DNA from: an uncultured Maribacter sp. | GTDB taxonomy: Bacteria; Bacteroidota; Bacteroidia; Flavobacteriales; Flavobacteriaceae | Reading direction: 5' to 3' | DNA length: 64,000 nucleotides | NCBI RefSeq assembly: GCF_947496775.1 | Contig: NZ_CANMDU010000001.1 | Location: forward strand, 682,001-746,000 | Part shown: in pieces, positions 1-64,000 of the stretch | Position numbering within the stretch: position 1 is the first letter of the stretch | Layout of the letters: the number at the start of each line of letters is the position of its first letter | Made by a program: the position numbers and the translations under genes | Notes under the pieces: model-generated | Told to the model about the DNA's origin: nothing | What the model saw: the letters and a program-made list of their open reading frames with translations, nothing else | Databases searched by the model: none

Positions 1-617
1 ATTCCAAAGTGCTTTTCAGCATCTTCTTCGTTTCCTAAGATAATATCACAATAAGATGTAAGTTCTGTCATAATAGCTTCTCTATCTCCACCATAATTCC
101 AAAGCTTAGCTCTGTAATTTAAATCGGTAGAAATAGTAATTCCTTTTGCACTAGCAGCCTTCACTGCTTCTAAACATACATCTGCCGCTCCTTGAGAAAT
201 AGCAGGTGTAATACCCGTCCAATGAAACCATTCTACGCCATCAAAAACAGCATCCCAATCTATCATTCCAGATTCAATTTCAGCTATAGCAGAATGTGCT
301 CTATCGTAAACTACTTTACTTCCTCTACTTACTGCTCCTGTTTCTAAAAAATAGATACCTAAACGGTCTCCTCCGTAAACTATTTTATCTACGCCTACTC
401 CTCGCTTGCGCATTTCCATCATTGCACACTCACCAATGTCATTTTTTGGTAAACGTGTAACAAAATCTACAGGCACACCATAATTGGCTAGTGATACTGC
501 AACATTAGATTCTCCACCGCCATAAATAACATCAAAGTTATTTGCCTGCGAAAATCTTAAAAATCCTGGAGGTGCTAAACGAAGCATAATTTCTCCAAAG
601 GTTACTACTTTTTTCAT
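1..617 (-). CDS. kdgK: 2-keto-3-deoxygluconate (KDG) kinase, PfkB family, partial (C-terminus beyond window)
   Basis: Translating the reverse strand from the ATG at 617-615 gives an open frame to the window edge, about 205 residues. It begins MKKVVTFGEIMLRLAPPG and carries the PfkB N-terminal signature GGGESNVAVSLA at about residues 29-40. The family phosphorylates sugar acids or sugars with ATP; the FGEIMLRL...GGGESNVA pattern is typical of 2-keto-3-deoxygluconate kinases, which feed KDG-6-phosphate to an aldolase in the cytoplasm. The second PfkB signature with the catalytic Asp lies outside the window. The Zn-dehydrogenase at 676-1686 is on the same strand 58 bp upstream, so the two are probably one operon. 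A fructokinase or other PfkB kinase is the main alternative. Confidence 0.85.
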   Translation of the reverse strand, partial: MKKVVTFGEIMLRLAPPGFLRFSQANNFDVIYGGGESNVAVSLANYGVPVDFVTRLPKNDIGECAMMEMRKRGVGVDKIVYGGDRLGIYFLETGAVSRGSKVVYDRAHSAIAEIESGMIDWDAVFDGVEWFHWTGITPAISQGAADVCLEAVKAASAKGITISTDLNYRAKLWNYGGDREAIMTELTSYCDIILGNEEDAEKHFG

Positions 618-675
618 TTGATTTGAATTGATTAAAGTTTAAAAAAAATATTTAATGTTAATAGTCGAGTTCAAT

Positions 676-1686
676 TTAATTAAAATTCACTGTGGCTTTA
701 ATTACCCCAGTTGCTGGATCCAGCCAGCTATCAAAATTCTGTATCATTTCAGAAGCATCAACATTATGAGTAATGAAAGATTCTGTTGGAAATTCATTCA
801 ACACACTTATTACATGCTCAAAATCTTCTAGCGTTGCATTTCTGCTACACATTATTGTTGTTTCTTTAGCATGAATTGCTGGATGTGTAAAGGTTAGCTC
901 TCCTTTTGACAAGCCGACCAAAACATATCTTCCTCCATGCGACATATAATTAGGTCCAGATTCTAATGCCCCTTTATGTCCTGTGGCATCATAAACTACA
1001 GTTGCCATATCGCCATTTGTTATTTCAGAAATAGTTTCAACTGCATCTTTTCCTCCTAAAACAATATGATCCACACCTATTTTTTCCTTAGCATAATCCA
1101 AACGTTGTTGGTTCATATCTATTGCTATTACTTTTGCTCCTTTTATTTGAGCCAGCTTCATAATCCCGATGCCTATTGGCCCACAACCTACAACTACTAC
1201 TGTTTCACCATCTTGCAACATAGACCTTCTAATAGCATGAGCACCAATAGCTAAAGGTTCTACTATTGCCATTTGATCATCGCTAAGATTATTTGCAGGT
1301 ATTAACAAATCTACCGGAACTGAAATTGTTTCCTGCATTCCTCCATCGGTATGCACCCCTAAAACTTTAATATTAGTACAACAGTTTGTTTTCCCATTTC
1401 TACATGCTATACATTTTTTACAGCTTACATATGGCATAACCACAACATTATCTCCTGCTTTTATACCCTGCTCATTTTCCTCTATTTCTATTACTTGCGT
1501 AGCTAACTCATGACCCAAGATTCTTGGATAAGAAAAAAATGCCTGATTACCCGCATAAGCATGTAAATCTGTCCCACAAATACCAACTTTAGTCACTCTC
1601 AATAGTGCTTCTCCAGCTGCCTTTTTTGGCGCTTCTTTTTCCTTTAAAAGAAATGTTCCTGGTGTTTCACAAACTATGTATTTCAT
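676..1686 (-). CDS. Zinc-dependent alcohol/sugar-acid dehydrogenase (MDR family; L-galactonate 5-dehydrogenase/threonine dehydrogenase-like)
   Basis: This 336-residue medium-chain dehydrogenase is predicted to be cytoplasmic and NAD(P)-dependent. Visible motifs are the catalytic zinc site GICGTDLH (near residue 37) with GHE (near 59), the structural zinc cysteines CKKCIACRNGKTNCC (about 89-103), and a Rossmann motif GCGPIG (about 167). The closest family resemblance I recall is to sugar-acid dehydrogenases of the L-galactonate or L-fuconate type and to threonine dehydrogenase; the substrate cannot be read from the sequence. It lies upstream of KDG kinase on the same strand, which suggests oxidation of a sugar acid on the way to a 2-keto-3-deoxy acid. 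It diverges from the AraC gene at 1862, a likely regulator. Confidence 0.8.
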   Translation of the reverse strand: MKYIVCETPGTFLLKEKEAPKKAAGEALLRVTKVGICGTDLHAYAGNQAFFSYPRILGHELATQVIEIEENEQGIKAGDNVVVMPYVSCKKCIACRNGKTNCCTNIKVLGVHTDGGMQETISVPVDLLIPANNLSDDQMAIVEPLAIGAHAIRRSMLQDGETVVVVGCGPIGIGIMKLAQIKGAKVIAIDMNQQRLDYAKEKIGVDHIVLGGKDAVETISEITNGDMATVVYDATGHKGALESGPNYMSHGGRYVLVGLSKGELTFTHPAIHAKETTIMCSRNATLEDFEHVISVLNEFPTESFITHNVDASEMIQNFDSWLDPATGVIKATVNFN

Positions 1687-1785
1687 ATTTATAGGATACT
1701 TTTTATTTCAATTCATTAATAAATACAAAGTTAAATTGCTAAAAAAAGAATAGCTACCACAAATACGACTGATACTGATACTATT

Positions 1786-1818
1786 TTTGCCTTAAATTAA
1801 ACTTAAACCTTAATTTTG
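1786..1818 (+). promoter_or_regulatory. Bacteroidota-type promoter for the AraC gene at 1862
   Basis: TTTG at 1786-1789, then a 21-nt spacer, then TAATTTTG at 1811-1818. This matches the TTTG/TAnnTTTG consensus of the Bacteroidota housekeeping sigma factor. Transcription would start near 1825, which makes the ATG at 1862 a better start than the in-frame TTG at 1826. Confidence 0.5.
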
Positions 1819-1861
1819 TTTTATATTGCCAACATTCCTACAAAAAACATTAAAAAAAGCT

Positions 1862-2731
1862 ATGAAACTACATCTAATTAGCAGAGATAATCTAGAGAAT
1901 AATTCCTTTATGATAACGAAACACTCTGACCCTTCTTTTCTTAAAGTTTGGCATTATCATCCAGAATTAGAGCTAGTTTTAACTTTAAAAAGTACAGGTA
2001 CGAGATTTGTCGGAGATAGTATTAAAAAATTTGATGAAGGAGACCTTGTTTTAATTGGAAAAAACCTTCCGCATATGTGGGTGAACGATGATCGTTATTT
2101 TGAACCTAATTCTAAACTAATCGCGGAAGACATAGTTATACATTTTAAAGAAGATTTTTTGGGAAAAGATTTTTTTGAAACCAAAGAAATGAAACCAATT
2201 TTACAACTCTTAACAAAAGCGAAATATGGCCTTAAATTTATTTCGATTCCTTTAGAAATTCCTAAAAAAATAACACAAATTTCTAATCGTAATGGTTTTG
2301 ATAGAACTATAGAATTATTAACCATATTAAACAAACTTGCTCAACATAAAAACTACGAAATACTCTCTAGTGAAGGTTATATTAAAACATTTAACAAAAC
2401 TAAAAATGTAACTTTAGATAACACGTACGAATATATATTCGAAAATTTTAACAAACCCATATCTTTAGAAGACGTTGCTAATGTAGCGAACATGAACTCT
2501 TCCGCTTTTAGCAGATACTTTAAAAGAGTAAACAGGAAAACCTTTTCTAGATACTTAAATGAAGTGCGCATTGGCTACGCATGCAACCAACTAATTGAAC
2601 AAAAAGGAAATATTGCAAGCATATGTTACGATTCTGGTTTTAATAATATTTCTAATTTCAACAGACAATTTAAAAAAATTACTCTAAAATCACCTTCAGA
2701 ATATCTACGTCATCATACACAAGTAAGTTAA
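1862..2731 (+). CDS. AraC family transcriptional regulator with N-terminal cupin sensor
   Basis: From the ATG at 1862 (MKLHLISRDN) this is a 289-residue cytoplasmic activator. The N-terminal cupin-like half has YHPELELVLTLKSTGTRFVGD followed by GDLVLIG, a sugar-sensing fold. The C-terminal 100 residues form a double helix-turn-helix of the AraC type, ending with FNNISNFNRQFKKITLKSPSEY. An in-frame TTG at 1826 would add 12 residues but sits at the predicted transcription start. The cupin half is clearly related to the AraC protein at 33907-34770, and both genes diverge from a zinc alcohol dehydrogenase gene. The probable target is the dehydrogenase/KDG kinase operon at 1-1686. Confidence 0.85.
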   Translation: MKLHLISRDNLENNSFMITKHSDPSFLKVWHYHPELELVLTLKSTGTRFVGDSIKKFDEGDLVLIGKNLPHMWVNDDRYFEPNSKLIAEDIVIHFKEDFLGKDFFETKEMKPILQLLTKAKYGLKFISIPLEIPKKITQISNRNGFDRTIELLTILNKLAQHKNYEILSSEGYIKTFNKTKNVTLDNTYEYIFENFNKPISLEDVANVANMNSSAFSRYFKRVNRKTFSRYLNEVRIGYACNQLIEQKGNIASICYDSGFNNISNFNRQFKKITLKSPSEYLRHHTQVS

Positions 2732-2791
2732 TTTTCTTCTTACATTCTGAACCATCTTTACTGCACTTTTACAAAGCTCTATTTTTTCTTA

Positions 2792-3817
2792 CTAACTCTT
2801 CTTTTTTGAAGAATTTCTAACAATTAAAGTTGGATTTATAATTATAGTTTCTACCTTTTTTTCAGAGGCTCTATTTTTAATTTGCTTTAACAACAATGTT
2901 GCTGCCAATTTTCCCATTTCACTTCCGGACTGATCCATAGTACTTAAAGAGGGCTCTATCACAGAAGAAATAGGCTCATTACTAAAACCTATTATTGCAA
3001 TATCTTCTGGAATACGCACTCCTTTTTTCTTTAAATTCTGCATGGCACTAATCGCTGCTACATCATTCGCCGAGAAGATACCATCTATTTTTTCTGGTAA
3101 TGCCAATACTTTTTCAGAAAGAGACACTCCGTCTTCTGTCATTAAACGAGAGTTCAAAACAAAATTTTCTCTAAATGGTAATCCATGTTTTTCTAAAGCT
3201 GCTTTATAACCTTCTAACCTATTTTTATATACTCTTAAACTATCAGGGCCAGAAAAATGTACTATATGAGTACATCCTTGCGAAATTAAATGTGAGGTTG
3301 CGTCAAACCCACCTTTAAAATCATCTAACAACACATTATTAGGACCGGGTAAATCGCAATGTCTATCAAAAATCAATACTGGTGTTCCATGCTTATCTAA
3401 GCCTTCTAAATGTTTGTAACTCAATGTTTCCATAGAAATAGACATAATCAAACCATCTACCCTATTTGCAACGAGAGTCTGAACCAAATTTTGTTCTCTT
3501 TCAAATTGCTCTAAAGATTGACATATTATAACATTATAACCCTCTTTAAACGCGATTTCTTCAATCCCAGATATAGCTGAAGAAAAAAAATGCCGTGAAA
3601 TTCTGGGAACAATTACGCCTATATTATTGGTTCTACTTTTTCGCAAATTAGATGCCAAAACATTTCTTTGATACCCCAATTCATTTGCCTTTGCAAGTAT
3701 CTTCTGCTTTGTCTTTATTGAAACCCGATTACTATTATTCAATGCACGTGAAACGGTAGAACTATCAATCCCCAATGCTTTAGCAATATCATGTATTGTA
3801 GTAGAGTTATTTTCCAT
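2792..3817 (-). CDS. LacI family transcriptional repressor
   Basis: The protein is 341 residues, the usual LacI length. The N-terminal HTH reads TIHDIAKALGIDSSTVSRALN (residues about 7-27), followed by a hinge region and a periplasmic-binding-protein-like sensor domain with the typical stretches IGVIVPRISRHFFSSAISGIE and VDGLIMSIS. It diverges from kduI at 3933, and the intergenic region holds a perfect 16-bp palindrome with a central CG (3855-3870), the form expected of a LacI operator. The likely regulon is kduI-DUF4861 plus autoregulation, with a sugar-acid intermediate as possible inducer (inferred). Confidence 0.9.
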   Translation of the reverse strand: MENNSTTIHDIAKALGIDSSTVSRALNNSNRVSIKTKQKILAKANELGYQRNVLASNLRKSRTNNIGVIVPRISRHFFSSAISGIEEIAFKEGYNVIICQSLEQFEREQNLVQTLVANRVDGLIMSISMETLSYKHLEGLDKHGTPVLIFDRHCDLPGPNNVLLDDFKGGFDATSHLISQGCTHIVHFSGPDSLRVYKNRLEGYKAALEKHGLPFRENFVLNSRLMTEDGVSLSEKVLALPEKIDGIFSANDVAAISAMQNLKKKGVRIPEDIAIIGFSNEPISSVIEPSLSTMDQSGSEMGKLAATLLLKQIKNRASEKKVETIIINPTLIVRNSSKKKS

Positions 3818-3854
3818 TAAATATCACACCTTATCTAAAATATAAAAGCAAAAA

Positions 3855-3870
3855 ATACAATCGATTGTAT
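3855..3870. promoter_or_regulatory. Perfect 16-bp palindrome, probable LacI operator
   Basis: ATACAATCGATTGTAT is identical to its reverse complement and has the central CG typical of LacI-family operators. It lies between divergent lacI-type and kduI genes and overlaps the candidate -33 element of the kduI promoter, so binding would block RNA polymerase. Confidence 0.65.
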
Positions 3871-3895
3871 TGTTGCTATATTTTTATTACGTTTG
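3865..3895 (+). promoter_or_regulatory. Bacteroidota-type promoter of kduI
   Basis: TTG at 3865-3867, inside the right arm of the palindrome, a 20-nt spacer, then TACGTTTG at 3888-3895 (TAnnTTTG). The start codon of kduI lies 37 nt downstream of the -7 element. Confidence 0.5.
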
Positions 3896-3932
3896 TACTA
3901 TTATCTGCATTTATTAATTCGCAATATAGCAT

Positions 3933-4772
3933 ATGAAAACCATTTACGAAACCCGATACGCTTCTAATCCCGAAACAGTAAAAAAATACGATACTAACCA
4001 ATTGCGTAATGAATTTTTAATAGACAATTTAATGCAATTAGGTAAAGTAAACCTTACCTATTCTCATTACGATCGTTATATTACCGGCTCGGCTGTTCCT
4101 ACTGAGCCATTAGAACTAGAAGCAATTGATCCATTAAAAGCGGGGTTCTTTTTAGATAGAAGAGAATTAGGCATCATTAACGTTGGCGGTAATGGTTCTG
4201 TTGAAGTAGATGGAGAAATATTTACTTTAGGTCTTAAAGATGCTCTTTATATTGGCATGGGTATTAAATCTGTTGTATTTAAAAGTGATGATCCAAAAAA
4301 TCCGGCCAAATTTTATTTAAATTCTGCCCCGGCGCATACAAACCACCCTACTAAAAAAGTAGGTCTACAAGATGCCAAAAAGCTAGAATTAGGCTCTTTA
4401 GAAACCGCTAACCACAGAACTGTAAATCAAATGATTATAGGTGGCATTGTAACCTCCTGCCAATTACAAATGGGCATGACCGAACTAAAAACTGGAAGTG
4501 TTTGGAACACTATGCCTGCACATGTTCATGATCGTAGAATGGAAATTTATTTTTATTTAGATATTCCTGAAGAACAAGCCGTTTGCCATTTTATGGGACA
4601 ACCACAAGAAACCAGACATATTTGGATGCAAAATCACCAAGCTGTAATTTCTCCACCATGGTCTATTCACTGTGGATCAGGAACCTCTAATTATACATTT
4701 ATATGGGGTATGGCCGGTGAAAATTTGGATTATACAGATATGGACGTTGCTAAAATAACAGAACTAAGATAA
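3933..4772 (+). CDS. kduI: 5-dehydro-4-deoxy-D-glucuronate isomerase (DKI isomerase)
   Basis: KduI converts 5-keto-4-deoxyuronate (the open form of unsaturated uronates) to 2,5-diketo-3-deoxygluconate in the cytoplasm. The 279-residue length equals that of E. coli KduI. The zinc ligands known for the family are present: His197 and His199 in PAHVHDRRMEIYFY, Glu204, and His246 in PPWSIHCGSG. It is followed after 34 bp by a DUF4861 gene, so the two probably form one operon under the LacI promoter at 3855-3895. No KduD is obvious; the SDR at 31326 is a weak candidate. No polysaccharide lyase or GH88/GH105 occurs in the window, so the source of an unsaturated uronate is not visible here. Confidence 0.93.
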   Translation: MKTIYETRYASNPETVKKYDTNQLRNEFLIDNLMQLGKVNLTYSHYDRYITGSAVPTEPLELEAIDPLKAGFFLDRRELGIINVGGNGSVEVDGEIFTLGLKDALYIGMGIKSVVFKSDDPKNPAKFYLNSAPAHTNHPTKKVGLQDAKKLELGSLETANHRTVNQMIIGGIVTSCQLQMGMTELKTGSVWNTMPAHVHDRRMEIYFYLDIPEEQAVCHFMGQPQETRHIWMQNHQAVISPPWSIHCGSGTSNYTFIWGMAGENLDYTDMDVAKITELR

Positions 4773-4806
4773 CCATGAACATTCCATTATTTAATTATTA
4801 AAAATC

Positions 4807-5982
4807 ATGGTCATCACTATTCAAAAAACTATTATAATTATTAGTAGTATATCTTTACTACTTTCTTGTGGTTCTAAAAATAAAGAGAATACCGTATTTG
4901 TAGTTAAAAACACACTTGATATTCAGAGGTTTTTTGAAACTGTAACACTTACAAAAGAGTTTCTTAAAACCAACAATATAGATAGTCTAGGGATTAAAGA
5001 TAATAGTACTGGAGAAATTTTAATGTCCCAATTAATAGACCATGATGGTGATGGCACAAATGATGAAATTATTTTTCAACCAAAAATAGCTGCAAATTCT
5101 GAAAAAGAATATCAACTTTTTAAACTAACAGAAATAACAAAACCAGAGGCTATTTGCTATTCTCGCTTTGTTCCTGAACGCACAGATGACTATACTTGGG
5201 AAAATAATAAAGTAGCTTTTAGAATTTTTGGACCAACGGCTCAAAAAATGAAAGAAGAAGGTACTCCTGGGGGCACTTTATCTAGTGGTGTAGATGCTTG
5301 GCTTAAAAAGGTAGACTATCCAATTATTAACAAATGGTATCAGAAAGAATTACAAACCGAAGGCTCTTATCATGAAGATACTGGCGAAGGTTTAGACAAT
5401 TTTCATGTAGGTATTAGTCGAGGTGTTGGCGGAATTGCAATTAAAAAAGATACCTCGTATTATTTTTCCAAAAATTACACCAAGTGGAAAACCATTACTA
5501 CCGGCCCTATTAGAACAAGTTTCTATGTGGAATATGCGAATTGGAATGCCGCAGGAGATTTAATAAAAGAATCTAGAGTTATTAGCCTTGATTATGGTAG
5601 TAATTTTTCCAAGTTCGACATCTCTATCGAAGGAACAAATGAAATATCGGCTGGCTTAACACTTCATGAAAAAGATGGTATTGTTAAAGCAAATACAGAC
5701 GAAGGTTGGATTAGTTATTGGCAACCACACGGAGATTCGGAATTAGGGACTGCTATAATAGCTCCAAAAAAACACATTTCCTCTCTTGAAAAATATGAAA
5801 CTAATGACATAGATTTAAGTAATGCCTATGCAAACTTAAAAGTAATAAATAATAATGTTACTTACTATGCAGGTTTTGGTTGGAAAGTTAGGGGAGATTA
5901 CAAGAATCAAATAGAATGGAACGAAAATATAAGTAATTTTTCCAAAAAAATAAATACCCCCTTAACCATAGAATGGCATTAG
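4807..5982 (+). CDS. DUF4861 family lipoprotein
   Basis: This 391-residue protein has a lipoprotein signal (ISLLLSCGSK, lipobox cysteine near residue 21), so it should be anchored in the periplasm or outer membrane. The rest resembles DUF4861: GEGLDNFHVGISRGVGGIA, the Trp/Tyr-rich stretch TKWKTITTGPIRTSF, and a beta-rich C-terminus ending in IEW. The family is common in Bacteroidota polysaccharide loci, often next to uronate genes, and has no function that I can state. It follows kduI with a 34-bp gap. A glycan-binding or glycan-modifying role is possible but unproven. Confidence 0.75.
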   Translation: MVITIQKTIIIISSISLLLSCGSKNKENTVFVVKNTLDIQRFFETVTLTKEFLKTNNIDSLGIKDNSTGEILMSQLIDHDGDGTNDEIIFQPKIAANSEKEYQLFKLTEITKPEAICYSRFVPERTDDYTWENNKVAFRIFGPTAQKMKEEGTPGGTLSSGVDAWLKKVDYPIINKWYQKELQTEGSYHEDTGEGLDNFHVGISRGVGGIAIKKDTSYYFSKNYTKWKTITTGPIRTSFYVEYANWNAAGDLIKESRVISLDYGSNFSKFDISIEGTNEISAGLTLHEKDGIVKANTDEGWISYWQPHGDSELGTAIIAPKKHISSLEKYETNDIDLSNAYANLKVINNNVTYYAGFGWKVRGDYKNQIEWNENISNFSKKINTPLTIEWH

Positions 5983-6311
5983 ATTAGGTCTTACTTTTAA
6001 AGTACTAATCATTTGTTGCACACTCTAGGCCATTTAGTATACACTTTAAAAAGGAATCTAAATACTTTTGATAATAACCGTTTGTTAATTATCAGGTATG
6101 CGTAAAGATTTTCCTATTCTCTGTTATTTATTTCTACTTCATTTTTTTACTCTAGTATGGATAATAAATACTTTTCCTATATCTATTAACCGCTTTAAAC
6201 TTCAAATAGAAAAAAATATTTCGAAATTCCTTACCAAAGATTCTTTTCATAAAATTACTTAAGAAAAAAAGATAATAAAAACGATAAATTGTATATTAAT
6301 AAAAAAACGAT
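5983..6311. other. Intergenic region upstream of the hybrid sensor gene
   Basis: These 329 bp have no credible ORF. A TACTTTTG element at 6063-6070 fits TAnnTTTG but has no matching -33 element. I see no strong hairpin with a T-tract. It should contain the end of the kduI-DUF4861 transcript and the promoter of the sensor gene. Confidence 0.4.
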
Positions 6312-9300
6312 TTGAGACATTCCCTATATCTTCTTACATCCTTTTTACTTTGCAATATTCTTTCTGGGCAAAACAATATTTATTTTGATCATCTTTCTAC
6401 TAAAGATGGTTTATCGCAAAATGACATTAACGATATATATCAAGATGAGGAAGGTTTTATGTGGTTTGCCACTCATGATGGTCTAAACAAATATGACGGA
6501 TATACCTTTACAAATTATGTGCCTCAATCTAATACAAAAGGATCTATTAGCTCCAATTTAGTATACTCGATTACCGGGGACAAAGATGGAAATTTATGGG
6601 TAGGAACCACAGGTGGAGGGCTAAATTTTTTCGATAGAAAAAGAGAGAAATTCATCCATTTTAAACATGAAAAAAACAACCCTAATAGTATTGACAGCAA
6701 TTCTATATCGGATGTTTATATTGATAAAAAAGAACGATTATGGATAAGTTCTAATAAGGGCGTTAGCATGTTAGACCTGAAAAAACCTATAAAAAATCCG
6801 GTCTTTCAAAAATTTAATCCAGTTAAAGAACCGAGTATCAGCGGCTGGGATGGCAGCTCCGTTTTATGTCTTTTTGAGGATAATAATGGTCAAATATGGA
6901 CTGGTGGCATTAATGGCATTTATAAACTTACCAATGATAAAAACAATAATTTATTTTTTAGGTTAGAAAATGAAACTATAGGCATACCGGCAGTTGGTGT
7001 TCGGAGTATTAAAGAAGATAAATTTGGTCGTTTAATTATTAGCACTAATATGGGCTTATATTGTCATGGAGGAAAAAACGACTCTGTAAGCGGTGCTAAA
7101 AAAATATCAGACGGCTCTTATACCTCCATACAAATAGATAACTATAATAATATTTGGGTGGGTAGCAATTCTGGATTATTATACTTCTCTAGCAACAATG
7201 GCTCCAATTACCCAGAAGCAACAGAAACATTTACCTATAACCCCGAAATACCAAACAGTCTAAGTAAAGACATAATAAAATCTCTATATATAGATAAAAC
7301 AGGTATTATATGGGTAGGTACAAATGGCGGGGGAATAAATAAAATAGATTTAGAACGAAAACAGTTTAGGCACATTAGAAAAACCCTTTCCAATAGTAGT
7401 TTAAGTTATGATAAAATACGAGCAATTTTTGAGGATAGTAACAAAAATCTTTGGTTAGGTACAGAAGGAGGAGGATTAAATATGCTAACGCATACTGACA
7501 ATGACAATTATACTCATTTTAAAAAATTTGATATCAGTGACAAAATATTCTCCCTTGAAGAAATTCAAGAAGGGGATAAAAAAATGCTCTTAATTGGTGC
7601 AGAAGGCATCCCTTCTTTATACAAACTAGACATTACCCATCCAGAAAAAATTAAAACAGAGAATGCCATTTTTATTCCAGAAATTAAAAAAAGTGTCTTT
7701 ACTATAAAAAAGGATAGGCATAATGTTGTTTGGATTGGCACCTATAGTGGAGGGGTATATAGAAGTAAATACGATTCTATTTCTAAGTCTTATGAAATTA
7801 AAAGGTTTTCTAGTAACCCATTAAATAAAAAGAGTATTTCTAGTGATATTATTAGAAATATTTATGAGGATAGTAAAGGTTTTTTATGGTTTGGAACAGG
7901 AGACGGACTATGTAGGTTAAACTCAAAACAAACGTTAAAAGACAAACCTAAATTTAAAGTTTACAAGAACGACCCTAAAGATAGCACCTCTATTAGTCAT
8001 AATTATATACTTCCAATTTTAGAAACTAGCAAAGGAGATATATGGATAGGTACTTTTGGTGGCGGATTAAATAAATTTGTAAGAGAAAACAAAGGTGCAC
8101 CCGAACATTTTATCACTTACGACACCAAACATGGATTACCTAATAATGTGATTAAAGGAATTCTGGAGGATGATGAAGGCCATTTATGGCTTTCTACGAA
8201 TAAAGGCTTATCCAAATTTAATCCCGAAACCGAAATCTTCACAAACTACGATGAAATAGATGGCTTACAAAACTATGAATTCCAAGAATTAGCTTGTTTA
8301 AAAAGAAAAAATGGCGAATTCCTTTTTGGAGGTGTAAATGGGTTTAATACTTTTTATCCGGAAAATATAGAAGTAAATGAAATTCCTGCGGAAACAGTAA
8401 TCACTAATTTTTTAATCTCAAATAAAAAGATAGGCCCCGGAGAATTATTTAATGGTAGAGTAATCCTAAAAAAAACGATAAACACAACTAAAACAATAGA
8501 ATTAAAATACAAAGAAAACAGTTTTTCCTTTGAATTTGCAGCATTACATTATGCAGCTCCAAGTAAAAACCAATTTGCATATATGCTCAAGGGTTTCGAT
8601 GAAGACTGGATAAAAACTAACTCTAACAAACGTTTTGCTAATTATACTAATTTAGAACCTGGAACATATCATTTATTAGTAAAAGCATCAAACAACGATG
8701 GTATTTGGGATGTAACTCCATCCGAAATTGAGATTAAAGTTATTCCACCATTTTGGCGAACAAATTGGGCATATCTTCTTTATACAGCCCTCATATTAGG
8801 TCTAATTTGGTTGTTTTGGAGATATACTTTTATAAAAACCACAGAAAAGCACCAGCTAGAATTAGAGCATTTAGAAAAAGAACAGTCAGAAGAAATGCAA
8901 AGGATAAAGCTTGAATTTTTTACTAACATTTCCCATGAATTCAGAACGCCATTAACTCTTATAAAAGGCCCCTTGGAATATCTTCAAAAAAATGGAGAAA
9001 ATGTTCCTCAAAAAGCAATACAAGAACAATATACTCTAATGCATAAAAACACCAATTATTTATTAAAATTGGTAAGTCAATTATTAGATTTCAGAAAAAT
9101 AAACCAGGGAAAAATGCACCTTGTTGTAAGGCAAACCAATGTGGTTTCTTTTATTACGGAATTAGCAGAGCCTTTTCAGTTTCTAGCTCATAAAAAAATG
9201 ATAGATTTTGTTATTACTTCTTCTCCAAAAGAAATTCAATCTTGGGTAGACCACGATGCTTTAGAAAAAATATGTAACAACCTACTTTCCAATGCATTTA

Positions 9301-10532
9301 AATTTACTCCAGAAAATGGAAAAATAGAAATAAAAATATTTAAAGAAAAAAACACTTCATTAAAACTAAAGTCTAATGAATGTATTGGCATTAAAGTCAT
9401 TGATAATGGTAAAGGTATATCTAAAGAAAAAATAGAAAATGTATTCAAAAGATTCTATAGTAATAGAGATGACACTAAATTAAATGCAGAAGGAATGGGT
9501 ATTGGGTTGTCTTTTACAAAAAACCTAATAGAATTGCATCGCGGTAAAATATCTGTAACGAGCCAACCTGGTATCGGCACAGAATTCACAGTTCACCTTC
9601 CGTTAAATTATGAAGCATATCAAAACATTGAAGAAATAAGTCGTAAAGAAGTTACCGATAGCGACTTCCTTATTCGTTCTTCAGAAACAGAATCCTTTGC
9701 CATTAGTATCAATGATGAAATATTAGACAAAAACTTGTCTAACTCTAGATCAAAACTACCTATACTTTTAGTAGTAGATGACAATAAAGATATTCGTTTA
9801 TTCATTAAACAAGCCCTGTCGGATAAATTTACCATTTATGAAGCTGAAAATGGAGAACAAGGGCTAGATTACGCATTAAAACTGATGCCAAATATTATTC
9901 TAAGTGATGTTGTAATGCCAATAATGGATGGTATAACTTTATGCAAGAACATTAAAGAAAAAGAAGAAACGAGCCATATTCCTGTTATTCTACTTACGGC
10001 TAAATCTTCGGAAGAAAGCAAATTAAACGGCTTAGAATCTGGGGCAGATGACTATTTAACAAAACCGTTTAATCTTGAGTTATTAAAAGTTAAATTAAAC
10101 AACACCATTGCCAGAAGAGATGTTCTTCGCAAAAGATTTAATAGAAATATTAAAATACAACCAAAAGAAATAACTGTTACCTCTGTAGATGAAAATTTCC
10201 TTAATCAAGCAATAGAAATTGTAGAGAAACACATGATGAATAGCGATTTTAATGTAGAGATGCTAGTTAAAGAAATGGGCTTAAGCAGAAGTAATTTATA
10301 CTTAAAATTTAAAGAATTAACTGGATTATCGTCAAGTGAATTCATAAGAAACATTAGACTAAAAAGAGCTGTACAACTTTTTGAAAAAAGTGATTTATCC
10401 GTAAAAGAGATAATGTATATGACCGGATTTAATACTGCTTCCTATTTCTCTAAATGCTTCAAAAAACAGTTTGGAGTAATACCAAGTGAATATGTAAATA
10501 GTATCAAAAACAATAAAGCATCTAGCTCATAA
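6312..10532 (+). CDS. Hybrid two-component system sensor/regulator (HTCS)
   Basis: At 1406 residues this is a full-length HTCS: a periplasmic sensor, histidine kinase, receiver and AraC DNA-binding domain in one chain. After a signal peptide come about 14 Reg_prop beta-propeller repeats (GFMWFATHDGLNKYDG, then many WVGT/GGG motifs, to about residue 700), a Y_Y_Y domain (about 735-805) and a membrane helix (about 818-838). The HisKA motif NISHEFRTPLTLIKGP has His875. The ATPase has N-box NNLLSNAFKF, DNGKGIS and GMGIGLSF. The receiver has phospho-acceptor Asp1199 in LSDVVMPIMDG, and the HTH covers about 1300-1395. The start is TTG: an in-frame TAA at 6300 blocks any upstream start, and TTG gives the complete signal peptide. 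The first sulfatase follows after 3 bp. It probably senses an oligosaccharide of the target glycan. Confidence 0.95.
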   Translation: MRHSLYLLTSFLLCNILSGQNNIYFDHLSTKDGLSQNDINDIYQDEEGFMWFATHDGLNKYDGYTFTNYVPQSNTKGSISSNLVYSITGDKDGNLWVGTTGGGLNFFDRKREKFIHFKHEKNNPNSIDSNSISDVYIDKKERLWISSNKGVSMLDLKKPIKNPVFQKFNPVKEPSISGWDGSSVLCLFEDNNGQIWTGGINGIYKLTNDKNNNLFFRLENETIGIPAVGVRSIKEDKFGRLIISTNMGLYCHGGKNDSVSGAKKISDGSYTSIQIDNYNNIWVGSNSGLLYFSSNNGSNYPEATETFTYNPEIPNSLSKDIIKSLYIDKTGIIWVGTNGGGINKIDLERKQFRHIRKTLSNSSLSYDKIRAIFEDSNKNLWLGTEGGGLNMLTHTDNDNYTHFKKFDISDKIFSLEEIQEGDKKMLLIGAEGIPSLYKLDITHPEKIKTENAIFIPEIKKSVFTIKKDRHNVVWIGTYSGGVYRSKYDSISKSYEIKRFSSNPLNKKSISSDIIRNIYEDSKGFLWFGTGDGLCRLNSKQTLKDKPKFKVYKNDPKDSTSISHNYILPILETSKGDIWIGTFGGGLNKFVRENKGAPEHFITYDTKHGLPNNVIKGILEDDEGHLWLSTNKGLSKFNPETEIFTNYDEIDGLQNYEFQELACLKRKNGEFLFGGVNGFNTFYPENIEVNEIPAETVITNFLISNKKIGPGELFNGRVILKKTINTTKTIELKYKENSFSFEFAALHYAAPSKNQFAYMLKGFDEDWIKTNSNKRFANYTNLEPGTYHLLVKASNNDGIWDVTPSEIEIKVIPPFWRTNWAYLLYTALILGLIWLFWRYTFIKTTEKHQLELEHLEKEQSEEMQRIKLEFFTNISHEFRTPLTLIKGPLEYLQKNGENVPQKAIQEQYTLMHKNTNYLLKLVSQLLDFRKINQGKMHLVVRQTNVVSFITELAEPFQFLAHKKMIDFVITSSPKEIQSWVDHDALEKICNNLLSNAFKFTPENGKIEIKIFKEKNTSLKLKSNECIGIKVIDNGKGISKEKIENVFKRFYSNRDDTKLNAEGMGIGLSFTKNLIELHRGKISVTSQPGIGTEFTVHLPLNYEAYQNIEEISRKEVTDSDFLIRSSETESFAISINDEILDKNLSNSRSKLPILLVVDDNKDIRLFIKQALSDKFTIYEAENGEQGLDYALKLMPNIILSDVVMPIMDGITLCKNIKEKEETSHIPVILLTAKSSEESKLNGLESGADDYLTKPFNLELLKVKLNNTIARRDVLRKRFNRNIKIQPKEITVTSVDENFLNQAIEIVEKHMMNSDFNVEMLVKEMGLSRSNLYLKFKELTGLSSSEFIRNIRLKRAVQLFEKSDLSVKEIMYMTGFNTASYFSKCFKKQFGVIPSEYVNSIKNNKASSS

Positions 10533-10535
10533 AAT

Positions 10536-12341
10536 ATGAAAATATTGAACAAATTAAATCTATTTATAGTTTTTTTGATATTTACAGGAAGTTGTAAAGA
10601 ATCTTCAAAAAAAGAACCAACACCCGAAAAGAGTCCAAACATTATTGTTATTGTAACCGATGACCAAGGTTATGGAGATATTGGTTGTCATGGAAACGCT
10701 GTAATAAAAACTCCTAATCTAGATAATTTTGCCTCTCAATCTTTAGAACTTACTAATTTTCATGTAGGTACTACCTGCGCTCCAACTAGAGCTGGGTTAA
10801 TGACAGGAAGAAATGCTAATAGAAATAATGCATGGCATACTATTTCTGGTTGTTCCATTTTATTAGAAGACGAAGAAACTATTGCTGAAGTTTTTAAAAA
10901 AAATCAGTATGAAACTGCCATGTTTGGCAAATGGCATTTGGGGGATAATTACCCTTTTAGACCAGAAGACAGAGGTTTTAAAACTACTTTTAATTTAATG
11001 GGAGGTGGCATAAACCAAACTCCAGACTATTGGAACAACACTTATTTTGAAGACACATATTATAGAAATAGTAAACCCGAAAAAGTAAAAGGTTACTGTA
11101 CCGATGTTTGGTTTAACGAAGCCATAGAATATATTGACAAGTCTAAAGAAAAACCATTCTTTATGTACTTAGCTTTAAATGCTGCCCATAGCCCTTTTAA
11201 TGTTCCAGAAAAATACGCAGAAATGTATTCCGATGCTCCATTATCGGATATTCAAAAGCGTTTTTATGGCATGATAACGAACATTGACGAAAATTTTGGG
11301 AAATTAGTGGCGCACTTAAAAAAAGAAGGGGTTTACGATAATACAATATTAGTATTTACAACAGATAACGGAACCGCTGCAGGAATAACAAAAGGAAAGA
11401 ACAAGGAACCAAATACTGGCTATAATGCCGGATTAAAAGGAACCAAAGCGAGTCATTACGATGGTGGACACAGAGTCCCATTTTTTATTAGCTGGCCTAA
11501 TGGAAATATTTTACAGGGAGAAAAAATAAATGACTTAGCAGCACATGTTGATATGCTACCTACATTAACCGAAATGGCGGGAATTTCTTTTAATGAAAAG
11601 AAACCTTTAGACGGTACTAGTATTGCTGGGTTATTAACAGGTAAAGAAAAAGCTATAGATAGAATGCTGGTGGTGGATACGCAAAGAAATCAGTTACCCG
11701 AAAAAGGCAGAAACAGTTGTGTTATGTCCACAGAATGGAGGTTAGTAAACGGAAAAGAATTATACAACACCATAAAAGACCCTGGACAAAAGGAAGATAT
11801 TTCTAACGCTCATCCCGAAAAAGTAAAAGAAATGCAAGCATTTTATGACAAATGGTGGAAAACTATAGTCCCAGATGTTCGCTATGCCGAAATACCTTTA
11901 GGAGATAAAGCTGCAAACCCTGTTTTAATTACAGTGCATGACATGCATACAAAAGACCCTATTCCTTGGAACCAAGTGCAAATTCGTGAAGCCAAATTCT
12001 TTCCAAAAGGATACTACAGCGTAAACATTAAAGCATCGGGCAAATACAGAATAAAAATGTTTCGATATCCACCTGAGTCCGGTTTAGCTCTAAATGCTAC
12101 AACACCGGCTATTGATGGAGGAACCTATACAACCACTTTGCCTAAAGGAACCATTATAAATCCTATAAAAGCAAGAATTAGTATAGGAAAAACCACCTTA
12201 AATAAAGATGTGGACCCTACACAACCTTCTGTTGTTTTAGAAGGTAAATTCACCATAGGAAGCAATAAGCTAGAAAGCTATTTTATAGACGAAAAAGGAA
12301 AGGAAATTTCCGCATACTATACACTTATTGAAAAAATATAA
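10536..12341 (+). CDS. S1 family sulfatase (lipoprotein) with C-terminal extension
   Basis: This arylsulfatase-type enzyme hydrolyses sulfate esters on a carbohydrate. The 601-residue protein has a lipoprotein signal (FTGSCKES), the N-terminal metal site IVTDDQGYGDIG, and the CxPxR formylglycine motif CAPTRAGLMTGR with Cys81 as the residue to be converted. Later come GKWHLGD and FTTDNGTA. About 120 residues beyond the usual end of the fold (about 480-601, DMHTKDPIPWNQVQI onward) look like a small beta domain. It starts 3 bp after the sensor gene and is probably co-transcribed with it and the sulfatase at 12366. Activation needs a formylglycine-generating enzyme or anSME, which is not in this window. 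The substrate position is unknown. Confidence 0.92.
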   Translation: MKILNKLNLFIVFLIFTGSCKESSKKEPTPEKSPNIIVIVTDDQGYGDIGCHGNAVIKTPNLDNFASQSLELTNFHVGTTCAPTRAGLMTGRNANRNNAWHTISGCSILLEDEETIAEVFKKNQYETAMFGKWHLGDNYPFRPEDRGFKTTFNLMGGGINQTPDYWNNTYFEDTYYRNSKPEKVKGYCTDVWFNEAIEYIDKSKEKPFFMYLALNAAHSPFNVPEKYAEMYSDAPLSDIQKRFYGMITNIDENFGKLVAHLKKEGVYDNTILVFTTDNGTAAGITKGKNKEPNTGYNAGLKGTKASHYDGGHRVPFFISWPNGNILQGEKINDLAAHVDMLPTLTEMAGISFNEKKPLDGTSIAGLLTGKEKAIDRMLVVDTQRNQLPEKGRNSCVMSTEWRLVNGKELYNTIKDPGQKEDISNAHPEKVKEMQAFYDKWWKTIVPDVRYAEIPLGDKAANPVLITVHDMHTKDPIPWNQVQIREAKFFPKGYYSVNIKASGKYRIKMFRYPPESGLALNATTPAIDGGTYTTTLPKGTIINPIKARISIGKTTLNKDVDPTQPSVVLEGKFTIGSNKLESYFIDEKGKEISAYYTLIEKI

Positions 12342-12365
12342 CCCAAGACTAAGAGCTCATTAATT

Positions 12366-13871
12366 ATGAAAAAAGTACTATTATTCTTAACTATCGCCAT
12401 TTTATTTAGTTGTAAAAAAGAGCAAAAAAAAATAGAGAAAACAAAACCAAACGTCGTTTTTATTTTTGCGGATGACATGACATATTCGGCCCTAAATTCT
12501 CTAGGGAATACCGAAATAAAAACTCCAAATTTAGATCGTTTAGTTACCCAAGGAACCACATTTACACATGCTTATAACATGGGTGCATGGAATGGTGCTG
12601 TATGTGCGGCATCCAGAGCTATGTTAATTTCTGGTCGTAGTGTATGGAACGTAAATGATTTTAGACAAGGCTGGCTAAAAAACAAAGATATAGACAAGAC
12701 TTGGGGAAAACTTATGGAACGTAATGGATACGACACCTACATGACAGGGAAATGGCACGTAGACGCAAAAGCTGATAGTGTTTTTCAAAATGTAGTACAC
12801 ATAAGACCGGGAATGCCTGGAGACGCATGGGATCACGACAAAATGGTACAGAAGTTCAAAAACATAAAAGGGAAAAATATAAATCCAGATAGTTTTATGC
12901 CTACAGGTTACAACCGACCTTTAAGTAAAAAAGATTCTTCCTGGTCACCAACAGATAAAAAATATGGAGGCTTCTGGGAAGGTGGTAAACATTGGAGCGA
13001 GGTTTTAAAAGACGATGCAATCTCTTTTATTAATCAGGCAGAGAAAAAAGACAAGCCTTTTTTTATGTATTTAGCATTTAATGCGCCACATGACCCAAGA
13101 CAGGCTCCTCAAGAATTTATAGACATGTATCCATTAGAGAATATAAGTCTACCTAAAAGCTGGGTGCCAGAATATCCTTTTAAGGATAGTATTGGTTGCG
13201 GAAGAAGCCTTAGAGATGAGGCACTAGCTCCTTTCCCAAGAACGGAATATGCTACGAAAAAACACATTCAAGAATATTATGCCCTTATTACACATTTAGA
13301 TGTACAAATTGGCCAAATCTTAGACCGCCTAAAAGCTACAGAAAAAATGGATAATACCTATATTATTTTCACTGCAGATCACGGTTTGGCAGCTGGCAGA
13401 CATGGTTTAATAGGAAAACAATCGCAGTTCGACCATAGTATTAGAGCACCTTTCATGATAGTTGGCCCGGATATCCCAGAAGGAAAGAAGGTAGATGCAG
13501 ACATATACCTTCAAGATGCAATGGCTACTAGTCTAGAAATAGCTGGTGTTAAAAAACCGGAATACGTATATTTTAAAAGTATTATGGACTTAGCAACTGG
13601 CAAAGAAACCAAAAGCAACTATAAAGCTATTTACAATGGGTATGTAGATTTACAACGTATGATTCGTAAGGATGGCTATAAACTTCTTCTCTACCCGAAA
13701 TTAAAAAAAGTGCTTCTTTTTGATTTAAACAAAGATCCTGAAGAAATGAATGACTTGGCCTCTAAAGAAGAATACCAACCAAAAATTGCCTCCCTATACA
13801 AAGACCTTGTAGCCATGCAAAAAGAACTTAATGATCCATTAGATTTAAGCGAATTCTACTCTATAGAATAA
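12366..13871 (+). CDS. S1 family sulfatase (lipoprotein)
   Basis: The 501-residue protein has a short lipoprotein signal (IAILFSCKKE). Sulfatase landmarks are FIFADDMTYSALNSLG (metal site), the formylglycine motif CAASRAMLISGR with Cys80 (a C-x-A-x-R variant that is known in active sulfatases), MTGKWHVD, MYLAFNAPHDPRQ and FTADHGLAAGRHGLIGKQ. The Trp-rich GAWNGAVC just before the motif marks a subfamily distinct from the upstream sulfatase, so the two probably remove different sulfates. It follows that sulfatase by 24 bp and precedes the DUF6786-like gene by 1 bp, which indicates one operon. Confidence 0.92.
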   Translation: MKKVLLFLTIAILFSCKKEQKKIEKTKPNVVFIFADDMTYSALNSLGNTEIKTPNLDRLVTQGTTFTHAYNMGAWNGAVCAASRAMLISGRSVWNVNDFRQGWLKNKDIDKTWGKLMERNGYDTYMTGKWHVDAKADSVFQNVVHIRPGMPGDAWDHDKMVQKFKNIKGKNINPDSFMPTGYNRPLSKKDSSWSPTDKKYGGFWEGGKHWSEVLKDDAISFINQAEKKDKPFFMYLAFNAPHDPRQAPQEFIDMYPLENISLPKSWVPEYPFKDSIGCGRSLRDEALAPFPRTEYATKKHIQEYYALITHLDVQIGQILDRLKATEKMDNTYIIFTADHGLAAGRHGLIGKQSQFDHSIRAPFMIVGPDIPEGKKVDADIYLQDAMATSLEIAGVKKPEYVYFKSIMDLATGKETKSNYKAIYNGYVDLQRMIRKDGYKLLLYPKLKKVLLFDLNKDPEEMNDLASKEEYQPKIASLYKDLVAMQKELNDPLDLSEFYSIE

Positions 13872-13872
13872 A

Positions 13873-15060
13873 ATGATTCTCCTAATAAAAAGAGTTGCCT
13901 TATTTTTAAGTATTGCTGCTCTAAGTTGTAATTCCGAAATAAAACCTTCTAAGAAAAAAACTTTTGAGGAAGATTTAGCTTTTATTAATACGTACGCAAC
14001 TCCTATAGTGCTAACCAAGGGCAATGCCAAAATAATGGTTATCCCTGAATATGAAGCCAGAGTATTAACTAGCACAACTAATGGAGATAAAGGATATAGC
14101 AATGGATACCTGAATTATAAAAAAATACAGGAAAACAAAATTGAACAAGGAGGAAATGCTTATGGAGGGGAAGACCGTTTATGGCTAGCCCCTTTAGGAA
14201 GTAAATACACACTATTTTATGGTCAAAAAAAAATGGAAGAGGAAAACTGGTATGTCCCTAAGGCTTTTGACTCGGAACTTTATACCCTTAAAACTAAAAC
14301 AAAATCCAGTGTACATTTTTATAAAAAAACAACGGTAACAAACAATATAGGAAGTCAATTTAAAATTAATATTGACAGAAGTATTTTTATTTACTCCAAA
14401 AAAGAAATAGAATCCGAATTAAATTTAAAAATACACAAAGACCTTCATTATGTAGGTTTTGGTTCGATAAATAAAATCACAAATATTGGAGAAAACTGGA
14501 GCGAAAAAAATGGAATTATTACACCGTGGATTCTGGGGATGTTTAACGGATGTCAAGAATCTACAAGTATTTTTCCGTACAAAGAATCTAACACTACTCC
14601 TTTACAACTTTCCACATATTTAAACCCACTTAATAAAGACAGATTAATTAAGAAAAAGTACGCTCTATTATATAGAACAGACGGCGCTTATCGAAGTAAA
14701 ATTGGCATTAAACCGGAAAATACCATTCCTATAATTGGCAATTATAATTCAAAAAGTAAAATTTTAACCGTTATCACTTTTTCTTTTAATAAAGATGGAA
14801 AATTTTTAAGTTCGGATGACCGAGATAAAAAAAATGAATTATGGAGAGGAGATGTTGTGAATTCATATAATAACGGTCTAAATACAGAAGGAGCACCTTC
14901 TTTTTTTGAATTAGAAAGCGCATCAGAAGCTAAGATTCTTAAAAAAAACGAATCTATAGTTCACCGCCATAAGACCTTTCATTTTTCAGGAGATGAAAAA
15001 GCGTTAAATAATCTTTGTATAAAACTATTTCATTACAATCTAAAAGAATGCTCATTTTAA
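13873..15060 (+). CDS. DUF6786-like lipoprotein of unknown function
   Basis: The 395-residue protein begins with a lipoprotein signal (SIAALSCNSE), so it should be in the periplasm or an outer leaflet. It resembles what I recall as DUF6786: an N-terminal IVLTKGNAKIMVIPEYEARV, then GGEDRLWLAPLGSK (about 98-111), then a galactose-mutarotase-like beta-sandwich pattern. That fold is common among proteins that bind or epimerise sugars, but no catalytic residues can be assigned. The gene starts 1 bp after the sulfatase, and its last 4 bp overlap the end of the convergent AraC gene. Its operon position makes a role in handling sulfated oligosaccharides likely. Confidence 0.6.
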   Translation: MILLIKRVALFLSIAALSCNSEIKPSKKKTFEEDLAFINTYATPIVLTKGNAKIMVIPEYEARVLTSTTNGDKGYSNGYLNYKKIQENKIEQGGNAYGGEDRLWLAPLGSKYTLFYGQKKMEEENWYVPKAFDSELYTLKTKTKSSVHFYKKTTVTNNIGSQFKINIDRSIFIYSKKEIESELNLKIHKDLHYVGFGSINKITNIGENWSEKNGIITPWILGMFNGCQESTSIFPYKESNTTPLQLSTYLNPLNKDRLIKKKYALLYRTDGAYRSKIGIKPENTIPIIGNYNSKSKILTVITFSFNKDGKFLSSDDRDKKNELWRGDVVNSYNNGLNTEGAPSFFELESASEAKILKKNESIVHRHKTFHFSGDEKALNNLCIKLFHYNLKECSF

Positions 15061-15917
15061 TTCATTCCCAATTGTTCATTTCTAAATTCCGTTGGAGTCC
15101 TATTTACATTTTTTTTAAAAATTCTTGAAAAATACGCGGCATTTTCAAATCCCACTTTTTGTCCAATTTCTCGTAAAGAATAATTGGTTGTTAATAAAAG
15201 TAATTGAGCTCTTTCTAATCGTTTTAACTCTATATACTTACTCGGTCGCATATTAAACTTCTCCATAAATCTTTTAGAAAAGTAATCCTTGCTTAAATTA
15301 GAGAAAGTAGCAAGACTTTTTACCGTAAGTTCTTTATGCAGATTTTTAGATATATAAATCACCACATTATTCATACCTTTTTCATTAACTAATAATTTAT
15401 CCCCTAAAATAAATTTAGAAAACAAAATTTTAAGAAGCCCCTGAGTTTCTACGTAAAAATTTGAAATTAATGCCTCGTTTTTTTCATTATAGTATAACAA
15501 AGAAGACTCATTATCGTACGTCTCGGGATTATTATTTATTAATGTTCTATCCGGATTAATCTCTAACAACCGTCTAAAACAATAGCTATCTAACTTCGTT
15601 GTCTTAACGGCATACCTAAAGTTCATTAAATTGTAAATAGATAAACCAATACCTACTTCTTCTAAAAAACTAATATAATATTGCTCGTGTTTTAAGTTAC
15701 AAGTATACCTACTATACGTATTACTGGGTATTAAATACATAAACCCAGGTTTTAAGGTAAATTTTTGATTATTATGGTACACGTAAGCACTTCCAGAGGT
15801 AATTAAATACATTCTTGCAAATGGGCTAATAACATTATCGTAATCCCAATCCGTATCTAATTTTGCGTGGCCTATATTTAACAAGCTAAATTTTAACGAT
15901 TTTAAATATTCCTGCAT
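15057..15917 (-). CDS. AraC family transcriptional regulator (tandem paralogue 1)
   Basis: The 286-residue protein has an N-terminal cupin-like domain (ISPFARMYLITSGSAYVYH, then KPGFMYLIPSNTYSRY) and a C-terminal AraC HTH (about 185-280) with SLREIGQKVGFENAAYFSRIF. It is a close paralogue of the next gene upstream (15941-16813): the same framework of motifs aligns end to end without gaps of note. The two lie on the same strand 23 bp apart, so they arose by tandem duplication and are probably co-transcribed. Its end overlaps the convergent DUF6786-like gene by 4 bp. Likely targets are the four-gene cytochrome operon at 16963, which diverges from this pair, or the sulfatase operon. Confidence 0.88.
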   Translation of the reverse strand: MQEYLKSLKFSLLNIGHAKLDTDWDYDNVISPFARMYLITSGSAYVYHNNQKFTLKPGFMYLIPSNTYSRYTCNLKHEQYYISFLEEVGIGLSIYNLMNFRYAVKTTKLDSYCFRRLLEINPDRTLINNNPETYDNESSLLYYNEKNEALISNFYVETQGLLKILFSKFILGDKLLVNEKGMNNVVIYISKNLHKELTVKSLATFSNLSKDYFSKRFMEKFNMRPSKYIELKRLERAQLLLLTTNYSLREIGQKVGFENAAYFSRIFKKNVNRTPTEFRNEQLGMN

Positions 15918-15940
15918 GTCTACTATTTACTAAATGAGTT

Positions 15941-16813
15941 TTATTTACTTAACTGTTGCTTTCTAAAGTTAGCAGGAGTGTTACCCGTTATTTTTTTAAA
16001 AGTTCTAGAAAAATAAGACATATTACCAAGACCAACTTTTTCAGATATTTCCTTTAAAGAATCTTGCGTCGTTAGTAATAGAAACTGGGCTCTTTCTACC
16101 CTTCGTAATTGAATATAACTATTAGGTCTAACTCCAAATTTTTCCTTAAATATTCTTGAAAAATAATCTACATTAAGATTACAATATTTTGCCAATTCTG
16201 TAATACTAATTTTTTCTTGCAAATTATCCGCAATATAAGACAGTACTTTTTCTATAGAAACAGAGCCGGTATCTTCGGATAAAACCAAAGAACCGTGCTC
16301 CATAAACTTAGAAAAAAGAATTGTTAAAATACCCGTAGTTTCTAAAAGTAAATCCGCAGATAATTGGTTATTCTCTATATTAAAGCCCAGCATGGTAGCT
16401 TCATTGTGAATATAAGCATCTGGATCGCTATTTAAAACTTCCCTATTAGGATTAATTACCAATAAGCGTTTAAACAATTCTATATCTGCCTCCGAAGCCT
16501 TAATTTCATATTTAAAACGTTTTAAATTATAAACAGATAAACCATGTTGCACTTCTTCAAAAAAGCCAACATAGTACTGTTCATGATAGTTGTCGCATTT
16601 ATATCTATTATAAACATAACTTGGTATAAGATATATATAACCTGGTTTCAAATAAAATTTTATGTTCGAATGATAAACATCCGCAGTCCCTTTTGTCACA
16701 TAAAACATTCTAGTAAAAGGGCTAATAACCCGATCATAATCCCACTTATTATCCAATTTAGCATAGCCAGCATGTAATAAATTCAGCTTAAGTGTTTGTA
16801 ATAATTCAATCAT
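15941..16813 (-). CDS. AraC family transcriptional regulator (tandem paralogue 2)
   Basis: The 290-residue AraC regulator has a sugar-sensing cupin-like N-terminus (VISPFTRMFYVTKGTADVYH, KPGYIYLIPSYVYNRYK) and a C-terminal double HTH (about 190-288) with SLKEISEKVGLGNMSYFSRTF. It is the first gene of the two-gene AraC unit and diverges from the cytochrome/PSD1 gene at 16963, with about 149 bp between the two chosen starts. That places it well to control the 16963-24321 operon. The residues that differ from its paralogue are concentrated in the sensor half, as expected if the copies respond to different ligands (inferred). Confidence 0.88.
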   Translation of the reverse strand: MIELLQTLKLNLLHAGYAKLDNKWDYDRVISPFTRMFYVTKGTADVYHSNIKFYLKPGYIYLIPSYVYNRYKCDNYHEQYYVGFFEEVQHGLSVYNLKRFKYEIKASEADIELFKRLLVINPNREVLNSDPDAYIHNEATMLGFNIENNQLSADLLLETTGILTILFSKFMEHGSLVLSEDTGSVSIEKVLSYIADNLQEKISITELAKYCNLNVDYFSRIFKEKFGVRPNSYIQLRRVERAQFLLLTTQDSLKEISEKVGLGNMSYFSRTFKKITGNTPANFRKQQLSK

Positions 16814-16962
16814 AAAAACCTTATTTTGAATACTTATAAACTATAATATAGCTTCAAAAATAACCATCTAAGTCGGAAATGTACATAATTAAGACTGATT
16901 TAAGCATGAATTATCATTTATTTAAAAATAATTTTGCTTTAATGTATGATAAATGTCATTTT

Positions 16963-19900
16963 ATGGTAAATTTTAAAAGAGTCTTTTTTATAATCGCTGT
17001 AATTTTCGCATCGTGTGGTGGGCCCGAATTACCAGAATCTGTAGCTATTGCTTATGATTCTCTGCCTAAAGAAGTAGATTTTAATCAACATGTAAAACCT
17101 ATATTATCTGATAAATGCTATTTATGCCATGGGCCAGATAAAGCAAATATAAAAGCAGGTTTACAATTACATTCTGCCGAAACTGCATATAAAGAGCTGC
17201 CAGAATCTCCTGGAAAATTTGCTATTACCCCTGGAAATTTAAACAAAAGTGAATTTTTTCATCGGATAATGACTGATGATCCTAAAATAATCATGCCCGA
17301 GCCTGGGTCCCATTTAACCCTTACAGATTATGAAAAAGCAGTATTAGTTAAATGGATTGAAGATGGGGCGGAATACAAAGATCACTGGGCCTTTTTAAAA
17401 CCAAAAAAACATTCAGCTCCCATTGTTAAGGAAGACCAACACACAAACAATCCAATAGACAATTTTGTAGTAGCGCAACTAGAACAAAAGAATTTATCTC
17501 CTTCTAAAAAAGCAAATAAAGAAATTTTACTACGTCGTGCTTCTTTCGACTTAACAGGTTTACCTCCAACAATTGAGGAAATAGATGCCTTTTTAAAAGA
17601 CAACTCTCCTAATGCTTTTGAAAAACAAATAGACCGTCTTTTAGCCTCTCCCCATTATGGAGAACAAATGACATTAGATTGGATGGATGTTTCCCGCTAT
17701 GCAGATACACATGGGTATAGTAATGATAGGTACCGAGATACTTCTCCTTGGAGAGATTGGGTAATTAAAGCTTTTAATGAAAACATGTCTTACGACCAAT
17801 TTATTACTTGGCAATTGGCTGGCGACATGTTTAAAAACCCAACCAAAGAACAAAAATTAGCAACTACATTCAATAGACTACATCCGCAAAATTTAGAAGG
17901 CGGAATTATCGACGAAGAATTTAGGTCTGAATACGTGGCAGACAGGACTGCTACTGTTAGCCAAGGAATGTTAGGTTTATCTTATGCCTGTGCTAAATGC
18001 CATGATCATAAATACGACCCTATCTCTCAAAAAAATTATTACGAAATGTATAGTTTTTTTAATAACGTGGATGAGACTGGTTTAATTCCTTGGGATCTAG
18101 CTACTCCCGTACCCGCAATGTTATTACCTACAGAGGAACAGGAAAAAGTTGTTGCTTATTTAGAGAAAATCGTAGAGGATACGGAAGAAAGGTTAAACAC
18201 AACAACCAAGAGTGAAAGTAAGAAGGCACACCAATGGTTAGCAAATAACGCTCACCAAAAAATCGCTCTAAAAACAAAGCCAAAAGGCCTAATAGCTGCA
18301 TTTAATTTTGACAACGAAAAACTTGTTAACGCCGTTGGAGGGAATGGAAAAAACAATATTAGAATGCGTCAGGAATTTGTCGATAATGAGAAAGCTATAT
18401 ACAAAAAGGGAGCTAACGGAAAAGGTCTTTTCATGAATGGCGATACTTGGTTAGAATTAGATAAAATAGGAATTTACAAGCGTAACGAACCATTTAGTAT
18501 TTCTATAAAAGTTTTTATTCCGGAGGACTTAGAAGAAGGTGTTATTTTTCATAAAATGAATAGCCCAGAGTTACATAGTTTTAGAGGATACCACTTAAAA
18601 ATAAAAAACAACAAATTAGAAGCTTTATTGGCCCATGTGTACCCCGATAATGCAATTGTAGTACAATCTTTAAATGAAATCCCTAAAGAAAAATGGGTAC
18701 AAGTAACCATGACTTATAATGGTTCTAGTAAAGCAAAAGGCGTTTCCATATACGTAGATGACGAAAAACAAGAAACTAAAACAGTTTTTGATAATTTATA
18801 TAAAGACATCATTTTTAATGGTCTTAGATTATATGGTCCTTCCAGTCCTCGTCTTGAACCAGGTTTACGAATAGGAGCCGTTTGGCGTGGCAAAGGGATT
18901 GGGAATTCTATCGTAGATGACTTGTTAGTATTCGATAAAGAAATAAGCGCTATTGAAGTAATGCAAATAAGTGATTCAGAAACACTTAAGAAAATTATTT
19001 CCACGCCTTTTAACACTTTAACAAAAAAAGAAAAACAACTTTTAACTGAATACTATTTAAGTAACAACTCTTCCTCCTATAAAACAGTACTGAAAGAATT
19101 AGAGGCTAAAAGAAAAGTGCTAGTAGACAGTATTGAGCCCATAAAGCAAATTATGGTTATGAAGGAGGCTAAAACCCCTAGACAAGCTTATATTTTAGAT
19201 AGAGGAAATTACGATTCTCCTACTGATTCTGTATTCTCTAATGTACCTGAAAAAATATTTCCAATGCCTGACGGAGCTCCAAAAAACAGACTCGGCCTTG
19301 CTAAATGGATAACACACAAAGACAACCCACTAACGGCAAGAGTTACGGTAAATAGGTATTGGCAAAATTTATTTGGCCGAGGATTAGTAAAAACATCAGA
19401 AGATTTTGGCAACCAAGGAGAGTTACCTAGCCATCCCAAACTATTAGATTGGTTAGCTGTAACCTTTATAGAATCTGGATGGGATGTAAAGGCTCTACAT
19501 AAAACAATAATGATGTCTAACACATACCAGCAAAGTTCTATAATTAGTGAAGAACTATTAGCCGTAGATGCTGAAAACAAATGGTTAGCAAGAGGGCCTT
19601 CTAACAGATTAACTGGAGAAATGCTAAGAGATAATGCTTTGTTTGCATCTGGTTTATTAAACAAAGAAATCGGAGGGGAAAGTGTAAAACCATACCAACC
19701 AGAAGGTTTATGGAAAGTAAATGGAGACACTTATGTACAAGACGGAGAAGAAGGTTTGTATAGGAGAAGCATATACACTATTTGGAAACGTACGGTACCT
19801 AATCCTACTATTTCTATTTTTGATACTCCCACACGAGATTTATGCTCTAGTCGTAGACAAAAAACCAACACTCCTTTACAAGCCTTAGTTATTTTAAATG

Positions 19901-20211
19901 ACCCAACGTATATAGAGGCTTCTAGGGTACTGGGAAAACAAATTTCAGAAGCCGATAATTTAAAAAATGGTATCACTAGTGCTTTTAAAAAACTAACTGG
20001 TAGAAGTATTTCTGATCAAGAATTAAAAGTCTTAACAGAATTACAAAAGAAGGAATACGAAAAATTCAACAGTAATAAAGAGAAAGCCATAGGCTGGTTA
20101 CAAACAGGAGCTTTTAAGTTATCTAAAACGGACAATAAAGCATTAATAGCGGCAAATGCTGTAGTAGCAAGTACAATCATGAATGCAGATGCTAGCATCA
20201 CTAAAAGATAA
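16963..20211 (+). CDS. PSD1/planctomycete-type cytochrome C domain protein (PSCyt1-PSCyt2-LamG-PSD1), lipoprotein
   Basis: From the ATG at 16963 (MVNFKRVFFIIAVIFASCGG) the product is 1082 residues with a lipoprotein signal; starts further upstream (16879) would bury that signal. Domains in order are: PSCyt1 with haem motif C52-YL-C55-H56; PSCyt2 (DUF1549) with LLRRASFDLTGLPPTIEEID, and a second haem motif C343-AK-C346-H347; a LamG-like beta-sandwich (about 420-640); and PSD1 (DUF1553) with NPLTARVTVNRYWQNLFGRG. Two covalent haems are therefore expected, in the periplasm. The family is best known from Planctomycetes, where it has many copies and no settled function. It heads a four-gene unit (gaps 27, 21 and 21 bp) with a DUF1501 partner, a pairing typical of the family. 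Confidence 0.85.
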   Translation: MVNFKRVFFIIAVIFASCGGPELPESVAIAYDSLPKEVDFNQHVKPILSDKCYLCHGPDKANIKAGLQLHSAETAYKELPESPGKFAITPGNLNKSEFFHRIMTDDPKIIMPEPGSHLTLTDYEKAVLVKWIEDGAEYKDHWAFLKPKKHSAPIVKEDQHTNNPIDNFVVAQLEQKNLSPSKKANKEILLRRASFDLTGLPPTIEEIDAFLKDNSPNAFEKQIDRLLASPHYGEQMTLDWMDVSRYADTHGYSNDRYRDTSPWRDWVIKAFNENMSYDQFITWQLAGDMFKNPTKEQKLATTFNRLHPQNLEGGIIDEEFRSEYVADRTATVSQGMLGLSYACAKCHDHKYDPISQKNYYEMYSFFNNVDETGLIPWDLATPVPAMLLPTEEQEKVVAYLEKIVEDTEERLNTTTKSESKKAHQWLANNAHQKIALKTKPKGLIAAFNFDNEKLVNAVGGNGKNNIRMRQEFVDNEKAIYKKGANGKGLFMNGDTWLELDKIGIYKRNEPFSISIKVFIPEDLEEGVIFHKMNSPELHSFRGYHLKIKNNKLEALLAHVYPDNAIVVQSLNEIPKEKWVQVTMTYNGSSKAKGVSIYVDDEKQETKTVFDNLYKDIIFNGLRLYGPSSPRLEPGLRIGAVWRGKGIGNSIVDDLLVFDKEISAIEVMQISDSETLKKIISTPFNTLTKKEKQLLTEYYLSNNSSSYKTVLKELEAKRKVLVDSIEPIKQIMVMKEAKTPRQAYILDRGNYDSPTDSVFSNVPEKIFPMPDGAPKNRLGLAKWITHKDNPLTARVTVNRYWQNLFGRGLVKTSEDFGNQGELPSHPKLLDWLAVTFIESGWDVKALHKTIMMSNTYQQSSIISEELLAVDAENKWLARGPSNRLTGEMLRDNALFASGLLNKEIGGESVKPYQPEGLWKVNGDTYVQDGEEGLYRRSIYTIWKRTVPNPTISIFDTPTRDLCSSRRQKTNTPLQALVILNDPTYIEASRVLGKQISEADNLKNGITSAFKKLTGRSISDQELKVLTELQKKEYEKFNSNKEKAIGWLQTGAFKLSKTDNKALIAANAVVASTIMNADASITKR

Positions 20212-20238
20212 ATTGTAATCTTCTAAATTCAAAAAATT

Positions 20239-21756
20239 ATGTGTAACGATCATCACCATAAAAAGTTAACATCTAACAATAGAGATTTACAAAATATTGA
20301 AAAACAACTCGATAGAAGGCATTTTTTAAAAAAGACATCTTTAGGCTTAGGAGCAATCGCTTTAAGTAGTCTATTAGGCTCTGAAAAATTACTTGCCAAT
20401 ATAGGACAGGAAAGTGCCCAAAAAGAAATATTAAAAAACTATAACAAAAATAGGTTAGGCTTACCTCATCACCTACCTAAAGCAAAAAGAATTATATATC
20501 TGTTCCAAAGTGGAGGACCATCCCAACTCGATTTGTTTGACTATAAACCTAAACTAACAGATATGTTTGGCAAAGAATTACCCGAATCTATTATTGGCGG
20601 TCAAAGACTTACAGGGATGAGTGGTAGCCAAAGCACCTTACCTGTTGCCCCTTCTTCTTTTACCTTTAAGCAATACGGAGAATCTAGAGCATGGGTTAGT
20701 GATGCCATGCCATATTTATCTGAAGTCGTAGATGATTTGTGTTTTGTAAAAGGAATGCAAACTGACCAAATAAACCATACACCTGCAATTACCTTTATGC
20801 AAACAGGGAACCAATTACCAGGAAGACCGTCTATAGGTTCTTGGTTAAGTTATGGCTTAGGTTCTGATAATGAAAACTTACCAACCTTTATTACTTTGGT
20901 TTCTAAAAACGGGAAAGGACAACCTTTAAAGGCAAGTTTGTGGGGTAATGGTTTTTTACCAACAGAACATCAAGGCGTACAATTTAGATCCGGTAAAGAC
21001 CCTGTTTTATATTTAAGTGATCCTGAAAATTATGATGGCCAAGACAGAAGGCATATGCTAGATTATTTAAGTCATTTAAATGATTTACAAAAAGATGCAT
21101 ATGGCGACCCAGAGATTCAGGCTCGTATGCGTCAGTATGAAATGGCCTTTAAAATGCAAACGTCAGTTCCCGAGGTTACCGATTTATCAGATGAACCGGA
21201 ACATATTTTTGAAATGTATGGAAAAGATAGTAAAGACCCTGGAACATATGCTGCCAATTGCTTAATGGCAAGAAAACTTCTAGAAAAAGGTGTAAAATTT
21301 GTGCAACTATATCACCAAGGTTGGGACCAACATAATTATTGTCCCGGAGGTGTAAAAAATCAATCTCAAAAAACGGATCAAGGAACCGCTGCTTTAATTA
21401 AAGATTTAAAACAGCGCGGCATGCTAGACGATACGTTAGTTATTTGGGGAGGAGAGTTTGGTCGTACAGTATATTCTCAAGGACAATTAACTAAGGCAAA
21501 CTATGGTAGAGACCACCACCCGAAAGCATTTACTATGTGGATGGCAGGAGCTGGTGTTAAACCAGGTTTTTCTTATGGCGAAACAGATGATTTTAGTTAT
21601 AATGTTGTAAAAGACCCTGTTCATGTACATGATTTTCATGCTACTTTATTACATTTAACAGGTATTGACCATGAACGCCTTACGTTTAAACACCAAGGAA
21701 GACGCTATAGACTAACCGATGTTCATGGTAACGTTGTAAAAGATTTATTAACCTAA
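20239..21756 (+). CDS. DUF1501 family protein, Tat-exported
   Basis: The 505-residue protein carries a twin-arginine signal (DRRHFLKKTSLGLGAIALSS, about residues 25-45) after an unusual His-rich N-terminus (MCNDHHHKK). The body is DUF1501, a member of the alkaline phosphatase superfamily fold that also includes sulfatases: IIYLFQSGGPSQLDLFDYKP at the start of the fold, FVQLYHQGWDQHNYCPGG, LVIWGGEFGRT, and a C-terminal DFHATLLHLTGIDHERL. Tat export means it folds, possibly with metal, before crossing the inner membrane. It lies directly after the haem protein (27 bp), its usual genomic partner. Function is unknown; a hydrolase of sulfate or phosphate esters is suggested only by fold. Confidence 0.85.
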   Translation: MCNDHHHKKLTSNNRDLQNIEKQLDRRHFLKKTSLGLGAIALSSLLGSEKLLANIGQESAQKEILKNYNKNRLGLPHHLPKAKRIIYLFQSGGPSQLDLFDYKPKLTDMFGKELPESIIGGQRLTGMSGSQSTLPVAPSSFTFKQYGESRAWVSDAMPYLSEVVDDLCFVKGMQTDQINHTPAITFMQTGNQLPGRPSIGSWLSYGLGSDNENLPTFITLVSKNGKGQPLKASLWGNGFLPTEHQGVQFRSGKDPVLYLSDPENYDGQDRRHMLDYLSHLNDLQKDAYGDPEIQARMRQYEMAFKMQTSVPEVTDLSDEPEHIFEMYGKDSKDPGTYAANCLMARKLLEKGVKFVQLYHQGWDQHNYCPGGVKNQSQKTDQGTAALIKDLKQRGMLDDTLVIWGGEFGRTVYSQGQLTKANYGRDHHPKAFTMWMAGAGVKPGFSYGETDDFSYNVVKDPVHVHDFHATLLHLTGIDHERLTFKHQGRRYRLTDVHGNVVKDLLT

Positions 21757-21777
21757 GTATTAAACTAGATTAGAACT

Positions 21778-22908
21778 ATGTCTACAAGAAGAAATTTTAT
21801 TAAAAAAACAAGTTTAGCAAGTGCAGCTTTAGCCACATCTTCTTCAGCTTTTGGAGCCACCATTATTACAAAAAAAGATAGTGTAAACCATTTGCTAAAT
21901 GAAACAAATACTATTCTTGGGCATGGTGATTATAAATATAAACTAACCAAAAATTGGGCACAAATAAGCTCCACAAGAATTCCATTGCTTAATTGCCATG
22001 AAATGGTGATGGATAGTAAAGGACGCTTAATCATGATTGGAGACCATCCACAAAATAATATCTTGATTTTTGATAAATCTGGTAAGCTATTAGACTATTG
22101 GGGAACTGCCTACCAAGGTGGGCACGGGTTAACAATTCATGATGAAGGAGGAGAAGATATGCTGTATATCGCAGATTCTGGCTGGGCATTAGGAAAAAAT
22201 AACAAAATGGTGAAGCACAACGGTCGTATTGCTAAAACTACGGTTGACGGAAAAGTTATTTTTGATATTGGCCACCCACAAACCATTGGAGTGTACAAAC
22301 CAGGAGAAGATTTTTGCCCAACCGAAACCGCTATTGGACCCAATGGAGATATTTATGTGGCCGACGGTTATGGGCAAAGCAGAATAATACAATACGATTT
22401 AAATGGGAGGTATATTCGTCATTGGGGAGGTAGCGATAATCCAGACCCAAATTATAGATTAATGAGTGCGCATGGTGTAGCAATAGATTATAGAGAAAAA
22501 GGTAACCCAATGGTAGTTTGCACATCACGTTCGGAGCAATGTTTCAAATATTTCACTTTAGATGGCAAGTATATTAAGACAATAAAAATGCCCAACATGC
22601 AAGTATGTAGAGCGGTGTTTGATGATAAAAACTTATATGCCGGAGTTTGTTGGTCGCAACCAAAAGTTGGAAAAACAAATTGGAGGGATCATACCGGTTT
22701 TGTAACCATTTTAGAAGGAGATAAAGTTGTATCTAATCCTGGAGGCACAGAACCTATTTATAAAGACGGAGAGCTTCAAAAGTCTTTTCAAATAGACGAA
22801 AAACCCATATTACATGGTCATGATGTATGCATTGATGAAGACAAAAATATATATGTATGTCAGTGGAATGCTAGTCATTCTGCTCCATACAAATTAGAGC
22901 GCGTTTAG
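21778..22908 (+). CDS. NHL/6-bladed beta-propeller protein, Tat-exported
   Basis: The 376-residue protein has a Tat signal at its very N-terminus (STRRNFIKKTSLASAALATS). The rest reads as an NHL-type beta-propeller: CHEMVMDSKGRLIMIGDHP, DMLYIADSGWALG, IGPNGDIYVADGYGQSRIIQ and VCIDEDKNIYVCQWN mark successive blades. Such propellers act as lyases (the peptidylglycine lyase type), lactonases or binding modules; the scattered His, Asp and Glu at blade starts would allow a metal site, but none can be assigned. Its place between DUF1501 and the membrane cytochrome gene, 21 bp from each, implies a role in the same periplasmic process. Confidence 0.75.
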   Translation: MSTRRNFIKKTSLASAALATSSSAFGATIITKKDSVNHLLNETNTILGHGDYKYKLTKNWAQISSTRIPLLNCHEMVMDSKGRLIMIGDHPQNNILIFDKSGKLLDYWGTAYQGGHGLTIHDEGGEDMLYIADSGWALGKNNKMVKHNGRIAKTTVDGKVIFDIGHPQTIGVYKPGEDFCPTETAIGPNGDIYVADGYGQSRIIQYDLNGRYIRHWGGSDNPDPNYRLMSAHGVAIDYREKGNPMVVCTSRSEQCFKYFTLDGKYIKTIKMPNMQVCRAVFDDKNLYAGVCWSQPKVGKTNWRDHTGFVTILEGDKVVSNPGGTEPIYKDGELQKSFQIDEKPILHGHDVCIDEDKNIYVCQWNASHSAPYKLERV

Positions 22909-22929
22909 AAATTATTTACAGTTTATTTT

Positions 22930-24321
22930 ATGAATCAAGCACCAGATTTTGTTTTATTTCTAGGAAGGTTTCACCCATTAGTGGTTCACTTACCTATTGG
23001 CTTTCTATTTTTCGCTTTCCTTCTGGAGTTATTTAGCAAATGGAAGAAAAATAATGCTCTACTAGCCGGCATACCATTGGCTCTTTTAATGGGCACAATT
23101 ACTGCTGCAATATCCTGTATTTTAGGTTATATGCTATCCCTAAGTGGAGATTATGAAGAAAGCGCTGTGGATAGTCACTTCTGGTTTGGAATAGCGACTA
23201 CAATTGTAGCTAGTATAGCTTGGCTTATAAGAATCGATAAAATTAAACTTCCAAAAGCAAAAAGCTTTAGAGCTAACATTGCTACTCTTACACTGCTAGT
23301 AATATTACTAAGCGTTACTGGTCATTACGGTGGAAATTTAACACACGGAAGTGATTATCTTATTAAATACCTACCTTTTGGAAAATCAGAAAAAAAAGAA
23401 CTTGTTCCTGTTTCTAAAGTAGAAGATGCCGTTGTTTACGATTATCTAGTAGAACCCATTCTAGAAAATAAGTGTACCAGTTGCCACAACTCTAGCAAGA
23501 AAAAAGGTGGATTATCCTTAACAGATAGCATATCTATTGTCAAAGGAGGAAAAAATGGGGATGCTTTAATACCTGGCAATTCAGTAAAATCAGAGATGAT
23601 TAAAAGAGTACTTCTTGACCCTCACAATGAGGACTTTATGCCTCCAGAAGGCAAAACACCATTAACAGAAGAGGAAATAGCAATTTTAATCTATTGGATA
23701 GATAATGCTAATGCAGATTATTCATCTAAAATATCTTCCGTAGAAACACCTGAAAACATTTCTCACTTAGCATCTAATTTTCTAGGATTACCCATCGAAG
23801 GTCAAAAAGGGACAGTCCAATTACCAGAAGTAGGTGCCATTAAAGAAGAGGTAATCAACTTTATCCTCTCAGAAGGTTTTACAATAAGAGAATTAGTGTT
23901 CGAATCTAATTTATTTGAGGTTGTTCTTCCGTCTAAAACATTAAAAAACAATACTCCAGAAGAAATAAATAAGAAGCTAGCAGCTCTGGCCAAAATAAAA
24001 GATAATATTCTGTGGTTTTATGCTGAAGATAACGGAATAACAGACACTCATTTAAATACTATATCTGAATTTAAAAACTTGCAAAAGCTAAATTTAAACA
24101 ACAACGATATCACGGACCAAGGTATTACTTCTTTAGAAAAACTTACTAGTTTAAACAGTCTTAATATTTATGGCACCAAAGTTTCCAAAAATTCTTTAAA
24201 TTCTTTCTTAAAAATGCAAAATTTAGAAAAAGTTTATGCGTGGAAGACGGCCATAAAAACAGAAGATTTAGCAATGTACATGGGTAAAGAAAATGTTCCG
24301 CATGTTAGTTTAGGTAATTAA
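22930..24321 (+). CDS. Membrane protein with DUF2231 region, PSCyt1 haem domain and leucine-rich repeats
   Basis: This 463-residue protein has three parts. Residues 1-155 form about four membrane helices starting FHPLVVHLPIGFLFF, the DUF2231 pattern. Residues about 170-255 are a planctomycete-type cytochrome domain with haem motif C182-TS-C185-H186 and the family ending DFMPPEGKTPLTEEEIAIL. The C-terminus (about 370-450) contains leucine-rich repeats (LQKLNLNNNDITDQGI, LNSLNIYGTKVS). It would tether haem to the inner membrane facing the periplasm, a plausible electron link between the lipoprotein cytochrome at 16963 and the respiratory chain (inferred). Last gene of the four-gene unit; a weak hairpin (24365-24385) follows. 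Confidence 0.82.
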   Translation: MNQAPDFVLFLGRFHPLVVHLPIGFLFFAFLLELFSKWKKNNALLAGIPLALLMGTITAAISCILGYMLSLSGDYEESAVDSHFWFGIATTIVASIAWLIRIDKIKLPKAKSFRANIATLTLLVILLSVTGHYGGNLTHGSDYLIKYLPFGKSEKKELVPVSKVEDAVVYDYLVEPILENKCTSCHNSSKKKGGLSLTDSISIVKGGKNGDALIPGNSVKSEMIKRVLLDPHNEDFMPPEGKTPLTEEEIAILIYWIDNANADYSSKISSVETPENISHLASNFLGLPIEGQKGTVQLPEVGAIKEEVINFILSEGFTIRELVFESNLFEVVLPSKTLKNNTPEEINKKLAALAKIKDNILWFYAEDNGITDTHLNTISEFKNLQKLNLNNNDITDQGITSLEKLTSLNSLNIYGTKVSKNSLNSFLKMQNLEKVYAWKTAIKTEDLAMYMGKENVPHVSLGN

Positions 24322-24482
24322 TATGTAACACAAGTTTAGTTTTTACCAGGTTCAAAATAAAAGGATGGTTTTCTCTTTTAACCATATGTGGTATCTAAAA
24401 GAACAAAATCTTCGAATTTAAATTAAGATATTAAGTAATTTTACTTTACTTATTAATTTTATATAACACTAAAACTCTTCCT

Positions 24483-26168
24483 ATGTTAGTTCTTTGTAAA
24501 AGACTGCTTGTATTAGCTATTTACGCCCTTCTTTTAGTATTATTTTCTTGTTCAGAAAGAGAAGAAAAAATTACCAAAAAACCAAATATCATTTACATAA
24601 TGGCAGATGACCATACCACACAAGGTTTTGGCATTTACGGAAGTCGTTTAGCTAATTTAAACCCTACTCCTACTTTAGACAAAATTGCTAATGAAGGTAT
24701 TATTTTTGAAAATTGTTATGTAAACAACGCTATATGTGTACCTAGTAGAGCTGCGATTCTTTCTGGCCAACGCGCTCAAACCAATGGCGTTTTAGATTTA
24801 GAAGGTATTCTCCCAATAGCAAAACAATATTTACCACAAGAAATGAAAAAGCTTGGTTACCAAACCGCTATTGTTGGTAAATGGCATTTACATGAAGAAC
24901 CTGCTTCTTTTGACTACTATCAAGTATTACCTGTACAAGGCAAATACTTTAATCCAGAATTTAGAATTCAAGGAGACAAACCATGGCCAAATAATGTTAT
25001 TAAAACAGAAGGACATTCTTCTGATATGGTTACAGACATAAGTTTAGATTGGCTAAAAAACAAAAGAGACCCTAACAAACCTTTCTTCTTAATGCATCAT
25101 TTTAAAGCGCCGCATGATGATTTTGAATATGCTCCAAGATATGAAGATTACTTAGCAGATACTTTTATTCCAGAACCAGAAAGTTTGTATGATAATAAAA
25201 ACAATGGCTCTATTGCTACAAGAGGAAAAAACGATTCTTTAACACGTATTATTGGATCTTCTGTTTCCCATAGAAATTTAATACGTAACCAAGCTCATAA
25301 TATTTATTGGAATGATACTACTTTACATAGAAAGTACGGAAACGCAAGAGATATAAAGCCAGAACAGCATGTAAAATTTGAGCTCACCCCTGATGAAAAA
25401 ACATATACTAGCAAAGTATACCAAGATTATCTTAAAAAATATCTTCGTTGTGTAAAAGGTGTAGATGATAATGTAAAAAGATTAATAGATTACCTAGAAA
25501 AAGAAAACCTTTTAGAGGAAACAATTATTGTTTATACTGGTGATCAAGGGTTTATGCTTGGTGAACATGATTATATTGATAAAAGATGGATGTATGATGA
25601 AGCCATGCGCATGCCATTCTTTGTTCGTTACCCAAAAACCATTGCTAGTGGAACAAGAACTGATGCTATTATAAATAATACAGACTTTGCCCCTACAATG
25701 ATAGAACTAGCTGGCGGTAAGACTCCAGATTATATGCAAGGAAAAAGCTTTAAATCTATTTTAGAAACAGGAAAAGAACCTGCAGATTGGCAAAAATCTA
25801 CATACTACAGGTATTGGATGCACTTAGCTCACAGACATCAAAACCCTGCGCATTTTGGTGTAAGAACTAAAGATTATAAACTTATTTTCTTTTATGGAAA
25901 ATATTGGGTAGATACAGACAATCCAGATGCAGAATACAACAAAAAAAGTTGGGGTAATGATTATGCAAATCATACTCCTGCTGCATGGGAATTTTATGAT
26001 TTAAAGAAAGATCCTAAAGAAATGAATAATGCATATAACGATCCTGCCAATAAAGAAATCATTGCAGAATTAAAAAAAGAACTACTAAAGCTACGTAAGG
26101 ATTTAAATGAAACAGATGCTAACTACCCTCACATACAAAAAGTCATAGATGCGCATTGGAATGATTAA
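24483..26168 (+). CDS. S1 family sulfatase (lipoprotein)
   Basis: The 561-residue protein begins with a lipoprotein signal (LLLVLFSCSER). Sulfatase features are YIMADDHTTQGFGIYG (metal site), the formylglycine motif CVPSRAAILSGQ with Cys85, AIVGKWHLHEEP, MHHFKAPHDDFEYAP and YTGDQGFMLGEHDYIDKRWMYDE, a choline- or iduronate-sulfatase-like arrangement. A 50-residue insertion near 225-275 sets it apart from the other sulfatases here. It is followed by the GH2 gene after 22 bp, so desulfation and galactoside cleavage are probably coupled. The 161-bp gap upstream suggests its own promoter, though none is clear. Confidence 0.92.
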   Translation: MLVLCKRLLVLAIYALLLVLFSCSEREEKITKKPNIIYIMADDHTTQGFGIYGSRLANLNPTPTLDKIANEGIIFENCYVNNAICVPSRAAILSGQRAQTNGVLDLEGILPIAKQYLPQEMKKLGYQTAIVGKWHLHEEPASFDYYQVLPVQGKYFNPEFRIQGDKPWPNNVIKTEGHSSDMVTDISLDWLKNKRDPNKPFFLMHHFKAPHDDFEYAPRYEDYLADTFIPEPESLYDNKNNGSIATRGKNDSLTRIIGSSVSHRNLIRNQAHNIYWNDTTLHRKYGNARDIKPEQHVKFELTPDEKTYTSKVYQDYLKKYLRCVKGVDDNVKRLIDYLEKENLLEETIIVYTGDQGFMLGEHDYIDKRWMYDEAMRMPFFVRYPKTIASGTRTDAIINNTDFAPTMIELAGGKTPDYMQGKSFKSILETGKEPADWQKSTYYRYWMHLAHRHQNPAHFGVRTKDYKLIFFYGKYWVDTDNPDAEYNKKSWGNDYANHTPAAWEFYDLKKDPKEMNNAYNDPANKEIIAELKKELLKLRKDLNETDANYPHIQKVIDAHWND

Positions 26169-26175
26169 GTAATAA

Positions 26176-29433
<3,258 letters not shown>

Positions 29434-29468
29434 AAAAAATTAGATGGTAAAATTTTAATCTTTGAATC

Positions 29469-29509
29469 GTCCTAAAACAAGTTTAATTTGTGTCAACTTA
29501 TTTTAGGAC
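29469..29509. terminator. Long hairpin after GH2, convergent intergenic region
   Basis: GTCCTAAAA (29469-29477) pairs with TTTTAGGAC (29501-29509), and an inner AAGTT/AACTT extends the stem past a single mismatch. It lies between convergent genes. There is no strong T-tract directly after it, so it may act with the second hairpin at 29529. Confidence 0.5.
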
Positions 29510-29528
29510 AGGACAGTTTTACAAATAT

Positions 29529-29555
29529 AAAGGCTAGCAAAATTTGCTAGCCTTT
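29529..29555. terminator. Bidirectional rho-independent terminator
   Basis: AAAGGCTAGCAAA (29529-29541) and TTTGCTAGCCTTT (29543-29555) form a perfect inverted repeat with A/T flanks on both sides. It lies between the ends of the convergent GH2 and mutarotase genes and suits both directions. Confidence 0.75.
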
Positions 29556-29588
29556 ATTCCTATACCTTATGTATTCAAAAGAATTTTT

Positions 29589-29930
29589 CTACAACTGAAA
29601 TACCTTTTCCATTTCAATCCATTTTTCGCCTTTTTTTGCCCACGGTAACTCTTGTTGGTAATTCCACATTAGTTGCTCCCATTCTTGCACCTTTGGATTA
29701 TTAGCATCCATCTCTGCTTTTTTATTAGGATCAAAGGTTTCATCAACTTCCATAATCATAAACATACGATTACCTGTTAAGTAAATTTGCATATCTACTA
29801 TACCAGCATCCTTTATACTTTTAGTAATTTCTGGCCAAGCGTTTCCTGCTGCATGGTATTCTTTATACTCTGCAATTAATTTAGGATCGTCTTTTAAATC
29901 ACACGAAAGGCAAAATCTTTTTGTATTCAT
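29589..29930 (-). CDS. L-rhamnose mutarotase family protein (RhaM/DUF718; possibly L-fucose mutarotase)
   Basis: The 113-residue cytoplasmic protein has the family length and core: FCLSCDLKDDPKLIAEYKEYHA with the conserved Tyr-xxx-His, then NAWPEITKSIKDAGI and MFMIMEVDETFD. These enzymes interconvert alpha and beta anomers of L-rhamnose and related sugars. It is the last gene of a unit with an SDR and a FucP-type permease, and a GH29 gene lies just upstream. No rhamnose isomerase or kinase is nearby, so its substrate here is more likely L-fucose or L-galactose. It starts 18 bp after the permease gene, and a terminator follows at 29529-29555. Confidence 0.85.
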   Translation of the reverse strand: MNTKRFCLSCDLKDDPKLIAEYKEYHAAGNAWPEITKSIKDAGIVDMQIYLTGNRMFMIMEVDETFDPNKKAEMDANNPKVQEWEQLMWNYQQELPWAKKGEKWIEMEKVFQL

Positions 29931-29948
29931 ACTATATATTATAAAATA

Positions 29949-31265
29949 TTAAGCTTTATCTTGTTTTGCAGCATATAATCCATATAAGCCTACTACTGCA
30001 ATACATATCATAGGCATTATGAATGAAAATTTAACTTCTGGAACACCTAGAATTAAGGTGTCCGCTAAATTATCGCCTCCTATATCAATAATAGCGCCTT
30101 GCATTAAAGGAAAAATTGCTCCCCCAACAATTGCCATTACCAAAAATGCGGAACCAACTTTAGCCTCATCCCCCATATCTTTTAAAGCAATTCCATATAT
30201 TGTTGGGAACATAATAGACATAAATAAAGAGATACAAACTAAAGAAATTAATCCAGGCATACCAGGTATTGTAATTGCACCTGCACAGCAAACGATTGCT
30301 AAAGCTGCAAATAATGATAGTAATTTTGGCGCTGAAAAAACACTTAATAATGCTGTTCCTAAAAATCTACCTCCTAAGAAAATACCCATTGCAATCATAT
30401 TCATATACGTTGCATTAATATCACTATTAGTAGACTCATTTAAGTATTGTACATACTGAAAAATTGCTGTCCAGCACATAATCTGAGCGCCAACATAAAA
30501 CATTTGTGCCAAAACACCGGGAAAGAAAGTTTTCTTAGCAAATATTTTCTTTACAGATTCCTTAAATGTTAAGCTTGTATGCTCCTGCACAGTTGGTATT
30601 TTGGTAAAGGCTATTAAAATTAAAATAACCAATACAACAACCCCTATTCCTAAATAAGGATAACTTATTATACTTAAATCTTCCGTTTTAATTGCAGCTT
30701 TTTCTGCCACATCTAAAGCTGCGTAGGTTTCATCATTATATGTTGCCGATTTAATTTGACTTAATACAACAAACTGGGCAATCATCATTCCAGAAATAGA
30801 ACCTATAGGGTTAAACGATTGCGCTAAGTTTAATCGTTGCGTTGCTGTCTCTTTTGCTCCTAAGGACAAAATTAAAGGGTTAGATGTAGTTTCTAATAGT
30901 GCTAAGCCACAGGTAATAACGTATAAAGAGATTAAGAAAAATGAGTATTCTTCATAAGCTGCCGCTGGATAAAATAAAAATGCTCCTATTGCATACAATG
31001 ATAATCCTAAAAGAATACCTTTTTTATAAGTATACTTTTTAATAAATAATGCAGCTGGTATTGCCATACAACCATAACCAAAATAAAAAGCAAATTGAAC
31101 TAAATAGGCCTGTGTCCAACTTAATTCTGGCATTACCTTTTTAAATGCTGTAACCATAGGATTAGTAACATCATTTGCAAAACCCCACAAAGCGAAAAGA
31201 GAGGTAATGATTATAAATGGAATTAATAATTCTTTACTTACTATTGGAGTTTTCTTTGTACTCAT
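29949..31265 (-). CDS. fucP: FucP-type L-fucose/sugar:H+ symporter (MFS)
   Basis: The 438-residue inner-membrane transporter has about 12 hydrophobic segments. Family marks are LIPFIIITSLFALWGFANDV in helix 1, LETTSNPLILSLGAKETA, and RLNLAQSFNPIGSISGMM, the Asn/Gln/Phe-Asn-Pro motif of the FucP group. It would bring L-fucose, or a stereochemical relative such as L-galactose, from periplasm to cytoplasm with protons. It sits between SDR and mutarotase genes on the same strand (61 and 18 bp gaps), which fits import, anomer equilibration and oxidation of one sugar. Glucose/galactose permeases of the same group are an alternative. Confidence 0.87.
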   Translation of the reverse strand: MSTKKTPIVSKELLIPFIIITSLFALWGFANDVTNPMVTAFKKVMPELSWTQAYLVQFAFYFGYGCMAIPAALFIKKYTYKKGILLGLSLYAIGAFLFYPAAAYEEYSFFLISLYVITCGLALLETTSNPLILSLGAKETATQRLNLAQSFNPIGSISGMMIAQFVVLSQIKSATYNDETYAALDVAEKAAIKTEDLSIISYPYLGIGVVVLVILILIAFTKIPTVQEHTSLTFKESVKKIFAKKTFFPGVLAQMFYVGAQIMCWTAIFQYVQYLNESTNSDINATYMNMIAMGIFLGGRFLGTALLSVFSAPKLLSLFAALAIVCCAGAITIPGMPGLISLVCISLFMSIMFPTIYGIALKDMGDEAKVGSAFLVMAIVGGAIFPLMQGAIIDIGGDNLADTLILGVPEVKFSFIMPMICIAVVGLYGLYAAKQDKA

Positions 31266-31325
31266 ATCCCTGATTATTTTGGTTGGTTTTTAAAAATATT
31301 GGCAATTAAATTACATACTAAAAAA

Positions 31326-32117
31326 TTACTCGGTTAACAAAGACCTATCTAAATGCACATATCCACCATCTACGGTAATAAACTGTCCCGTGGTATGTGA
31401 AGATTTTTCGGATATGGTAAACAAACAAGTATCTGCAATTTCTTGCGGAGTTGTCATTCTGTTTTCTAAAGGAATTTTCTTAACTATAGATTTTAATTTT
31501 TCTTCGCCATTTTCTAAAGTCTTTATCCAACTGTCATAGGCTGGTGTCCAACTTTCCGATATTATAATTGCATTAGACCTAATGCCCTCTTTAATTAAAT
31601 CTACGGCCCATTCTCTTGTTAAACCAAGCACGCCACCTTTAGACGCTGCATAACCAGAAGTTCCTCCTTGCCCGGTTAAACCTACTTTAGACCCTATATT
31701 TAAAATATTCCCTTTTGATTTTTTTAGGAAAGGCAATGCATGCTTCACTACTAAAAAATAACTCACCATATTTAGTTTTAGCGAATTCATGAATTCATCA
31801 TAGGAAGCATCTAAACCCACTCCATCATTTACCCCTACATTATTAATTACTACGTCAATGCGATTATATTTTTCAGTAATAGTAGTTACCGCTCTTTTTA
31901 TCTCATCTGGGTTAGTTACATCTGTCTGACAAAAAATTGCGTCTACTCCTTTTTCTTGAAGTTCTTTAACATATTCAAAACCTCTTGCATTTCTATCTAT
32001 AACAGCAGGGATTGCTCCTTCTTTTGCAAGGTTTTGTAAAATAGTCTCTCCTATACTTCCTTTAGAGCCTGCAGCACCTGTAATAACAACTACTTTGTCT
32101 TTCAGATTTAAATCCAT
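31326..32117 (-). CDS. Short-chain dehydrogenase/reductase, possible L-fucose/L-galactose dehydrogenase
   Basis: The 263-residue cytoplasmic SDR has the dinucleotide-binding segment VVVITGAAGSKGSIGE (about residues 9-24, slightly longer than the standard TGxxxGxG), NNVGVNDG, a catalytic Ser in NIGSKVGLTG, and YAASK containing the catalytic Tyr and Lys. Its operon with a FucP-type permease and a mutarotase suggests that it oxidises the imported sugar at C1, the first step of non-phosphorylative L-fucose catabolism. A KduD-like role in the KduI/KDG pathway is the main alternative. The lactonase and dehydratase that this route needs are not in the window. A strong terminator (32166-32188) separates it from the GH29 gene upstream. 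Confidence 0.8.
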   Translation of the reverse strand: MDLNLKDKVVVITGAAGSKGSIGETILQNLAKEGAIPAVIDRNARGFEYVKELQEKGVDAIFCQTDVTNPDEIKRAVTTITEKYNRIDVVINNVGVNDGVGLDASYDEFMNSLKLNMVSYFLVVKHALPFLKKSKGNILNIGSKVGLTGQGGTSGYAASKGGVLGLTREWAVDLIKEGIRSNAIIISESWTPAYDSWIKTLENGEEKLKSIVKKIPLENRMTTPQEIADTCLFTISEKSSHTTGQFITVDGGYVHLDRSLLTE

Positions 32118-32165
32118 CTTATTTATATTTTAATGTTCATCTTGTTAGTCTTAAAAAAGAAAAAG

Positions 32166-32188
32166 AACGCACCGAGCAGGTGCGTTCG
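32166..32188 (-). terminator. Rho-independent terminator between GH29 and the SDR gene
   Basis: GAACGCACC and GGTGCGTTC form a perfect 9-bp GC-rich stem with a 5-nt loop. Read on the minus strand the stem is followed directly by TTTTTCTTTTTT. It would end or attenuate transcription leaving GH29 before the SDR-permease-mutarotase genes. Confidence 0.85.
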
Positions 32189-32220
32189 AAAACTAAAAAA
32201 CTAACTCAAATCAACTACTA

Positions 32221-33777
32221 TTATTTCATTGTAATTTCTAAAGTATGCGCAAATTCTCCAGATTTCTCCCCTAAATTCATAACAGATAACCCTTTTTCAT
32301 TTTGCTCAAAACTTAATTTACTTTCACTTCCTAATAAGTTAACATTTTTTATTTGTAAATCCTTAGCATACTCACTTCCTTTTCCTAGAGATGCTATATT
32401 TACTTTTCCATTTTTTGGCCAGGCCATCATAATAGCATAAAGCTTATCTCCTTTTTGAGTAAATCGTATATCTTGTCCTGTAAATTCTTTATTTTGTCCT
32501 TCTGAGTGGTGTCCTTTCTTAACTTCAGTTGGCCCTTCTCCAAAAGTATTCCAATATTTTGTTCCGTAAATAGCGTCTCCATTTACTTTTAACCAATCTC
32601 CTATTTGCAATAAAATTTTTGTTTGATCCTCCGGAATAGTACCATCTGCTTTAGGCCCAACATTTAAAAGTAAGTTGCCATTTTTAGAAACGATATCTAC
32701 TAAATCATCAATTAATTGGTTTGCTGTTTTAGATTCCCAATTGGTTACATGACTCCATGAGTTTTTTCCTATAGAAGTATCTGTTTGCCATGGCAATTTT
32801 CTTATCCCTGGTAATTTACCTCTTTCTAAATCATAAATAACAGTACCTTGAGGAAAAGCATCATGATCAAAATTCTTGTCTTGTAGAACTACTTCTTTCC
32901 CCCATTCTATCCCCTTATTATAGTAGTAAGCAGCAATTTTAGGTCTTACGGAAGCATAATCAGGAATATCCACATAAAAATCGAACCATAAAATATCTGG
33001 TTGGTAATTATCAATTAAATCTACTGTGCGATCCCACCATTTCTTTTTAAACTCTTCCGAAACTGGTTCGTTTAAATCTTTCCCCTTTGGAGAATATAAA
33101 TCTGCATATTGAGGATCCGTAGTATCAAAATGATCCTTCTTATTATAAAAAGACCAGTTAAAGGCATAATGAGATGATGCTCCCATTATTAAGCCTTGTG
33201 CTCTACCCTCCTTAAATAGTTCTCCCAAAACATCTCTTTTAGGCCCCATATCCACAGAATTCCACCTAGTGGTATTGGACTTATACATTGCAAAACCATC
33301 ATGATGGTCTGCTACTGGAACCACATATTTTGCCCCAGACTTTTTAAATAAATCTATCCAATTTTTAGCATTAAACTTCTCTGCTTTAAACATTGGAATA
33401 AAATCTTTATATCCAAAGTTTTTTTGATCACCCCATTTTTTCTTGTGGTGTAAATAAGTCTCATTTGGTCCTTTTTTTTGCAAATTTAATTGGGCAGTAA
33501 AAGTTGCGGTATCCATATACATCTGTCTTGGGTACCACTCAGAACCAAAAGCAGGAACAGAATAAGCTCCCCAATGAATAAAAATTCCAAATTTTTGCTC
33601 ACTAAACCATGTAGGATCTTTGTAATTCTTTTTTATAGATTCCCAATTTGCCTCATATTTAGGAATAGTATCACTAACCGCCATAACATCCTTGTTAGTG
33701 TTTTTATTTTTTGATTTACATGCCCCCAAAAGAAGTACTAGGGTTAGTAAGATTAAAAATGACTCTTTTTTACTCAT
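32221..33777 (-). CDS. Glycoside hydrolase family 29 (alpha-L-fucosidase or alpha-L-galactosidase), lipoprotein
   Basis: The 518-residue protein has a lipoprotein signal (LVLLLGACKSK). The GH29 barrel begins with WFSEQKFGIFIHWGAYSVPAFG, continues with AKYVVPVADHHDGFAMY, and the nucleophile is Asp266 in PDILWFDFYVD. NGNLLLNVGPKADGTIPE closes the catalytic domain; a C-terminal beta-sandwich ends the chain. Classical members remove alpha-L-fucose; some GH29 enzymes from red-algal galactan loci remove alpha-L-galactose, which has the same ring stereochemistry. The neighbouring permease, mutarotase and SDR fit either sugar. It is on the strand of those genes but cut off from them by a strong terminator. 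The acid/base residue cannot be assigned by eye. Confidence 0.93.
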   Translation of the reverse strand: MSKKESFLILLTLVLLLGACKSKNKNTNKDVMAVSDTIPKYEANWESIKKNYKDPTWFSEQKFGIFIHWGAYSVPAFGSEWYPRQMYMDTATFTAQLNLQKKGPNETYLHHKKKWGDQKNFGYKDFIPMFKAEKFNAKNWIDLFKKSGAKYVVPVADHHDGFAMYKSNTTRWNSVDMGPKRDVLGELFKEGRAQGLIMGASSHYAFNWSFYNKKDHFDTTDPQYADLYSPKGKDLNEPVSEEFKKKWWDRTVDLIDNYQPDILWFDFYVDIPDYASVRPKIAAYYYNKGIEWGKEVVLQDKNFDHDAFPQGTVIYDLERGKLPGIRKLPWQTDTSIGKNSWSHVTNWESKTANQLIDDLVDIVSKNGNLLLNVGPKADGTIPEDQTKILLQIGDWLKVNGDAIYGTKYWNTFGEGPTEVKKGHHSEGQNKEFTGQDIRFTQKGDKLYAIMMAWPKNGKVNIASLGKGSEYAKDLQIKNVNLLGSESKLSFEQNEKGLSVMNLGEKSGEFAHTLEITMK

Positions 33778-33906
33778 ATGTATTACCTGATTTATTTAAT
33801 GCTAAATTCATATAATAAAATAATAACGCAAACGACTTATGTTCCAATAACTATAACAAATGGTTTAAACTCCTATAAATGGCACTTTTGAAACATATAC
33901 ATAAAC

Positions 33907-34770
33907 TCAACTAACAAAGGCTCTAGCATATTTTTGCTGATATACTAATGGAGTACATTTAATAAACTTATTAAATTGACGATAAAAAAAAGGCAAACTT
34001 TCATAGCCAGAAAGAAAGGCAATTTCCGCTACTTGTTTATTAGAATCAATTAACAACTTACACGCCAATTTAATTTTATACTCATTAAGAAACGTAAAAA
34101 AAGACTTGTTAAATGTTTTCTTAAAAAACCTGCAAAAAGATTCTTCGCTCATAGAAACCAAACCAGCAATTTCTGTAAGTGTTATTTGCCTATGATAGTT
34201 CTTATTTACAAAATCGTGAATTACATTAATACGAACATTTACTTTATCATTAAGCCTAGGAGAAAAATTATCCCCAGACAAAACCGTTTTATTTTTGGAA
34301 TGTGCTAAAAGATTTAATATTTGTAATAAAGAAATTATGTTCTCAAAAGGGGAATGAGAAATCATACCACGTAAAAGAGGGTCTATTTTTTTTGTAACTG
34401 CTTTACCAAATTTAACTCCTCTGGAAGCCAAAATAAGCAATTTTTTAATATCCATAAATTCCGTTCTAGACAACCACCCCTCCCCTATAACATCCTCTTT
34501 CCATTGCAAAACAATAGATTCTGATGTAGTTTTATGCTCCGTTGTATTTTTCCAACAATGAGGTAAATTTGCTCCCAGCAGAATTAAATCTCCTTCTTCA
34601 AACTCTAACACGCTATCCCCTACATATCGCATTCCGCTACTTTTAGTAATATAGGTTAACTCAAATTCAGGATGAAAATGCCATGGAGCATCAAACTCTG
34701 TATTGGAATACAAAAACACCTTAAATGAACTTCTTGGAGAACTTACTATTTTTTCTAATTGTGCTTTCAT
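33907..34770 (-). CDS. AraC family transcriptional regulator with cupin sensor
   Basis: The 287-residue activator has a cupin-type N-terminus (WHFHPEFELTYITKSSGMRYVGD, GDLILLGANLPHCW) and a C-terminal AraC HTH (about 185-283) with QVAEIAFLSGYESLPFFYRQF. It is a paralogue of the AraC protein at 1862-2731. It lies 129 bp upstream of GH29 on the same strand and diverges from the alcohol dehydrogenase gene at 34933, so both the L-sugar genes and the dehydrogenase/esterase pair may be its targets. The divergent region holds TACCCTA (34803-34809) and TAGGGTA (34840-34846), an inverted pair of uncertain meaning. Confidence 0.87.
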   Translation of the reverse strand: MKAQLEKIVSSPRSSFKVFLYSNTEFDAPWHFHPEFELTYITKSSGMRYVGDSVLEFEEGDLILLGANLPHCWKNTTEHKTTSESIVLQWKEDVIGEGWLSRTEFMDIKKLLILASRGVKFGKAVTKKIDPLLRGMISHSPFENIISLLQILNLLAHSKNKTVLSGDNFSPRLNDKVNVRINVIHDFVNKNYHRQITLTEIAGLVSMSEESFCRFFKKTFNKSFFTFLNEYKIKLACKLLIDSNKQVAEIAFLSGYESLPFFYRQFNKFIKCTPLVYQQKYARAFVS

Positions 34771-34932
34771 TTTTTCATTTCAAAATAAAATAACCTAAAT
34801 TATACCCTAAAAATATAAATTACCTCTAAAAAGCTAAAATAGGGTAATAATTTATTTTATTTAGTTAATTTTTATATTTCATAAATCTGTTAGATTTAGC
34901 GATTAAAACATTCTTTTAAAACTAAGTTAAAT

Positions 34933-36048
34933 ATGTCTCTAAAATGTAAAGCTGCCATTGCTAAAGGTGATGGTTCTTTTTCTATTGAAGAAATTAAAGT
35001 ACAAAACCCAAAAGGTGATGAAGTTCTTGTACAAATTAAAGCTGCCGGACTCTGCCATACAGACCATGATTCTCTACAATGGGGTAAACCAATCGTAATG
35101 GGACATGAAGGTGCCGGAATTGTAACTGCAATTGGCAGTGCTGTTAAAAGTGTTAGCGTAGGAGATTCTGTTATTTTAAATTGGGCAACTCCATGCGGAA
35201 CTTGTTTTCAATGTAAAAATGAAAACGAACATATTTGCGAGAATAATTCTCCTGTTGTCGCTGGAGGTAATGGATACACTGAAGGGCATGCTCATATAGA
35301 AGGAACCACTTGGAACAACGCCCCTATAGAGCGTTCTTTTAATATTGGAACCATTGCAGAATATACCTTAGTAAAAGAATCTGCTGTAGTAAAAAACACA
35401 ACCCCCAACATGTCTTATAGTGCTGCCAGCATTGTAAGTTGTGGCGTAATGACTGGTTTTGGCTCCGCTGTAAACACTGCTAAAGTAAAGCCAAATTCAT
35501 CAGCCGTTGTTCTAGGTACAGGAGGCGTAGGATTAAATGTAATTCAAGGTATAAAAGTTTGTAATGCCGATAAAATTATAGCGGTAGATATAAACCAAAA
35601 CCGATTAGACATGGCTGTAGAATTTGGTGCAACGCATACTATTTTGGCCGATAAAAATGATAAAGGTCTTCTTAAAGCTGCTGAAAAAGTAAAAGAAATG
35701 ACTGATGGTAGAGGCGCCGATTATGCATTTGAATGCACCGCAATACCAGAACTTGGAGCCGCTCCTCTTGCCATGGTAAGAAACGCAGGAACAGCAGTGC
35801 AAGTAAGTGGTATTGAACAAGAAGTATTAATAGATATGTCTTTGTTTGAATGGGATAAAAAATATATTAATCCATTATATGGAAAATGTAATCCACAAAC
35901 CGATTTTCCGAAAATTTTAAATCATTATAAAAATAATGAGATTAAGTTAGATGAAATGATTACAAGAACATACCCTATTAACGATTTACAGCAAGCTTTT
36001 GATGATATGCTTTCTGGCAAAAATGCTAAAGGAGTAATTATCTTTTAA
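34933..36048 (+). CDS. Zinc-dependent alcohol/aldehyde dehydrogenase (class III ADH-like)
   Basis: The 371-residue cytoplasmic medium-chain dehydrogenase has catalytic zinc ligands in GLCHTDHD and GHEGAG, the structural zinc cluster CGTCFQCKNENEHIC, a class III-like loop after it (about 105-140), and the NAD site VLGTGGVGLN (about 194). Class III enzymes oxidise S-hydroxymethylglutathione or other alcohols and aldehydes. The next gene, 13 bp on, is an esterase D-like hydrolase, the usual partner in formaldehyde oxidation. Related ADH genes also occur in marine flavobacterial porphyran loci. No P450 demethylase is nearby, so the aldehyde source is not evident. Confidence 0.85.
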   Translation: MSLKCKAAIAKGDGSFSIEEIKVQNPKGDEVLVQIKAAGLCHTDHDSLQWGKPIVMGHEGAGIVTAIGSAVKSVSVGDSVILNWATPCGTCFQCKNENEHICENNSPVVAGGNGYTEGHAHIEGTTWNNAPIERSFNIGTIAEYTLVKESAVVKNTTPNMSYSAASIVSCGVMTGFGSAVNTAKVKPNSSAVVLGTGGVGLNVIQGIKVCNADKIIAVDINQNRLDMAVEFGATHTILADKNDKGLLKAAEKVKEMTDGRGADYAFECTAIPELGAAPLAMVRNAGTAVQVSGIEQEVLIDMSLFEWDKKYINPLYGKCNPQTDFPKILNHYKNNEIKLDEMITRTYPINDLQQAFDDMLSGKNAKGVIIF

Positions 36049-36061
36049 TATTTGCTATAAA

Positions 36062-36865
36062 ATGTTTAGAACTACTGAAATATCTAATCCGGAATTTGAG
36101 AGTAACAACCTTAGATTCATTACTGTAAAAACCAAAAATTTAAAAGGAAGAGGAGATATTTGCCTTTTTGTTCCTCCTATAAAAGATTTAAAAAATGTTC
36201 CTATTGTAATTTTATTACATGGTGTATATGGTAGTGCCTGGATATGGTCTCAAAAAACAGGAATACATATTACAGCATGGGAAATGATGCATAAAGAAGA
36301 GTTACAACCTATGATTATAGCAATGCCATCAGACGGATTATGGGGCGATGGCTCTGCGTACTTACCACACAACCAAAGAAATTTTGAAAAATGGATTGTA
36401 GATGATGTACCTAATGCTATAATTGAAAATATAGAAAGTGCAACTAAAAAATCTAACCTTTTTATTGGCGGTTTATCTATGGGTGGGTATGGAGCTTTAA
36501 ACCTTGGCATAAAATACGCTTCAAAATTTAAAGGGGTTTCTGGGCACTCTTCTATTACCTCTTTTGAACAAATGGCACTTTTTGTAGAAGAACCTTTACA
36601 AGAATATGATACTTTAGAAAAAGAAATTCCATCTGTCTTTAAAACTATTATAGAATCTAAAAACAAACTTCCAAAATTTAGGTTCGATTGCGGAAAAGAA
36701 GATTTACTTATAGATCACAATAGAAAGCTACACCAACAATTAACCGAAGAAAAAATTCCTCATATTTATGAAGAATTTGAAGGAAAACATGAATGGCCTT
36801 ATTGGCAAGAACATGTAATAGATACGTTGCTATTCTTTAATTCTAAAGAAAACTTAAAAAAATAA
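36062..36865 (+). CDS. Alpha/beta-hydrolase esterase, esterase D/S-formylglutathione hydrolase-like
   Basis: The 267-residue protein has no signal peptide. It has an oxyanion-loop segment VILLHGVYGSAWIW, the nucleophile elbow GGLSMGGYGALNLG with Ser139, a late acidic residue in FDCGKEDLLIDHN, and the catalytic His in EGKHEWPYW. This is the esterase D/putative esterase family, which includes S-formylglutathione hydrolases, sugar acetyl esterases and carbohydrate-binding feruloyl-type esterases. It follows the ADH gene by 13 bp and is probably co-transcribed. A lactonase or ester hydrolase for the sugar product of the ADH is a reasonable alternative to formaldehyde detoxification. Confidence 0.82.
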   Translation: MFRTTEISNPEFESNNLRFITVKTKNLKGRGDICLFVPPIKDLKNVPIVILLHGVYGSAWIWSQKTGIHITAWEMMHKEELQPMIIAMPSDGLWGDGSAYLPHNQRNFEKWIVDDVPNAIIENIESATKKSNLFIGGLSMGGYGALNLGIKYASKFKGVSGHSSITSFEQMALFVEEPLQEYDTLEKEIPSVFKTIIESKNKLPKFRFDCGKEDLLIDHNRKLHQQLTEEKIPHIYEEFEGKHEWPYWQEHVIDTLLFFNSKENLKK

Positions 36866-36869
36866 ATAC

Positions 36870-36887
36870 TACCTTTTACAAAAGGTA
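36870..36887 (+). terminator. Possible terminator hairpin after the esterase gene
   Basis: TACCTTTT and AAAAGGTA form an 8-bp AT-rich inverted repeat around a 2-nt spacer just after the stop at 36865, with a T/C-rich tract some 10 nt downstream. The stem is weak, so this is tentative. Confidence 0.4.
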
Positions 36888-37005
36888 AACTTCATCCCTT
36901 TTTTCTTCTTTTTAAGCTTTAAACACAACAAATGTTTTTAATTATAGCTCCTTTGGTTTTATAGCTATCTACTTTCCTCTCTATCTTATATATTTATTAG
37001 GAACA

Positions 37006-37215
37006 ATGATAAATACTCAAGATATGCTACTAAAAAAAAGTGTTCCCATAGTAAATAAAATAGTTTTTCCTCTAGCATTCTTGAGCACAACAGCACCTAA
37101 TACATTTGCTCAACACAGTATTAATCCTTTTCCAAAAGGAGAAATAAATACAACATATACTACTTCAGAAAAACCAAACCCTGAGAACAACAAAATAGAA
37201 GTTTTATATACTTAG
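37006..37215 (+). pseudogene. Short ORF with signal peptide, probable remnant of a secreted protein
   Basis: This 69-codon ORF begins MINTQDMLLKKSVPIVNKI, has a hydrophobic core and a likely cleavage site after TFAQ, then about 34 polar residues and a stop. It looks like the first tenth of a secreted protein whose body has been lost. I cannot name the parent family. It lies in a 439-bp gap (36866-37304) between the esterase and sulfatase genes; the rest of that gap shows only the weak hairpin and AT-rich sequence. A genuine small secreted protein is possible. Confidence 0.4.
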
Positions 37216-37304
37216 AAAAAAAGCTCTTTCGGGATAATTACTACTAAAGAATACAGTCATAATAATTTATAATTACAACCCTAAAAAATAAGAACATATA
37301 TATT

Positions 37305-38981
37305 ATGAAAAAAATACTCAGATTCATCCTTCCAATTATCCTATACAGCTTCTCTATTTTTACTATACAAGCACAAGATCGTCCAAATATTATCTTTATA
37401 CTTACAGATGATCAACCATATGGGTATATGGGAGTAACCGGAAATACTATTGTAAAAACGCCTAACCTAGACAAATTAACTAATGAAGGTGTTCTTTTTA
37501 CAAATGCACATATTACAAGCGCTATTTGCACACCCAGTAGAGTATCTATTTTACTAGGACAATATGAAAGAAAACATGGTGTTAATTTTAACTCTGGAAC
37601 AAGTGTATCTAAGGAAGCATGGGAGCAAGCTTATCCTATTCAATTTAAAAAAGCAGGATATTATACAGGTTGGATAGGTAAAAACCATGCTCCAGTTGGT
37701 AAAGGTGGTTACCAAAGCGGATTAATGGAGAAAAGTTTTGATTTTTGGTATGCTGGTCACGGCCATCTAACATTTTACCCAAAAAAACACCATCCAATTT
37801 TTAAAAATGCAGAGTTTGATACGCAAGTAGAAATAATAGATGAAGGTGTTACTAATTTCTTAGATATAAATGAGCAAAAGTTTGAAGGAGCAGTACAATT
37901 TCTTGAAAAAAGACCAAGAGACAAGCCTTTTATGTTATCTATAAACTTTAATTTACCACATAGCGCAAGTACACGCACTATGCAACAAAAAGAGTCTGAT
38001 GATGATATATACAAGTCTTTATATAGAGACTTAGACATACCACTCCCAGACAATTATATTGCTAAAGCTGATATTAAAACTCCTAAATTACCTGCTAGTA
38101 TACACAGAGTAGAAGAAAGACAAGTTGGTTATAGTTTTGTTGATACACCTGAAGAAACAAAAGAAAGATATATAAGACAAATGCAAGCTATGACTGGCAT
38201 AGATAGGCTAGTTGGCAACTTAAGAAAAAACTTAAAAGCTCTTAATATTGATAAGAATACTATTATTGTTTTTACTTCAGACCATGGACTTTATATGGGG
38301 CAACAAGGTTTAGGTGGTAAAGCATTGTGCTATGAAATTACAACTCATGTACCTTTTGTTGTTTATAACCCAAAACTTAAAAAGAAAAAAAGAGGGGTTA
38401 AAAATGATGCCTTAGTACAAAGTATTGACGTTGCACCAACCATCCTAAGTCTTGCAGGAGTACCTATACCGGAGGCTATGCAAGGTAAAGATGTATCAAA
38501 AATAATATCCGGAGAAAAAATAGCAGTTAGAGATTATGTATACACTGAGAATTTATGGTCTACACAATTTGGAAATCCAAGATGTGAAGCCGTGCAGAAT
38601 AAAGAATGGAAATACATTAGGTACTATAAGAACAATACTTTCCCTGCATCAAAAAAAATAAAAACTGCAAAAGATTTAGGCATTAAAGAAAAGAACATGT
38701 TATATGCTGTTCACGATTCGGACATTGCTATTTATAGAAATTATATTGAATCTCCGTTACAAGGAGAAGAACCTGTTTACGAAGAACTTTATAATTTAAA
38801 AAATGACCCTTCAGAATTGCATAATGTAATAAGCAAAAAAGAACACAACGCCATCTTAGAACAGCTTAGAAAAGAATGGAAAAACCAAATAACAATTGCA
38901 CGAGGTACCGAAAATCCAAAAGTATATAGATATACTATTGACAGCCAATTAGAAACATCTGATAAAGTACAATTAGAATAA
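37305..38981 (+). CDS. S1 family sulfatase, secreted
   Basis: The 558-residue protein has a cleavable signal peptide (ILYSFSIFTIQAQ), unlike most of the lipoprotein sulfatases here. Marks are FILTDDQPYGYMGVTG, the formylglycine motif CTPSRVSILLGQ with Cys75, IGKNHAPVG in place of the commoner GKWH, and FTSDHGLYMGQQGLGGKALCYE. The replacement of Trp-His by Asn-His in the GK motif and the long 180-280 region mark a separate subfamily. It is the first of three same-strand sulfatase genes, 16 bp before the next one. Confidence 0.92.
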   Translation: MKKILRFILPIILYSFSIFTIQAQDRPNIIFILTDDQPYGYMGVTGNTIVKTPNLDKLTNEGVLFTNAHITSAICTPSRVSILLGQYERKHGVNFNSGTSVSKEAWEQAYPIQFKKAGYYTGWIGKNHAPVGKGGYQSGLMEKSFDFWYAGHGHLTFYPKKHHPIFKNAEFDTQVEIIDEGVTNFLDINEQKFEGAVQFLEKRPRDKPFMLSINFNLPHSASTRTMQQKESDDDIYKSLYRDLDIPLPDNYIAKADIKTPKLPASIHRVEERQVGYSFVDTPEETKERYIRQMQAMTGIDRLVGNLRKNLKALNIDKNTIIVFTSDHGLYMGQQGLGGKALCYEITTHVPFVVYNPKLKKKKRGVKNDALVQSIDVAPTILSLAGVPIPEAMQGKDVSKIISGEKIAVRDYVYTENLWSTQFGNPRCEAVQNKEWKYIRYYKNNTFPASKKIKTAKDLGIKEKNMLYAVHDSDIAIYRNYIESPLQGEEPVYEELYNLKNDPSELHNVISKKEHNAILEQLRKEWKNQITIARGTENPKVYRYTIDSQLETSDKVQLE

Positions 38982-38997
38982 ATAACTAAACAACTAA

Positions 38998-40326
38998 ATG
39001 AATTTTTTAAAACTAACTATTCTTTTGCTTTGCCTTTTAAAAATTAGCTATAGCAATGCACAAGAAGAAAACAAAAAGCCAAATATTATTGTAATACTTA
39101 CAGATGACCAAGGCTGGGCCGATGTTGGTTTTAATGGATGTACAGACATACCCACACCAAACTTAGATAAATTAGCAGAAAGTGGGGTAATTTTCTCTAA
39201 CGGGTATGTATCTCACCCCTACTGTAGTCCTTCCAGAGCAGGTTTACTTACCGGAAGATACCAAGCAAGATTTGGGCATGATTGTAACATGACGTACGAC
39301 ACAGATAATGATAACACTGTAGGCACACCACTATCTGAGGTAATGATATCTGAAGCATTAAAAGAAGTAGGATATAGAACTTGCGCAATAGGAAAATGGC
39401 ATGTTGGAGACCATCCAGATTTACACCCCACCAATCAAGGTTTTGACAATTGGTTTGGATTTTCTGGTGGCGGCATGAATTATTGGGGAATTCCAGATGG
39501 CCCTTTAAAAACTATAGTTAGAAACGGTAAACCAGTTCCCGAAAAAGAATTAAGCTACATAACAGATGATTTTACTGAAGAAGCTATAAAGTACATTAAT
39601 AAAAAAGATGACAAACCCTTTTTTATATACCTTGCGTATAATGCTCCACATTCCCCTGATCATGCTACAGAAAAATATTTAAAACAAACAAAACATATAG
39701 AATATAGTGACAGGAGTGTGTATGGTGCAATGGTAAATGCAGTGGACAATGGTATTGGGAGAATAGATGCGGCACTTACAGCTAATGGCATAAAAGACAA
39801 CACTATAGTTGTTTTTCTTAGTGACAATGGCGGAAGAAAAGAACATGCAGATAATAGACCTAATAGAGGACATAAAGGAATGTTATTTGAAGGCGGTATT
39901 AAAGTACCTTTTGTTATATCGTGGCCTAAAGAAATAAAGGCAAAGCAAACCTATAATCAAAATGTTATTTCTTTAGACTTATACCCTACCTTTTTAGAAG
40001 CCGCAGGAGTTAATGTAGAAACTAAAAAACAATTAGATGGTAAAAGTTTATTACCTTACTTAAATGGAAACGTATCTACCGTACCTCACAAAACTCTTTT
40101 TTGGCGTTCTGTTGGCGGATTTGAGTATGCAGTAAGAAAAGGAGATTATAAACTTTACAAAAGCTCTTATAAAAACAAAACAATGCTTTTTAATTTAAAG
40201 AGTGATGCATATGAACGCAATGATATTGCCAAAAATTATCCAGCTATTATGGCCGAATTAGAACAAGATTATAAAACTTGGGATAGCAAAAACATTGCAC
40301 CTGGTTGGTTAGACCCTCATCCTTAA
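38998..40326 (+). CDS. S1 family sulfatase, secreted (arylsulfatase A-like)
   Basis: At 442 residues this is a compact sulfatase with a cleavable signal (LLKISYSNAQ). It has VILTDDQGWADVGFNG, the formylglycine motif CSPSRAGLLTGR with Cys76, AIGKWHVGDHPDLHPTNQG, YLAYNAPHSPDHAT and FLSDNGGRKEHADNRPNRGHKG, all canonical arylsulfatase A-type motifs. It is the most ordinary of the seven sulfatases. It follows the sulfatase at 37305 by 16 bp and is surely co-transcribed; an 87-bp gap separates it from the next sulfatase. Confidence 0.94.
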   Translation: MNFLKLTILLLCLLKISYSNAQEENKKPNIIVILTDDQGWADVGFNGCTDIPTPNLDKLAESGVIFSNGYVSHPYCSPSRAGLLTGRYQARFGHDCNMTYDTDNDNTVGTPLSEVMISEALKEVGYRTCAIGKWHVGDHPDLHPTNQGFDNWFGFSGGGMNYWGIPDGPLKTIVRNGKPVPEKELSYITDDFTEEAIKYINKKDDKPFFIYLAYNAPHSPDHATEKYLKQTKHIEYSDRSVYGAMVNAVDNGIGRIDAALTANGIKDNTIVVFLSDNGGRKEHADNRPNRGHKGMLFEGGIKVPFVISWPKEIKAKQTYNQNVISLDLYPTFLEAAGVNVETKKQLDGKSLLPYLNGNVSTVPHKTLFWRSVGGFEYAVRKGDYKLYKSSYKNKTMLFNLKSDAYERNDIAKNYPAIMAELEQDYKTWDSKNIAPGWLDPHP

Positions 40327-40413
40327 AATGTAATAAAAGAAGAGAAAAAGCTTCAAGATGCTAGAAAAAAATCTACTAGAAAAATAAAATAATTAAAACC
40401 ATCATAAATAATT

Positions 40414-42267
40414 ATGAAAAACATATTTGCAAAAAGAATACTTCTTTTTTTTCTGAGTATAGCTACTTTTTTTTCCTGTAAAACGGTTGAAAAAACTCCA
40501 GAGAAACAACCAAATATTGTTTGGATTGTTTCTGAAGATAATTCTAAACACTATCTAAAGTTATTTGATGAAAATGGAATCGAAACTCCGAATATTGCTT
40601 CCTTATCAGAACAGGGTATTATGTTCACTAGAGCATTTTCTAATGCTCCAGTTTGTAGCGTTGCTAGATCCACAATAATTTCTGGTACTTATGCTCCAAG
40701 AACTGGGGTACAGTTTCATCGAAAAAGTGAATTAGCACCATTACCAGATGGTTTACATATGTTCCCTGCATATTTAAAACAAGCTGGATATTATACAACT
40801 AATAACAGTAAAGAAGATTATAATTTTGTAAAAAGTGATACCGTTTGGGATGATTCGTCAAAAAAGGCTAGTTATAGAAATAGGAATGAAAATCAACCAT
40901 TTTTTCATGTATTTAATATAGGTACTAGTCACGAATCTAGAATTCATTTTACCAAGGAAGAAATGGATGCCGCTTTGGCAAAAGAAAAAAAAGAAAGCTT
41001 TATTCAACCAAATCATCCACAAACAGAATTGTTTCAATACACTAATGTCCATTACCGAAATAAAATTCAGGAAATGGATAAGGAAGTTGGAGCAGTAATT
41101 AAAGAACTAGAAGAAGACGGATTACTAGAAGATACCTTCATTTTCTATTATGGAGACCACGGAGGGGTCTTACCAGGAAGCAAAGGTTATTTATATGAGA
41201 CCGGTCTTCATGTTCCTATGATTGTTCGCGTTCCCGAAAATTATAAACACTTAACATATTTAGAAGTTGGTAGCACCACGGAAAATTTCGTCAGCTTTAT
41301 CGATTTAGCTCCTACGGTATTAAAATTAGCCAATGTCTCTATTCCCGAACAAATAGACGGAAAACCTTTTCTTACTCCAGAAAAAACAGAACAGGACAAT
41401 ACCACTTTTGGATATGCAGATAGGTTTGACGAAAAGTATGATTTAGTACGATCAGTACGCAAAGGTAAATACAAATACATACGTAATTTTCAACCTTTCA
41501 ATTTCGATGGATTAATGAATAACTATCGTTACAAACAATTAGCTTATAAAGAATGGGGAACACTATATAACGAAGGTAAATTAAACGATATTCAATCCTC
41601 ATTTTTTAAATCTAAAGCTCCTGAAATGCTTTTTGACGTAGAAAATGACCCGTACGAGACTATAAATTTGGCAAATGACCCAAAACAAAAAGAGAACTTA
41701 AAAAGTCTTAGAAACACTTTAAATGAGTGGATTAAAGGAATGCCGGATCTTTCTTTTTACCCTGAACATTATATTGTAAAAAATGCTCTAAAAAATCCCT
41801 TAAAGTGGGGGCAAGAGCATAAACAAGACATTAAAAAATATATTGCAACGGCAAACTTAATGCTGCAAGATTTTGGATCTGTTAAAGACAAAATAAAAAA
41901 AAGTTTAATCTCTAATGATCCTTGGGAACGTTACTGGGCTTTAATAGTATGTAGCAGTTTTGCCCAAAAAGCAAGTGTCTTTAATACAATAATAAACGAT
42001 ATTGCCAGAAAAGATTCTGAAGCACTGAATAAAGTGAGAGCTGCTGAATTTCTAGGGCTTACTAAACTAGATAATCCAGAGGAAGTATGCCTCGACGCTT
42101 TATACAATACCGAGTATCCCTTGGAAGCGTTATTAATACTTAACTCAATAACTCTTTTAAACTCAAAAGACATAGGATACTCTATAAATATAGATACGAC
42201 TAAAGTAAAATCCTCAGTGATAAAAGACACACAAGTACTTAGGCGTATTAAATTTTTACTACCATAA
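40414..42267 (+). CDS. S1 family sulfatase with variant C-S-V-A-R motif and C-terminal helical repeat domain, lipoprotein
   Basis: The 617-residue lipoprotein (signal ending ATFFSCKTV) has the sulfatase fold in an N-sulfoglucosamine-sulfohydrolase-like arrangement: WIVSEDNSKHYLKLFDENG, then CSVARSTIISGT with Cys81 in the formylglycine position, then YYGDHGGVLPGSKGYLYETG. The third motif position is Val, where Pro or Ala is normal. Residues about 455-610 are an alpha-helical extension with HEAT-like repeats (DPWERYWALIVCSSFA, KVRAAEFLGLTKL). It is the last of three sulfatase genes and ends 4 bp from the convergent LacI gene. Confidence 0.88.
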   Translation: MKNIFAKRILLFFLSIATFFSCKTVEKTPEKQPNIVWIVSEDNSKHYLKLFDENGIETPNIASLSEQGIMFTRAFSNAPVCSVARSTIISGTYAPRTGVQFHRKSELAPLPDGLHMFPAYLKQAGYYTTNNSKEDYNFVKSDTVWDDSSKKASYRNRNENQPFFHVFNIGTSHESRIHFTKEEMDAALAKEKKESFIQPNHPQTELFQYTNVHYRNKIQEMDKEVGAVIKELEEDGLLEDTFIFYYGDHGGVLPGSKGYLYETGLHVPMIVRVPENYKHLTYLEVGSTTENFVSFIDLAPTVLKLANVSIPEQIDGKPFLTPEKTEQDNTTFGYADRFDEKYDLVRSVRKGKYKYIRNFQPFNFDGLMNNYRYKQLAYKEWGTLYNEGKLNDIQSSFFKSKAPEMLFDVENDPYETINLANDPKQKENLKSLRNTLNEWIKGMPDLSFYPEHYIVKNALKNPLKWGQEHKQDIKKYIATANLMLQDFGSVKDKIKKSLISNDPWERYWALIVCSSFAQKASVFNTIINDIARKDSEALNKVRAAEFLGLTKLDNPEEVCLDALYNTEYPLEALLILNSITLLNSKDIGYSINIDTTKVKSSVIKDTQVLRRIKFLLP

Positions 42268-42271
42268 ACAT

Positions 42272-43285
42272 CTACAATTTTCTAACTGAAGATTCTCTAA
42301 TAGTTAACTCCCCATTTAAAACAATAGTTTGGGGTTCCATTAGAGAATCATTAATTTGTTTAAATAACAGTTCTGCTGCATTTTTACCTATATCAAAAGT
42401 TGGTTGTTTTACGCTACTTAACTTTGGTGTCATTAAATTTACCATTCTAGTTTCTGTGAATCCCATTAATGCAATATCTTGTGGTACCTTAATAGCATTA
42501 CTTTTTAATTTAGAAATAACTCCCATTGCAACCCTATCGTTAAAGCAAAAAATAGCATCTGGCAAATCGTGATTATATATTAAATCTTCCATTATCTGCA
42601 TTCCATCTTCAGCCAGCAAACCAGTTTCTAATATCTTATAATTCTCTTTAGGAATTTTATGTTTATTCATTGCCCTTTTAAACCCCTCTATTCTATCCAC
42701 AGAAACATTCAAATTTTTAGACCCAGCCAAATAATATATTTTGGTATATCCTTGCCTTATTAAATGTTCCGTTGCAAAAAAAGCCCATTTTTTATTATTA
42801 AAAAGAACTTTCGATGCTTGTAAATTCTCTTTTACTCTACTCATAAATACAATAGGACAACCATTATTTAATTCTTTTAAATAATACTCCATATTTGTAC
42901 TTTCCATTGTAGGAGCTATAATCAACCCATCTACCATGCTATGTATTAAAGTTTTTACATTTTTTAATTCTATTTCGGGGTTCTCATCAGATTGTGCAAT
43001 TAACACCTGATATCCGTAAGCCATGAACACTTCTTGTATTCCAATTATAATTTCAGAATAATATTCATTTATAAATTCTGGAACAACAACACCAATATTA
43101 AAAGTTTTATTTTGACTTAGTTTTTTGGCAATAGGATTCGGAAAATAACCCATTTCTTCTGCAGTTTTAAGAATGAGTTCTTTTGTTTCCTTTTTAATAT
43201 CATACTTATCATTAAAAGCCCTGGATACAGAGGAAATGGAAACATTCAATTGCTTGGCCACATCTTTTATAGTTACATGCTTCAT
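42272..43285 (-). CDS. LacI family transcriptional repressor of the SusCD locus
   Basis: The 337-residue protein has an N-terminal LacI HTH (TIKDVAKQLNVSISSVSRAFN, about residues 4-24) and a sugar-binding core (IGVVVPEFINEYYSEIIIGIQ, VDGLIIAPTMES, DAIFCFNDRVAMGV). It diverges from susC at 43634; the 348 bp between them hold a perfect CGGAAACGTTTCCG palindrome and further half-sites. The same palindrome lies upstream of the symporter gene at 52177. It is therefore the likely repressor of both the SusCD operon and the symporter-FAD-GH97-GH16 operon, released by a sugar imported by that system (inferred). Confidence 0.9.
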   Translation of the reverse strand: MKHVTIKDVAKQLNVSISSVSRAFNDKYDIKKETKELILKTAEEMGYFPNPIAKKLSQNKTFNIGVVVPEFINEYYSEIIIGIQEVFMAYGYQVLIAQSDENPEIELKNVKTLIHSMVDGLIIAPTMESTNMEYYLKELNNGCPIVFMSRVKENLQASKVLFNNKKWAFFATEHLIRQGYTKIYYLAGSKNLNVSVDRIEGFKRAMNKHKIPKENYKILETGLLAEDGMQIMEDLIYNHDLPDAIFCFNDRVAMGVISKLKSNAIKVPQDIALMGFTETRMVNLMTPKLSSVKQPTFDIGKNAAELLFKQINDSLMEPQTIVLNGELTIRESSVRKL

Positions 43286-43481
43286 AATTCTAAATAGTAA
43301 ATTAAACTCTATACAATTTCCGAAAATCTCACTTTTAAGATATACAAGAATAGAATAATAGTGCTAAATGCTCTTTTCTTAATTAAAATATACCTAATTA
43401 ATACGTGTATAATATTCCAACAATATACAATATAGGGCACATTATTAAGAATAATACAATTTAACCTAAATAGTTACTGTC

Positions 43482-43495
43482 CGGAAACGTTTCCG
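43482..43495. promoter_or_regulatory. Perfect 14-bp palindrome, probable LacI operator O1
   Basis: CGGAAACGTTTCCG is its own reverse complement, with a central CG as in LacI-family operators. It lies 139 bp upstream of susC and 197 bp upstream of the LacI gene. The identical 14-mer occurs at 52059-52072. Confidence 0.75.
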
Positions 43496-43506
43496 AATAA
43501 TTAAAC

Positions 43507-43526
43507 CGTTTCCGGTATCGTTTCCG
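43507..43526. promoter_or_regulatory. Second operator-like region with two CGTTTCCG half-sites
   Basis: CGTTTCCG occurs at 43507-43514 and again at 43519-43526, spaced 12 bp start to start, just downstream of the perfect palindrome. Each equals the right half of the O1 palindrome. The second copy runs into TTTCCGGAAA (43521-43530), itself a palindrome. This may be a lower-affinity or cooperative site. Confidence 0.5.
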
Positions 43527-43633
43527 GAAAAATAAACTCTACCCCTACACTTTTCTAACATCTTCTAACACTAAATTAACCCTCGAATTAACTTAAAATT
43601 AACTTAAAATCATTATTAATTAACAGACAAATT

Positions 43634-46600
43634 ATGAAAAGAAAACATGTCTTTTTAATTTTCTTCTTTTGCTGTAGCGCTATGCTATGGTCACAAGAGA
43701 AAATAGTAACTGGATCTATTACAGATTCAGATGGAGTTCCATTACCTGGAGCCAGTGTTGTAGAAGTAGGAACAACAAATGGCACGCAATCCGATTTTGA
43801 TGGAAATTATGAAATTACAGTAAACGAAGGTGCTTCAGTATCTTTTTCTTATGTAGGGATGGTAACACAAACAATCACTATTTCTGACCAAAACAAAATC
43901 AACATAACTTTACAAGAGGATGCCGCTCAATTAGATGAAGTAGTTGTTGTTGGTTATGGTGCTCAAAAGAAAATAAATCTAACTGGATCTGTAGAAGTTG
44001 TAAAAGCAGAAGAGATAACCAGACAGCCGGTTGCGCAAGCTTCACAAGCACTTGCTGGTTTAGTACCTGGATTAACAGCAACACAATCTAGCGGCCAACC
44101 TGGTTCGGATGATGCTACATTAAGAATAAGAGGTGTCGGAACTTTAGGAAATGGCAGAAAAAACAACCCTTTAGTTTTAGTAGATGGTATTCCAGATGAT
44201 ATTAATGGTGTAGATCCTAATGATATCCAATCCGTCTCTGTACTAAAAGATGCAGCAGCAGCAGCTATTTATGGGTCAAGGGGAGCAAATGGTGTTATAT
44301 TAATAACTACTAAGAGAGGATTAGAAGGAGGTGTAAAAACAACTTACAACACTTATGTTGGTGTGCAAACTCCTGCTCAAAATCTTGACTTTGAAGATGC
44401 ACTTGGATACATGGAAGCATTTAATGACGCCATACCAAATTCTTTTTCCGACGAAACTTTAGATCAATATAGAAGTGGTGTTGGTGTTGGAACTGAGGCT
44501 TTACCAGATACGGATTGGGTAGATTTACTTTTTTCACAATCGGGATTACAACATTATCATAACATAGGAATTAGAGGTGGTTCTGAAAAGGCAAAAATTG
44601 GTGGTTCTATCTCATACCTAAGTCAGGACGGAAATATACCTAATTATAAGTTTGAGAGGTATTCTGGAAGATTTAATACTGATCTTAAAATAAGCAATAA
44701 ATTAGATTTAACTTTTGATTTAAACTTTAGAAGAGAAATTAGAAATCAACCAAGAGAATTATTACTAACAACTAGACAAGCTTATAGATTACAACCTTTA
44801 TTTACTGCTATTAATGATGATGGTAGTTGGGGATCAGGTTTCAATGGAAGTAATGCTATAGCTCTAGTAAACACGACTTCGTTAGATGAAAATATTACAA
44901 ATTATTTTAGAGGTGTTATAAAGGCGACCTACAAACCTATTGATGAATTAGCATTTACAGCATCATATTCTCCTCAGTATACAGATAGAGACAGAGATGC
45001 TTTTGTAGCTGGTTGGGTTTATAAAGAAAATTCTAATGCAGAACCTAATACCGATCTTGTTAAGAATAATAATTTAATAAAATCTACATCTGAAATTTTT
45101 ACGGACAACTTTAACTTCTTAGTTAATTTTAATAAAGACTATGGAAAACATAGCCTTTCTGCTTTAGCTGGTTATGAATTTATAAAAACCCAATCAGAAA
45201 ATTGGAATGCATTTAGAAGATCCTTCGTCGTTCCAGAATTTAGAACTTTAAATAACGGAGATGCAGAAACATCTACTAATGGTGGTAGTGCTACTCTCTT
45301 TGGATTAGAATCCGTTTTTGGAAGATTAAACTACTCCTATGACAGTAAATATTTACTTGAAGCCAATGTAAGAAGAGATGCCTCTTCAAGATTTGGGCCG
45401 GACACTAGATCACAAACCTTTCCTTCTTTTTCTGCCGGTTGGGTGGTTTCCAACGAAGATTTTTTCCCAGAAAGTAATTTCATAACATTTTTAAAACTTA
45501 GATCTTCATGGGGACAACTAGGGAATCAAGAAATTTATACCACAGATAATAATGGAAATCCTGTAGCTCAGAATTTTATATATGCATCTCAATTTGGACT
45601 TGGTAATGCGAATACAGTCTTAGGAGGTTCTTCTCAAGTAGGTGGGGCTCAAACCCAATTAGCCAACCCTCGTTTAATATGGGAAACAGGAGAAAACTTT
45701 AACGTAGCAGCAGACATTAACTTTTTTAACGACAAGTTAAAGTTAACCGGGGAATATTATGTTAGAAGTACAAAAGACATAATATTACAAATAGGTACAC
45801 TGCAACCTAGTCAAGGTTTTGATGTTCCTTTTAGAAATGCAGGATCTGTTGAAAACAAAGGGATTGATATTTCTTTAGATTGGAGAGATAATATTGGAGA
45901 TTTTAATTATGGAATAACTGCAAATATTTCTAAATTTAATAATGAAATTACGGATTTAGCTGACGGACTTCAAGAGTTGCCTCCTGGGCAAACCATAAAT
46001 AGACTAGGAGAACAAATAGGTTCTATATATGGCTTAAAAACGGACGGCTTGTATCAAGAAAGTGATTTTACCTCAGGAGTCTTAAATACTAATTTACCAA
46101 GCCCGACCTTTGGAGCAGTTGCACCTGGTGATATTAAGTACATAGATTTTAATGAAGATGGTATCATAAATAATGATGATAGAACTATAATTGGTAGTAC
46201 TATAGCAAATACCAATTGGGGTATTGATCTTTTTACATCTTACAAGAATTTTGATTTATCTATTTCTTTTATTGGTGAAAGTGGCAGAGATGTAGTATTA
46301 CAAGAAGATGCAGGATGGTCTTTCTTTAATGCTGGGAAAATCCAAAAGTGGCAAACGGATTATTGGACTCCTCAAAATACAAATGCAGCCTATCCACGTG
46401 CTTTTGTAGCAAGTAGTTCTCCAAACTGGAGAGTTAATGAAACTTGGATGTTTGACGCTTCTTACGCAAGGTTAAGAAACTTATCCTTGGGATATAAATT
46501 TCCTTCGGAACTATTAGACAAATTAAACTTAAACAATTTAAGACTTTATGTATCTGGACAAAACTTATTAACTTTTGATAATATGCCAGATGGCATAGAT

Positions 46601-46681
46601 GCTACAGTTCCTAATTTTACAACGGGTAATTTCTACCCTGTATTAAAAGTTTATACACTAGGATTAAGTGTAGGGTTTTAA
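43634..46681 (+). CDS. susC: SusC/RagA-type TonB-dependent outer membrane transporter
   Basis: The 1015-residue protein has a signal peptide (FFCCSAMLWSQ), a carboxypeptidase-regulatory-like domain (about 22-95, GVPLPGASVVEVGTTNGTQS), the TonB-box region DEVVVVGYGAQKK, a plug domain (about 110-225 with VLKDAAAAAIYGSRGANGVI), and a 22-strand barrel ending in the short hydrophobic tail TLGLSVGF. It imports oligosaccharides across the outer membrane with SusD and energy from TonB. It is the only SusC in the window, so it probably serves the whole locus. The gene is flanked upstream by LacI operators and followed after 11 bp by susD. Confidence 0.97.
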   Translation: MKRKHVFLIFFFCCSAMLWSQEKIVTGSITDSDGVPLPGASVVEVGTTNGTQSDFDGNYEITVNEGASVSFSYVGMVTQTITISDQNKINITLQEDAAQLDEVVVVGYGAQKKINLTGSVEVVKAEEITRQPVAQASQALAGLVPGLTATQSSGQPGSDDATLRIRGVGTLGNGRKNNPLVLVDGIPDDINGVDPNDIQSVSVLKDAAAAAIYGSRGANGVILITTKRGLEGGVKTTYNTYVGVQTPAQNLDFEDALGYMEAFNDAIPNSFSDETLDQYRSGVGVGTEALPDTDWVDLLFSQSGLQHYHNIGIRGGSEKAKIGGSISYLSQDGNIPNYKFERYSGRFNTDLKISNKLDLTFDLNFRREIRNQPRELLLTTRQAYRLQPLFTAINDDGSWGSGFNGSNAIALVNTTSLDENITNYFRGVIKATYKPIDELAFTASYSPQYTDRDRDAFVAGWVYKENSNAEPNTDLVKNNNLIKSTSEIFTDNFNFLVNFNKDYGKHSLSALAGYEFIKTQSENWNAFRRSFVVPEFRTLNNGDAETSTNGGSATLFGLESVFGRLNYSYDSKYLLEANVRRDASSRFGPDTRSQTFPSFSAGWVVSNEDFFPESNFITFLKLRSSWGQLGNQEIYTTDNNGNPVAQNFIYASQFGLGNANTVLGGSSQVGGAQTQLANPRLIWETGENFNVAADINFFNDKLKLTGEYYVRSTKDIILQIGTLQPSQGFDVPFRNAGSVENKGIDISLDWRDNIGDFNYGITANISKFNNEITDLADGLQELPPGQTINRLGEQIGSIYGLKTDGLYQESDFTSGVLNTNLPSPTFGAVAPGDIKYIDFNEDGIINNDDRTIIGSTIANTNWGIDLFTSYKNFDLSISFIGESGRDVVLQEDAGWSFFNAGKIQKWQTDYWTPQNTNAAYPRAFVASSSPNWRVNETWMFDASYARLRNLSLGYKFPSELLDKLNLNNLRLYVSGQNLLTFDNMPDGIDATVPNFTTGNFYPVLKVYTLGLSVGF

Positions 46682-46692
46682 TAATTTAAAAA

Positions 46693-48501
46693 ATGAAAAA
46701 GATGAAAAAAATAAAATATTTAGTAACATTTTGTCTTCTAATTACAGCCTTTAGTAGCTGTGAAGATGAGGTATTAAATTTAACAGATCCTGGAACTCCT
46801 AATAGTGCTTCTTTTTTCTCAACGGAAGCTGAATTAGAAGTCGCTTTAGTGGGTATATATGAACAATTAAACTATGTTAACGCAACACCCTTTCCTCAGA
46901 TATTAGACCATACCACAGATTTTGGCTTTAGCAGAGGTAATGTCGCAGGTACAGCAACAGTTACTACGGGAGGTTTAACCTCTACCGATGGATTAGTTAA
47001 CGGGTTTTGGAATGAGTTTTATCGCGGTATACAACGAGCTAATTCGTTGCTAGCAAATATGGAAAGGGCAAAAGATATTGCAAACCCAACTAGATACGAA
47101 GAAATAAAAGCAGAAGCGCTTTTTTTAAGATCATTGTTTTATAGCTATTTAATAGAGCTTTACGGAAATGTTCCTTACCATGATGAAAATACGGTAGACT
47201 CTCAAGATGCTTTACCAAGAACACCAAAGTCTGAAATTGTCTCAAATATTATTGCTGATCTAGAAGAGGCTGCTAGTATATTGCCATTAAATCCATCAGA
47301 AACAGGAAGAACCTCGGCAAATACTGCAAACGCTTTAATAGCTAGAATAGCGTTGTATAATGGAGATTACACCTTAGCTACTGAAAAAGCACAGCTTGTA
47401 ATGGATAGTGGCATACAATTAGATAGTGATTATGAATCATTATTTAATGCAAACGGAATAAACTCTCAAGAAACTCTTTTAAGCTTACAATATGTAACGG
47501 GAGTTAAAACTCACAGTTTATCCGTAAGACAAGGTAGTAGATTTGGGGGCTGGTGTCAATTGGTACCATCGCAACAAACAGTAGACAGCTATGAAACCAT
47601 TAACGGCCTTCCAATAGATGAAGACCCAGATTTTGATCCTGCTAACCCTTTTGAAAATAGAGACCCAAGATTAAAAGCTTCCATTGCTGTTCCTGGAGAA
47701 GAGTGGTCTGGTCATATTATTGAAACACATAGTGATAGTTTAGCTACTTGGAAAATAGAAAATGGTGCTAAATCCGAAAGAGTTTACAACCCTAATTCTA
47801 CAAACCCTGCAGGAGTGAGTATTGTAGATCCAATTAGCGGAAATACCTTCTCTTCTGGTGGAGCCAACCGTTTTGTGTCTTTTACAGGTTATTTCTGGAA
47901 AAAATTCTCTGACGAGCCTACATTAAAACAAGAAACCGGTCTTTGGGCTGGAGCGGCAGAACACCCTGTTATTTTAATGCGTTATGCAGAAGTTTTACTA
48001 ACTTATGCAGAAGCAAAAATTGAAGCTGGTGATATAGACAGCTCTGTCCTTGATGCTATAAACACGGTAAGAGAAAGAGCTTATAATGGCTCTGGAATTG
48101 CTTATCCGGCTATAACAACGACGGATCAAACGGAACTAAGAAGAATCATTCGTAGAGAGCGGAAAGTTGAATTAGCAGATGAAGGATTACGTTTATTTGA
48201 TATCAGACGATGGGAAATAGCAGAAAAATTAATGAATACTGTTTTATTTGGAAGTCCAGCCAACGGATTTAGTAAAATTGGTGGAGACTTAGGGTTTATA
48301 CCAAATATTGATGAGGATGGCTTTGTAACATACCCAGGAGCTCCTTCTCAACCTAGAATTGAAAAAGGTAACCTAGATTACAGAGAATTAGAGACCCGAA
48401 TTTTTGACCCAGCGAAAGACTATTTATGGCCTATACCAGATGCTGAGATACAAGCTGCTGCAAGTAACGGTGTCACCTTAGATCAAAACCCTGGATACTA
48501 A
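46693..48501 (+). CDS. susD: SusD/RagB-type surface glycan-binding lipoprotein
   Basis: The 602-residue protein has a lipoprotein signal (LLITAFSSCEDE) with acidic residues right after the cysteine, as for surface-exposed Bacteroidota lipoproteins. SusD features are DPGTPNSASFFSTEAELEVALVG, RGIQRANSLLANM, the helical TPR-like stretch AEALFLRSLFYSYLIELYGNVPY, RYAEVLLTYAEAKIEAG, RRERKVELADEGLRLFDIRRW, and an end YLWPIPDAEIQAAASNGVTLDQNPGY. It lids the SusC channel and captures oligosaccharides. A strong terminator follows at 48548-48578. Confidence 0.96.
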   Translation: MKKMKKIKYLVTFCLLITAFSSCEDEVLNLTDPGTPNSASFFSTEAELEVALVGIYEQLNYVNATPFPQILDHTTDFGFSRGNVAGTATVTTGGLTSTDGLVNGFWNEFYRGIQRANSLLANMERAKDIANPTRYEEIKAEALFLRSLFYSYLIELYGNVPYHDENTVDSQDALPRTPKSEIVSNIIADLEEAASILPLNPSETGRTSANTANALIARIALYNGDYTLATEKAQLVMDSGIQLDSDYESLFNANGINSQETLLSLQYVTGVKTHSLSVRQGSRFGGWCQLVPSQQTVDSYETINGLPIDEDPDFDPANPFENRDPRLKASIAVPGEEWSGHIIETHSDSLATWKIENGAKSERVYNPNSTNPAGVSIVDPISGNTFSSGGANRFVSFTGYFWKKFSDEPTLKQETGLWAGAAEHPVILMRYAEVLLTYAEAKIEAGDIDSSVLDAINTVRERAYNGSGIAYPAITTTDQTELRRIIRRERKVELADEGLRLFDIRRWEIAEKLMNTVLFGSPANGFSKIGGDLGFIPNIDEDGFVTYPGAPSQPRIEKGNLDYRELETRIFDPAKDYLWPIPDAEIQAAASNGVTLDQNPGY

Positions 48502-48547
48502 AGTTCGCAAGTTTTAATTATACCTAGTTGAGTTAGTTTTTTATTAT

Positions 48548-48578
48548 AGCAGGGGACAAAAGTTTGTTCCCTGCTTTT
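48548..48578 (+). terminator. Rho-independent terminator/attenuator between susD and the FG-GAP gene
   Basis: AGCAGGGGACAAA (48548-48560) pairs with TTTGTTCCCTGCT (48563-48575), 13 bp with one G-U pair, followed by a short T-run (48575-48578). It ends most transcripts after susD and leaves the next start codon (48591) only 12 nt downstream, so read-through would give low expression of that gene. Confidence 0.8.
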
Positions 48579-48590
48579 AAAGTTAATAGA

Positions 48591-51500
48591 ATGAGAATAC
48601 AAAATAACATAAAGCATTACTTAAGCCTTCTTCTTGTGCTTCAATTATTCTCCTGTTCTATATCTGATAAAGAAACGCGCACAGCTGCAAACAATAATGA
48701 AAATCAATTATTATTTGAAATAATCCCAGACTCCATTTCTAAAATAAATTTCTCTAACAACCCAAAAGAGAACGCTTTTATGAGCGCCTTAAACTATGAT
48801 TATATGTATAACGGTGCAGGTGTTTCTGTTGGAGATTTTAATGGAGATTCTTTACCTGACATCTATTTTGTATCTAACCAAGAGGATAATAAATTATATC
48901 TAAATAAAGGAGATTTACAATTTGAAGATGTTAGTCATATTTCTAAAACAACTAGTAAAGGAGGTTTTAAAACTGGAAGTACTGTTATTGATATTAATAA
49001 CGACGGGCTTCTAGATATATACATCTGTAAATCTGGATTATATCAAGATCCTGAAAAAAGAAAAAATGAGCTCTACATAAACCAAGGTAATAACAAGAAT
49101 GGCATTCCCACTTTTATAGAAGAAGCCCATAAATACAAGTTAGATTTAGAACACTATTCTACACAAGCATCTTTTTTTGATTATGATAAAGATGGAGACT
49201 TAGATATGTTTTTAATTAATCATAATGTAGATTCTAATGTACATTATGATTTTGAATATTATAAAAAAATAACATCCAACCTTACTAGTGACCGACTATT
49301 TCAAAATAACAATAATATTTTTACCGATGTTTCCAAAGAAGCTGGCTTATTAAATGATGGTATAGGGTATGGCTTAGGTATTGCTATTGGAGATTTAAAT
49401 AATGACACATGGCCAGATGTAATCGTGAGTCAGGATTTTGCTTCTAAAGACCGAATGTACCTCAATCAAAAAAATGGCACTTTTAAAGAAATCATCAATA
49501 CCGCAACAGGACACATTTCTAACTTCTCCATGGGTAATGATATCGCCGATTTTAATAACGATGGTTGGTTAGATTTTATATCTCTGGATATGGTTTCCGA
49601 AGATAATTACGGAATAAAAGCAAGCATGAGTGGTATGAACCCAGAAAGATTTAACTCTTTTGTAGAACAAGGGTTTCATCATCAATATATGTACAATACA
49701 CTTCAAATTAATAACGGTATTTCTACAAACCACAAAATCCCAGTTTTTTCAGATGTTGCTGCAATGGCCGGTGTTGCAAGTACAGATTGGAGTTGGGGAC
49801 CTCTCTTTTTTGATATGGATAATGATGGAGATAAAGACTTATTTGTATCTAATGGTATAAAAAGGGACTTTAGAAATGTAGATTACATTCATTACAGAGA
49901 GCGTAAAGAAGTAGAATTTCAAGAAAAGACAAAAAATATAGCTAAAAATTTACTTCCTTTTTTTAAAGAACAACATAATGCGGACATAATTAAAAATATG
50001 CCTCCACGTAAAAAAGACAATTACTTTTACGAAAATCTAGGAAATGCCCAATTTATAAAAAAGAATAACGACTGGACTGTAGAAAAATTAACTGCAACCA
50101 ATGGGGCATCTTATGCCGATTTAGACAATGACGGAGATTTAGATTTGGTTACTAATAACATGAATGACAAGGCTTTTATTTACAAAAATAATAGTCAAGA
50201 ATTAGGATTAGGAAACTACTTAAAACTCAAATTAAAAGGAACTTCCAAAAACAAAAATGGTATTGGTGCTAGAGTAAGTATTGCTACAAATAAAGGAACT
50301 CAAGTTTTAGAGCAATATGCCTCCAGAGGTTTCCAGTCTTCTAAAGATTATTCATTACACTTTGGAGTAGGAAAAGAAACGACTATTGATACTCTTAAAG
50401 TGGATTGGCCTAACGGCAAATCGCAGCTATTACTAAATATTAAAAGTAACCAAACAATAGAATTAAATTATACGAATGCGACAGATATTACAGAAACCAT
50501 TCCTAATAAAGCCTCCATATTTAAAGACATAACTAACCAAATAAGTCCTAAACATAATACACCCCAAAACATTTTCAACGATTTTAAACGCGAAAGCCTG
50601 TTACCCCATAAAATGTCAGAAGAAAATATTGCGCTTGCTATTGGCGATATTAATAATGATGGTTTAGATGATTTTTTTGTTGGAGGAGCTCTAGGCTTTT
50701 CTGGAGTATTATATATACAGAATAAGGAAGGTCAATTTAAAAAGGTTAAGACCAATATTTTTCATAATGACAAAGAATTCGAAGATGTTGATGCTTCTTT
50801 TTTCGATGCCGATAATGATGGTGATTTAGATTTGTATGTGGTTAGTGGAGGTAATGAGCATAAATCGGGGTCCAAATATTACAATGATCGTATATATGTT
50901 AACCGCAATGGTATGTTTTACAAAACGCAAAAACCATTTGATAACATCCCCCCTTCTAGCGGTTCCGTAGTAAAACCCTATGATTTTGATAAAGATGGAA
51001 AAATAGACCTTTTCATTGGCGGAAGACAAACTCCCAACAAATACCCATTTCCCGGCAGTAGTTTCCTTTTAAAAAATGTATCCAAAAAAGATACTATAAA
51101 ATTTAAAGTGATTACGAATAAAGAACTTCATAAAATTGGCATGGTAACCGATGCTAATTGGGTTAATATAGATACTGATGAAGCAAAAGAATTGGTAATT
51201 GTAGGAGAATGGATGCCAATAACCATATTTAAACAAGTAAACGGAGAATTTATTAATTACACTAAAAAAGCAGGCTTAGATAAAAGTTCTGGTTGGTGGA
51301 ATAGCATAAAACCTCTTGATATTGACAAGGATGGCCACATAGATTTTGTTGCTGGTAACTTGGGGTTGAATTCTAAATACAAAGCATCCGAAGCGGCACC
51401 ATTTGAAATATACACCAATGATTTTGACGATTCTGGTTCCTTAGACATAGTCCTAAGTTATCATCAAAATGGAGAGAAATTTCCATTGAGAGGAAGAGAG

Positions 51501-52001
51501 TGTAGTTCCCAACAAATGCCTTTTATAAAAAAGAAATTCCCTAATTACCACACTTTTGCTTCCGCTAAACTAGAAGAAGTATATTCAACTAAAAAAATGA
51601 AAGAAGCACTAACATATAAGGCAAATACTTTTGCTACTAGTTATATAAAAAATAATGGAGACGGCACCTTTAAAGTCGAGAAAACGCCCTTTGCTACTCA
51701 GCGTACGTCTACAAAAAACATATGTCTCATAGGTAATGATACGCACAACACTACAGACCTTCTTTTCTTTGGAAACACTTATGGTTTTGAAGTAGAAACT
51801 CCAAGACAAGATGCCGGTTACGGCATTTATTTAAAACAAGAAAAAAATAATCTATTAAGAGCAAAAGAAGCGCACGAAAGCGGTTTATATATTTCAGGAG
51901 AAGTCGCTAATGCGCAAATTATTTCTTTAGCTAATAACAAAAAAGGAATGTTGATTGTAAAGAACAATGATTACCTACAATTAATTAAAATAAATGATTG
52001 A
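48591..52001 (+). CDS. FG-GAP/VCBS repeat lipoprotein with ASPIC/UnbV domain (CRTAC1-like)
   Basis: From the ATG at 48591 the protein has 1136 residues and a lipoprotein signal (LVLQLFSCSISDKE). An in-frame TTG at 48564 lies inside the terminator stem and is rejected. The body is a run of FG-GAP/VCBS beta-propeller repeats with calcium-type DxDxDG loops (GVSVGDFNGDSLPDIYF, FDYDKDGDLDMFLINH, ADLDNDGDLDLVTNN, FDADNDGDLDLYVVSGG), interrupted by an ASPIC/UnbV domain (about 545-620, IGARVSIATNKGTQVLEQ to LKVDWPNGKSQLLL). Such proteins often follow SusCD in Bacteroidota. Likely role is calcium-stabilised glycan binding at the cell surface in the slot taken elsewhere by SusE/SusF (inferred). Confidence 0.88.
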   Translation: MRIQNNIKHYLSLLLVLQLFSCSISDKETRTAANNNENQLLFEIIPDSISKINFSNNPKENAFMSALNYDYMYNGAGVSVGDFNGDSLPDIYFVSNQEDNKLYLNKGDLQFEDVSHISKTTSKGGFKTGSTVIDINNDGLLDIYICKSGLYQDPEKRKNELYINQGNNKNGIPTFIEEAHKYKLDLEHYSTQASFFDYDKDGDLDMFLINHNVDSNVHYDFEYYKKITSNLTSDRLFQNNNNIFTDVSKEAGLLNDGIGYGLGIAIGDLNNDTWPDVIVSQDFASKDRMYLNQKNGTFKEIINTATGHISNFSMGNDIADFNNDGWLDFISLDMVSEDNYGIKASMSGMNPERFNSFVEQGFHHQYMYNTLQINNGISTNHKIPVFSDVAAMAGVASTDWSWGPLFFDMDNDGDKDLFVSNGIKRDFRNVDYIHYRERKEVEFQEKTKNIAKNLLPFFKEQHNADIIKNMPPRKKDNYFYENLGNAQFIKKNNDWTVEKLTATNGASYADLDNDGDLDLVTNNMNDKAFIYKNNSQELGLGNYLKLKLKGTSKNKNGIGARVSIATNKGTQVLEQYASRGFQSSKDYSLHFGVGKETTIDTLKVDWPNGKSQLLLNIKSNQTIELNYTNATDITETIPNKASIFKDITNQISPKHNTPQNIFNDFKRESLLPHKMSEENIALAIGDINNDGLDDFFVGGALGFSGVLYIQNKEGQFKKVKTNIFHNDKEFEDVDASFFDADNDGDLDLYVVSGGNEHKSGSKYYNDRIYVNRNGMFYKTQKPFDNIPPSSGSVVKPYDFDKDGKIDLFIGGRQTPNKYPFPGSSFLLKNVSKKDTIKFKVITNKELHKIGMVTDANWVNIDTDEAKELVIVGEWMPITIFKQVNGEFINYTKKAGLDKSSGWWNSIKPLDIDKDGHIDFVAGNLGLNSKYKASEAAPFEIYTNDFDDSGSLDIVLSYHQNGEKFPLRGRECSSQQMPFIKKKFPNYHTFASAKLEEVYSTKKMKEALTYKANTFATSYIKNNGDGTFKVEKTPFATQRTSTKNICLIGNDTHNTTDLLFFGNTYGFEVETPRQDAGYGIYLKQEKNNLLRAKEAHESGLYISGEVANAQIISLANNKKGMLIVKNNDYLQLIKIND

Positions 52002-52056
52002 ATACATAATTTACAAGAAACCTATAAACAGTAATTTCATGCCCTTCTATCGTGAA

Positions 52057-52074
52057 TTCGGAAACGTTTCCGAA
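52057..52074. promoter_or_regulatory. Perfect 18-bp palindrome, probable LacI operator upstream of the symporter operon
   Basis: TTCGGAAACGTTTCCGAA is its own reverse complement and contains the same CGGAAACGTTTCCG core found upstream of susC at 43482. It lies 103 bp upstream of the symporter start in a 175-bp intergenic region, which ties this operon to the LacI protein at 42272-43285. Confidence 0.75.
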
Positions 52075-52088
52075 AATAACAAGGCTAT

Positions 52089-52104
52089 TCGGGAAGGTTT
52101 TCGG
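52089..52104. promoter_or_regulatory. Degenerate second copy of the LacI operator
   Basis: TCGGGAAGGTTTTCGG resembles TCGGAAACGTTTCCGA but is imperfect. It lies 32 bp, about three helical turns, after the perfect palindrome, which could allow paired binding. The susC region likewise has a perfect site followed by a weaker one. Confidence 0.4.
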
Positions 52105-52176
52105 TAATAAATTTTTTGTTTTAGTATAAAAAAAAGAAAAATAGCTTTTAATTGTATTAATTACACTTATAAAATT

Positions 52177-53835
52177 ATGAATAATATAGACATTGGAGTA
52201 ATAGTAATTTTTACTTTACTAGTTTTTGTTTGCGGAATGAGTTTCTCTAAATCTGGCAAAAACATGAAATCATTTTTTGCTGCTGGTGGTGCTCTTCCTT
52301 GGTGGATGAGTGGTCTATCTTTATTCATGAGTTTCTTTTCCGCAGGAACTTTTGTCGTTTGGGGATCCATTGCTTATTCTAGCGGATGGGTTGCAGTATC
52401 AGTGCAATGGACAATGTGTATAGCCGGAATCATTATAGGTTTTTTCTTAGCGCCTAAATGGCAAAAAACAAAAGCATTAACCGCTGCTGAATATATCACA
52501 GACCGTTTTGGAAAATCTACCCAAAAAACATATACATATCTATTTTTAATTATCTCATTATTTACCACAGGAGCTTTTTTATACCCTGTTGCTAAAATTG
52601 TAGAAGTTTCTACAGGTGTTCCAATTTCAACCAGTATTATTATATTGGGAATTCTAATTTTAATTTACACCGCTGTAGGTGGCTTATGGGCTGTAATAGT
52701 AACCGATGTGTTACAATTTATTGTATTAACAGCTGCTGTTTTAATAGTACTACCTCTTTCCCTTGATAAAGTTGGTGGTATAGACAACTTTATTACAAAT
52801 GCCCCTGAGCAGTTTTTTGAATTTACCAATTCAGAATATTCGGGTTTATTTTTAGTAGCTTTTTGTTTCTACAATCTATTTTTTATCGCGGGTAATTGGG
52901 CATATGTACAACGCTATACGAGTGTTGCAACACCTAAAGACGCAAAAAAAGTTGGTTGGTTATTTGGTGGACTATACCTAATTAGCCCATTAATATGGAT
53001 GTTACCTCCTATGATTTATCGTGTATTGAATCCTGAATTGGCAGAGCTTGCAGATGAAGGAGCATACTTACTAATGTGCAAAGAAGTATTACCAGTTGGC
53101 ATGCTTGGGTTAATGTTAGGGGGAATGATATTTGCAACATCTAGCTCTGTAAATACTACTTTAAACATATCGGCAGGAGTATTAACGAATGATATTTATA
53201 AAAGTTTGTTTCCTAAAACAAGTAATACTAAGTTAATGAGAGTTGCTAAAATTGCAACTGTAGTTCTTGGAATATTAACTATAATTGTGGCTTTATTAGT
53301 TCCTTATATGGGAGGAATTGTAGAAGTAGTATTAAGCTTAGGTGCTCTAACAGGTGGTGCTATGTTTTTACCTCCCCTTTGGTCATTATTCTCAAAACAT
53401 CAAACAGGGAAAACTATATTATTTGTAACTATACTATCCCTAATAGTAAACTTTTTCTTTAAATTTTTTGCTCCAGAAATTATTAATGTAACACTGAGTC
53501 GTTCTATGGAAATGGCAGTTGGTATGGGTTTACCTATTTTGTTAATGGGCTTAATTGAGGTTATACTTATTACTTCAAAAAGTGATACATCTGCCTACTA
53601 CAATTATGAAAAATTAAGACAATTAAAAATCACCAATAGTAAAGAAGAGGAAGTAAATGACGATGATAAAGACAATAAAAGAGGAACTAAAGTAATTGGT
53701 ATTGGAGTTGCTGCAACTGGCTTGCTAATACTACTACTCTCTTTTATAGCAGAAACTGGAGTGTTCTTAGTTGGAGGTATGGGTATTGCTGTTCTTTTAC
53801 TTGGAGCATTTATCATCCGGAAATCAAGAATATAA
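52177..53835 (+). CDS. Sodium/solute symporter (SSS family, SGLT-like)
   Basis: The 552-residue inner-membrane protein has about 14 hydrophobic segments. SSS-family marks are SLFMSFFSAGTFVVWGSIAY in the second helix, PVAKIVEVSTGVPISTSIIILG, YTAVGGLWAVIVTDVLQFIV (the family GGLxAVxxTDxxQ motif), and SSSVNTTLNISAGVLTNDIY. It would import a monosaccharide or sugar acid with sodium, suiting a marine cell. The C-terminus has a charged linker (NSKEEEVNDDDKDNKRG) and then two more helices. It is the first gene of a LacI-controlled operon; the FAD oxidoreductase follows after 40 bp. Confidence 0.92.
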   Translation: MNNIDIGVIVIFTLLVFVCGMSFSKSGKNMKSFFAAGGALPWWMSGLSLFMSFFSAGTFVVWGSIAYSSGWVAVSVQWTMCIAGIIIGFFLAPKWQKTKALTAAEYITDRFGKSTQKTYTYLFLIISLFTTGAFLYPVAKIVEVSTGVPISTSIIILGILILIYTAVGGLWAVIVTDVLQFIVLTAAVLIVLPLSLDKVGGIDNFITNAPEQFFEFTNSEYSGLFLVAFCFYNLFFIAGNWAYVQRYTSVATPKDAKKVGWLFGGLYLISPLIWMLPPMIYRVLNPELAELADEGAYLLMCKEVLPVGMLGLMLGGMIFATSSSVNTTLNISAGVLTNDIYKSLFPKTSNTKLMRVAKIATVVLGILTIIVALLVPYMGGIVEVVLSLGALTGGAMFLPPLWSLFSKHQTGKTILFVTILSLIVNFFFKFFAPEIINVTLSRSMEMAVGMGLPILLMGLIEVILITSKSDTSAYYNYEKLRQLKITNSKEEEVNDDDKDNKRGTKVIGIGVAATGLLILLLSFIAETGVFLVGGMGIAVLLLGAFIIRKSRI

Positions 53836-53875
53836 ATCATTATAAACAAATAAAATACACATAATACATTATTAA

Positions 53876-56155
53876 ATGTTAATACAGAATTTTCAAGAAA
53901 AAATACGCGATAATAAAACGGCAATCCTAAATAGCGATTTCGTAATTGTTGGTGGAGGAACAGCTGGCGTATGTGCTGCTATTACAGCCGCCAGAAAAGG
54001 AACAAAAACAGTACTCATTCAAGACAGGCCAGTATTAGGCGGTAATGCTTCTTCGGAAGTGCGCCTATGGATTTTGGGTGCTACATCTCATATGGGAAAT
54101 AACAATAGATGGGCTCGTGAAGGTGGTGTAATGGATGAGATACTAGTAGAAAACATGTACCGAAATAAAGAAGGAAATGCAGTTATTTTTGATACCATTC
54201 TTCTTGAAAAGGTAATGTTAGAAGAAAACATTACTCTTTTGTTAAATACCAATGTTTATGATATTACTAAGACTAGTGATACCAAAATAGAATCCGTTAT
54301 AGCTTTTTGTTCTCAAAACTCAACAACCTATAAAGTTAAAGCTCCCCTATTTTGTGATGCTTCTGGAGATGGTATTGTTGCTTTTAAAGCAGGTGCTTCT
54401 TTTAGAATGGGTGCCGAAACAAAAGAAGAGTTTGGCGAATTATTTGCTCCAGATAAATCTTACGGAGAACTTTTGGGGCACTCTATGTATTTTTATAGTA
54501 AACGAGAAAATAATCCAGTAAAATATACCCCTCCCGCTTTTGCTCTTAAAGACATTACTGAAATTCCTAGATACAAAGCTATTGGAAAAGATGATAAAGG
54601 ATGTAGATTTTGGTGGTTTGAATATGGAGGAAGAGGTGATACTATACATGATACCGAAGAAATAAAACACGAACTATGGAAGGTTATTTATGGTGTTTGG
54701 GATTATATTAAAAACTCTGGAGAATTTGAGGATGTAGAAAACCATACTTTAGAATGGGTTGGTACTATTCCGGGAAAAAGAGAAAGTCGTCGCTTTGAAG
54801 GTTTGTATATGATGAAACAGCAAGATGTATTAAACCAATGTCAGTTTGATGATGCCATTGCTCATGGAGGTTGGGCTATAGATTTACACCCTGCAGATGG
54901 TATTTATAGTGAACTTTCTGGATGTACACAATGGCACTCTAAAGGTATTTATCAAATACCATATCGTTCTTTTGTAAGCAAAGATATTGACAATTTACTA
55001 TTAGCCGGAAGAATTATTAGTGCTACTCACGTAGCTTTTGGTTCTACTAGAGTTATGGCTACTACAGGCTTATGCGGACAAGCAGTTGGCATGGCTGCTG
55101 CTATATGTAATGAAAAAAATATTTTACCGGCACAAATTCTTGAAAACAATAGGATTAGCTATTTACAAAATGAGCTAAATAAAACAGGTCAAAGTATTCC
55201 GAATATACCTATTGAAAAAACAAGTAATTTAATTAGTAAAGCAATTATAAGCGCTTCATCAGAATTACAATTATCGCAAATACCTTTTAACGGAGATTGG
55301 CTGCCTCTTACTACCTCTTCTGCACAATTATTACCTTTAATAAGTAATGAAAAATACACTTTTAAAATCAAGGTAAAAGCAGAAGAAAAAACAACAATTA
55401 CTGCGCAACTACGCACCTCTGAAAAAACGAACAACTATACTCCAGAAGTAATACTAGAGACAAAAGAAATTTCCTTAAATAAAGGAGAACAATATTGTAC
55501 TATTTCTTTTGATGCCGTTCTTCCAAATGAACAATATGGATTTATAACATTTTTAGCTAATAACAATGTAAGCATACAAACCAGCGAAGAAAGATACTCT
55601 GGCATTTTATCGGTTTTTAACGGTGTTAACAAGGCCGTTTCTAATAACGGAAAACAAACACCACCAGACGGAATCGGTGTAGATACTTTTGAATTTTGGA
55701 TACCTCATCGTAGACCAGAAGGAAAGAATATAGCTATGGAAATCTCTCCTGCTTTATCCTCTTTTAATGTGGCAAATTTGGGTAATGGATATGTTAGACC
55801 CAGTACGCAAACCAACGCATGGATTGCCGACACAAATGACGCTAAACCTTCTGTAAAAGTGGAATGGGACACAGAGCAAACTATTTCAGAGATTAAACTC
55901 TTTTTAGATACGGATTATGACCATCCAATGGAGTCTACATTATATGGACATCCAGAATCTGTTATTCCTTTTTGTATTCAGAATTATGTGATAAAAGATT
56001 TAAATGGTACTGTTTTAACATCTATAGAAGAAAATCATCAAACTATAAACACCATTAAATTTAAGGATAGTATAACAACAAAAGGCTTTACTATTGAAGT
56101 AGCTCATCCTTCTAAGGAAATTCCAGCTGCCATTTTTGAAATATTATGTAGTTAA
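53876..56155 (+). CDS. FAD-dependent oxidoreductase with C-terminal beta-sandwich domains
   Basis: The 759-residue protein has an N-terminal FAD-binding Rossmann fold: DFVIVGGGTAGVCAAITAARKG (about 22-43), then VLGGNASSEVRLWILGA, and the second FAD segment near 370-405 (NLLLAGRIISATHVAFGSTRVM, GLCGQAVGMAA). This is the FAD_oxidored family common in Bacteroidota glycan loci. No signal peptide is visible, so it appears cytoplasmic. Beyond residue about 450 are two beta-rich modules, the last (about 640-758) resembling a discoidin/F5-8C fold, which is usually extracellular. Its place between a symporter and a GH97 gene suggests oxidation of an imported sugar, but the substrate is unknown. Confidence 0.82.
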   Translation: MLIQNFQEKIRDNKTAILNSDFVIVGGGTAGVCAAITAARKGTKTVLIQDRPVLGGNASSEVRLWILGATSHMGNNNRWAREGGVMDEILVENMYRNKEGNAVIFDTILLEKVMLEENITLLLNTNVYDITKTSDTKIESVIAFCSQNSTTYKVKAPLFCDASGDGIVAFKAGASFRMGAETKEEFGELFAPDKSYGELLGHSMYFYSKRENNPVKYTPPAFALKDITEIPRYKAIGKDDKGCRFWWFEYGGRGDTIHDTEEIKHELWKVIYGVWDYIKNSGEFEDVENHTLEWVGTIPGKRESRRFEGLYMMKQQDVLNQCQFDDAIAHGGWAIDLHPADGIYSELSGCTQWHSKGIYQIPYRSFVSKDIDNLLLAGRIISATHVAFGSTRVMATTGLCGQAVGMAAAICNEKNILPAQILENNRISYLQNELNKTGQSIPNIPIEKTSNLISKAIISASSELQLSQIPFNGDWLPLTTSSAQLLPLISNEKYTFKIKVKAEEKTTITAQLRTSEKTNNYTPEVILETKEISLNKGEQYCTISFDAVLPNEQYGFITFLANNNVSIQTSEERYSGILSVFNGVNKAVSNNGKQTPPDGIGVDTFEFWIPHRRPEGKNIAMEISPALSSFNVANLGNGYVRPSTQTNAWIADTNDAKPSVKVEWDTEQTISEIKLFLDTDYDHPMESTLYGHPESVIPFCIQNYVIKDLNGTVLTSIEENHQTINTIKFKDSITTKGFTIEVAHPSKEIPAAIFEILCS

Positions 56156-56170
56156 CAAGTTTTAAGGAAC

Positions 56171-58135
56171 ATGAAACTATCCAAAATGAATAACAAGAAT
56201 TTTAAATTTACAACCAACATTTTTTCTGTTGTTTTTGTGTTCATTTTACTTGTTTCATGTTCCTCAAAAAAAGAGCAAATATCTATGATTAATGGCGCTC
56301 TTAAAGTTAATATTATTACCCTTGACAATAAACAACTGGCTTATACTATTTCAAAAGAAAAACAAATAGTACTAGACACTTCTTTACTTGGCATTGTAGT
56401 AAACAATCGCTCTTTAGGAAGTACTTCAGAAATAATTAAGCAAGAAACAACTACAGTCTCTACTAGTTTTCCATTATTAGGAATAAAGAACAAGGCTATT
56501 TATAATGCAAATCATACAAATTTCACCTTAAAAGAAAAAGATGGGTTTATATGGAATATTGAATTTCAGATATCTCCAGAGGGTATTGCATATCGGTATA
56601 TCGTTCCTGGAGAAGGCAAACAAACTGTAAACGCAGAAATATCCTCTTTTAAACTTCCCAATAAAACAAAGGTGTGGTACTTTGAAAGGGATAGCGATTG
56701 GAAATTAAAATCGCACGCAGGGGAATGGTTGTCTGCAGATATTTCTGCAATGCCAACCGTATCTAAAATGGGTCCCATACAAGGACTTACTTTAACTTGC
56801 GAATTACCTAATGGAGGATATGCTCTTATAGCGGAATCTGCCCTTTTTAATTATAGTGGCTTACGTCTAAAAGGAATAGGAAATAATACTTTCAAGGCAA
56901 ATTTCACAGAAGAAAAAGGCTTCAAAGTAGAAAACAAAGTAACATCCGCTTGGCGCTGTATTTTATTAGCCGATGATTTAAACGCTTTAGTTAACAATAC
57001 TATGGTTGCAGCTTTAAACCCTACTCCAGACCCAAACATATTTACGAACACGGATTGGATAAAACCAGGAAAATCGGTTTGGCATTGGTGGTCTGGAAAA
57101 AATGTGAATTACAAGGAGGAAAAAGAAATGGTTATGGATGCCCATGCCCTTAATTTTGACTACTCCATAGTTGATGAAGGCTGGGAAAGATGGGATAACA
57201 AATGGCAAAATGTAAAAAAATTATGCGCCTTTGCAAAAACAAAAGACGTTGGTATTTTTCTTTGGAAACACTCTAAAGAAATAAACTTTCCGGATAATGA
57301 TTATGCTGTTATGCGTCAATTTTTAGATAGTGTAAAGCTCACTGGTGCTGTTGGAATAAAAGTAGATTTTATGAATGGCCAGGATAAATCTTTAATTGCT
57401 TTTGACGAAGCTCTTTTAAAGAACGCCGCAAAACGTCAATTAATGGTAAATTTTCATGGGTGCCAACAAAGTTCAGGGGAATATAGAACCTACCCCAATG
57501 AAGTAACTCGTGAAGGTATTCGTGGTTTAGAAGTAAATCATATGAAAGAAGGTCCATTACCCGCATCCCATAATGCTGCCTTACCATTTACTAGATACGT
57601 AACTGGCCATGCCGACTATACCCCAATAGGTTTTACGGAACCTGGAGAAACCACATGGGCGCAGCAATTAGGAACTTTAGTTGCATTTTATTCCCCGTTT
57701 AATTGTATTGCTGAGAACACGCAGTTTTTATTAACTAACAAATCGGTACAACCAGCGTTAGATTTTATTAAAGAAGTGCCTTCCGTCTGGGACGAAACGT
57801 TAGTATTACCACAAAGTAAAATAGGAGAACTAGCTGCTATTGCAAGAAGAAACAAGGAAGATTGGTATGTTGGTGTATTACATGCAAGAGAGCAAGAGCA
57901 GTTGAGTATAGATTGTAATTTTCTAGAAGAAGGAGAATACACGGCTACCATTTTCACAGATGATATAAATGCTAAAAGAATTCACCTAGAAGGATTAAAT
58001 AAAGAAGCAAACTTAAGACAATGGAATACTGCATTACCATTTAAAAAAGAAATACAAGTAGTTAATAAAAATTCTAAAATAGAGCTAACCTTAGCTTCTA
58101 AAGGAGGAGCTGCAATTCAGTTTAAAAGAAACTAG
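56171..58135 (+). CDS. Glycoside hydrolase family 97, probable alpha-galactosidase (retaining type), lipoprotein
   Basis: The 654-residue protein has a lipoprotein signal (FVFILLVSCSSKK). The N-terminal beta-sandwich (about 40-285) is followed by a TIM barrel beginning KPGKSVWHWWSGKNVNYKEE, with FDYSIVDEGWERWD, VGIKVDFMNGQD and VNFHGCQQSSGEYRTYPNEVTREGIRGLE. Asp399 in KVDFM sits where the nucleophile of retaining GH97 alpha-galactosidases lies, which argues against the inverting SusB-type alpha-glucosidase. It would remove alpha-linked galactose or a related sugar in the periplasm. Start may be 56171 or the Met at 56186. The gene lies 15 bp after the FAD gene. Confidence 0.9.
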   Translation: MKLSKMNNKNFKFTTNIFSVVFVFILLVSCSSKKEQISMINGALKVNIITLDNKQLAYTISKEKQIVLDTSLLGIVVNNRSLGSTSEIIKQETTTVSTSFPLLGIKNKAIYNANHTNFTLKEKDGFIWNIEFQISPEGIAYRYIVPGEGKQTVNAEISSFKLPNKTKVWYFERDSDWKLKSHAGEWLSADISAMPTVSKMGPIQGLTLTCELPNGGYALIAESALFNYSGLRLKGIGNNTFKANFTEEKGFKVENKVTSAWRCILLADDLNALVNNTMVAALNPTPDPNIFTNTDWIKPGKSVWHWWSGKNVNYKEEKEMVMDAHALNFDYSIVDEGWERWDNKWQNVKKLCAFAKTKDVGIFLWKHSKEINFPDNDYAVMRQFLDSVKLTGAVGIKVDFMNGQDKSLIAFDEALLKNAAKRQLMVNFHGCQQSSGEYRTYPNEVTREGIRGLEVNHMKEGPLPASHNAALPFTRYVTGHADYTPIGFTEPGETTWAQQLGTLVAFYSPFNCIAENTQFLLTNKSVQPALDFIKEVPSVWDETLVLPQSKIGELAAIARRNKEDWYVGVLHAREQEQLSIDCNFLEEGEYTATIFTDDINAKRIHLEGLNKEANLRQWNTALPFKKEIQVVNKNSKIELTLASKGGAAIQFKRN

Positions 58136-58138
58136 ATA

Positions 58139-58264
58139 ATGAAAAGATTATACATCGACATATTATCTACAAACTTAGTTTCCCTACAATCCTGTGAAGA
58201 AAAGTCAAAAAAAACATTTAATTCAGAAGAAACAAAAAGCAATAATACTAGTAAAATAATATAA
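58139..58264 (+). pseudogene. 41-residue lipoprotein-leader remnant
   Basis: The frame MKRLYIDILSTNLVSLQSCEEKSKK reads as a degraded lipoprotein N-terminus with a Cys-Glu-Glu-Lys after the leader, then about 17 polar residues and a stop. It starts 3 bp after the GH97 stop and ends 1 bp before the sulfatase start. It looks like a duplicated or eroded leader of a sulfatase-type lipoprotein. The hydrophobic core is broken by Asp and Asn, so export is doubtful. It may also be a translated coupling peptide. Confidence 0.4.
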
Positions 58265-58265
58265 A

Positions 58266-59717
58266 ATGCAAATACTAAAAAAAATACTCCTTGGACTTAG
58301 TCTAGTATTCGCTTTTAGTTGCTCTGAAACTAAAAAAGAGGGTGAACCAAAAGAACGCCCAAATATTGTTTGGATAATGTTAGAAGACTGGAGTCCTGAT
58401 TTAGGTTGTTATGGTACTAAAGGAATAGAAACTCCTGTAACCGACAAACTAGCTTCTGAAGGTATAAAATATACCAATGCATTTTGTACCGCGCCAGTAT
58501 GCTCAGCTTCAAGATCTGCGATGATGACAGGGTTTCATCAAGATTATATTGGTTCTGAAGAACATCGCTTAAAACAGGAAGAAAAAGAACCTTTACCATA
58601 TGGTATAAAACCTATGCCTTTATTATTAAAAGAAGCTGGGTATTACACTGCATTAATGGCTTCTAACAAAACCGATTGCAACTTTGAAGCAGATATAGGT
58701 TTTATGGGCAACGACTGGAAAAACAGAAAAAAAAACCAACCTTTCTTTGCTCAAATTACATTACAAGGAACACATAGAAAATGGGAAAGAGATTCCATTA
58801 ACCCAATAGACCCGAGAAATATAGAATTACCTCCTTACTATGTAGATACTCCTTTTGCTAGACGCGATTGGGCTAATGGCCTAGAGCAAATGCAAATTTG
58901 CGATAGAGAAATTGGTGTTCTTTTAGACCGCTTAGATAAAGAAAAACTAACTGATAATACCCTTGTATTTTTAATAGGTGATAACGGAAGGTGTCATATA
59001 AGAGGGAAACAATTTTTGTATGACCCGGGATTACAAGTCCCATTGATTATAAAATGGCCTGGCAAAATAAAACCAAACCAGATAAACGAAAACTTAGTAC
59101 AGACTATAGATATTACGGCAACTATATTAGAAGTTGCTGGGGTTACACCACCACAAGAATTACACGGAAAAAATTTATTTAAAGAAGAAGCTAATAACAG
59201 AGAATACATTTTTGCTGCTCGTAGTCGTATGGGTTCTACACATGATGCCATGCGAACAATTAGATCTAAAAAGTATAAGCTAATTCATAACCTAATGCCA
59301 GAAAGGGCGTGGCTACAATACAGTGGTTATAAAGAAGATATGTATCCTATGCTTGCTGAAATGAATATACTTAATATGGAAGGAAAACTAAATGATATAC
59401 AAGCCAAATTCTTTGCTCCAACAAAACCAGAATTTGAATTGTTTGATATAATAAATGATCCATACGAGATAAACAATTTAGCAAATGATAAAAAATATGC
59501 TCCTATAAAAGAAAAAATGCTCGCCTCTTTAAATGAATGGAGAATAGAAATAAAAGATAAAGGAGTTACCCCAGAATTTAAAGCAGGGGGAGCTTCTTCT
59601 AAATACCCAACACGCACTTTAGAAGAATGGCAAAAAAGATATGAATTATGGAAATCTTGGGTTTTTAGGTCCCCTACAGAAAAGATGAATCATCCATTTG
59701 TAAAAAAACATTACTAA
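58266..59717 (+). CDS. S1 family sulfatase, N-sulfoglucosamine-sulfohydrolase-like, lipoprotein
   Basis: The 483-residue lipoprotein (SLVFAFSCSETKK) has WIMLEDWSPDLGCYGTKGIE at the metal site (Glu-Asp rather than Asp-Asp), the formylglycine motif CSASRSAMMTGF with Cys79, and FLIGDNGRCHIRGKQFLYDPG. It belongs to the same broad group as the sulfatase at 40414 but lacks the helical C-terminal domain and has the normal C-x-A-x-R motif. It ends HPFVKKHY, a typical group ending. The GH9-like gene follows after 6 bp, so the two proteins are made together. Confidence 0.92.
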   Translation: MQILKKILLGLSLVFAFSCSETKKEGEPKERPNIVWIMLEDWSPDLGCYGTKGIETPVTDKLASEGIKYTNAFCTAPVCSASRSAMMTGFHQDYIGSEEHRLKQEEKEPLPYGIKPMPLLLKEAGYYTALMASNKTDCNFEADIGFMGNDWKNRKKNQPFFAQITLQGTHRKWERDSINPIDPRNIELPPYYVDTPFARRDWANGLEQMQICDREIGVLLDRLDKEKLTDNTLVFLIGDNGRCHIRGKQFLYDPGLQVPLIIKWPGKIKPNQINENLVQTIDITATILEVAGVTPPQELHGKNLFKEEANNREYIFAARSRMGSTHDAMRTIRSKKYKLIHNLMPERAWLQYSGYKEDMYPMLAEMNILNMEGKLNDIQAKFFAPTKPEFELFDIINDPYEINNLANDKKYAPIKEKMLASLNEWRIEIKDKGVTPEFKAGGASSKYPTRTLEEWQKRYELWKSWVFRSPTEKMNHPFVKKHY

Positions 59718-59723
59718 AGAATT

Positions 59724-62045
59724 ATGTTCAAAAAAAGCAGAAAAAAAACGGCAATTAATTTCCTTAATAGCATTATAGGAATATTTTTACTTGGATGCAT
59801 TTCTCCTGTCCTTTCGCAAAACAACCTTGCTACAACAGGCACTACACACTCTAATAATATTGAAAACAAGTTAGACTCAAAATATGTAAATGATGGTAAC
59901 TTAGAAACTTCTTGGATTAGCAATTCTGGGGATAAAGAAAAATGGGTTAGTATAGAACTACCAGGAAATACCGAGGTGACAGAAATTAAAATTCAACTAG
60001 ATTATACTTCCTCTAAAGCCCCTATTTCTTATGCACTACAAACTTATATGAATGGACGTTGGAGAGAATTTGTTAAACGTAAGTTTAATGATAATGAATT
60101 GGTTAGTGTTAAGCTAAAAAAACCAATGCTTACAGACCATATACGTTTCACTGTAAATTCTTCGGATAAAATTATGGTTAAAGAGTTTGAAATTTATGGC
60201 ATTGTCTACAAAGCAGATTTAACCGAGCTCAAAGAAATATTAATAAACCAAAGTGGATATAATTTACAGCAACCCAAGCGGTTTACTGCTCCTAAACTAG
60301 AAGACAATACCTCTTTTGTTATAAAAAATAGAACAACAAAAGAAGTAGTGTATAAAGGAACAATTAAAAACCATATTGGTGATTTCACCTCCTTTAACCC
60401 TAGCTCTAAAGATGAATATGTTATCATTTCTAATGAATTTGAATCGTACCCTTTTAGAATTGGGCCCTATTGGTTAGAGCGTGTATCTTACCAAAATGCC
60501 ACTGATTTTATGACTGGTGCAAGACATTATGTTGGTACTACTAAAAAAATTAGCAAACTATCTTGGGCTTGGAGAGATGGCGATTTTTTTAATTGGGCAT
60601 TGCAAGGTTTAATTGCACAATATTTATCAAACCCAGAGGCATATAAAAGTTTAGAAAAGAGAATTAAATATGTAGATAATTCTTCTTACCCAAAGGAATA
60701 CAAAGGATTTTGGGGAGCCTTAAAACCGTATAAAAAAGATGCTCCAGACATTGTAAAACTAATCCACTGGGATGTAGATGTAAAAATATCTCAAGCATTA
60801 GAACACGAACATCAAAAAGCAGAATTAGCACATTTCTTGTACGCTTATCCATATTTAAAAGAATGGCTACCTCAACAGAATTTTGATATAGTTTACAACT
60901 ATCTTATTAATGTTTGGGACAAAGAAGAAGTTAGAGCAACCTCAACAACCAAATATGATAAAAGTGAAGGACACAACCTGTTAAGCCTAAAAACTAAAAT
61001 GGGAACCAATAAAGGAGAATTACCTCCTGGTCATTCTATTATTCCTAATTTAATGATGTATGAGGTTGTAAAAAGAAAATCTCCAAAAGACGCTCAAAAA
61101 TATTTTGATGCAGCCTTTACACAAATGCAATGGATGATTACCAATTTAGACTGGAAAGATCCAATTACCACAAAAGGGCAGCGCATGTCGGAACATATTA
61201 CTATGCGTGCTTTTGCATATTTCTACAACCAATACCCAAATAAAGCTCCAAAAGGACTTCAAGAAAAAGTAACACAGTGGGCAAAAGTAATGCTTAGCCG
61301 CTCTAATAATATGTGGGACTTTAGAAAATATACCGATAACAAAGAGTGGGCACCTATTGGTTGGAACGAAACAGGAAATGTTTTAGGGTTTCCTGCTGCT
61401 GCTTTAGCCGCTAAAAGTGTTATTCTAGACTCTATTCTAAAAAAAGAACTAAATAAAATTGCATGGTCTCATATAGATAACTCTTTTGGTAGAAACCCTA
61501 CAGGAAGGCACTTTTCTTATGATGGACCAAGAGAGATTGAAGGTGTAGATTTAGGATGGTACAATGGTCATGAAGGAGGAATAGGTCTCCTTGCTCCTGT
61601 TCCTTTTGTTTTTGACGGCTCTCCAAAGGCAGAACACTACCCTAACCATCCGGAACTTGGAAATATTGGTTGGACAGAAGGCTGGGTACAATTTAACACT
61701 GCCTTTAATACTAGTTTAGCCTATTTAGCAAATGATAATACTACTATAGAATTTATCAAAACGGCATCAAACAAAATAAAATTACAGCTTCAAGCGCCAA
61801 TCAATTTTAACGAAGAAAAACAGGATAGTGTTCGCTTAAAATTACAAACATCCAAAGGGCAAACATTTTATATAAAATGTACGGAAGAAGGTCCTTTTTC
61901 CAAATATTTAACTGCGGATATTACTTTAAAAGGTAATAAGTTAATTTTTAAAAATCAGACTATAAAGTTAAAAAAAAGAGAAACTATTACGGCTAGTTAT
62001 GGGCTGGGATACTTTAAAAAGGAAGCAAAATTTAGTAGAGAATAG
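59724..62045 (+). CDS. Discoidin plus GH9-type N-terminal Ig domain plus alpha/alpha-barrel-like protein, putative novel glycoside hydrolase
   Basis: The 773-residue exported protein (signal IGIFLLGCISPVLSQ, readable as either lipoprotein or cleaved) has a discoidin/F5-8C domain (about 35-165, YVNDGNLETSWISNSGDKEK), then a segment resembling the CelD_N Ig-like domain of GH9 enzymes (about 170-255, ILINQSGYNLQQPKRFTAP), then a largely helical domain of about 440 residues with many Trp and Tyr (SWAWRDGDFFNWALQGL, GWNETGNVLGFPAAALAAKS, DLGWYNGHEGGIG). RDGDFF recalls the DAGD motif that carries the GH9 catalytic Asp, but a clean GH9 signature is missing. I cannot place it in a known family. It sits between a sulfatase and a GH16 gene. 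Confidence 0.6.
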   Translation: MFKKSRKKTAINFLNSIIGIFLLGCISPVLSQNNLATTGTTHSNNIENKLDSKYVNDGNLETSWISNSGDKEKWVSIELPGNTEVTEIKIQLDYTSSKAPISYALQTYMNGRWREFVKRKFNDNELVSVKLKKPMLTDHIRFTVNSSDKIMVKEFEIYGIVYKADLTELKEILINQSGYNLQQPKRFTAPKLEDNTSFVIKNRTTKEVVYKGTIKNHIGDFTSFNPSSKDEYVIISNEFESYPFRIGPYWLERVSYQNATDFMTGARHYVGTTKKISKLSWAWRDGDFFNWALQGLIAQYLSNPEAYKSLEKRIKYVDNSSYPKEYKGFWGALKPYKKDAPDIVKLIHWDVDVKISQALEHEHQKAELAHFLYAYPYLKEWLPQQNFDIVYNYLINVWDKEEVRATSTTKYDKSEGHNLLSLKTKMGTNKGELPPGHSIIPNLMMYEVVKRKSPKDAQKYFDAAFTQMQWMITNLDWKDPITTKGQRMSEHITMRAFAYFYNQYPNKAPKGLQEKVTQWAKVMLSRSNNMWDFRKYTDNKEWAPIGWNETGNVLGFPAAALAAKSVILDSILKKELNKIAWSHIDNSFGRNPTGRHFSYDGPREIEGVDLGWYNGHEGGIGLLAPVPFVFDGSPKAEHYPNHPELGNIGWTEGWVQFNTAFNTSLAYLANDNTTIEFIKTASNKIKLQLQAPINFNEEKQDSVRLKLQTSKGQTFYIKCTEEGPFSKYLTADITLKGNKLIFKNQTIKLKKRETITASYGLGYFKKEAKFSRE

Positions 62046-62047
62046 TT

Positions 62048-62173
62048 ATGAATACTAAACAGTTTTACACCGAAAAAACACTTTGCATAAACTTAATTTT
62101 TGTGCTTTTTATTGCAGTGAACTATACCTCTAAAAAACTAAAACAAACCAAAATGAAAGTGCTATTTCTTTAA
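62048..62173 (+). pseudogene. 41-residue leader-like ORF before GH16
   Basis: MNTKQFYTEKTLCINLIFVLFIAVNY followed by 15 basic or polar residues and a stop: one hydrophobic helix, as in a signal peptide, with no mature protein. It starts 2 bp after the preceding stop. The 85 bp from here to GH16 show no other feature. It matches the pattern of the remnants at 37006 and 58139; coding status uncertain. Confidence 0.3.
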
Positions 62174-62258
62174 ATAATGAAAACGATATCTATTTCAATA
62201 TAAAGAGGGTTTTTAATACTAAAAAAAGTAATCGTTCTTAAATTATAAGAGTTAACCA

Positions 62259-63554
62259 ATGAATAAAATAAATATACATCTTGTTATCATGTTGTTTTCA
62301 GTGTTATCGTCATTGTATGCGCAGAATTCAGAAAAGAATCAGAAATCTATTTTAGAGAATTATGAGCAAGTAGATTTGAGTAATTGGAAACTAATATGGC
62401 AAGACGAATTTGATTATTCGGATAAAGAATTAGATAAAAAATGGATTTCGCAAAATGGCCCAACAGAACACGTTTTGGTAGCCTGCAGTCGTTGGAGAGA
62501 AAATGCTGTTGTACAAAATGGTATTCTGGAACTTGGTATAAAAAAAGAAACAAGAGGAGGACAGGATTGGACGGCAGGTAATGTTTGGACAAAGAAAACA
62601 TTTGGTTATGGATATTTTGAGGCTAGGTATAAGTATGCAGTTGCACCCGCAACTAATAACTCCTTTTGGTTATGGCCCAAATTTAAACTAGCTAAAGGAG
62701 AAAAGGCTTGTGAAGTCGATATTAATGAAGGGCACTTTCCAAGTATCATAAATACAAATGTACATAACTGGACAGATTTTGATACAGCTCCTAGTGGAAG
62801 AAAAACACATTCGAGTAATCAGCTACATCATACACTCACCGCAGAGCCATTACATGAAATAGAGTTGAAAGAAGTAGTAAAAACCAAAAAAATTAGACTC
62901 ATTTCATCAACACCCAAATCAATTCAAATAAGCGAATTACGCATTTTTGGAACATCAATTAAGAACTTTCCAAATAGCAATAAGCCATTACCAGAACATA
63001 TCAAAAATTTAGTGGCTAGTAATGATGTTACCATTACAACAAACGGAAATAATTCCAATGCTTTAAAATCAGAACCAGGTTTTGTAGCAGATAATCGTTT
63101 AGATACCAGATGGGTATCGAGAAACTCTGGAGATAAGTGGATAGAATTTGAATGGGATGCAGATAAAGAAATAAAAAGCATTCAGTTTATAAATGGTTGG
63201 CTGCAAAATGATGGCATGTCAAGAAACCTTATAACAGATTATAAAATACAAGTGTTCGAAAATAACATTTGGAAAACAATTCATGAGTACAATTTATCTG
63301 AAACATCAAACTTCGGAGAAGAATATCATACCTATGGCTTAGAGTGGGATGAAGATTATTTTAAATTCTATTTTGATGGTAAGCTATATTATACAATGCG
63401 CAATGCGGTTTGTTTTAGCGAAACTAATATCTTGTTTAGTCTAGCAATTTTAAAAAACAATTATTCTGGCCCTATTACAGATGATTTAGATGGAAAAAGT
63501 ATGAAAATAGACTACGTTAGATATTATAATCGAAAAAGTGGAACAACAAACTAA
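62259..63554 (+). CDS. Glycoside hydrolase family 16 with inserted discoidin (F5/8C) domain, secreted
   Basis: The 431-residue protein has a signal peptide (LFSVLSSLYAQ). The first part of a GH16 beta-jelly roll (about 35-185: WKLIWQDEFDYSDKELDKKW, FGYGYFEARYKYA, NNSFWLWP) contains the catalytic motif E152-V-D154-I-N-E157, nucleophile, assisting Asp and acid/base. Residues about 190-350 are a discoidin-like sheet (KKIRLISSTPKSIQISELRIFG, FVADNRLDTRWVSRNSGDKW). The GH16 fold then resumes with YHTYGLEWDEDYFKFYFDGK and ends MKIDYVRYYN. It is an endo-acting beta-glycanase, probably of the marine galactanase group (agarase, porphyranase, carrageenase), which the sequence does not resolve. The next gene follows after 6 bp. 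Confidence 0.9.
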   Translation: MNKINIHLVIMLFSVLSSLYAQNSEKNQKSILENYEQVDLSNWKLIWQDEFDYSDKELDKKWISQNGPTEHVLVACSRWRENAVVQNGILELGIKKETRGGQDWTAGNVWTKKTFGYGYFEARYKYAVAPATNNSFWLWPKFKLAKGEKACEVDINEGHFPSIINTNVHNWTDFDTAPSGRKTHSSNQLHHTLTAEPLHEIELKEVVKTKKIRLISSTPKSIQISELRIFGTSIKNFPNSNKPLPEHIKNLVASNDVTITTNGNNSNALKSEPGFVADNRLDTRWVSRNSGDKWIEFEWDADKEIKSIQFINGWLQNDGMSRNLITDYKIQVFENNIWKTIHEYNLSETSNFGEEYHTYGLEWDEDYFKFYFDGKLYYTMRNAVCFSETNILFSLAILKNNYSGPITDDLDGKSMKIDYVRYYNRKSGTTN

Positions 63555-63560
63555 ATACGA

Positions 63561-64000
63561 ATGAAAATTATGCGTAAACTTTCGTTATCACTTCTTTTAG
63601 TAACTGTATTAATAGCTTGTTCTGATAAAAAGAACAAAAAAGAAGTGTTGAATACTATAAAAGAAGAAGTTATAGACTATCAGATTGAATTGGGTAAAGT
63701 AGCTCCTGAATCCGTTTTTGCAAATGATTCTTTAAGTATTTGGGGCGGTTCTCTAGTTAAAGGGGAAGATGATAAGTACCATATGTTTTATTCCGTTTGG
63801 CCCAAAAAACTGGGTTGGGAATGGGTTAATTATTCCATTATTTCACACGCTGTTTCAGATTCGCCATTTGGACCTTTTGAACATAAAAAAGATGTTTTAC
63901 CAGACCGAGGTCCAGAATTTTGGGATGGTTCTACAACGCATAACCCAACAGTACACAAATTTAGCGATAAATATTACCTGTATTATATGGGAAATTTTGG
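63561..64000 (+). CDS. GH43/GH117-like beta-propeller glycosidase, lipoprotein, partial
   Basis: Open from the ATG at 63561 to the window end, 146 codons. The leader MRKLSLSLLLVTVLIACSDKKN (from the second Met at 63570) is a lipoprotein signal. The mature part reads as the start of a five-bladed beta-propeller: SLSIWGGSLVKGEDDKYHMFYSVWP, SIISHAVSDSPFGPFEH, and WDGSTTHNPTVHKFSDKYYLYYMG. The pattern is that of GH43/GH117-related exo-enzymes; GH117 releases 3,6-anhydro-L-galactose from agar oligosaccharides. The diagnostic acid/base lies downstream. Placement beside GH16 supports a red-algal galactan substrate. Confidence 0.7.
   Translation, partial: MKIMRKLSLSLLLVTVLIACSDKKNKKEVLNTIKEEVIDYQIELGKVAPESVFANDSLSIWGGSLVKGEDDKYHMFYSVWPKKLGWEWVNYSIISHAVSDSPFGPFEHKKDVLPDRGPEFWDGSTTHNPTVHKFSDKYYLYYMGNF

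Follow-up and report, generated by a model that had tools for sequence, protein, structure and literature searches.

The stretch of DNA analysed here (64,000 nucleotides of a contig from an uncultured Maribacter sp.; hereafter the window) carries a set of four genes, all on the forward strand, at positions 16963-20211, 20239-21756, 21778-22908 and 22930-24321, separated by 27, 21 and 21 bp, with the longest version of the first open reading frame (ORF) starting at 16879 rather than 16963. Two tandem AraC-type regulator genes lie divergently on the reverse strand (15941-16813, which recurs in the window's branch, and 15057-15917). A previous sequence-only reading had described this arrangement, and the ORF coordinates and Pfam HTH_18 matches bear out its genes, its gaps of 21-27 bp and its two divergent regulators. 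The three haem motifs that it named are likewise in place, CYLCH and CAKCH in the first protein and CTSCH in the fourth, as are two Tat-type signals, DRRHFLKK and TRRNFIKK, read directly in the sequence. CxxCH is expected at 0.001 or fewer in shuffled proteins, an arginine of each twin-Arg start is invariant (R26 in 81/81 DUF1501 rows; R4 in 46/46 propeller rows), and genes for TatC and cytochrome c assembly are present in the same genome. A promoter scan, with flavobacterial promoters outside its coverage, returned about as many sites as in shuffled sequence. Pfam was run on 35 window proteins, leaving out the ORFs at 1826-2731 and 62259-63554 (each at least 150 aa).

The first gene (16963-20211) encodes a 1082-aa lipoprotein, its lipobox read by eye, with PSCyt1, PSCyt2 and PSD1 domains all above the Pfam cut-off and an AF2 model of pLDDT 93.2 and pTM 0.92. 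A motif search places the first haem c motif, CYLCH, at residue 52 in PSCyt1 (17116-17130, forward strand) and the second, CAKCH, at residue 343 in PSCyt2 (17989-18003, forward strand), followed by an invariant H349. The CxxCH residues and Met111 are invariant in 98/98 PSD1 rows from six phyla, invariance of the second motif being partly selected in some rows because their scan patterns include CHDHK[YF]D, a bias that does not touch the flavobacterial rows, which came from a Pfam PSD1 search. From the motifs, this protein and the fourth are predicted to bind haem c. Between PSCyt2 and PSD1 lies a Laminin_G_3-like insert of lectin-type jelly-roll form (18484-18801, forward strand; Pfam 27.1 bits, cut-off 27.6), for which short PSD1 relatives have no room. 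Foldseek matches of the whole model, as far as the 50 of 898 listed, pair this insert with other proteins of jelly-roll form, toxin binding domains being frequent among them, and were set aside; the likeness is that of a common fold without functional meaning, and those 50 hold nothing informative on the haem protein core. Matches of the PSD1 profile in the PDB were confined to the insert and the haem domain.

The second gene (20239-21756) encodes a DUF1501 protein (Pfam, 532 bits) with a Tat-type signal, for which Foldseek returned mostly sulfatases among the matches listed (best E 9.5e-8, TM-scores 0.27-0.41), and whose profile had no match in the PDB at E 0.1. The overall fold is common to S1 sulfatases and the alkaline phosphatase superfamily, with an apparently altered active site: the formylglycine motif CxPSR was not found at the aligned place, where the DUF1501 rows carry His180 in position of the Cys and Pro182 (each 81/81) and Ala183 (75/81); the DD pair of sulfatases is replaced by GGPS after a predicted strand at 84-90 (by eye); and the C-terminal DN-type segment is present with E406 at the Asp place. 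The N-terminal profile alignment behind the His180 assignment, made on the sulfatase side with the 25 of 41 sulfatase-like rows that have the motif, is gapless but, at E 0.78, not significant by itself. H180, D363, H365, E406 and H426 are invariant in 81/81 rows. DUF1501 therefore seems, allowing for this weak local alignment, to be a sulfatase-fold protein apparently lacking the sulfatase catalytic residue.

Such a fold would suit a core pair without redox activity, in which DUF1501 acts as a metal-dependent hydrolase or transferase of the alkaline phosphatase superfamily on a DUF1800-like scaffold, the haems being sensory or extra. Comparison of PSCyt2-PSD1 with DUF1800 profiles gave collinear matches over two stretches, with E-values of 6.1e-4 and 3.6e-3 and hhalign probabilities of only 28% and 9%; they score 39 and 33, where unrelated controls reach at most 20 and the cytochrome partner 30. 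Pfam found DUF1800 in 1 of 10 proteins at E 0.033, below cut-off and on par with chance-looking matches; a resemblance to DUF1800, another DUF1501 partner, is suggestive at this level. The Maribacter genome itself carries a DUF1800-DUF1501 pair whose DUF1800 member has no haem domain, so that the activity shared by the cores may not be redox, and PMC5122149 reports such pairs beside bacterial chitin synthase genes. A non-redox core is nonetheless a doubtful, if serious, possibility, given the haem motifs and Met111 kept across six phyla (with the partial selection mentioned above), the frequent addition in the membrane partner of a third haem, exceeding a sensor's needs, and the apparent exchange of the fold's usual catalytic residue for His.

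The third gene (21778-22908) encodes a propeller (Pfam NHL) with a Tat-type signal, whose profile aligns with the structure of peptidyl-hydroxyglycine amidating lyase (PAL; 3fvz) at E 7.9e-14. Taken over its full length, the sequence scores higher with two TRIM-type NHL propellers than with PAL; among the four alignments printed, the best single stretch is that with PAL, at 47 bits, in which H116, Y198, H232 and R251 match PAL active-site positions, while a second stretch, scoring no more than 5 bits, matches H348 and D349. The positions that match PAL are invariant in 46/46 propeller rows, and two distant PVC copies keep all of them but D349. The three His positions are Zn ligands in PAL, and H116, H232 and H348 are the presumed equivalents here; the catalytic Tyr and Arg of PAL are described in PMC10303134. 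Strong PAL-like genes occur in 70 of 79 PSD1-bearing genomes and 0 of 220 others of the family, with at most six candidates scored per genome and a Fisher value (8e-59) that is too small because related genomes were treated as independent. Since the propeller is PAL-like, a lyase step is suggested.

Propeller lactonases also exist, and the core might instead be a sugar dehydrogenase that oxidises C1 to a lactone for the propeller to hydrolyse in the manner of SMP-30/gluconolactonase, a scheme that neighbouring, presumed cytoplasmic enzyme genes (FDH, amidohydrolase) would fit. The propeller's conserved residues, however, presumably differ from the SMP-30 ligands, its conserved His, Tyr and Arg being those of PAL, and the pathway seems already to be present in the cytoplasm, making this decidedly unlikely. 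A genuine peptide PAL, functionally unrelated to its neighbours, would account for the conserved active-site positions but not for the way the propeller strictly co-occurs with PSD1-DUF1501 and sits in their operon, or for the sugar context, and is highly improbable.

The fourth gene (22930-24321) encodes a DUF2231 membrane domain with four hydrophobic segments and five invariant His, a PSCyt1 haem c domain with the third motif, CTSCH, at residue 182 (23473-23487, forward strand), and a leucine-rich-repeat-like end, its repeats sub-threshold in Pfam. The CxxCH residues and Met237 are invariant in 49/49 rows, so that haem ligands are conserved in both cytochromes, and the membrane protein, previously proposed as a partner, is a frequent one. 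Among 12 loci in the window's branch, 6 have a CCP/MauG-like gene (the assignment Pfam-tested in one locus) immediately behind the membrane cytochrome, an arrangement present in 0 of 147 other loci tallied; the Fisher test was set up as 6/13, window included, against 0/93, and the two values of 4e-6 and 1e-6, this test among them, are too small, related genomes having been taken as independent. This neighbour is consistent with peroxide being made; the window is without one, the two copies in the genome sitting elsewhere.

Across genomes, DUF1501 directly follows PSD1 in 79/80 flavobacterial, 26/29 further Bacteroidota and 38/51 non-Bacteroidota loci, the stretch ending within 2 kb downstream of PSD1 in 13 of the last group. 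Joint conservation of the four genes, on which the sequence-only reading had staked its proposal beforehand, was found as the strict order in 24/80 flavobacterial and 4/29 further Bacteroidota loci and in 0/51 of the others, and all four lie within the next five genes in 31/80 flavobacterial loci. In 13/80 the pair has neither partner within that distance, and a propeller or cytochrome directly follows DUF1501 in only 3/51 non-Bacteroidota loci. The genes thus recur together, as had been claimed, though not as a unit: the recurrent core is PSCyt1-PSCyt2-PSD1 with DUF1501, its partners are optional, and the strict order of all four genes is an elaboration seen in Bacteroidota. Because L031-L110 are a hand selection among the PSD1 places that the Pfam search listed, percentages describe the sample only; pattern-scan loci are the best 80 of 592, one of which (L172) repeats L051 and was left out of the neighbourhood tally, and the row set of 157 kept ORFs longer than 740 aa.

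Downstream of the module lie genes for a sulfatase whose best solved relative is the exo-L-galactose-6-sulfatase 7lha (24483-26168, forward strand; 626 bits) and a GH2 of beta-galactosidase type (26191-29433, forward), followed on the reverse strand by a mutarotase (29589-29930), a FucP-type permease (29949-31265), an L-fucose, possibly L-galactose, dehydrogenase (31326-32117) and a GH29 (32221-33777), and again on the forward strand by an alcohol dehydrogenase (ADH; 34933-36048), closest to the solved 8h2a/8h2b (8h2a, 644 bits), and an esterase (36062-36865), with GH2, mutarotase, permease, fucose dehydrogenase and esterase assigned by Pfam. The top solved match of the GH29 is 7snk (435 bits), labelled alpha-L-fucosidase by its depositors, and the next are exo-alpha-L-galactosidases (428 and 426 bits). 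The sugar-degradation context of the sequence-only reading holds, but fucoidan as substrate, suggested by the permease, dehydrogenase and GH29, was dropped because the GH29 is near exo-alpha-L-galactosidases and the sulfatase near an exo-L-galactose-6-sulfatase; the surroundings look, by sequence similarity, like porphyran/L-galactose use, and the fucose dehydrogenase may have L-galactose as its substrate. This extends only to the branches around the window: markers of porphyran, L-galactose or 6-O-methyl-galactose (G6Me) occur in 10/24 loci of the window's and sister branches (11/25 with the window, counted as marked although its own proteins were the queries) and in 2/81 other Bacteroidota loci, a comparison made without 54 PVC, Acidobacteria and other rows (a few fragmentary Bacteroidota among them) and with a Fisher value (9e-7) too small for related genomes treated as independent. 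Within the window's 13-member branch, the fetched stretches carry porphyran markers in only three members, the window, L038 and L045, the latter two without the membrane cytochrome. No endo-porphyranase of GH16 or GH86 was found among the 35 window proteins (ORFs 1826-2731 and 62259-63554 left out).

The ADH and esterase are of the kind found with G6Me demethylation (PMC10033563), where such ADHs adjoin the G6Me P450 and a knockout grows poorly on G6Me. The module might be a P450-free parallel to the G6Me demethylase, hydroxylating in the periplasm a methyl ether on a methylated galactan sugar, from which the PAL-like lyase would free formaldehyde; the chemistry of PAL, which breaks a C-N bond at a hydroxylated carbon, is not far from the cleavage of a hemiacetal, and in L031, L039 and L075 the module has P450 genes in its neighbourhood. 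Such oxidative O-demethylation is nevertheless unlikely. With the P450, ferredoxin and reductase set that the genome has elsewhere (at C12), the step would exist twice; the ADH has no role in formaldehyde detoxification in PMC10033563, which together with that set weakens the ADH and esterase as a formaldehyde route for the module; and P450 or ADH markers occur in only 5/105 of the Bacteroidota loci compared.

We tentatively favour, at somewhat less than even confidence, a periplasmic redox module that oxidises a galactan-derived sugar, whose product a PAL-type lyase splits. The di-haem lipoprotein and DUF1501, a Tat-exported putative metalloprotein with a rebuilt sulfatase-fold active site, would form a complex that oxidises the substrate; electrons would run along the His/Met-type haems to the DUF2231 membrane protein with its haem c and from there into respiration or, alternatively, in reverse, feeding an oxygen-dependent step. 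The propeller, with a Zn ion, would split the oxidised (hydroxylated, hemiacetal-like) product as PAL splits hydroxyglycine, and in the window's and sister branches the module would serve porphyran-type galactan loci (L-galactose-6-sulfate, 6-O-methyl-galactose). The analysis found no catalytic site for an oxidation, which counts against redox chemistry, and haems of both types might do no more than transfer electrons. Many loci have the core pair but no propeller or membrane cytochrome, so neither partner is essential to the core chemistry. A more specific form, speculative and rather unlikely, is a two-step oxidative cleavage like that of PHM-PAL, in which a metal centre of DUF1501, wired to the haems, hydroxylates or dehydrogenates an O-adjacent sugar carbon and a PAL-type Zn lyase splits the unstable product. 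If true, ethers or glycosides beyond the reach of hydrolases would be opened in the periplasm, and in DUF1501 a sulfatase fold would have been converted into a redox or metal-oxo partner.

The function of PSCyt/PSD1 proteins is stated to be unknown in PMC5615132, although some Planctomycetes carry their genes by the dozen, Rhodopirellula baltica having 41 of each domain (PMC2754498). New here are the PAL likeness, the sulfatase fold of DUF1501 with, apparently, His at the formylglycine place, a suggestive resemblance of PSCyt2-PSD1 to DUF1800 and the porphyran-like surroundings. At the level of residues, the PAL-like partner hints at how one form of the system may work chemically, and the porphyran-like surroundings point to a concrete substrate class; the two together make this long-standing gap testable in culturable marine flavobacteria.

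Among known systems, PSCyt1 has its top solved match (E 1.1e-4) in the haem domain of the hydrazine synthase alpha subunit (5c2v), a likeness of one domain only, the module showing no sign of nitrogen chemistry. Relative to porphyran utilisation loci (7lha, 7ljj, 7lnp, 8h2a/8h2b), genes like those for exo-L-galactose-6-sulfatase, exo-alpha-L-galactosidase and G6Me-ADH adjoin the module. The haem module is an addition to such loci, whose GH16/GH86 enzymes are missing among the 35 window proteins scanned. Gut bacteria whose porphyran enzymes have been solved are not known to rely on a module of this kind, a point against the favoured reading. In PHM-PAL of animals and green algae, as described in PMC6529398 and PMC10303134, the propeller His, Tyr and Arg positions match those of the module and the lyase acts after an extracytoplasmic redox step, as proposed here; the redox partner in the module is instead a haem protein with DUF1501, no PHM domain was found by Pfam among the 35 window proteins, and the context is sugar, not peptide. 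The DUF1800-DUF1501 pair (PMC5122149) likewise joins DUF1501 to a helical partner, although the DUF1800 protein of the Maribacter genome has no PSCyt domain. The PSCyt/PSD genes of Planctomycetes and Verrucomicrobia, as described by He et al. 2017 (PMC5615132), share the haem and PSD domains, usually adjoin an unknown gene and, as here, have sulfatases and carbohydrate-binding domains nearby; the Bacteroidota form adds the PAL-like protein and the DUF2231 cytochrome, and two of its branches are tied to porphyran-type genes.

The four-gene exported set proposed in the sequence-only reading, with its short gaps, three haem motifs and divergent AraC pair, was confirmed by open reading frames, Pfam domains and a motif count against chance. 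A PSCyt1-PSCyt2-PSD1 di-haem lipoprotein (16963-20211, possible ORF start at 16879) is followed by a DUF1501 protein (20239-21756), an NHL propeller (21778-22908) and a DUF2231-PSCyt1-LRR membrane cytochrome (22930-24321), separated by 27, 21 and 21 bp; the three CxxCH motifs far exceed chance expectation, and two AraC-type genes lie upstream on the opposite strand. Haem Cys/His residues and Met111 are invariant in 98/98 rows of the PSD1 protein, some recruited through a scan pattern that included the second haem motif, and haem Cys/His residues and Met237 in 49/49 rows of the membrane cytochrome. In the genome as a whole, PSD1 and DUF2231 are each found in a single gene and DUF1501 in two matches; a single gene resembles peptidyl-hydroxyglycine amidating lyase (PAL), and TatC and cytochrome c assembly genes are present.

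In the literature searched, with few subscription papers and no preprints, no function was found for PSCyt1, PSD1, DUF1549, DUF1553 or DUF1501, and no paper naming DUF1501 and DUF1553 together was found. PMC5615132, in its accessible text, describes PSCyt/PSD genes as of unknown function, with two families of unknown genes as the usual neighbours of PSCyt2 and PSCyt3 genes; 41 copies each of two domains are recorded for Rhodopirellula baltica (PMC2754498, in part), and the accessible portions of PMC8857213 and PMC6653060 give nothing on function.

Of 299 genomes in the family, 79 carry PSD1; the sole other same-genus genome among the 299 does not. DUF1501 directly follows PSD1 in 79/80 loci hand-picked from the PSD1-bearing family genomes; in a second set, the 80 named loci of a broader scan, it does so in Bacteroidota (26/29), Verrucomicrobiota (15/19), Planctomycetota (13/17), Acidobacteriota (9/13), Armatimonadota (1/1) and Hydrogenedentota (0/1), where 13/51 non-Bacteroidota stretches end <2 kb after PSD1. 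The strict order of four occurs in 24/80 family loci, 4/29 further Bacteroidota and 0/51 non-Bacteroidota. Since DUF1501 adjacency is common and the strict order limited, the unit is the PSD1-DUF1501 pair, the propeller and membrane cytochrome being mainly Bacteroidota additions to it; the earlier interpretation is partly supported, in that the genes do recur together but the four do not form the unit.

The window falls within a 13-row branch of the PSD1 tree (FastTree, support 100), in which DUF1501 and the propeller accompany every row (13/13 each) and the membrane cytochrome 11/13, the two loci without it (L038 and L045) being among the closest relatives of the window; the sister branch has DUF1501 in 12/12 rows, the propeller in 5/12 and the membrane cytochrome in 2/12. 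In five of seven loci in a branch of 900-aa PSD1 proteins (L102, L103, L104, L105, L107), DUF1501 and the membrane cytochrome are separated by a gene for a xylose-isomerase-like TIM barrel, in the position that the PAL-like gene takes elsewhere. In six loci of the short-type branch (L092, L097, L098, L099, L108, L110) the propeller and membrane cytochrome have a 261-284-aa gene between them, the L092 copy bearing CHB_HEX_C_1/Fn3_assoc domains.

The membrane partner has four hydrophobic segments, and its H15, H20, H83, H132 and H139 are invariant in 49/49 rows; a periplasmic location of the haem c domain that follows the fourth segment would put all five histidines near the periplasmic face, as expected if they served haem b or some other metal site. 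A CCP/MauG-like gene, whose product is of the di-haem peroxidase type (Pfam match shown for the L034 copy), directly follows the membrane cytochrome in 6/12 window-branch loci (L034, L037, L041, L052, L057, L066) and was not seen in the remaining 147 loci of the tally; the window has no such gene, and the genome's two lie elsewhere.

The predicted DUF1501 structure (pLDDT 84, pTM 0.81) matches sulfatases first, at E 9.5e-8 and weaker, with TM-scores of 0.27-0.41. A C-terminal profile alignment to sulfatases (E 9.6e-6) places E406 at a metal-binding Asp, and a gapless N-terminal alignment pairs His180 with the formylglycine Cys and Pro182 with the motif Pro; at E 0.78 the N-terminal alignment is not significant alone, and it leans on the fold. 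H180, P182, D363, H365, E406 and H426 are invariant in 81/81 rows, and after the first strand DUF1501 reads, by eye, GGPS where sulfatases have DD. The fold of DUF1501 is that of a sulfatase, but the catalytic residue of sulfatases seems to be missing.

With a profile of 46 propeller rows, rat PAL (3fvz) came out at E 7.9e-14. Over the whole sequence it was outscored by two TRIM-type NHL propellers, but the best single stretch among the four alignments printed was that of PAL, at 47 bits. Within that stretch PAL H94, H199, Y163 and R215 align with window H116, H232, Y198 and R251. The pairing of H295 and D296 with H348 and D349 comes from a further stretch of very low score (5 bits). Each of these six window positions is unchanged in 46/46 rows. 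PAL H94, H199 and H295 are presumably Zn ligands 585, 690 and 786 of PAM numbering, the spacings of 105 and 201 agreeing between the two. The PAL Y163-R215 spacing of 52 equals that of the catalytic pair of human PAM, Tyr651/Arg703 (PMC10303134, accessible text). Of the six window positions, those of His, Tyr and Arg persist in two distant PVC copies, but D349 does not. With up to six candidates scored per genome, strong matches (E <=2e-145) were found in 70/299 family genomes, all with PSD1, and nine PSD1-bearing genomes lacked one; the next-best match was at 5e-29, and the 220 genomes without PSD1 gave no strong and five weak partial matches. Being made from PSD1 neighbours, the profile defines a subfamily, which the score gap suggests is discrete.

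Among solved proteins, the nearest to the sulfatase that follows the module is the exo-L-galactose-6-sulfatase 7lha (626 bits); the GH29 is closest to 7snk (labelled alpha-L-fucosidase, 435 bits), followed by the exo-alpha-L-galactosidases 7ljj (428 bits) and 7lnp (426 bits). The window ADH is closest to 8h2a (644 bits) and 8h2b (596 bits), which we take to be the ADHs of PMC10033563. In the accessible part of that paper, such ADHs lie beside a 6-O-methyl-galactose (G6Me) P450, and a knockout grows poorly on this sugar. Another contig of the genome (L232, C12:16000-30000) carries genes of the G6Me demethylase type for a P450, a ferredoxin and its reductase, resembling those of flavobacterial locus L031; an ADH and an esterase like their usual companions are in the window (34933-36865) and absent from the L232 stretch. 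The sulfatase-rich locus also contains DUF4861 (4807-5982) and DUF6786 (13873-15060) proteins, and a large FG-GAP/ASPIC-UnbV repeat protein (48564-52001) immediately follows SusC/SusD. Porphyran/L-galactose/G6Me-type markers accompany 10/24 loci in the window's branch and its sister (11/25 counting the window) and 2/81 other Bacteroidota loci. Other branches have other neighbours, including ThuA (5/13 loci in one), an AP_endonuc_2 protein (5/7 in another) and, by eye, TRAP-type transporter genes, which makes a general chemistry probable, with the porphyran link applying to the window and sister branches.

The reaction, metal, complex and substrate of the module are each matters that we infer. 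Its most likely function, put forward tentatively, would be a periplasmic oxidation, here of a porphyran-derived compound, with which a PAL-type lyase would act together.

A resemblance to a further family emerged on comparing the PSCyt2-PSD1 profile, lectin-like insert omitted, with a 28-row DUF1800 profile: two stretches aligned in the same order with scores of 39 and 33 (E 6.1e-4 and 3.6e-3; hhalign probabilities only 28% and 9%), against <=20 for unrelated controls, 19 for the reversed DUF1800 profile and 30 for the membrane cytochrome, a protein with shared haem-domain sequence. Pfam DUF1800 matched 1/10 PSD1 proteins over an overlapping stretch (E 0.033), no better than some chance-looking matches. 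The second DUF1501 of the genome (L192:1054-2793, C1:934141 region) adjoins a DUF1800 gene, has a Tat-type start and retains GFDTH, SEFGRR and TDHG; its tail has a sub-threshold type IX secretion match (Por_Secre_tail, 19.3 bits, cut-off 27), making Tat-then-T9SS export to the cell surface possible. PSD1 and DUF1800 are likely, short of proof, to be distantly homologous; a DUF1501 ORF lies within the span of 16/30 fetched DUF1800 loci, and DUF1800-DUF1501 gene pairs are described in the accessible text of PMC5122149.
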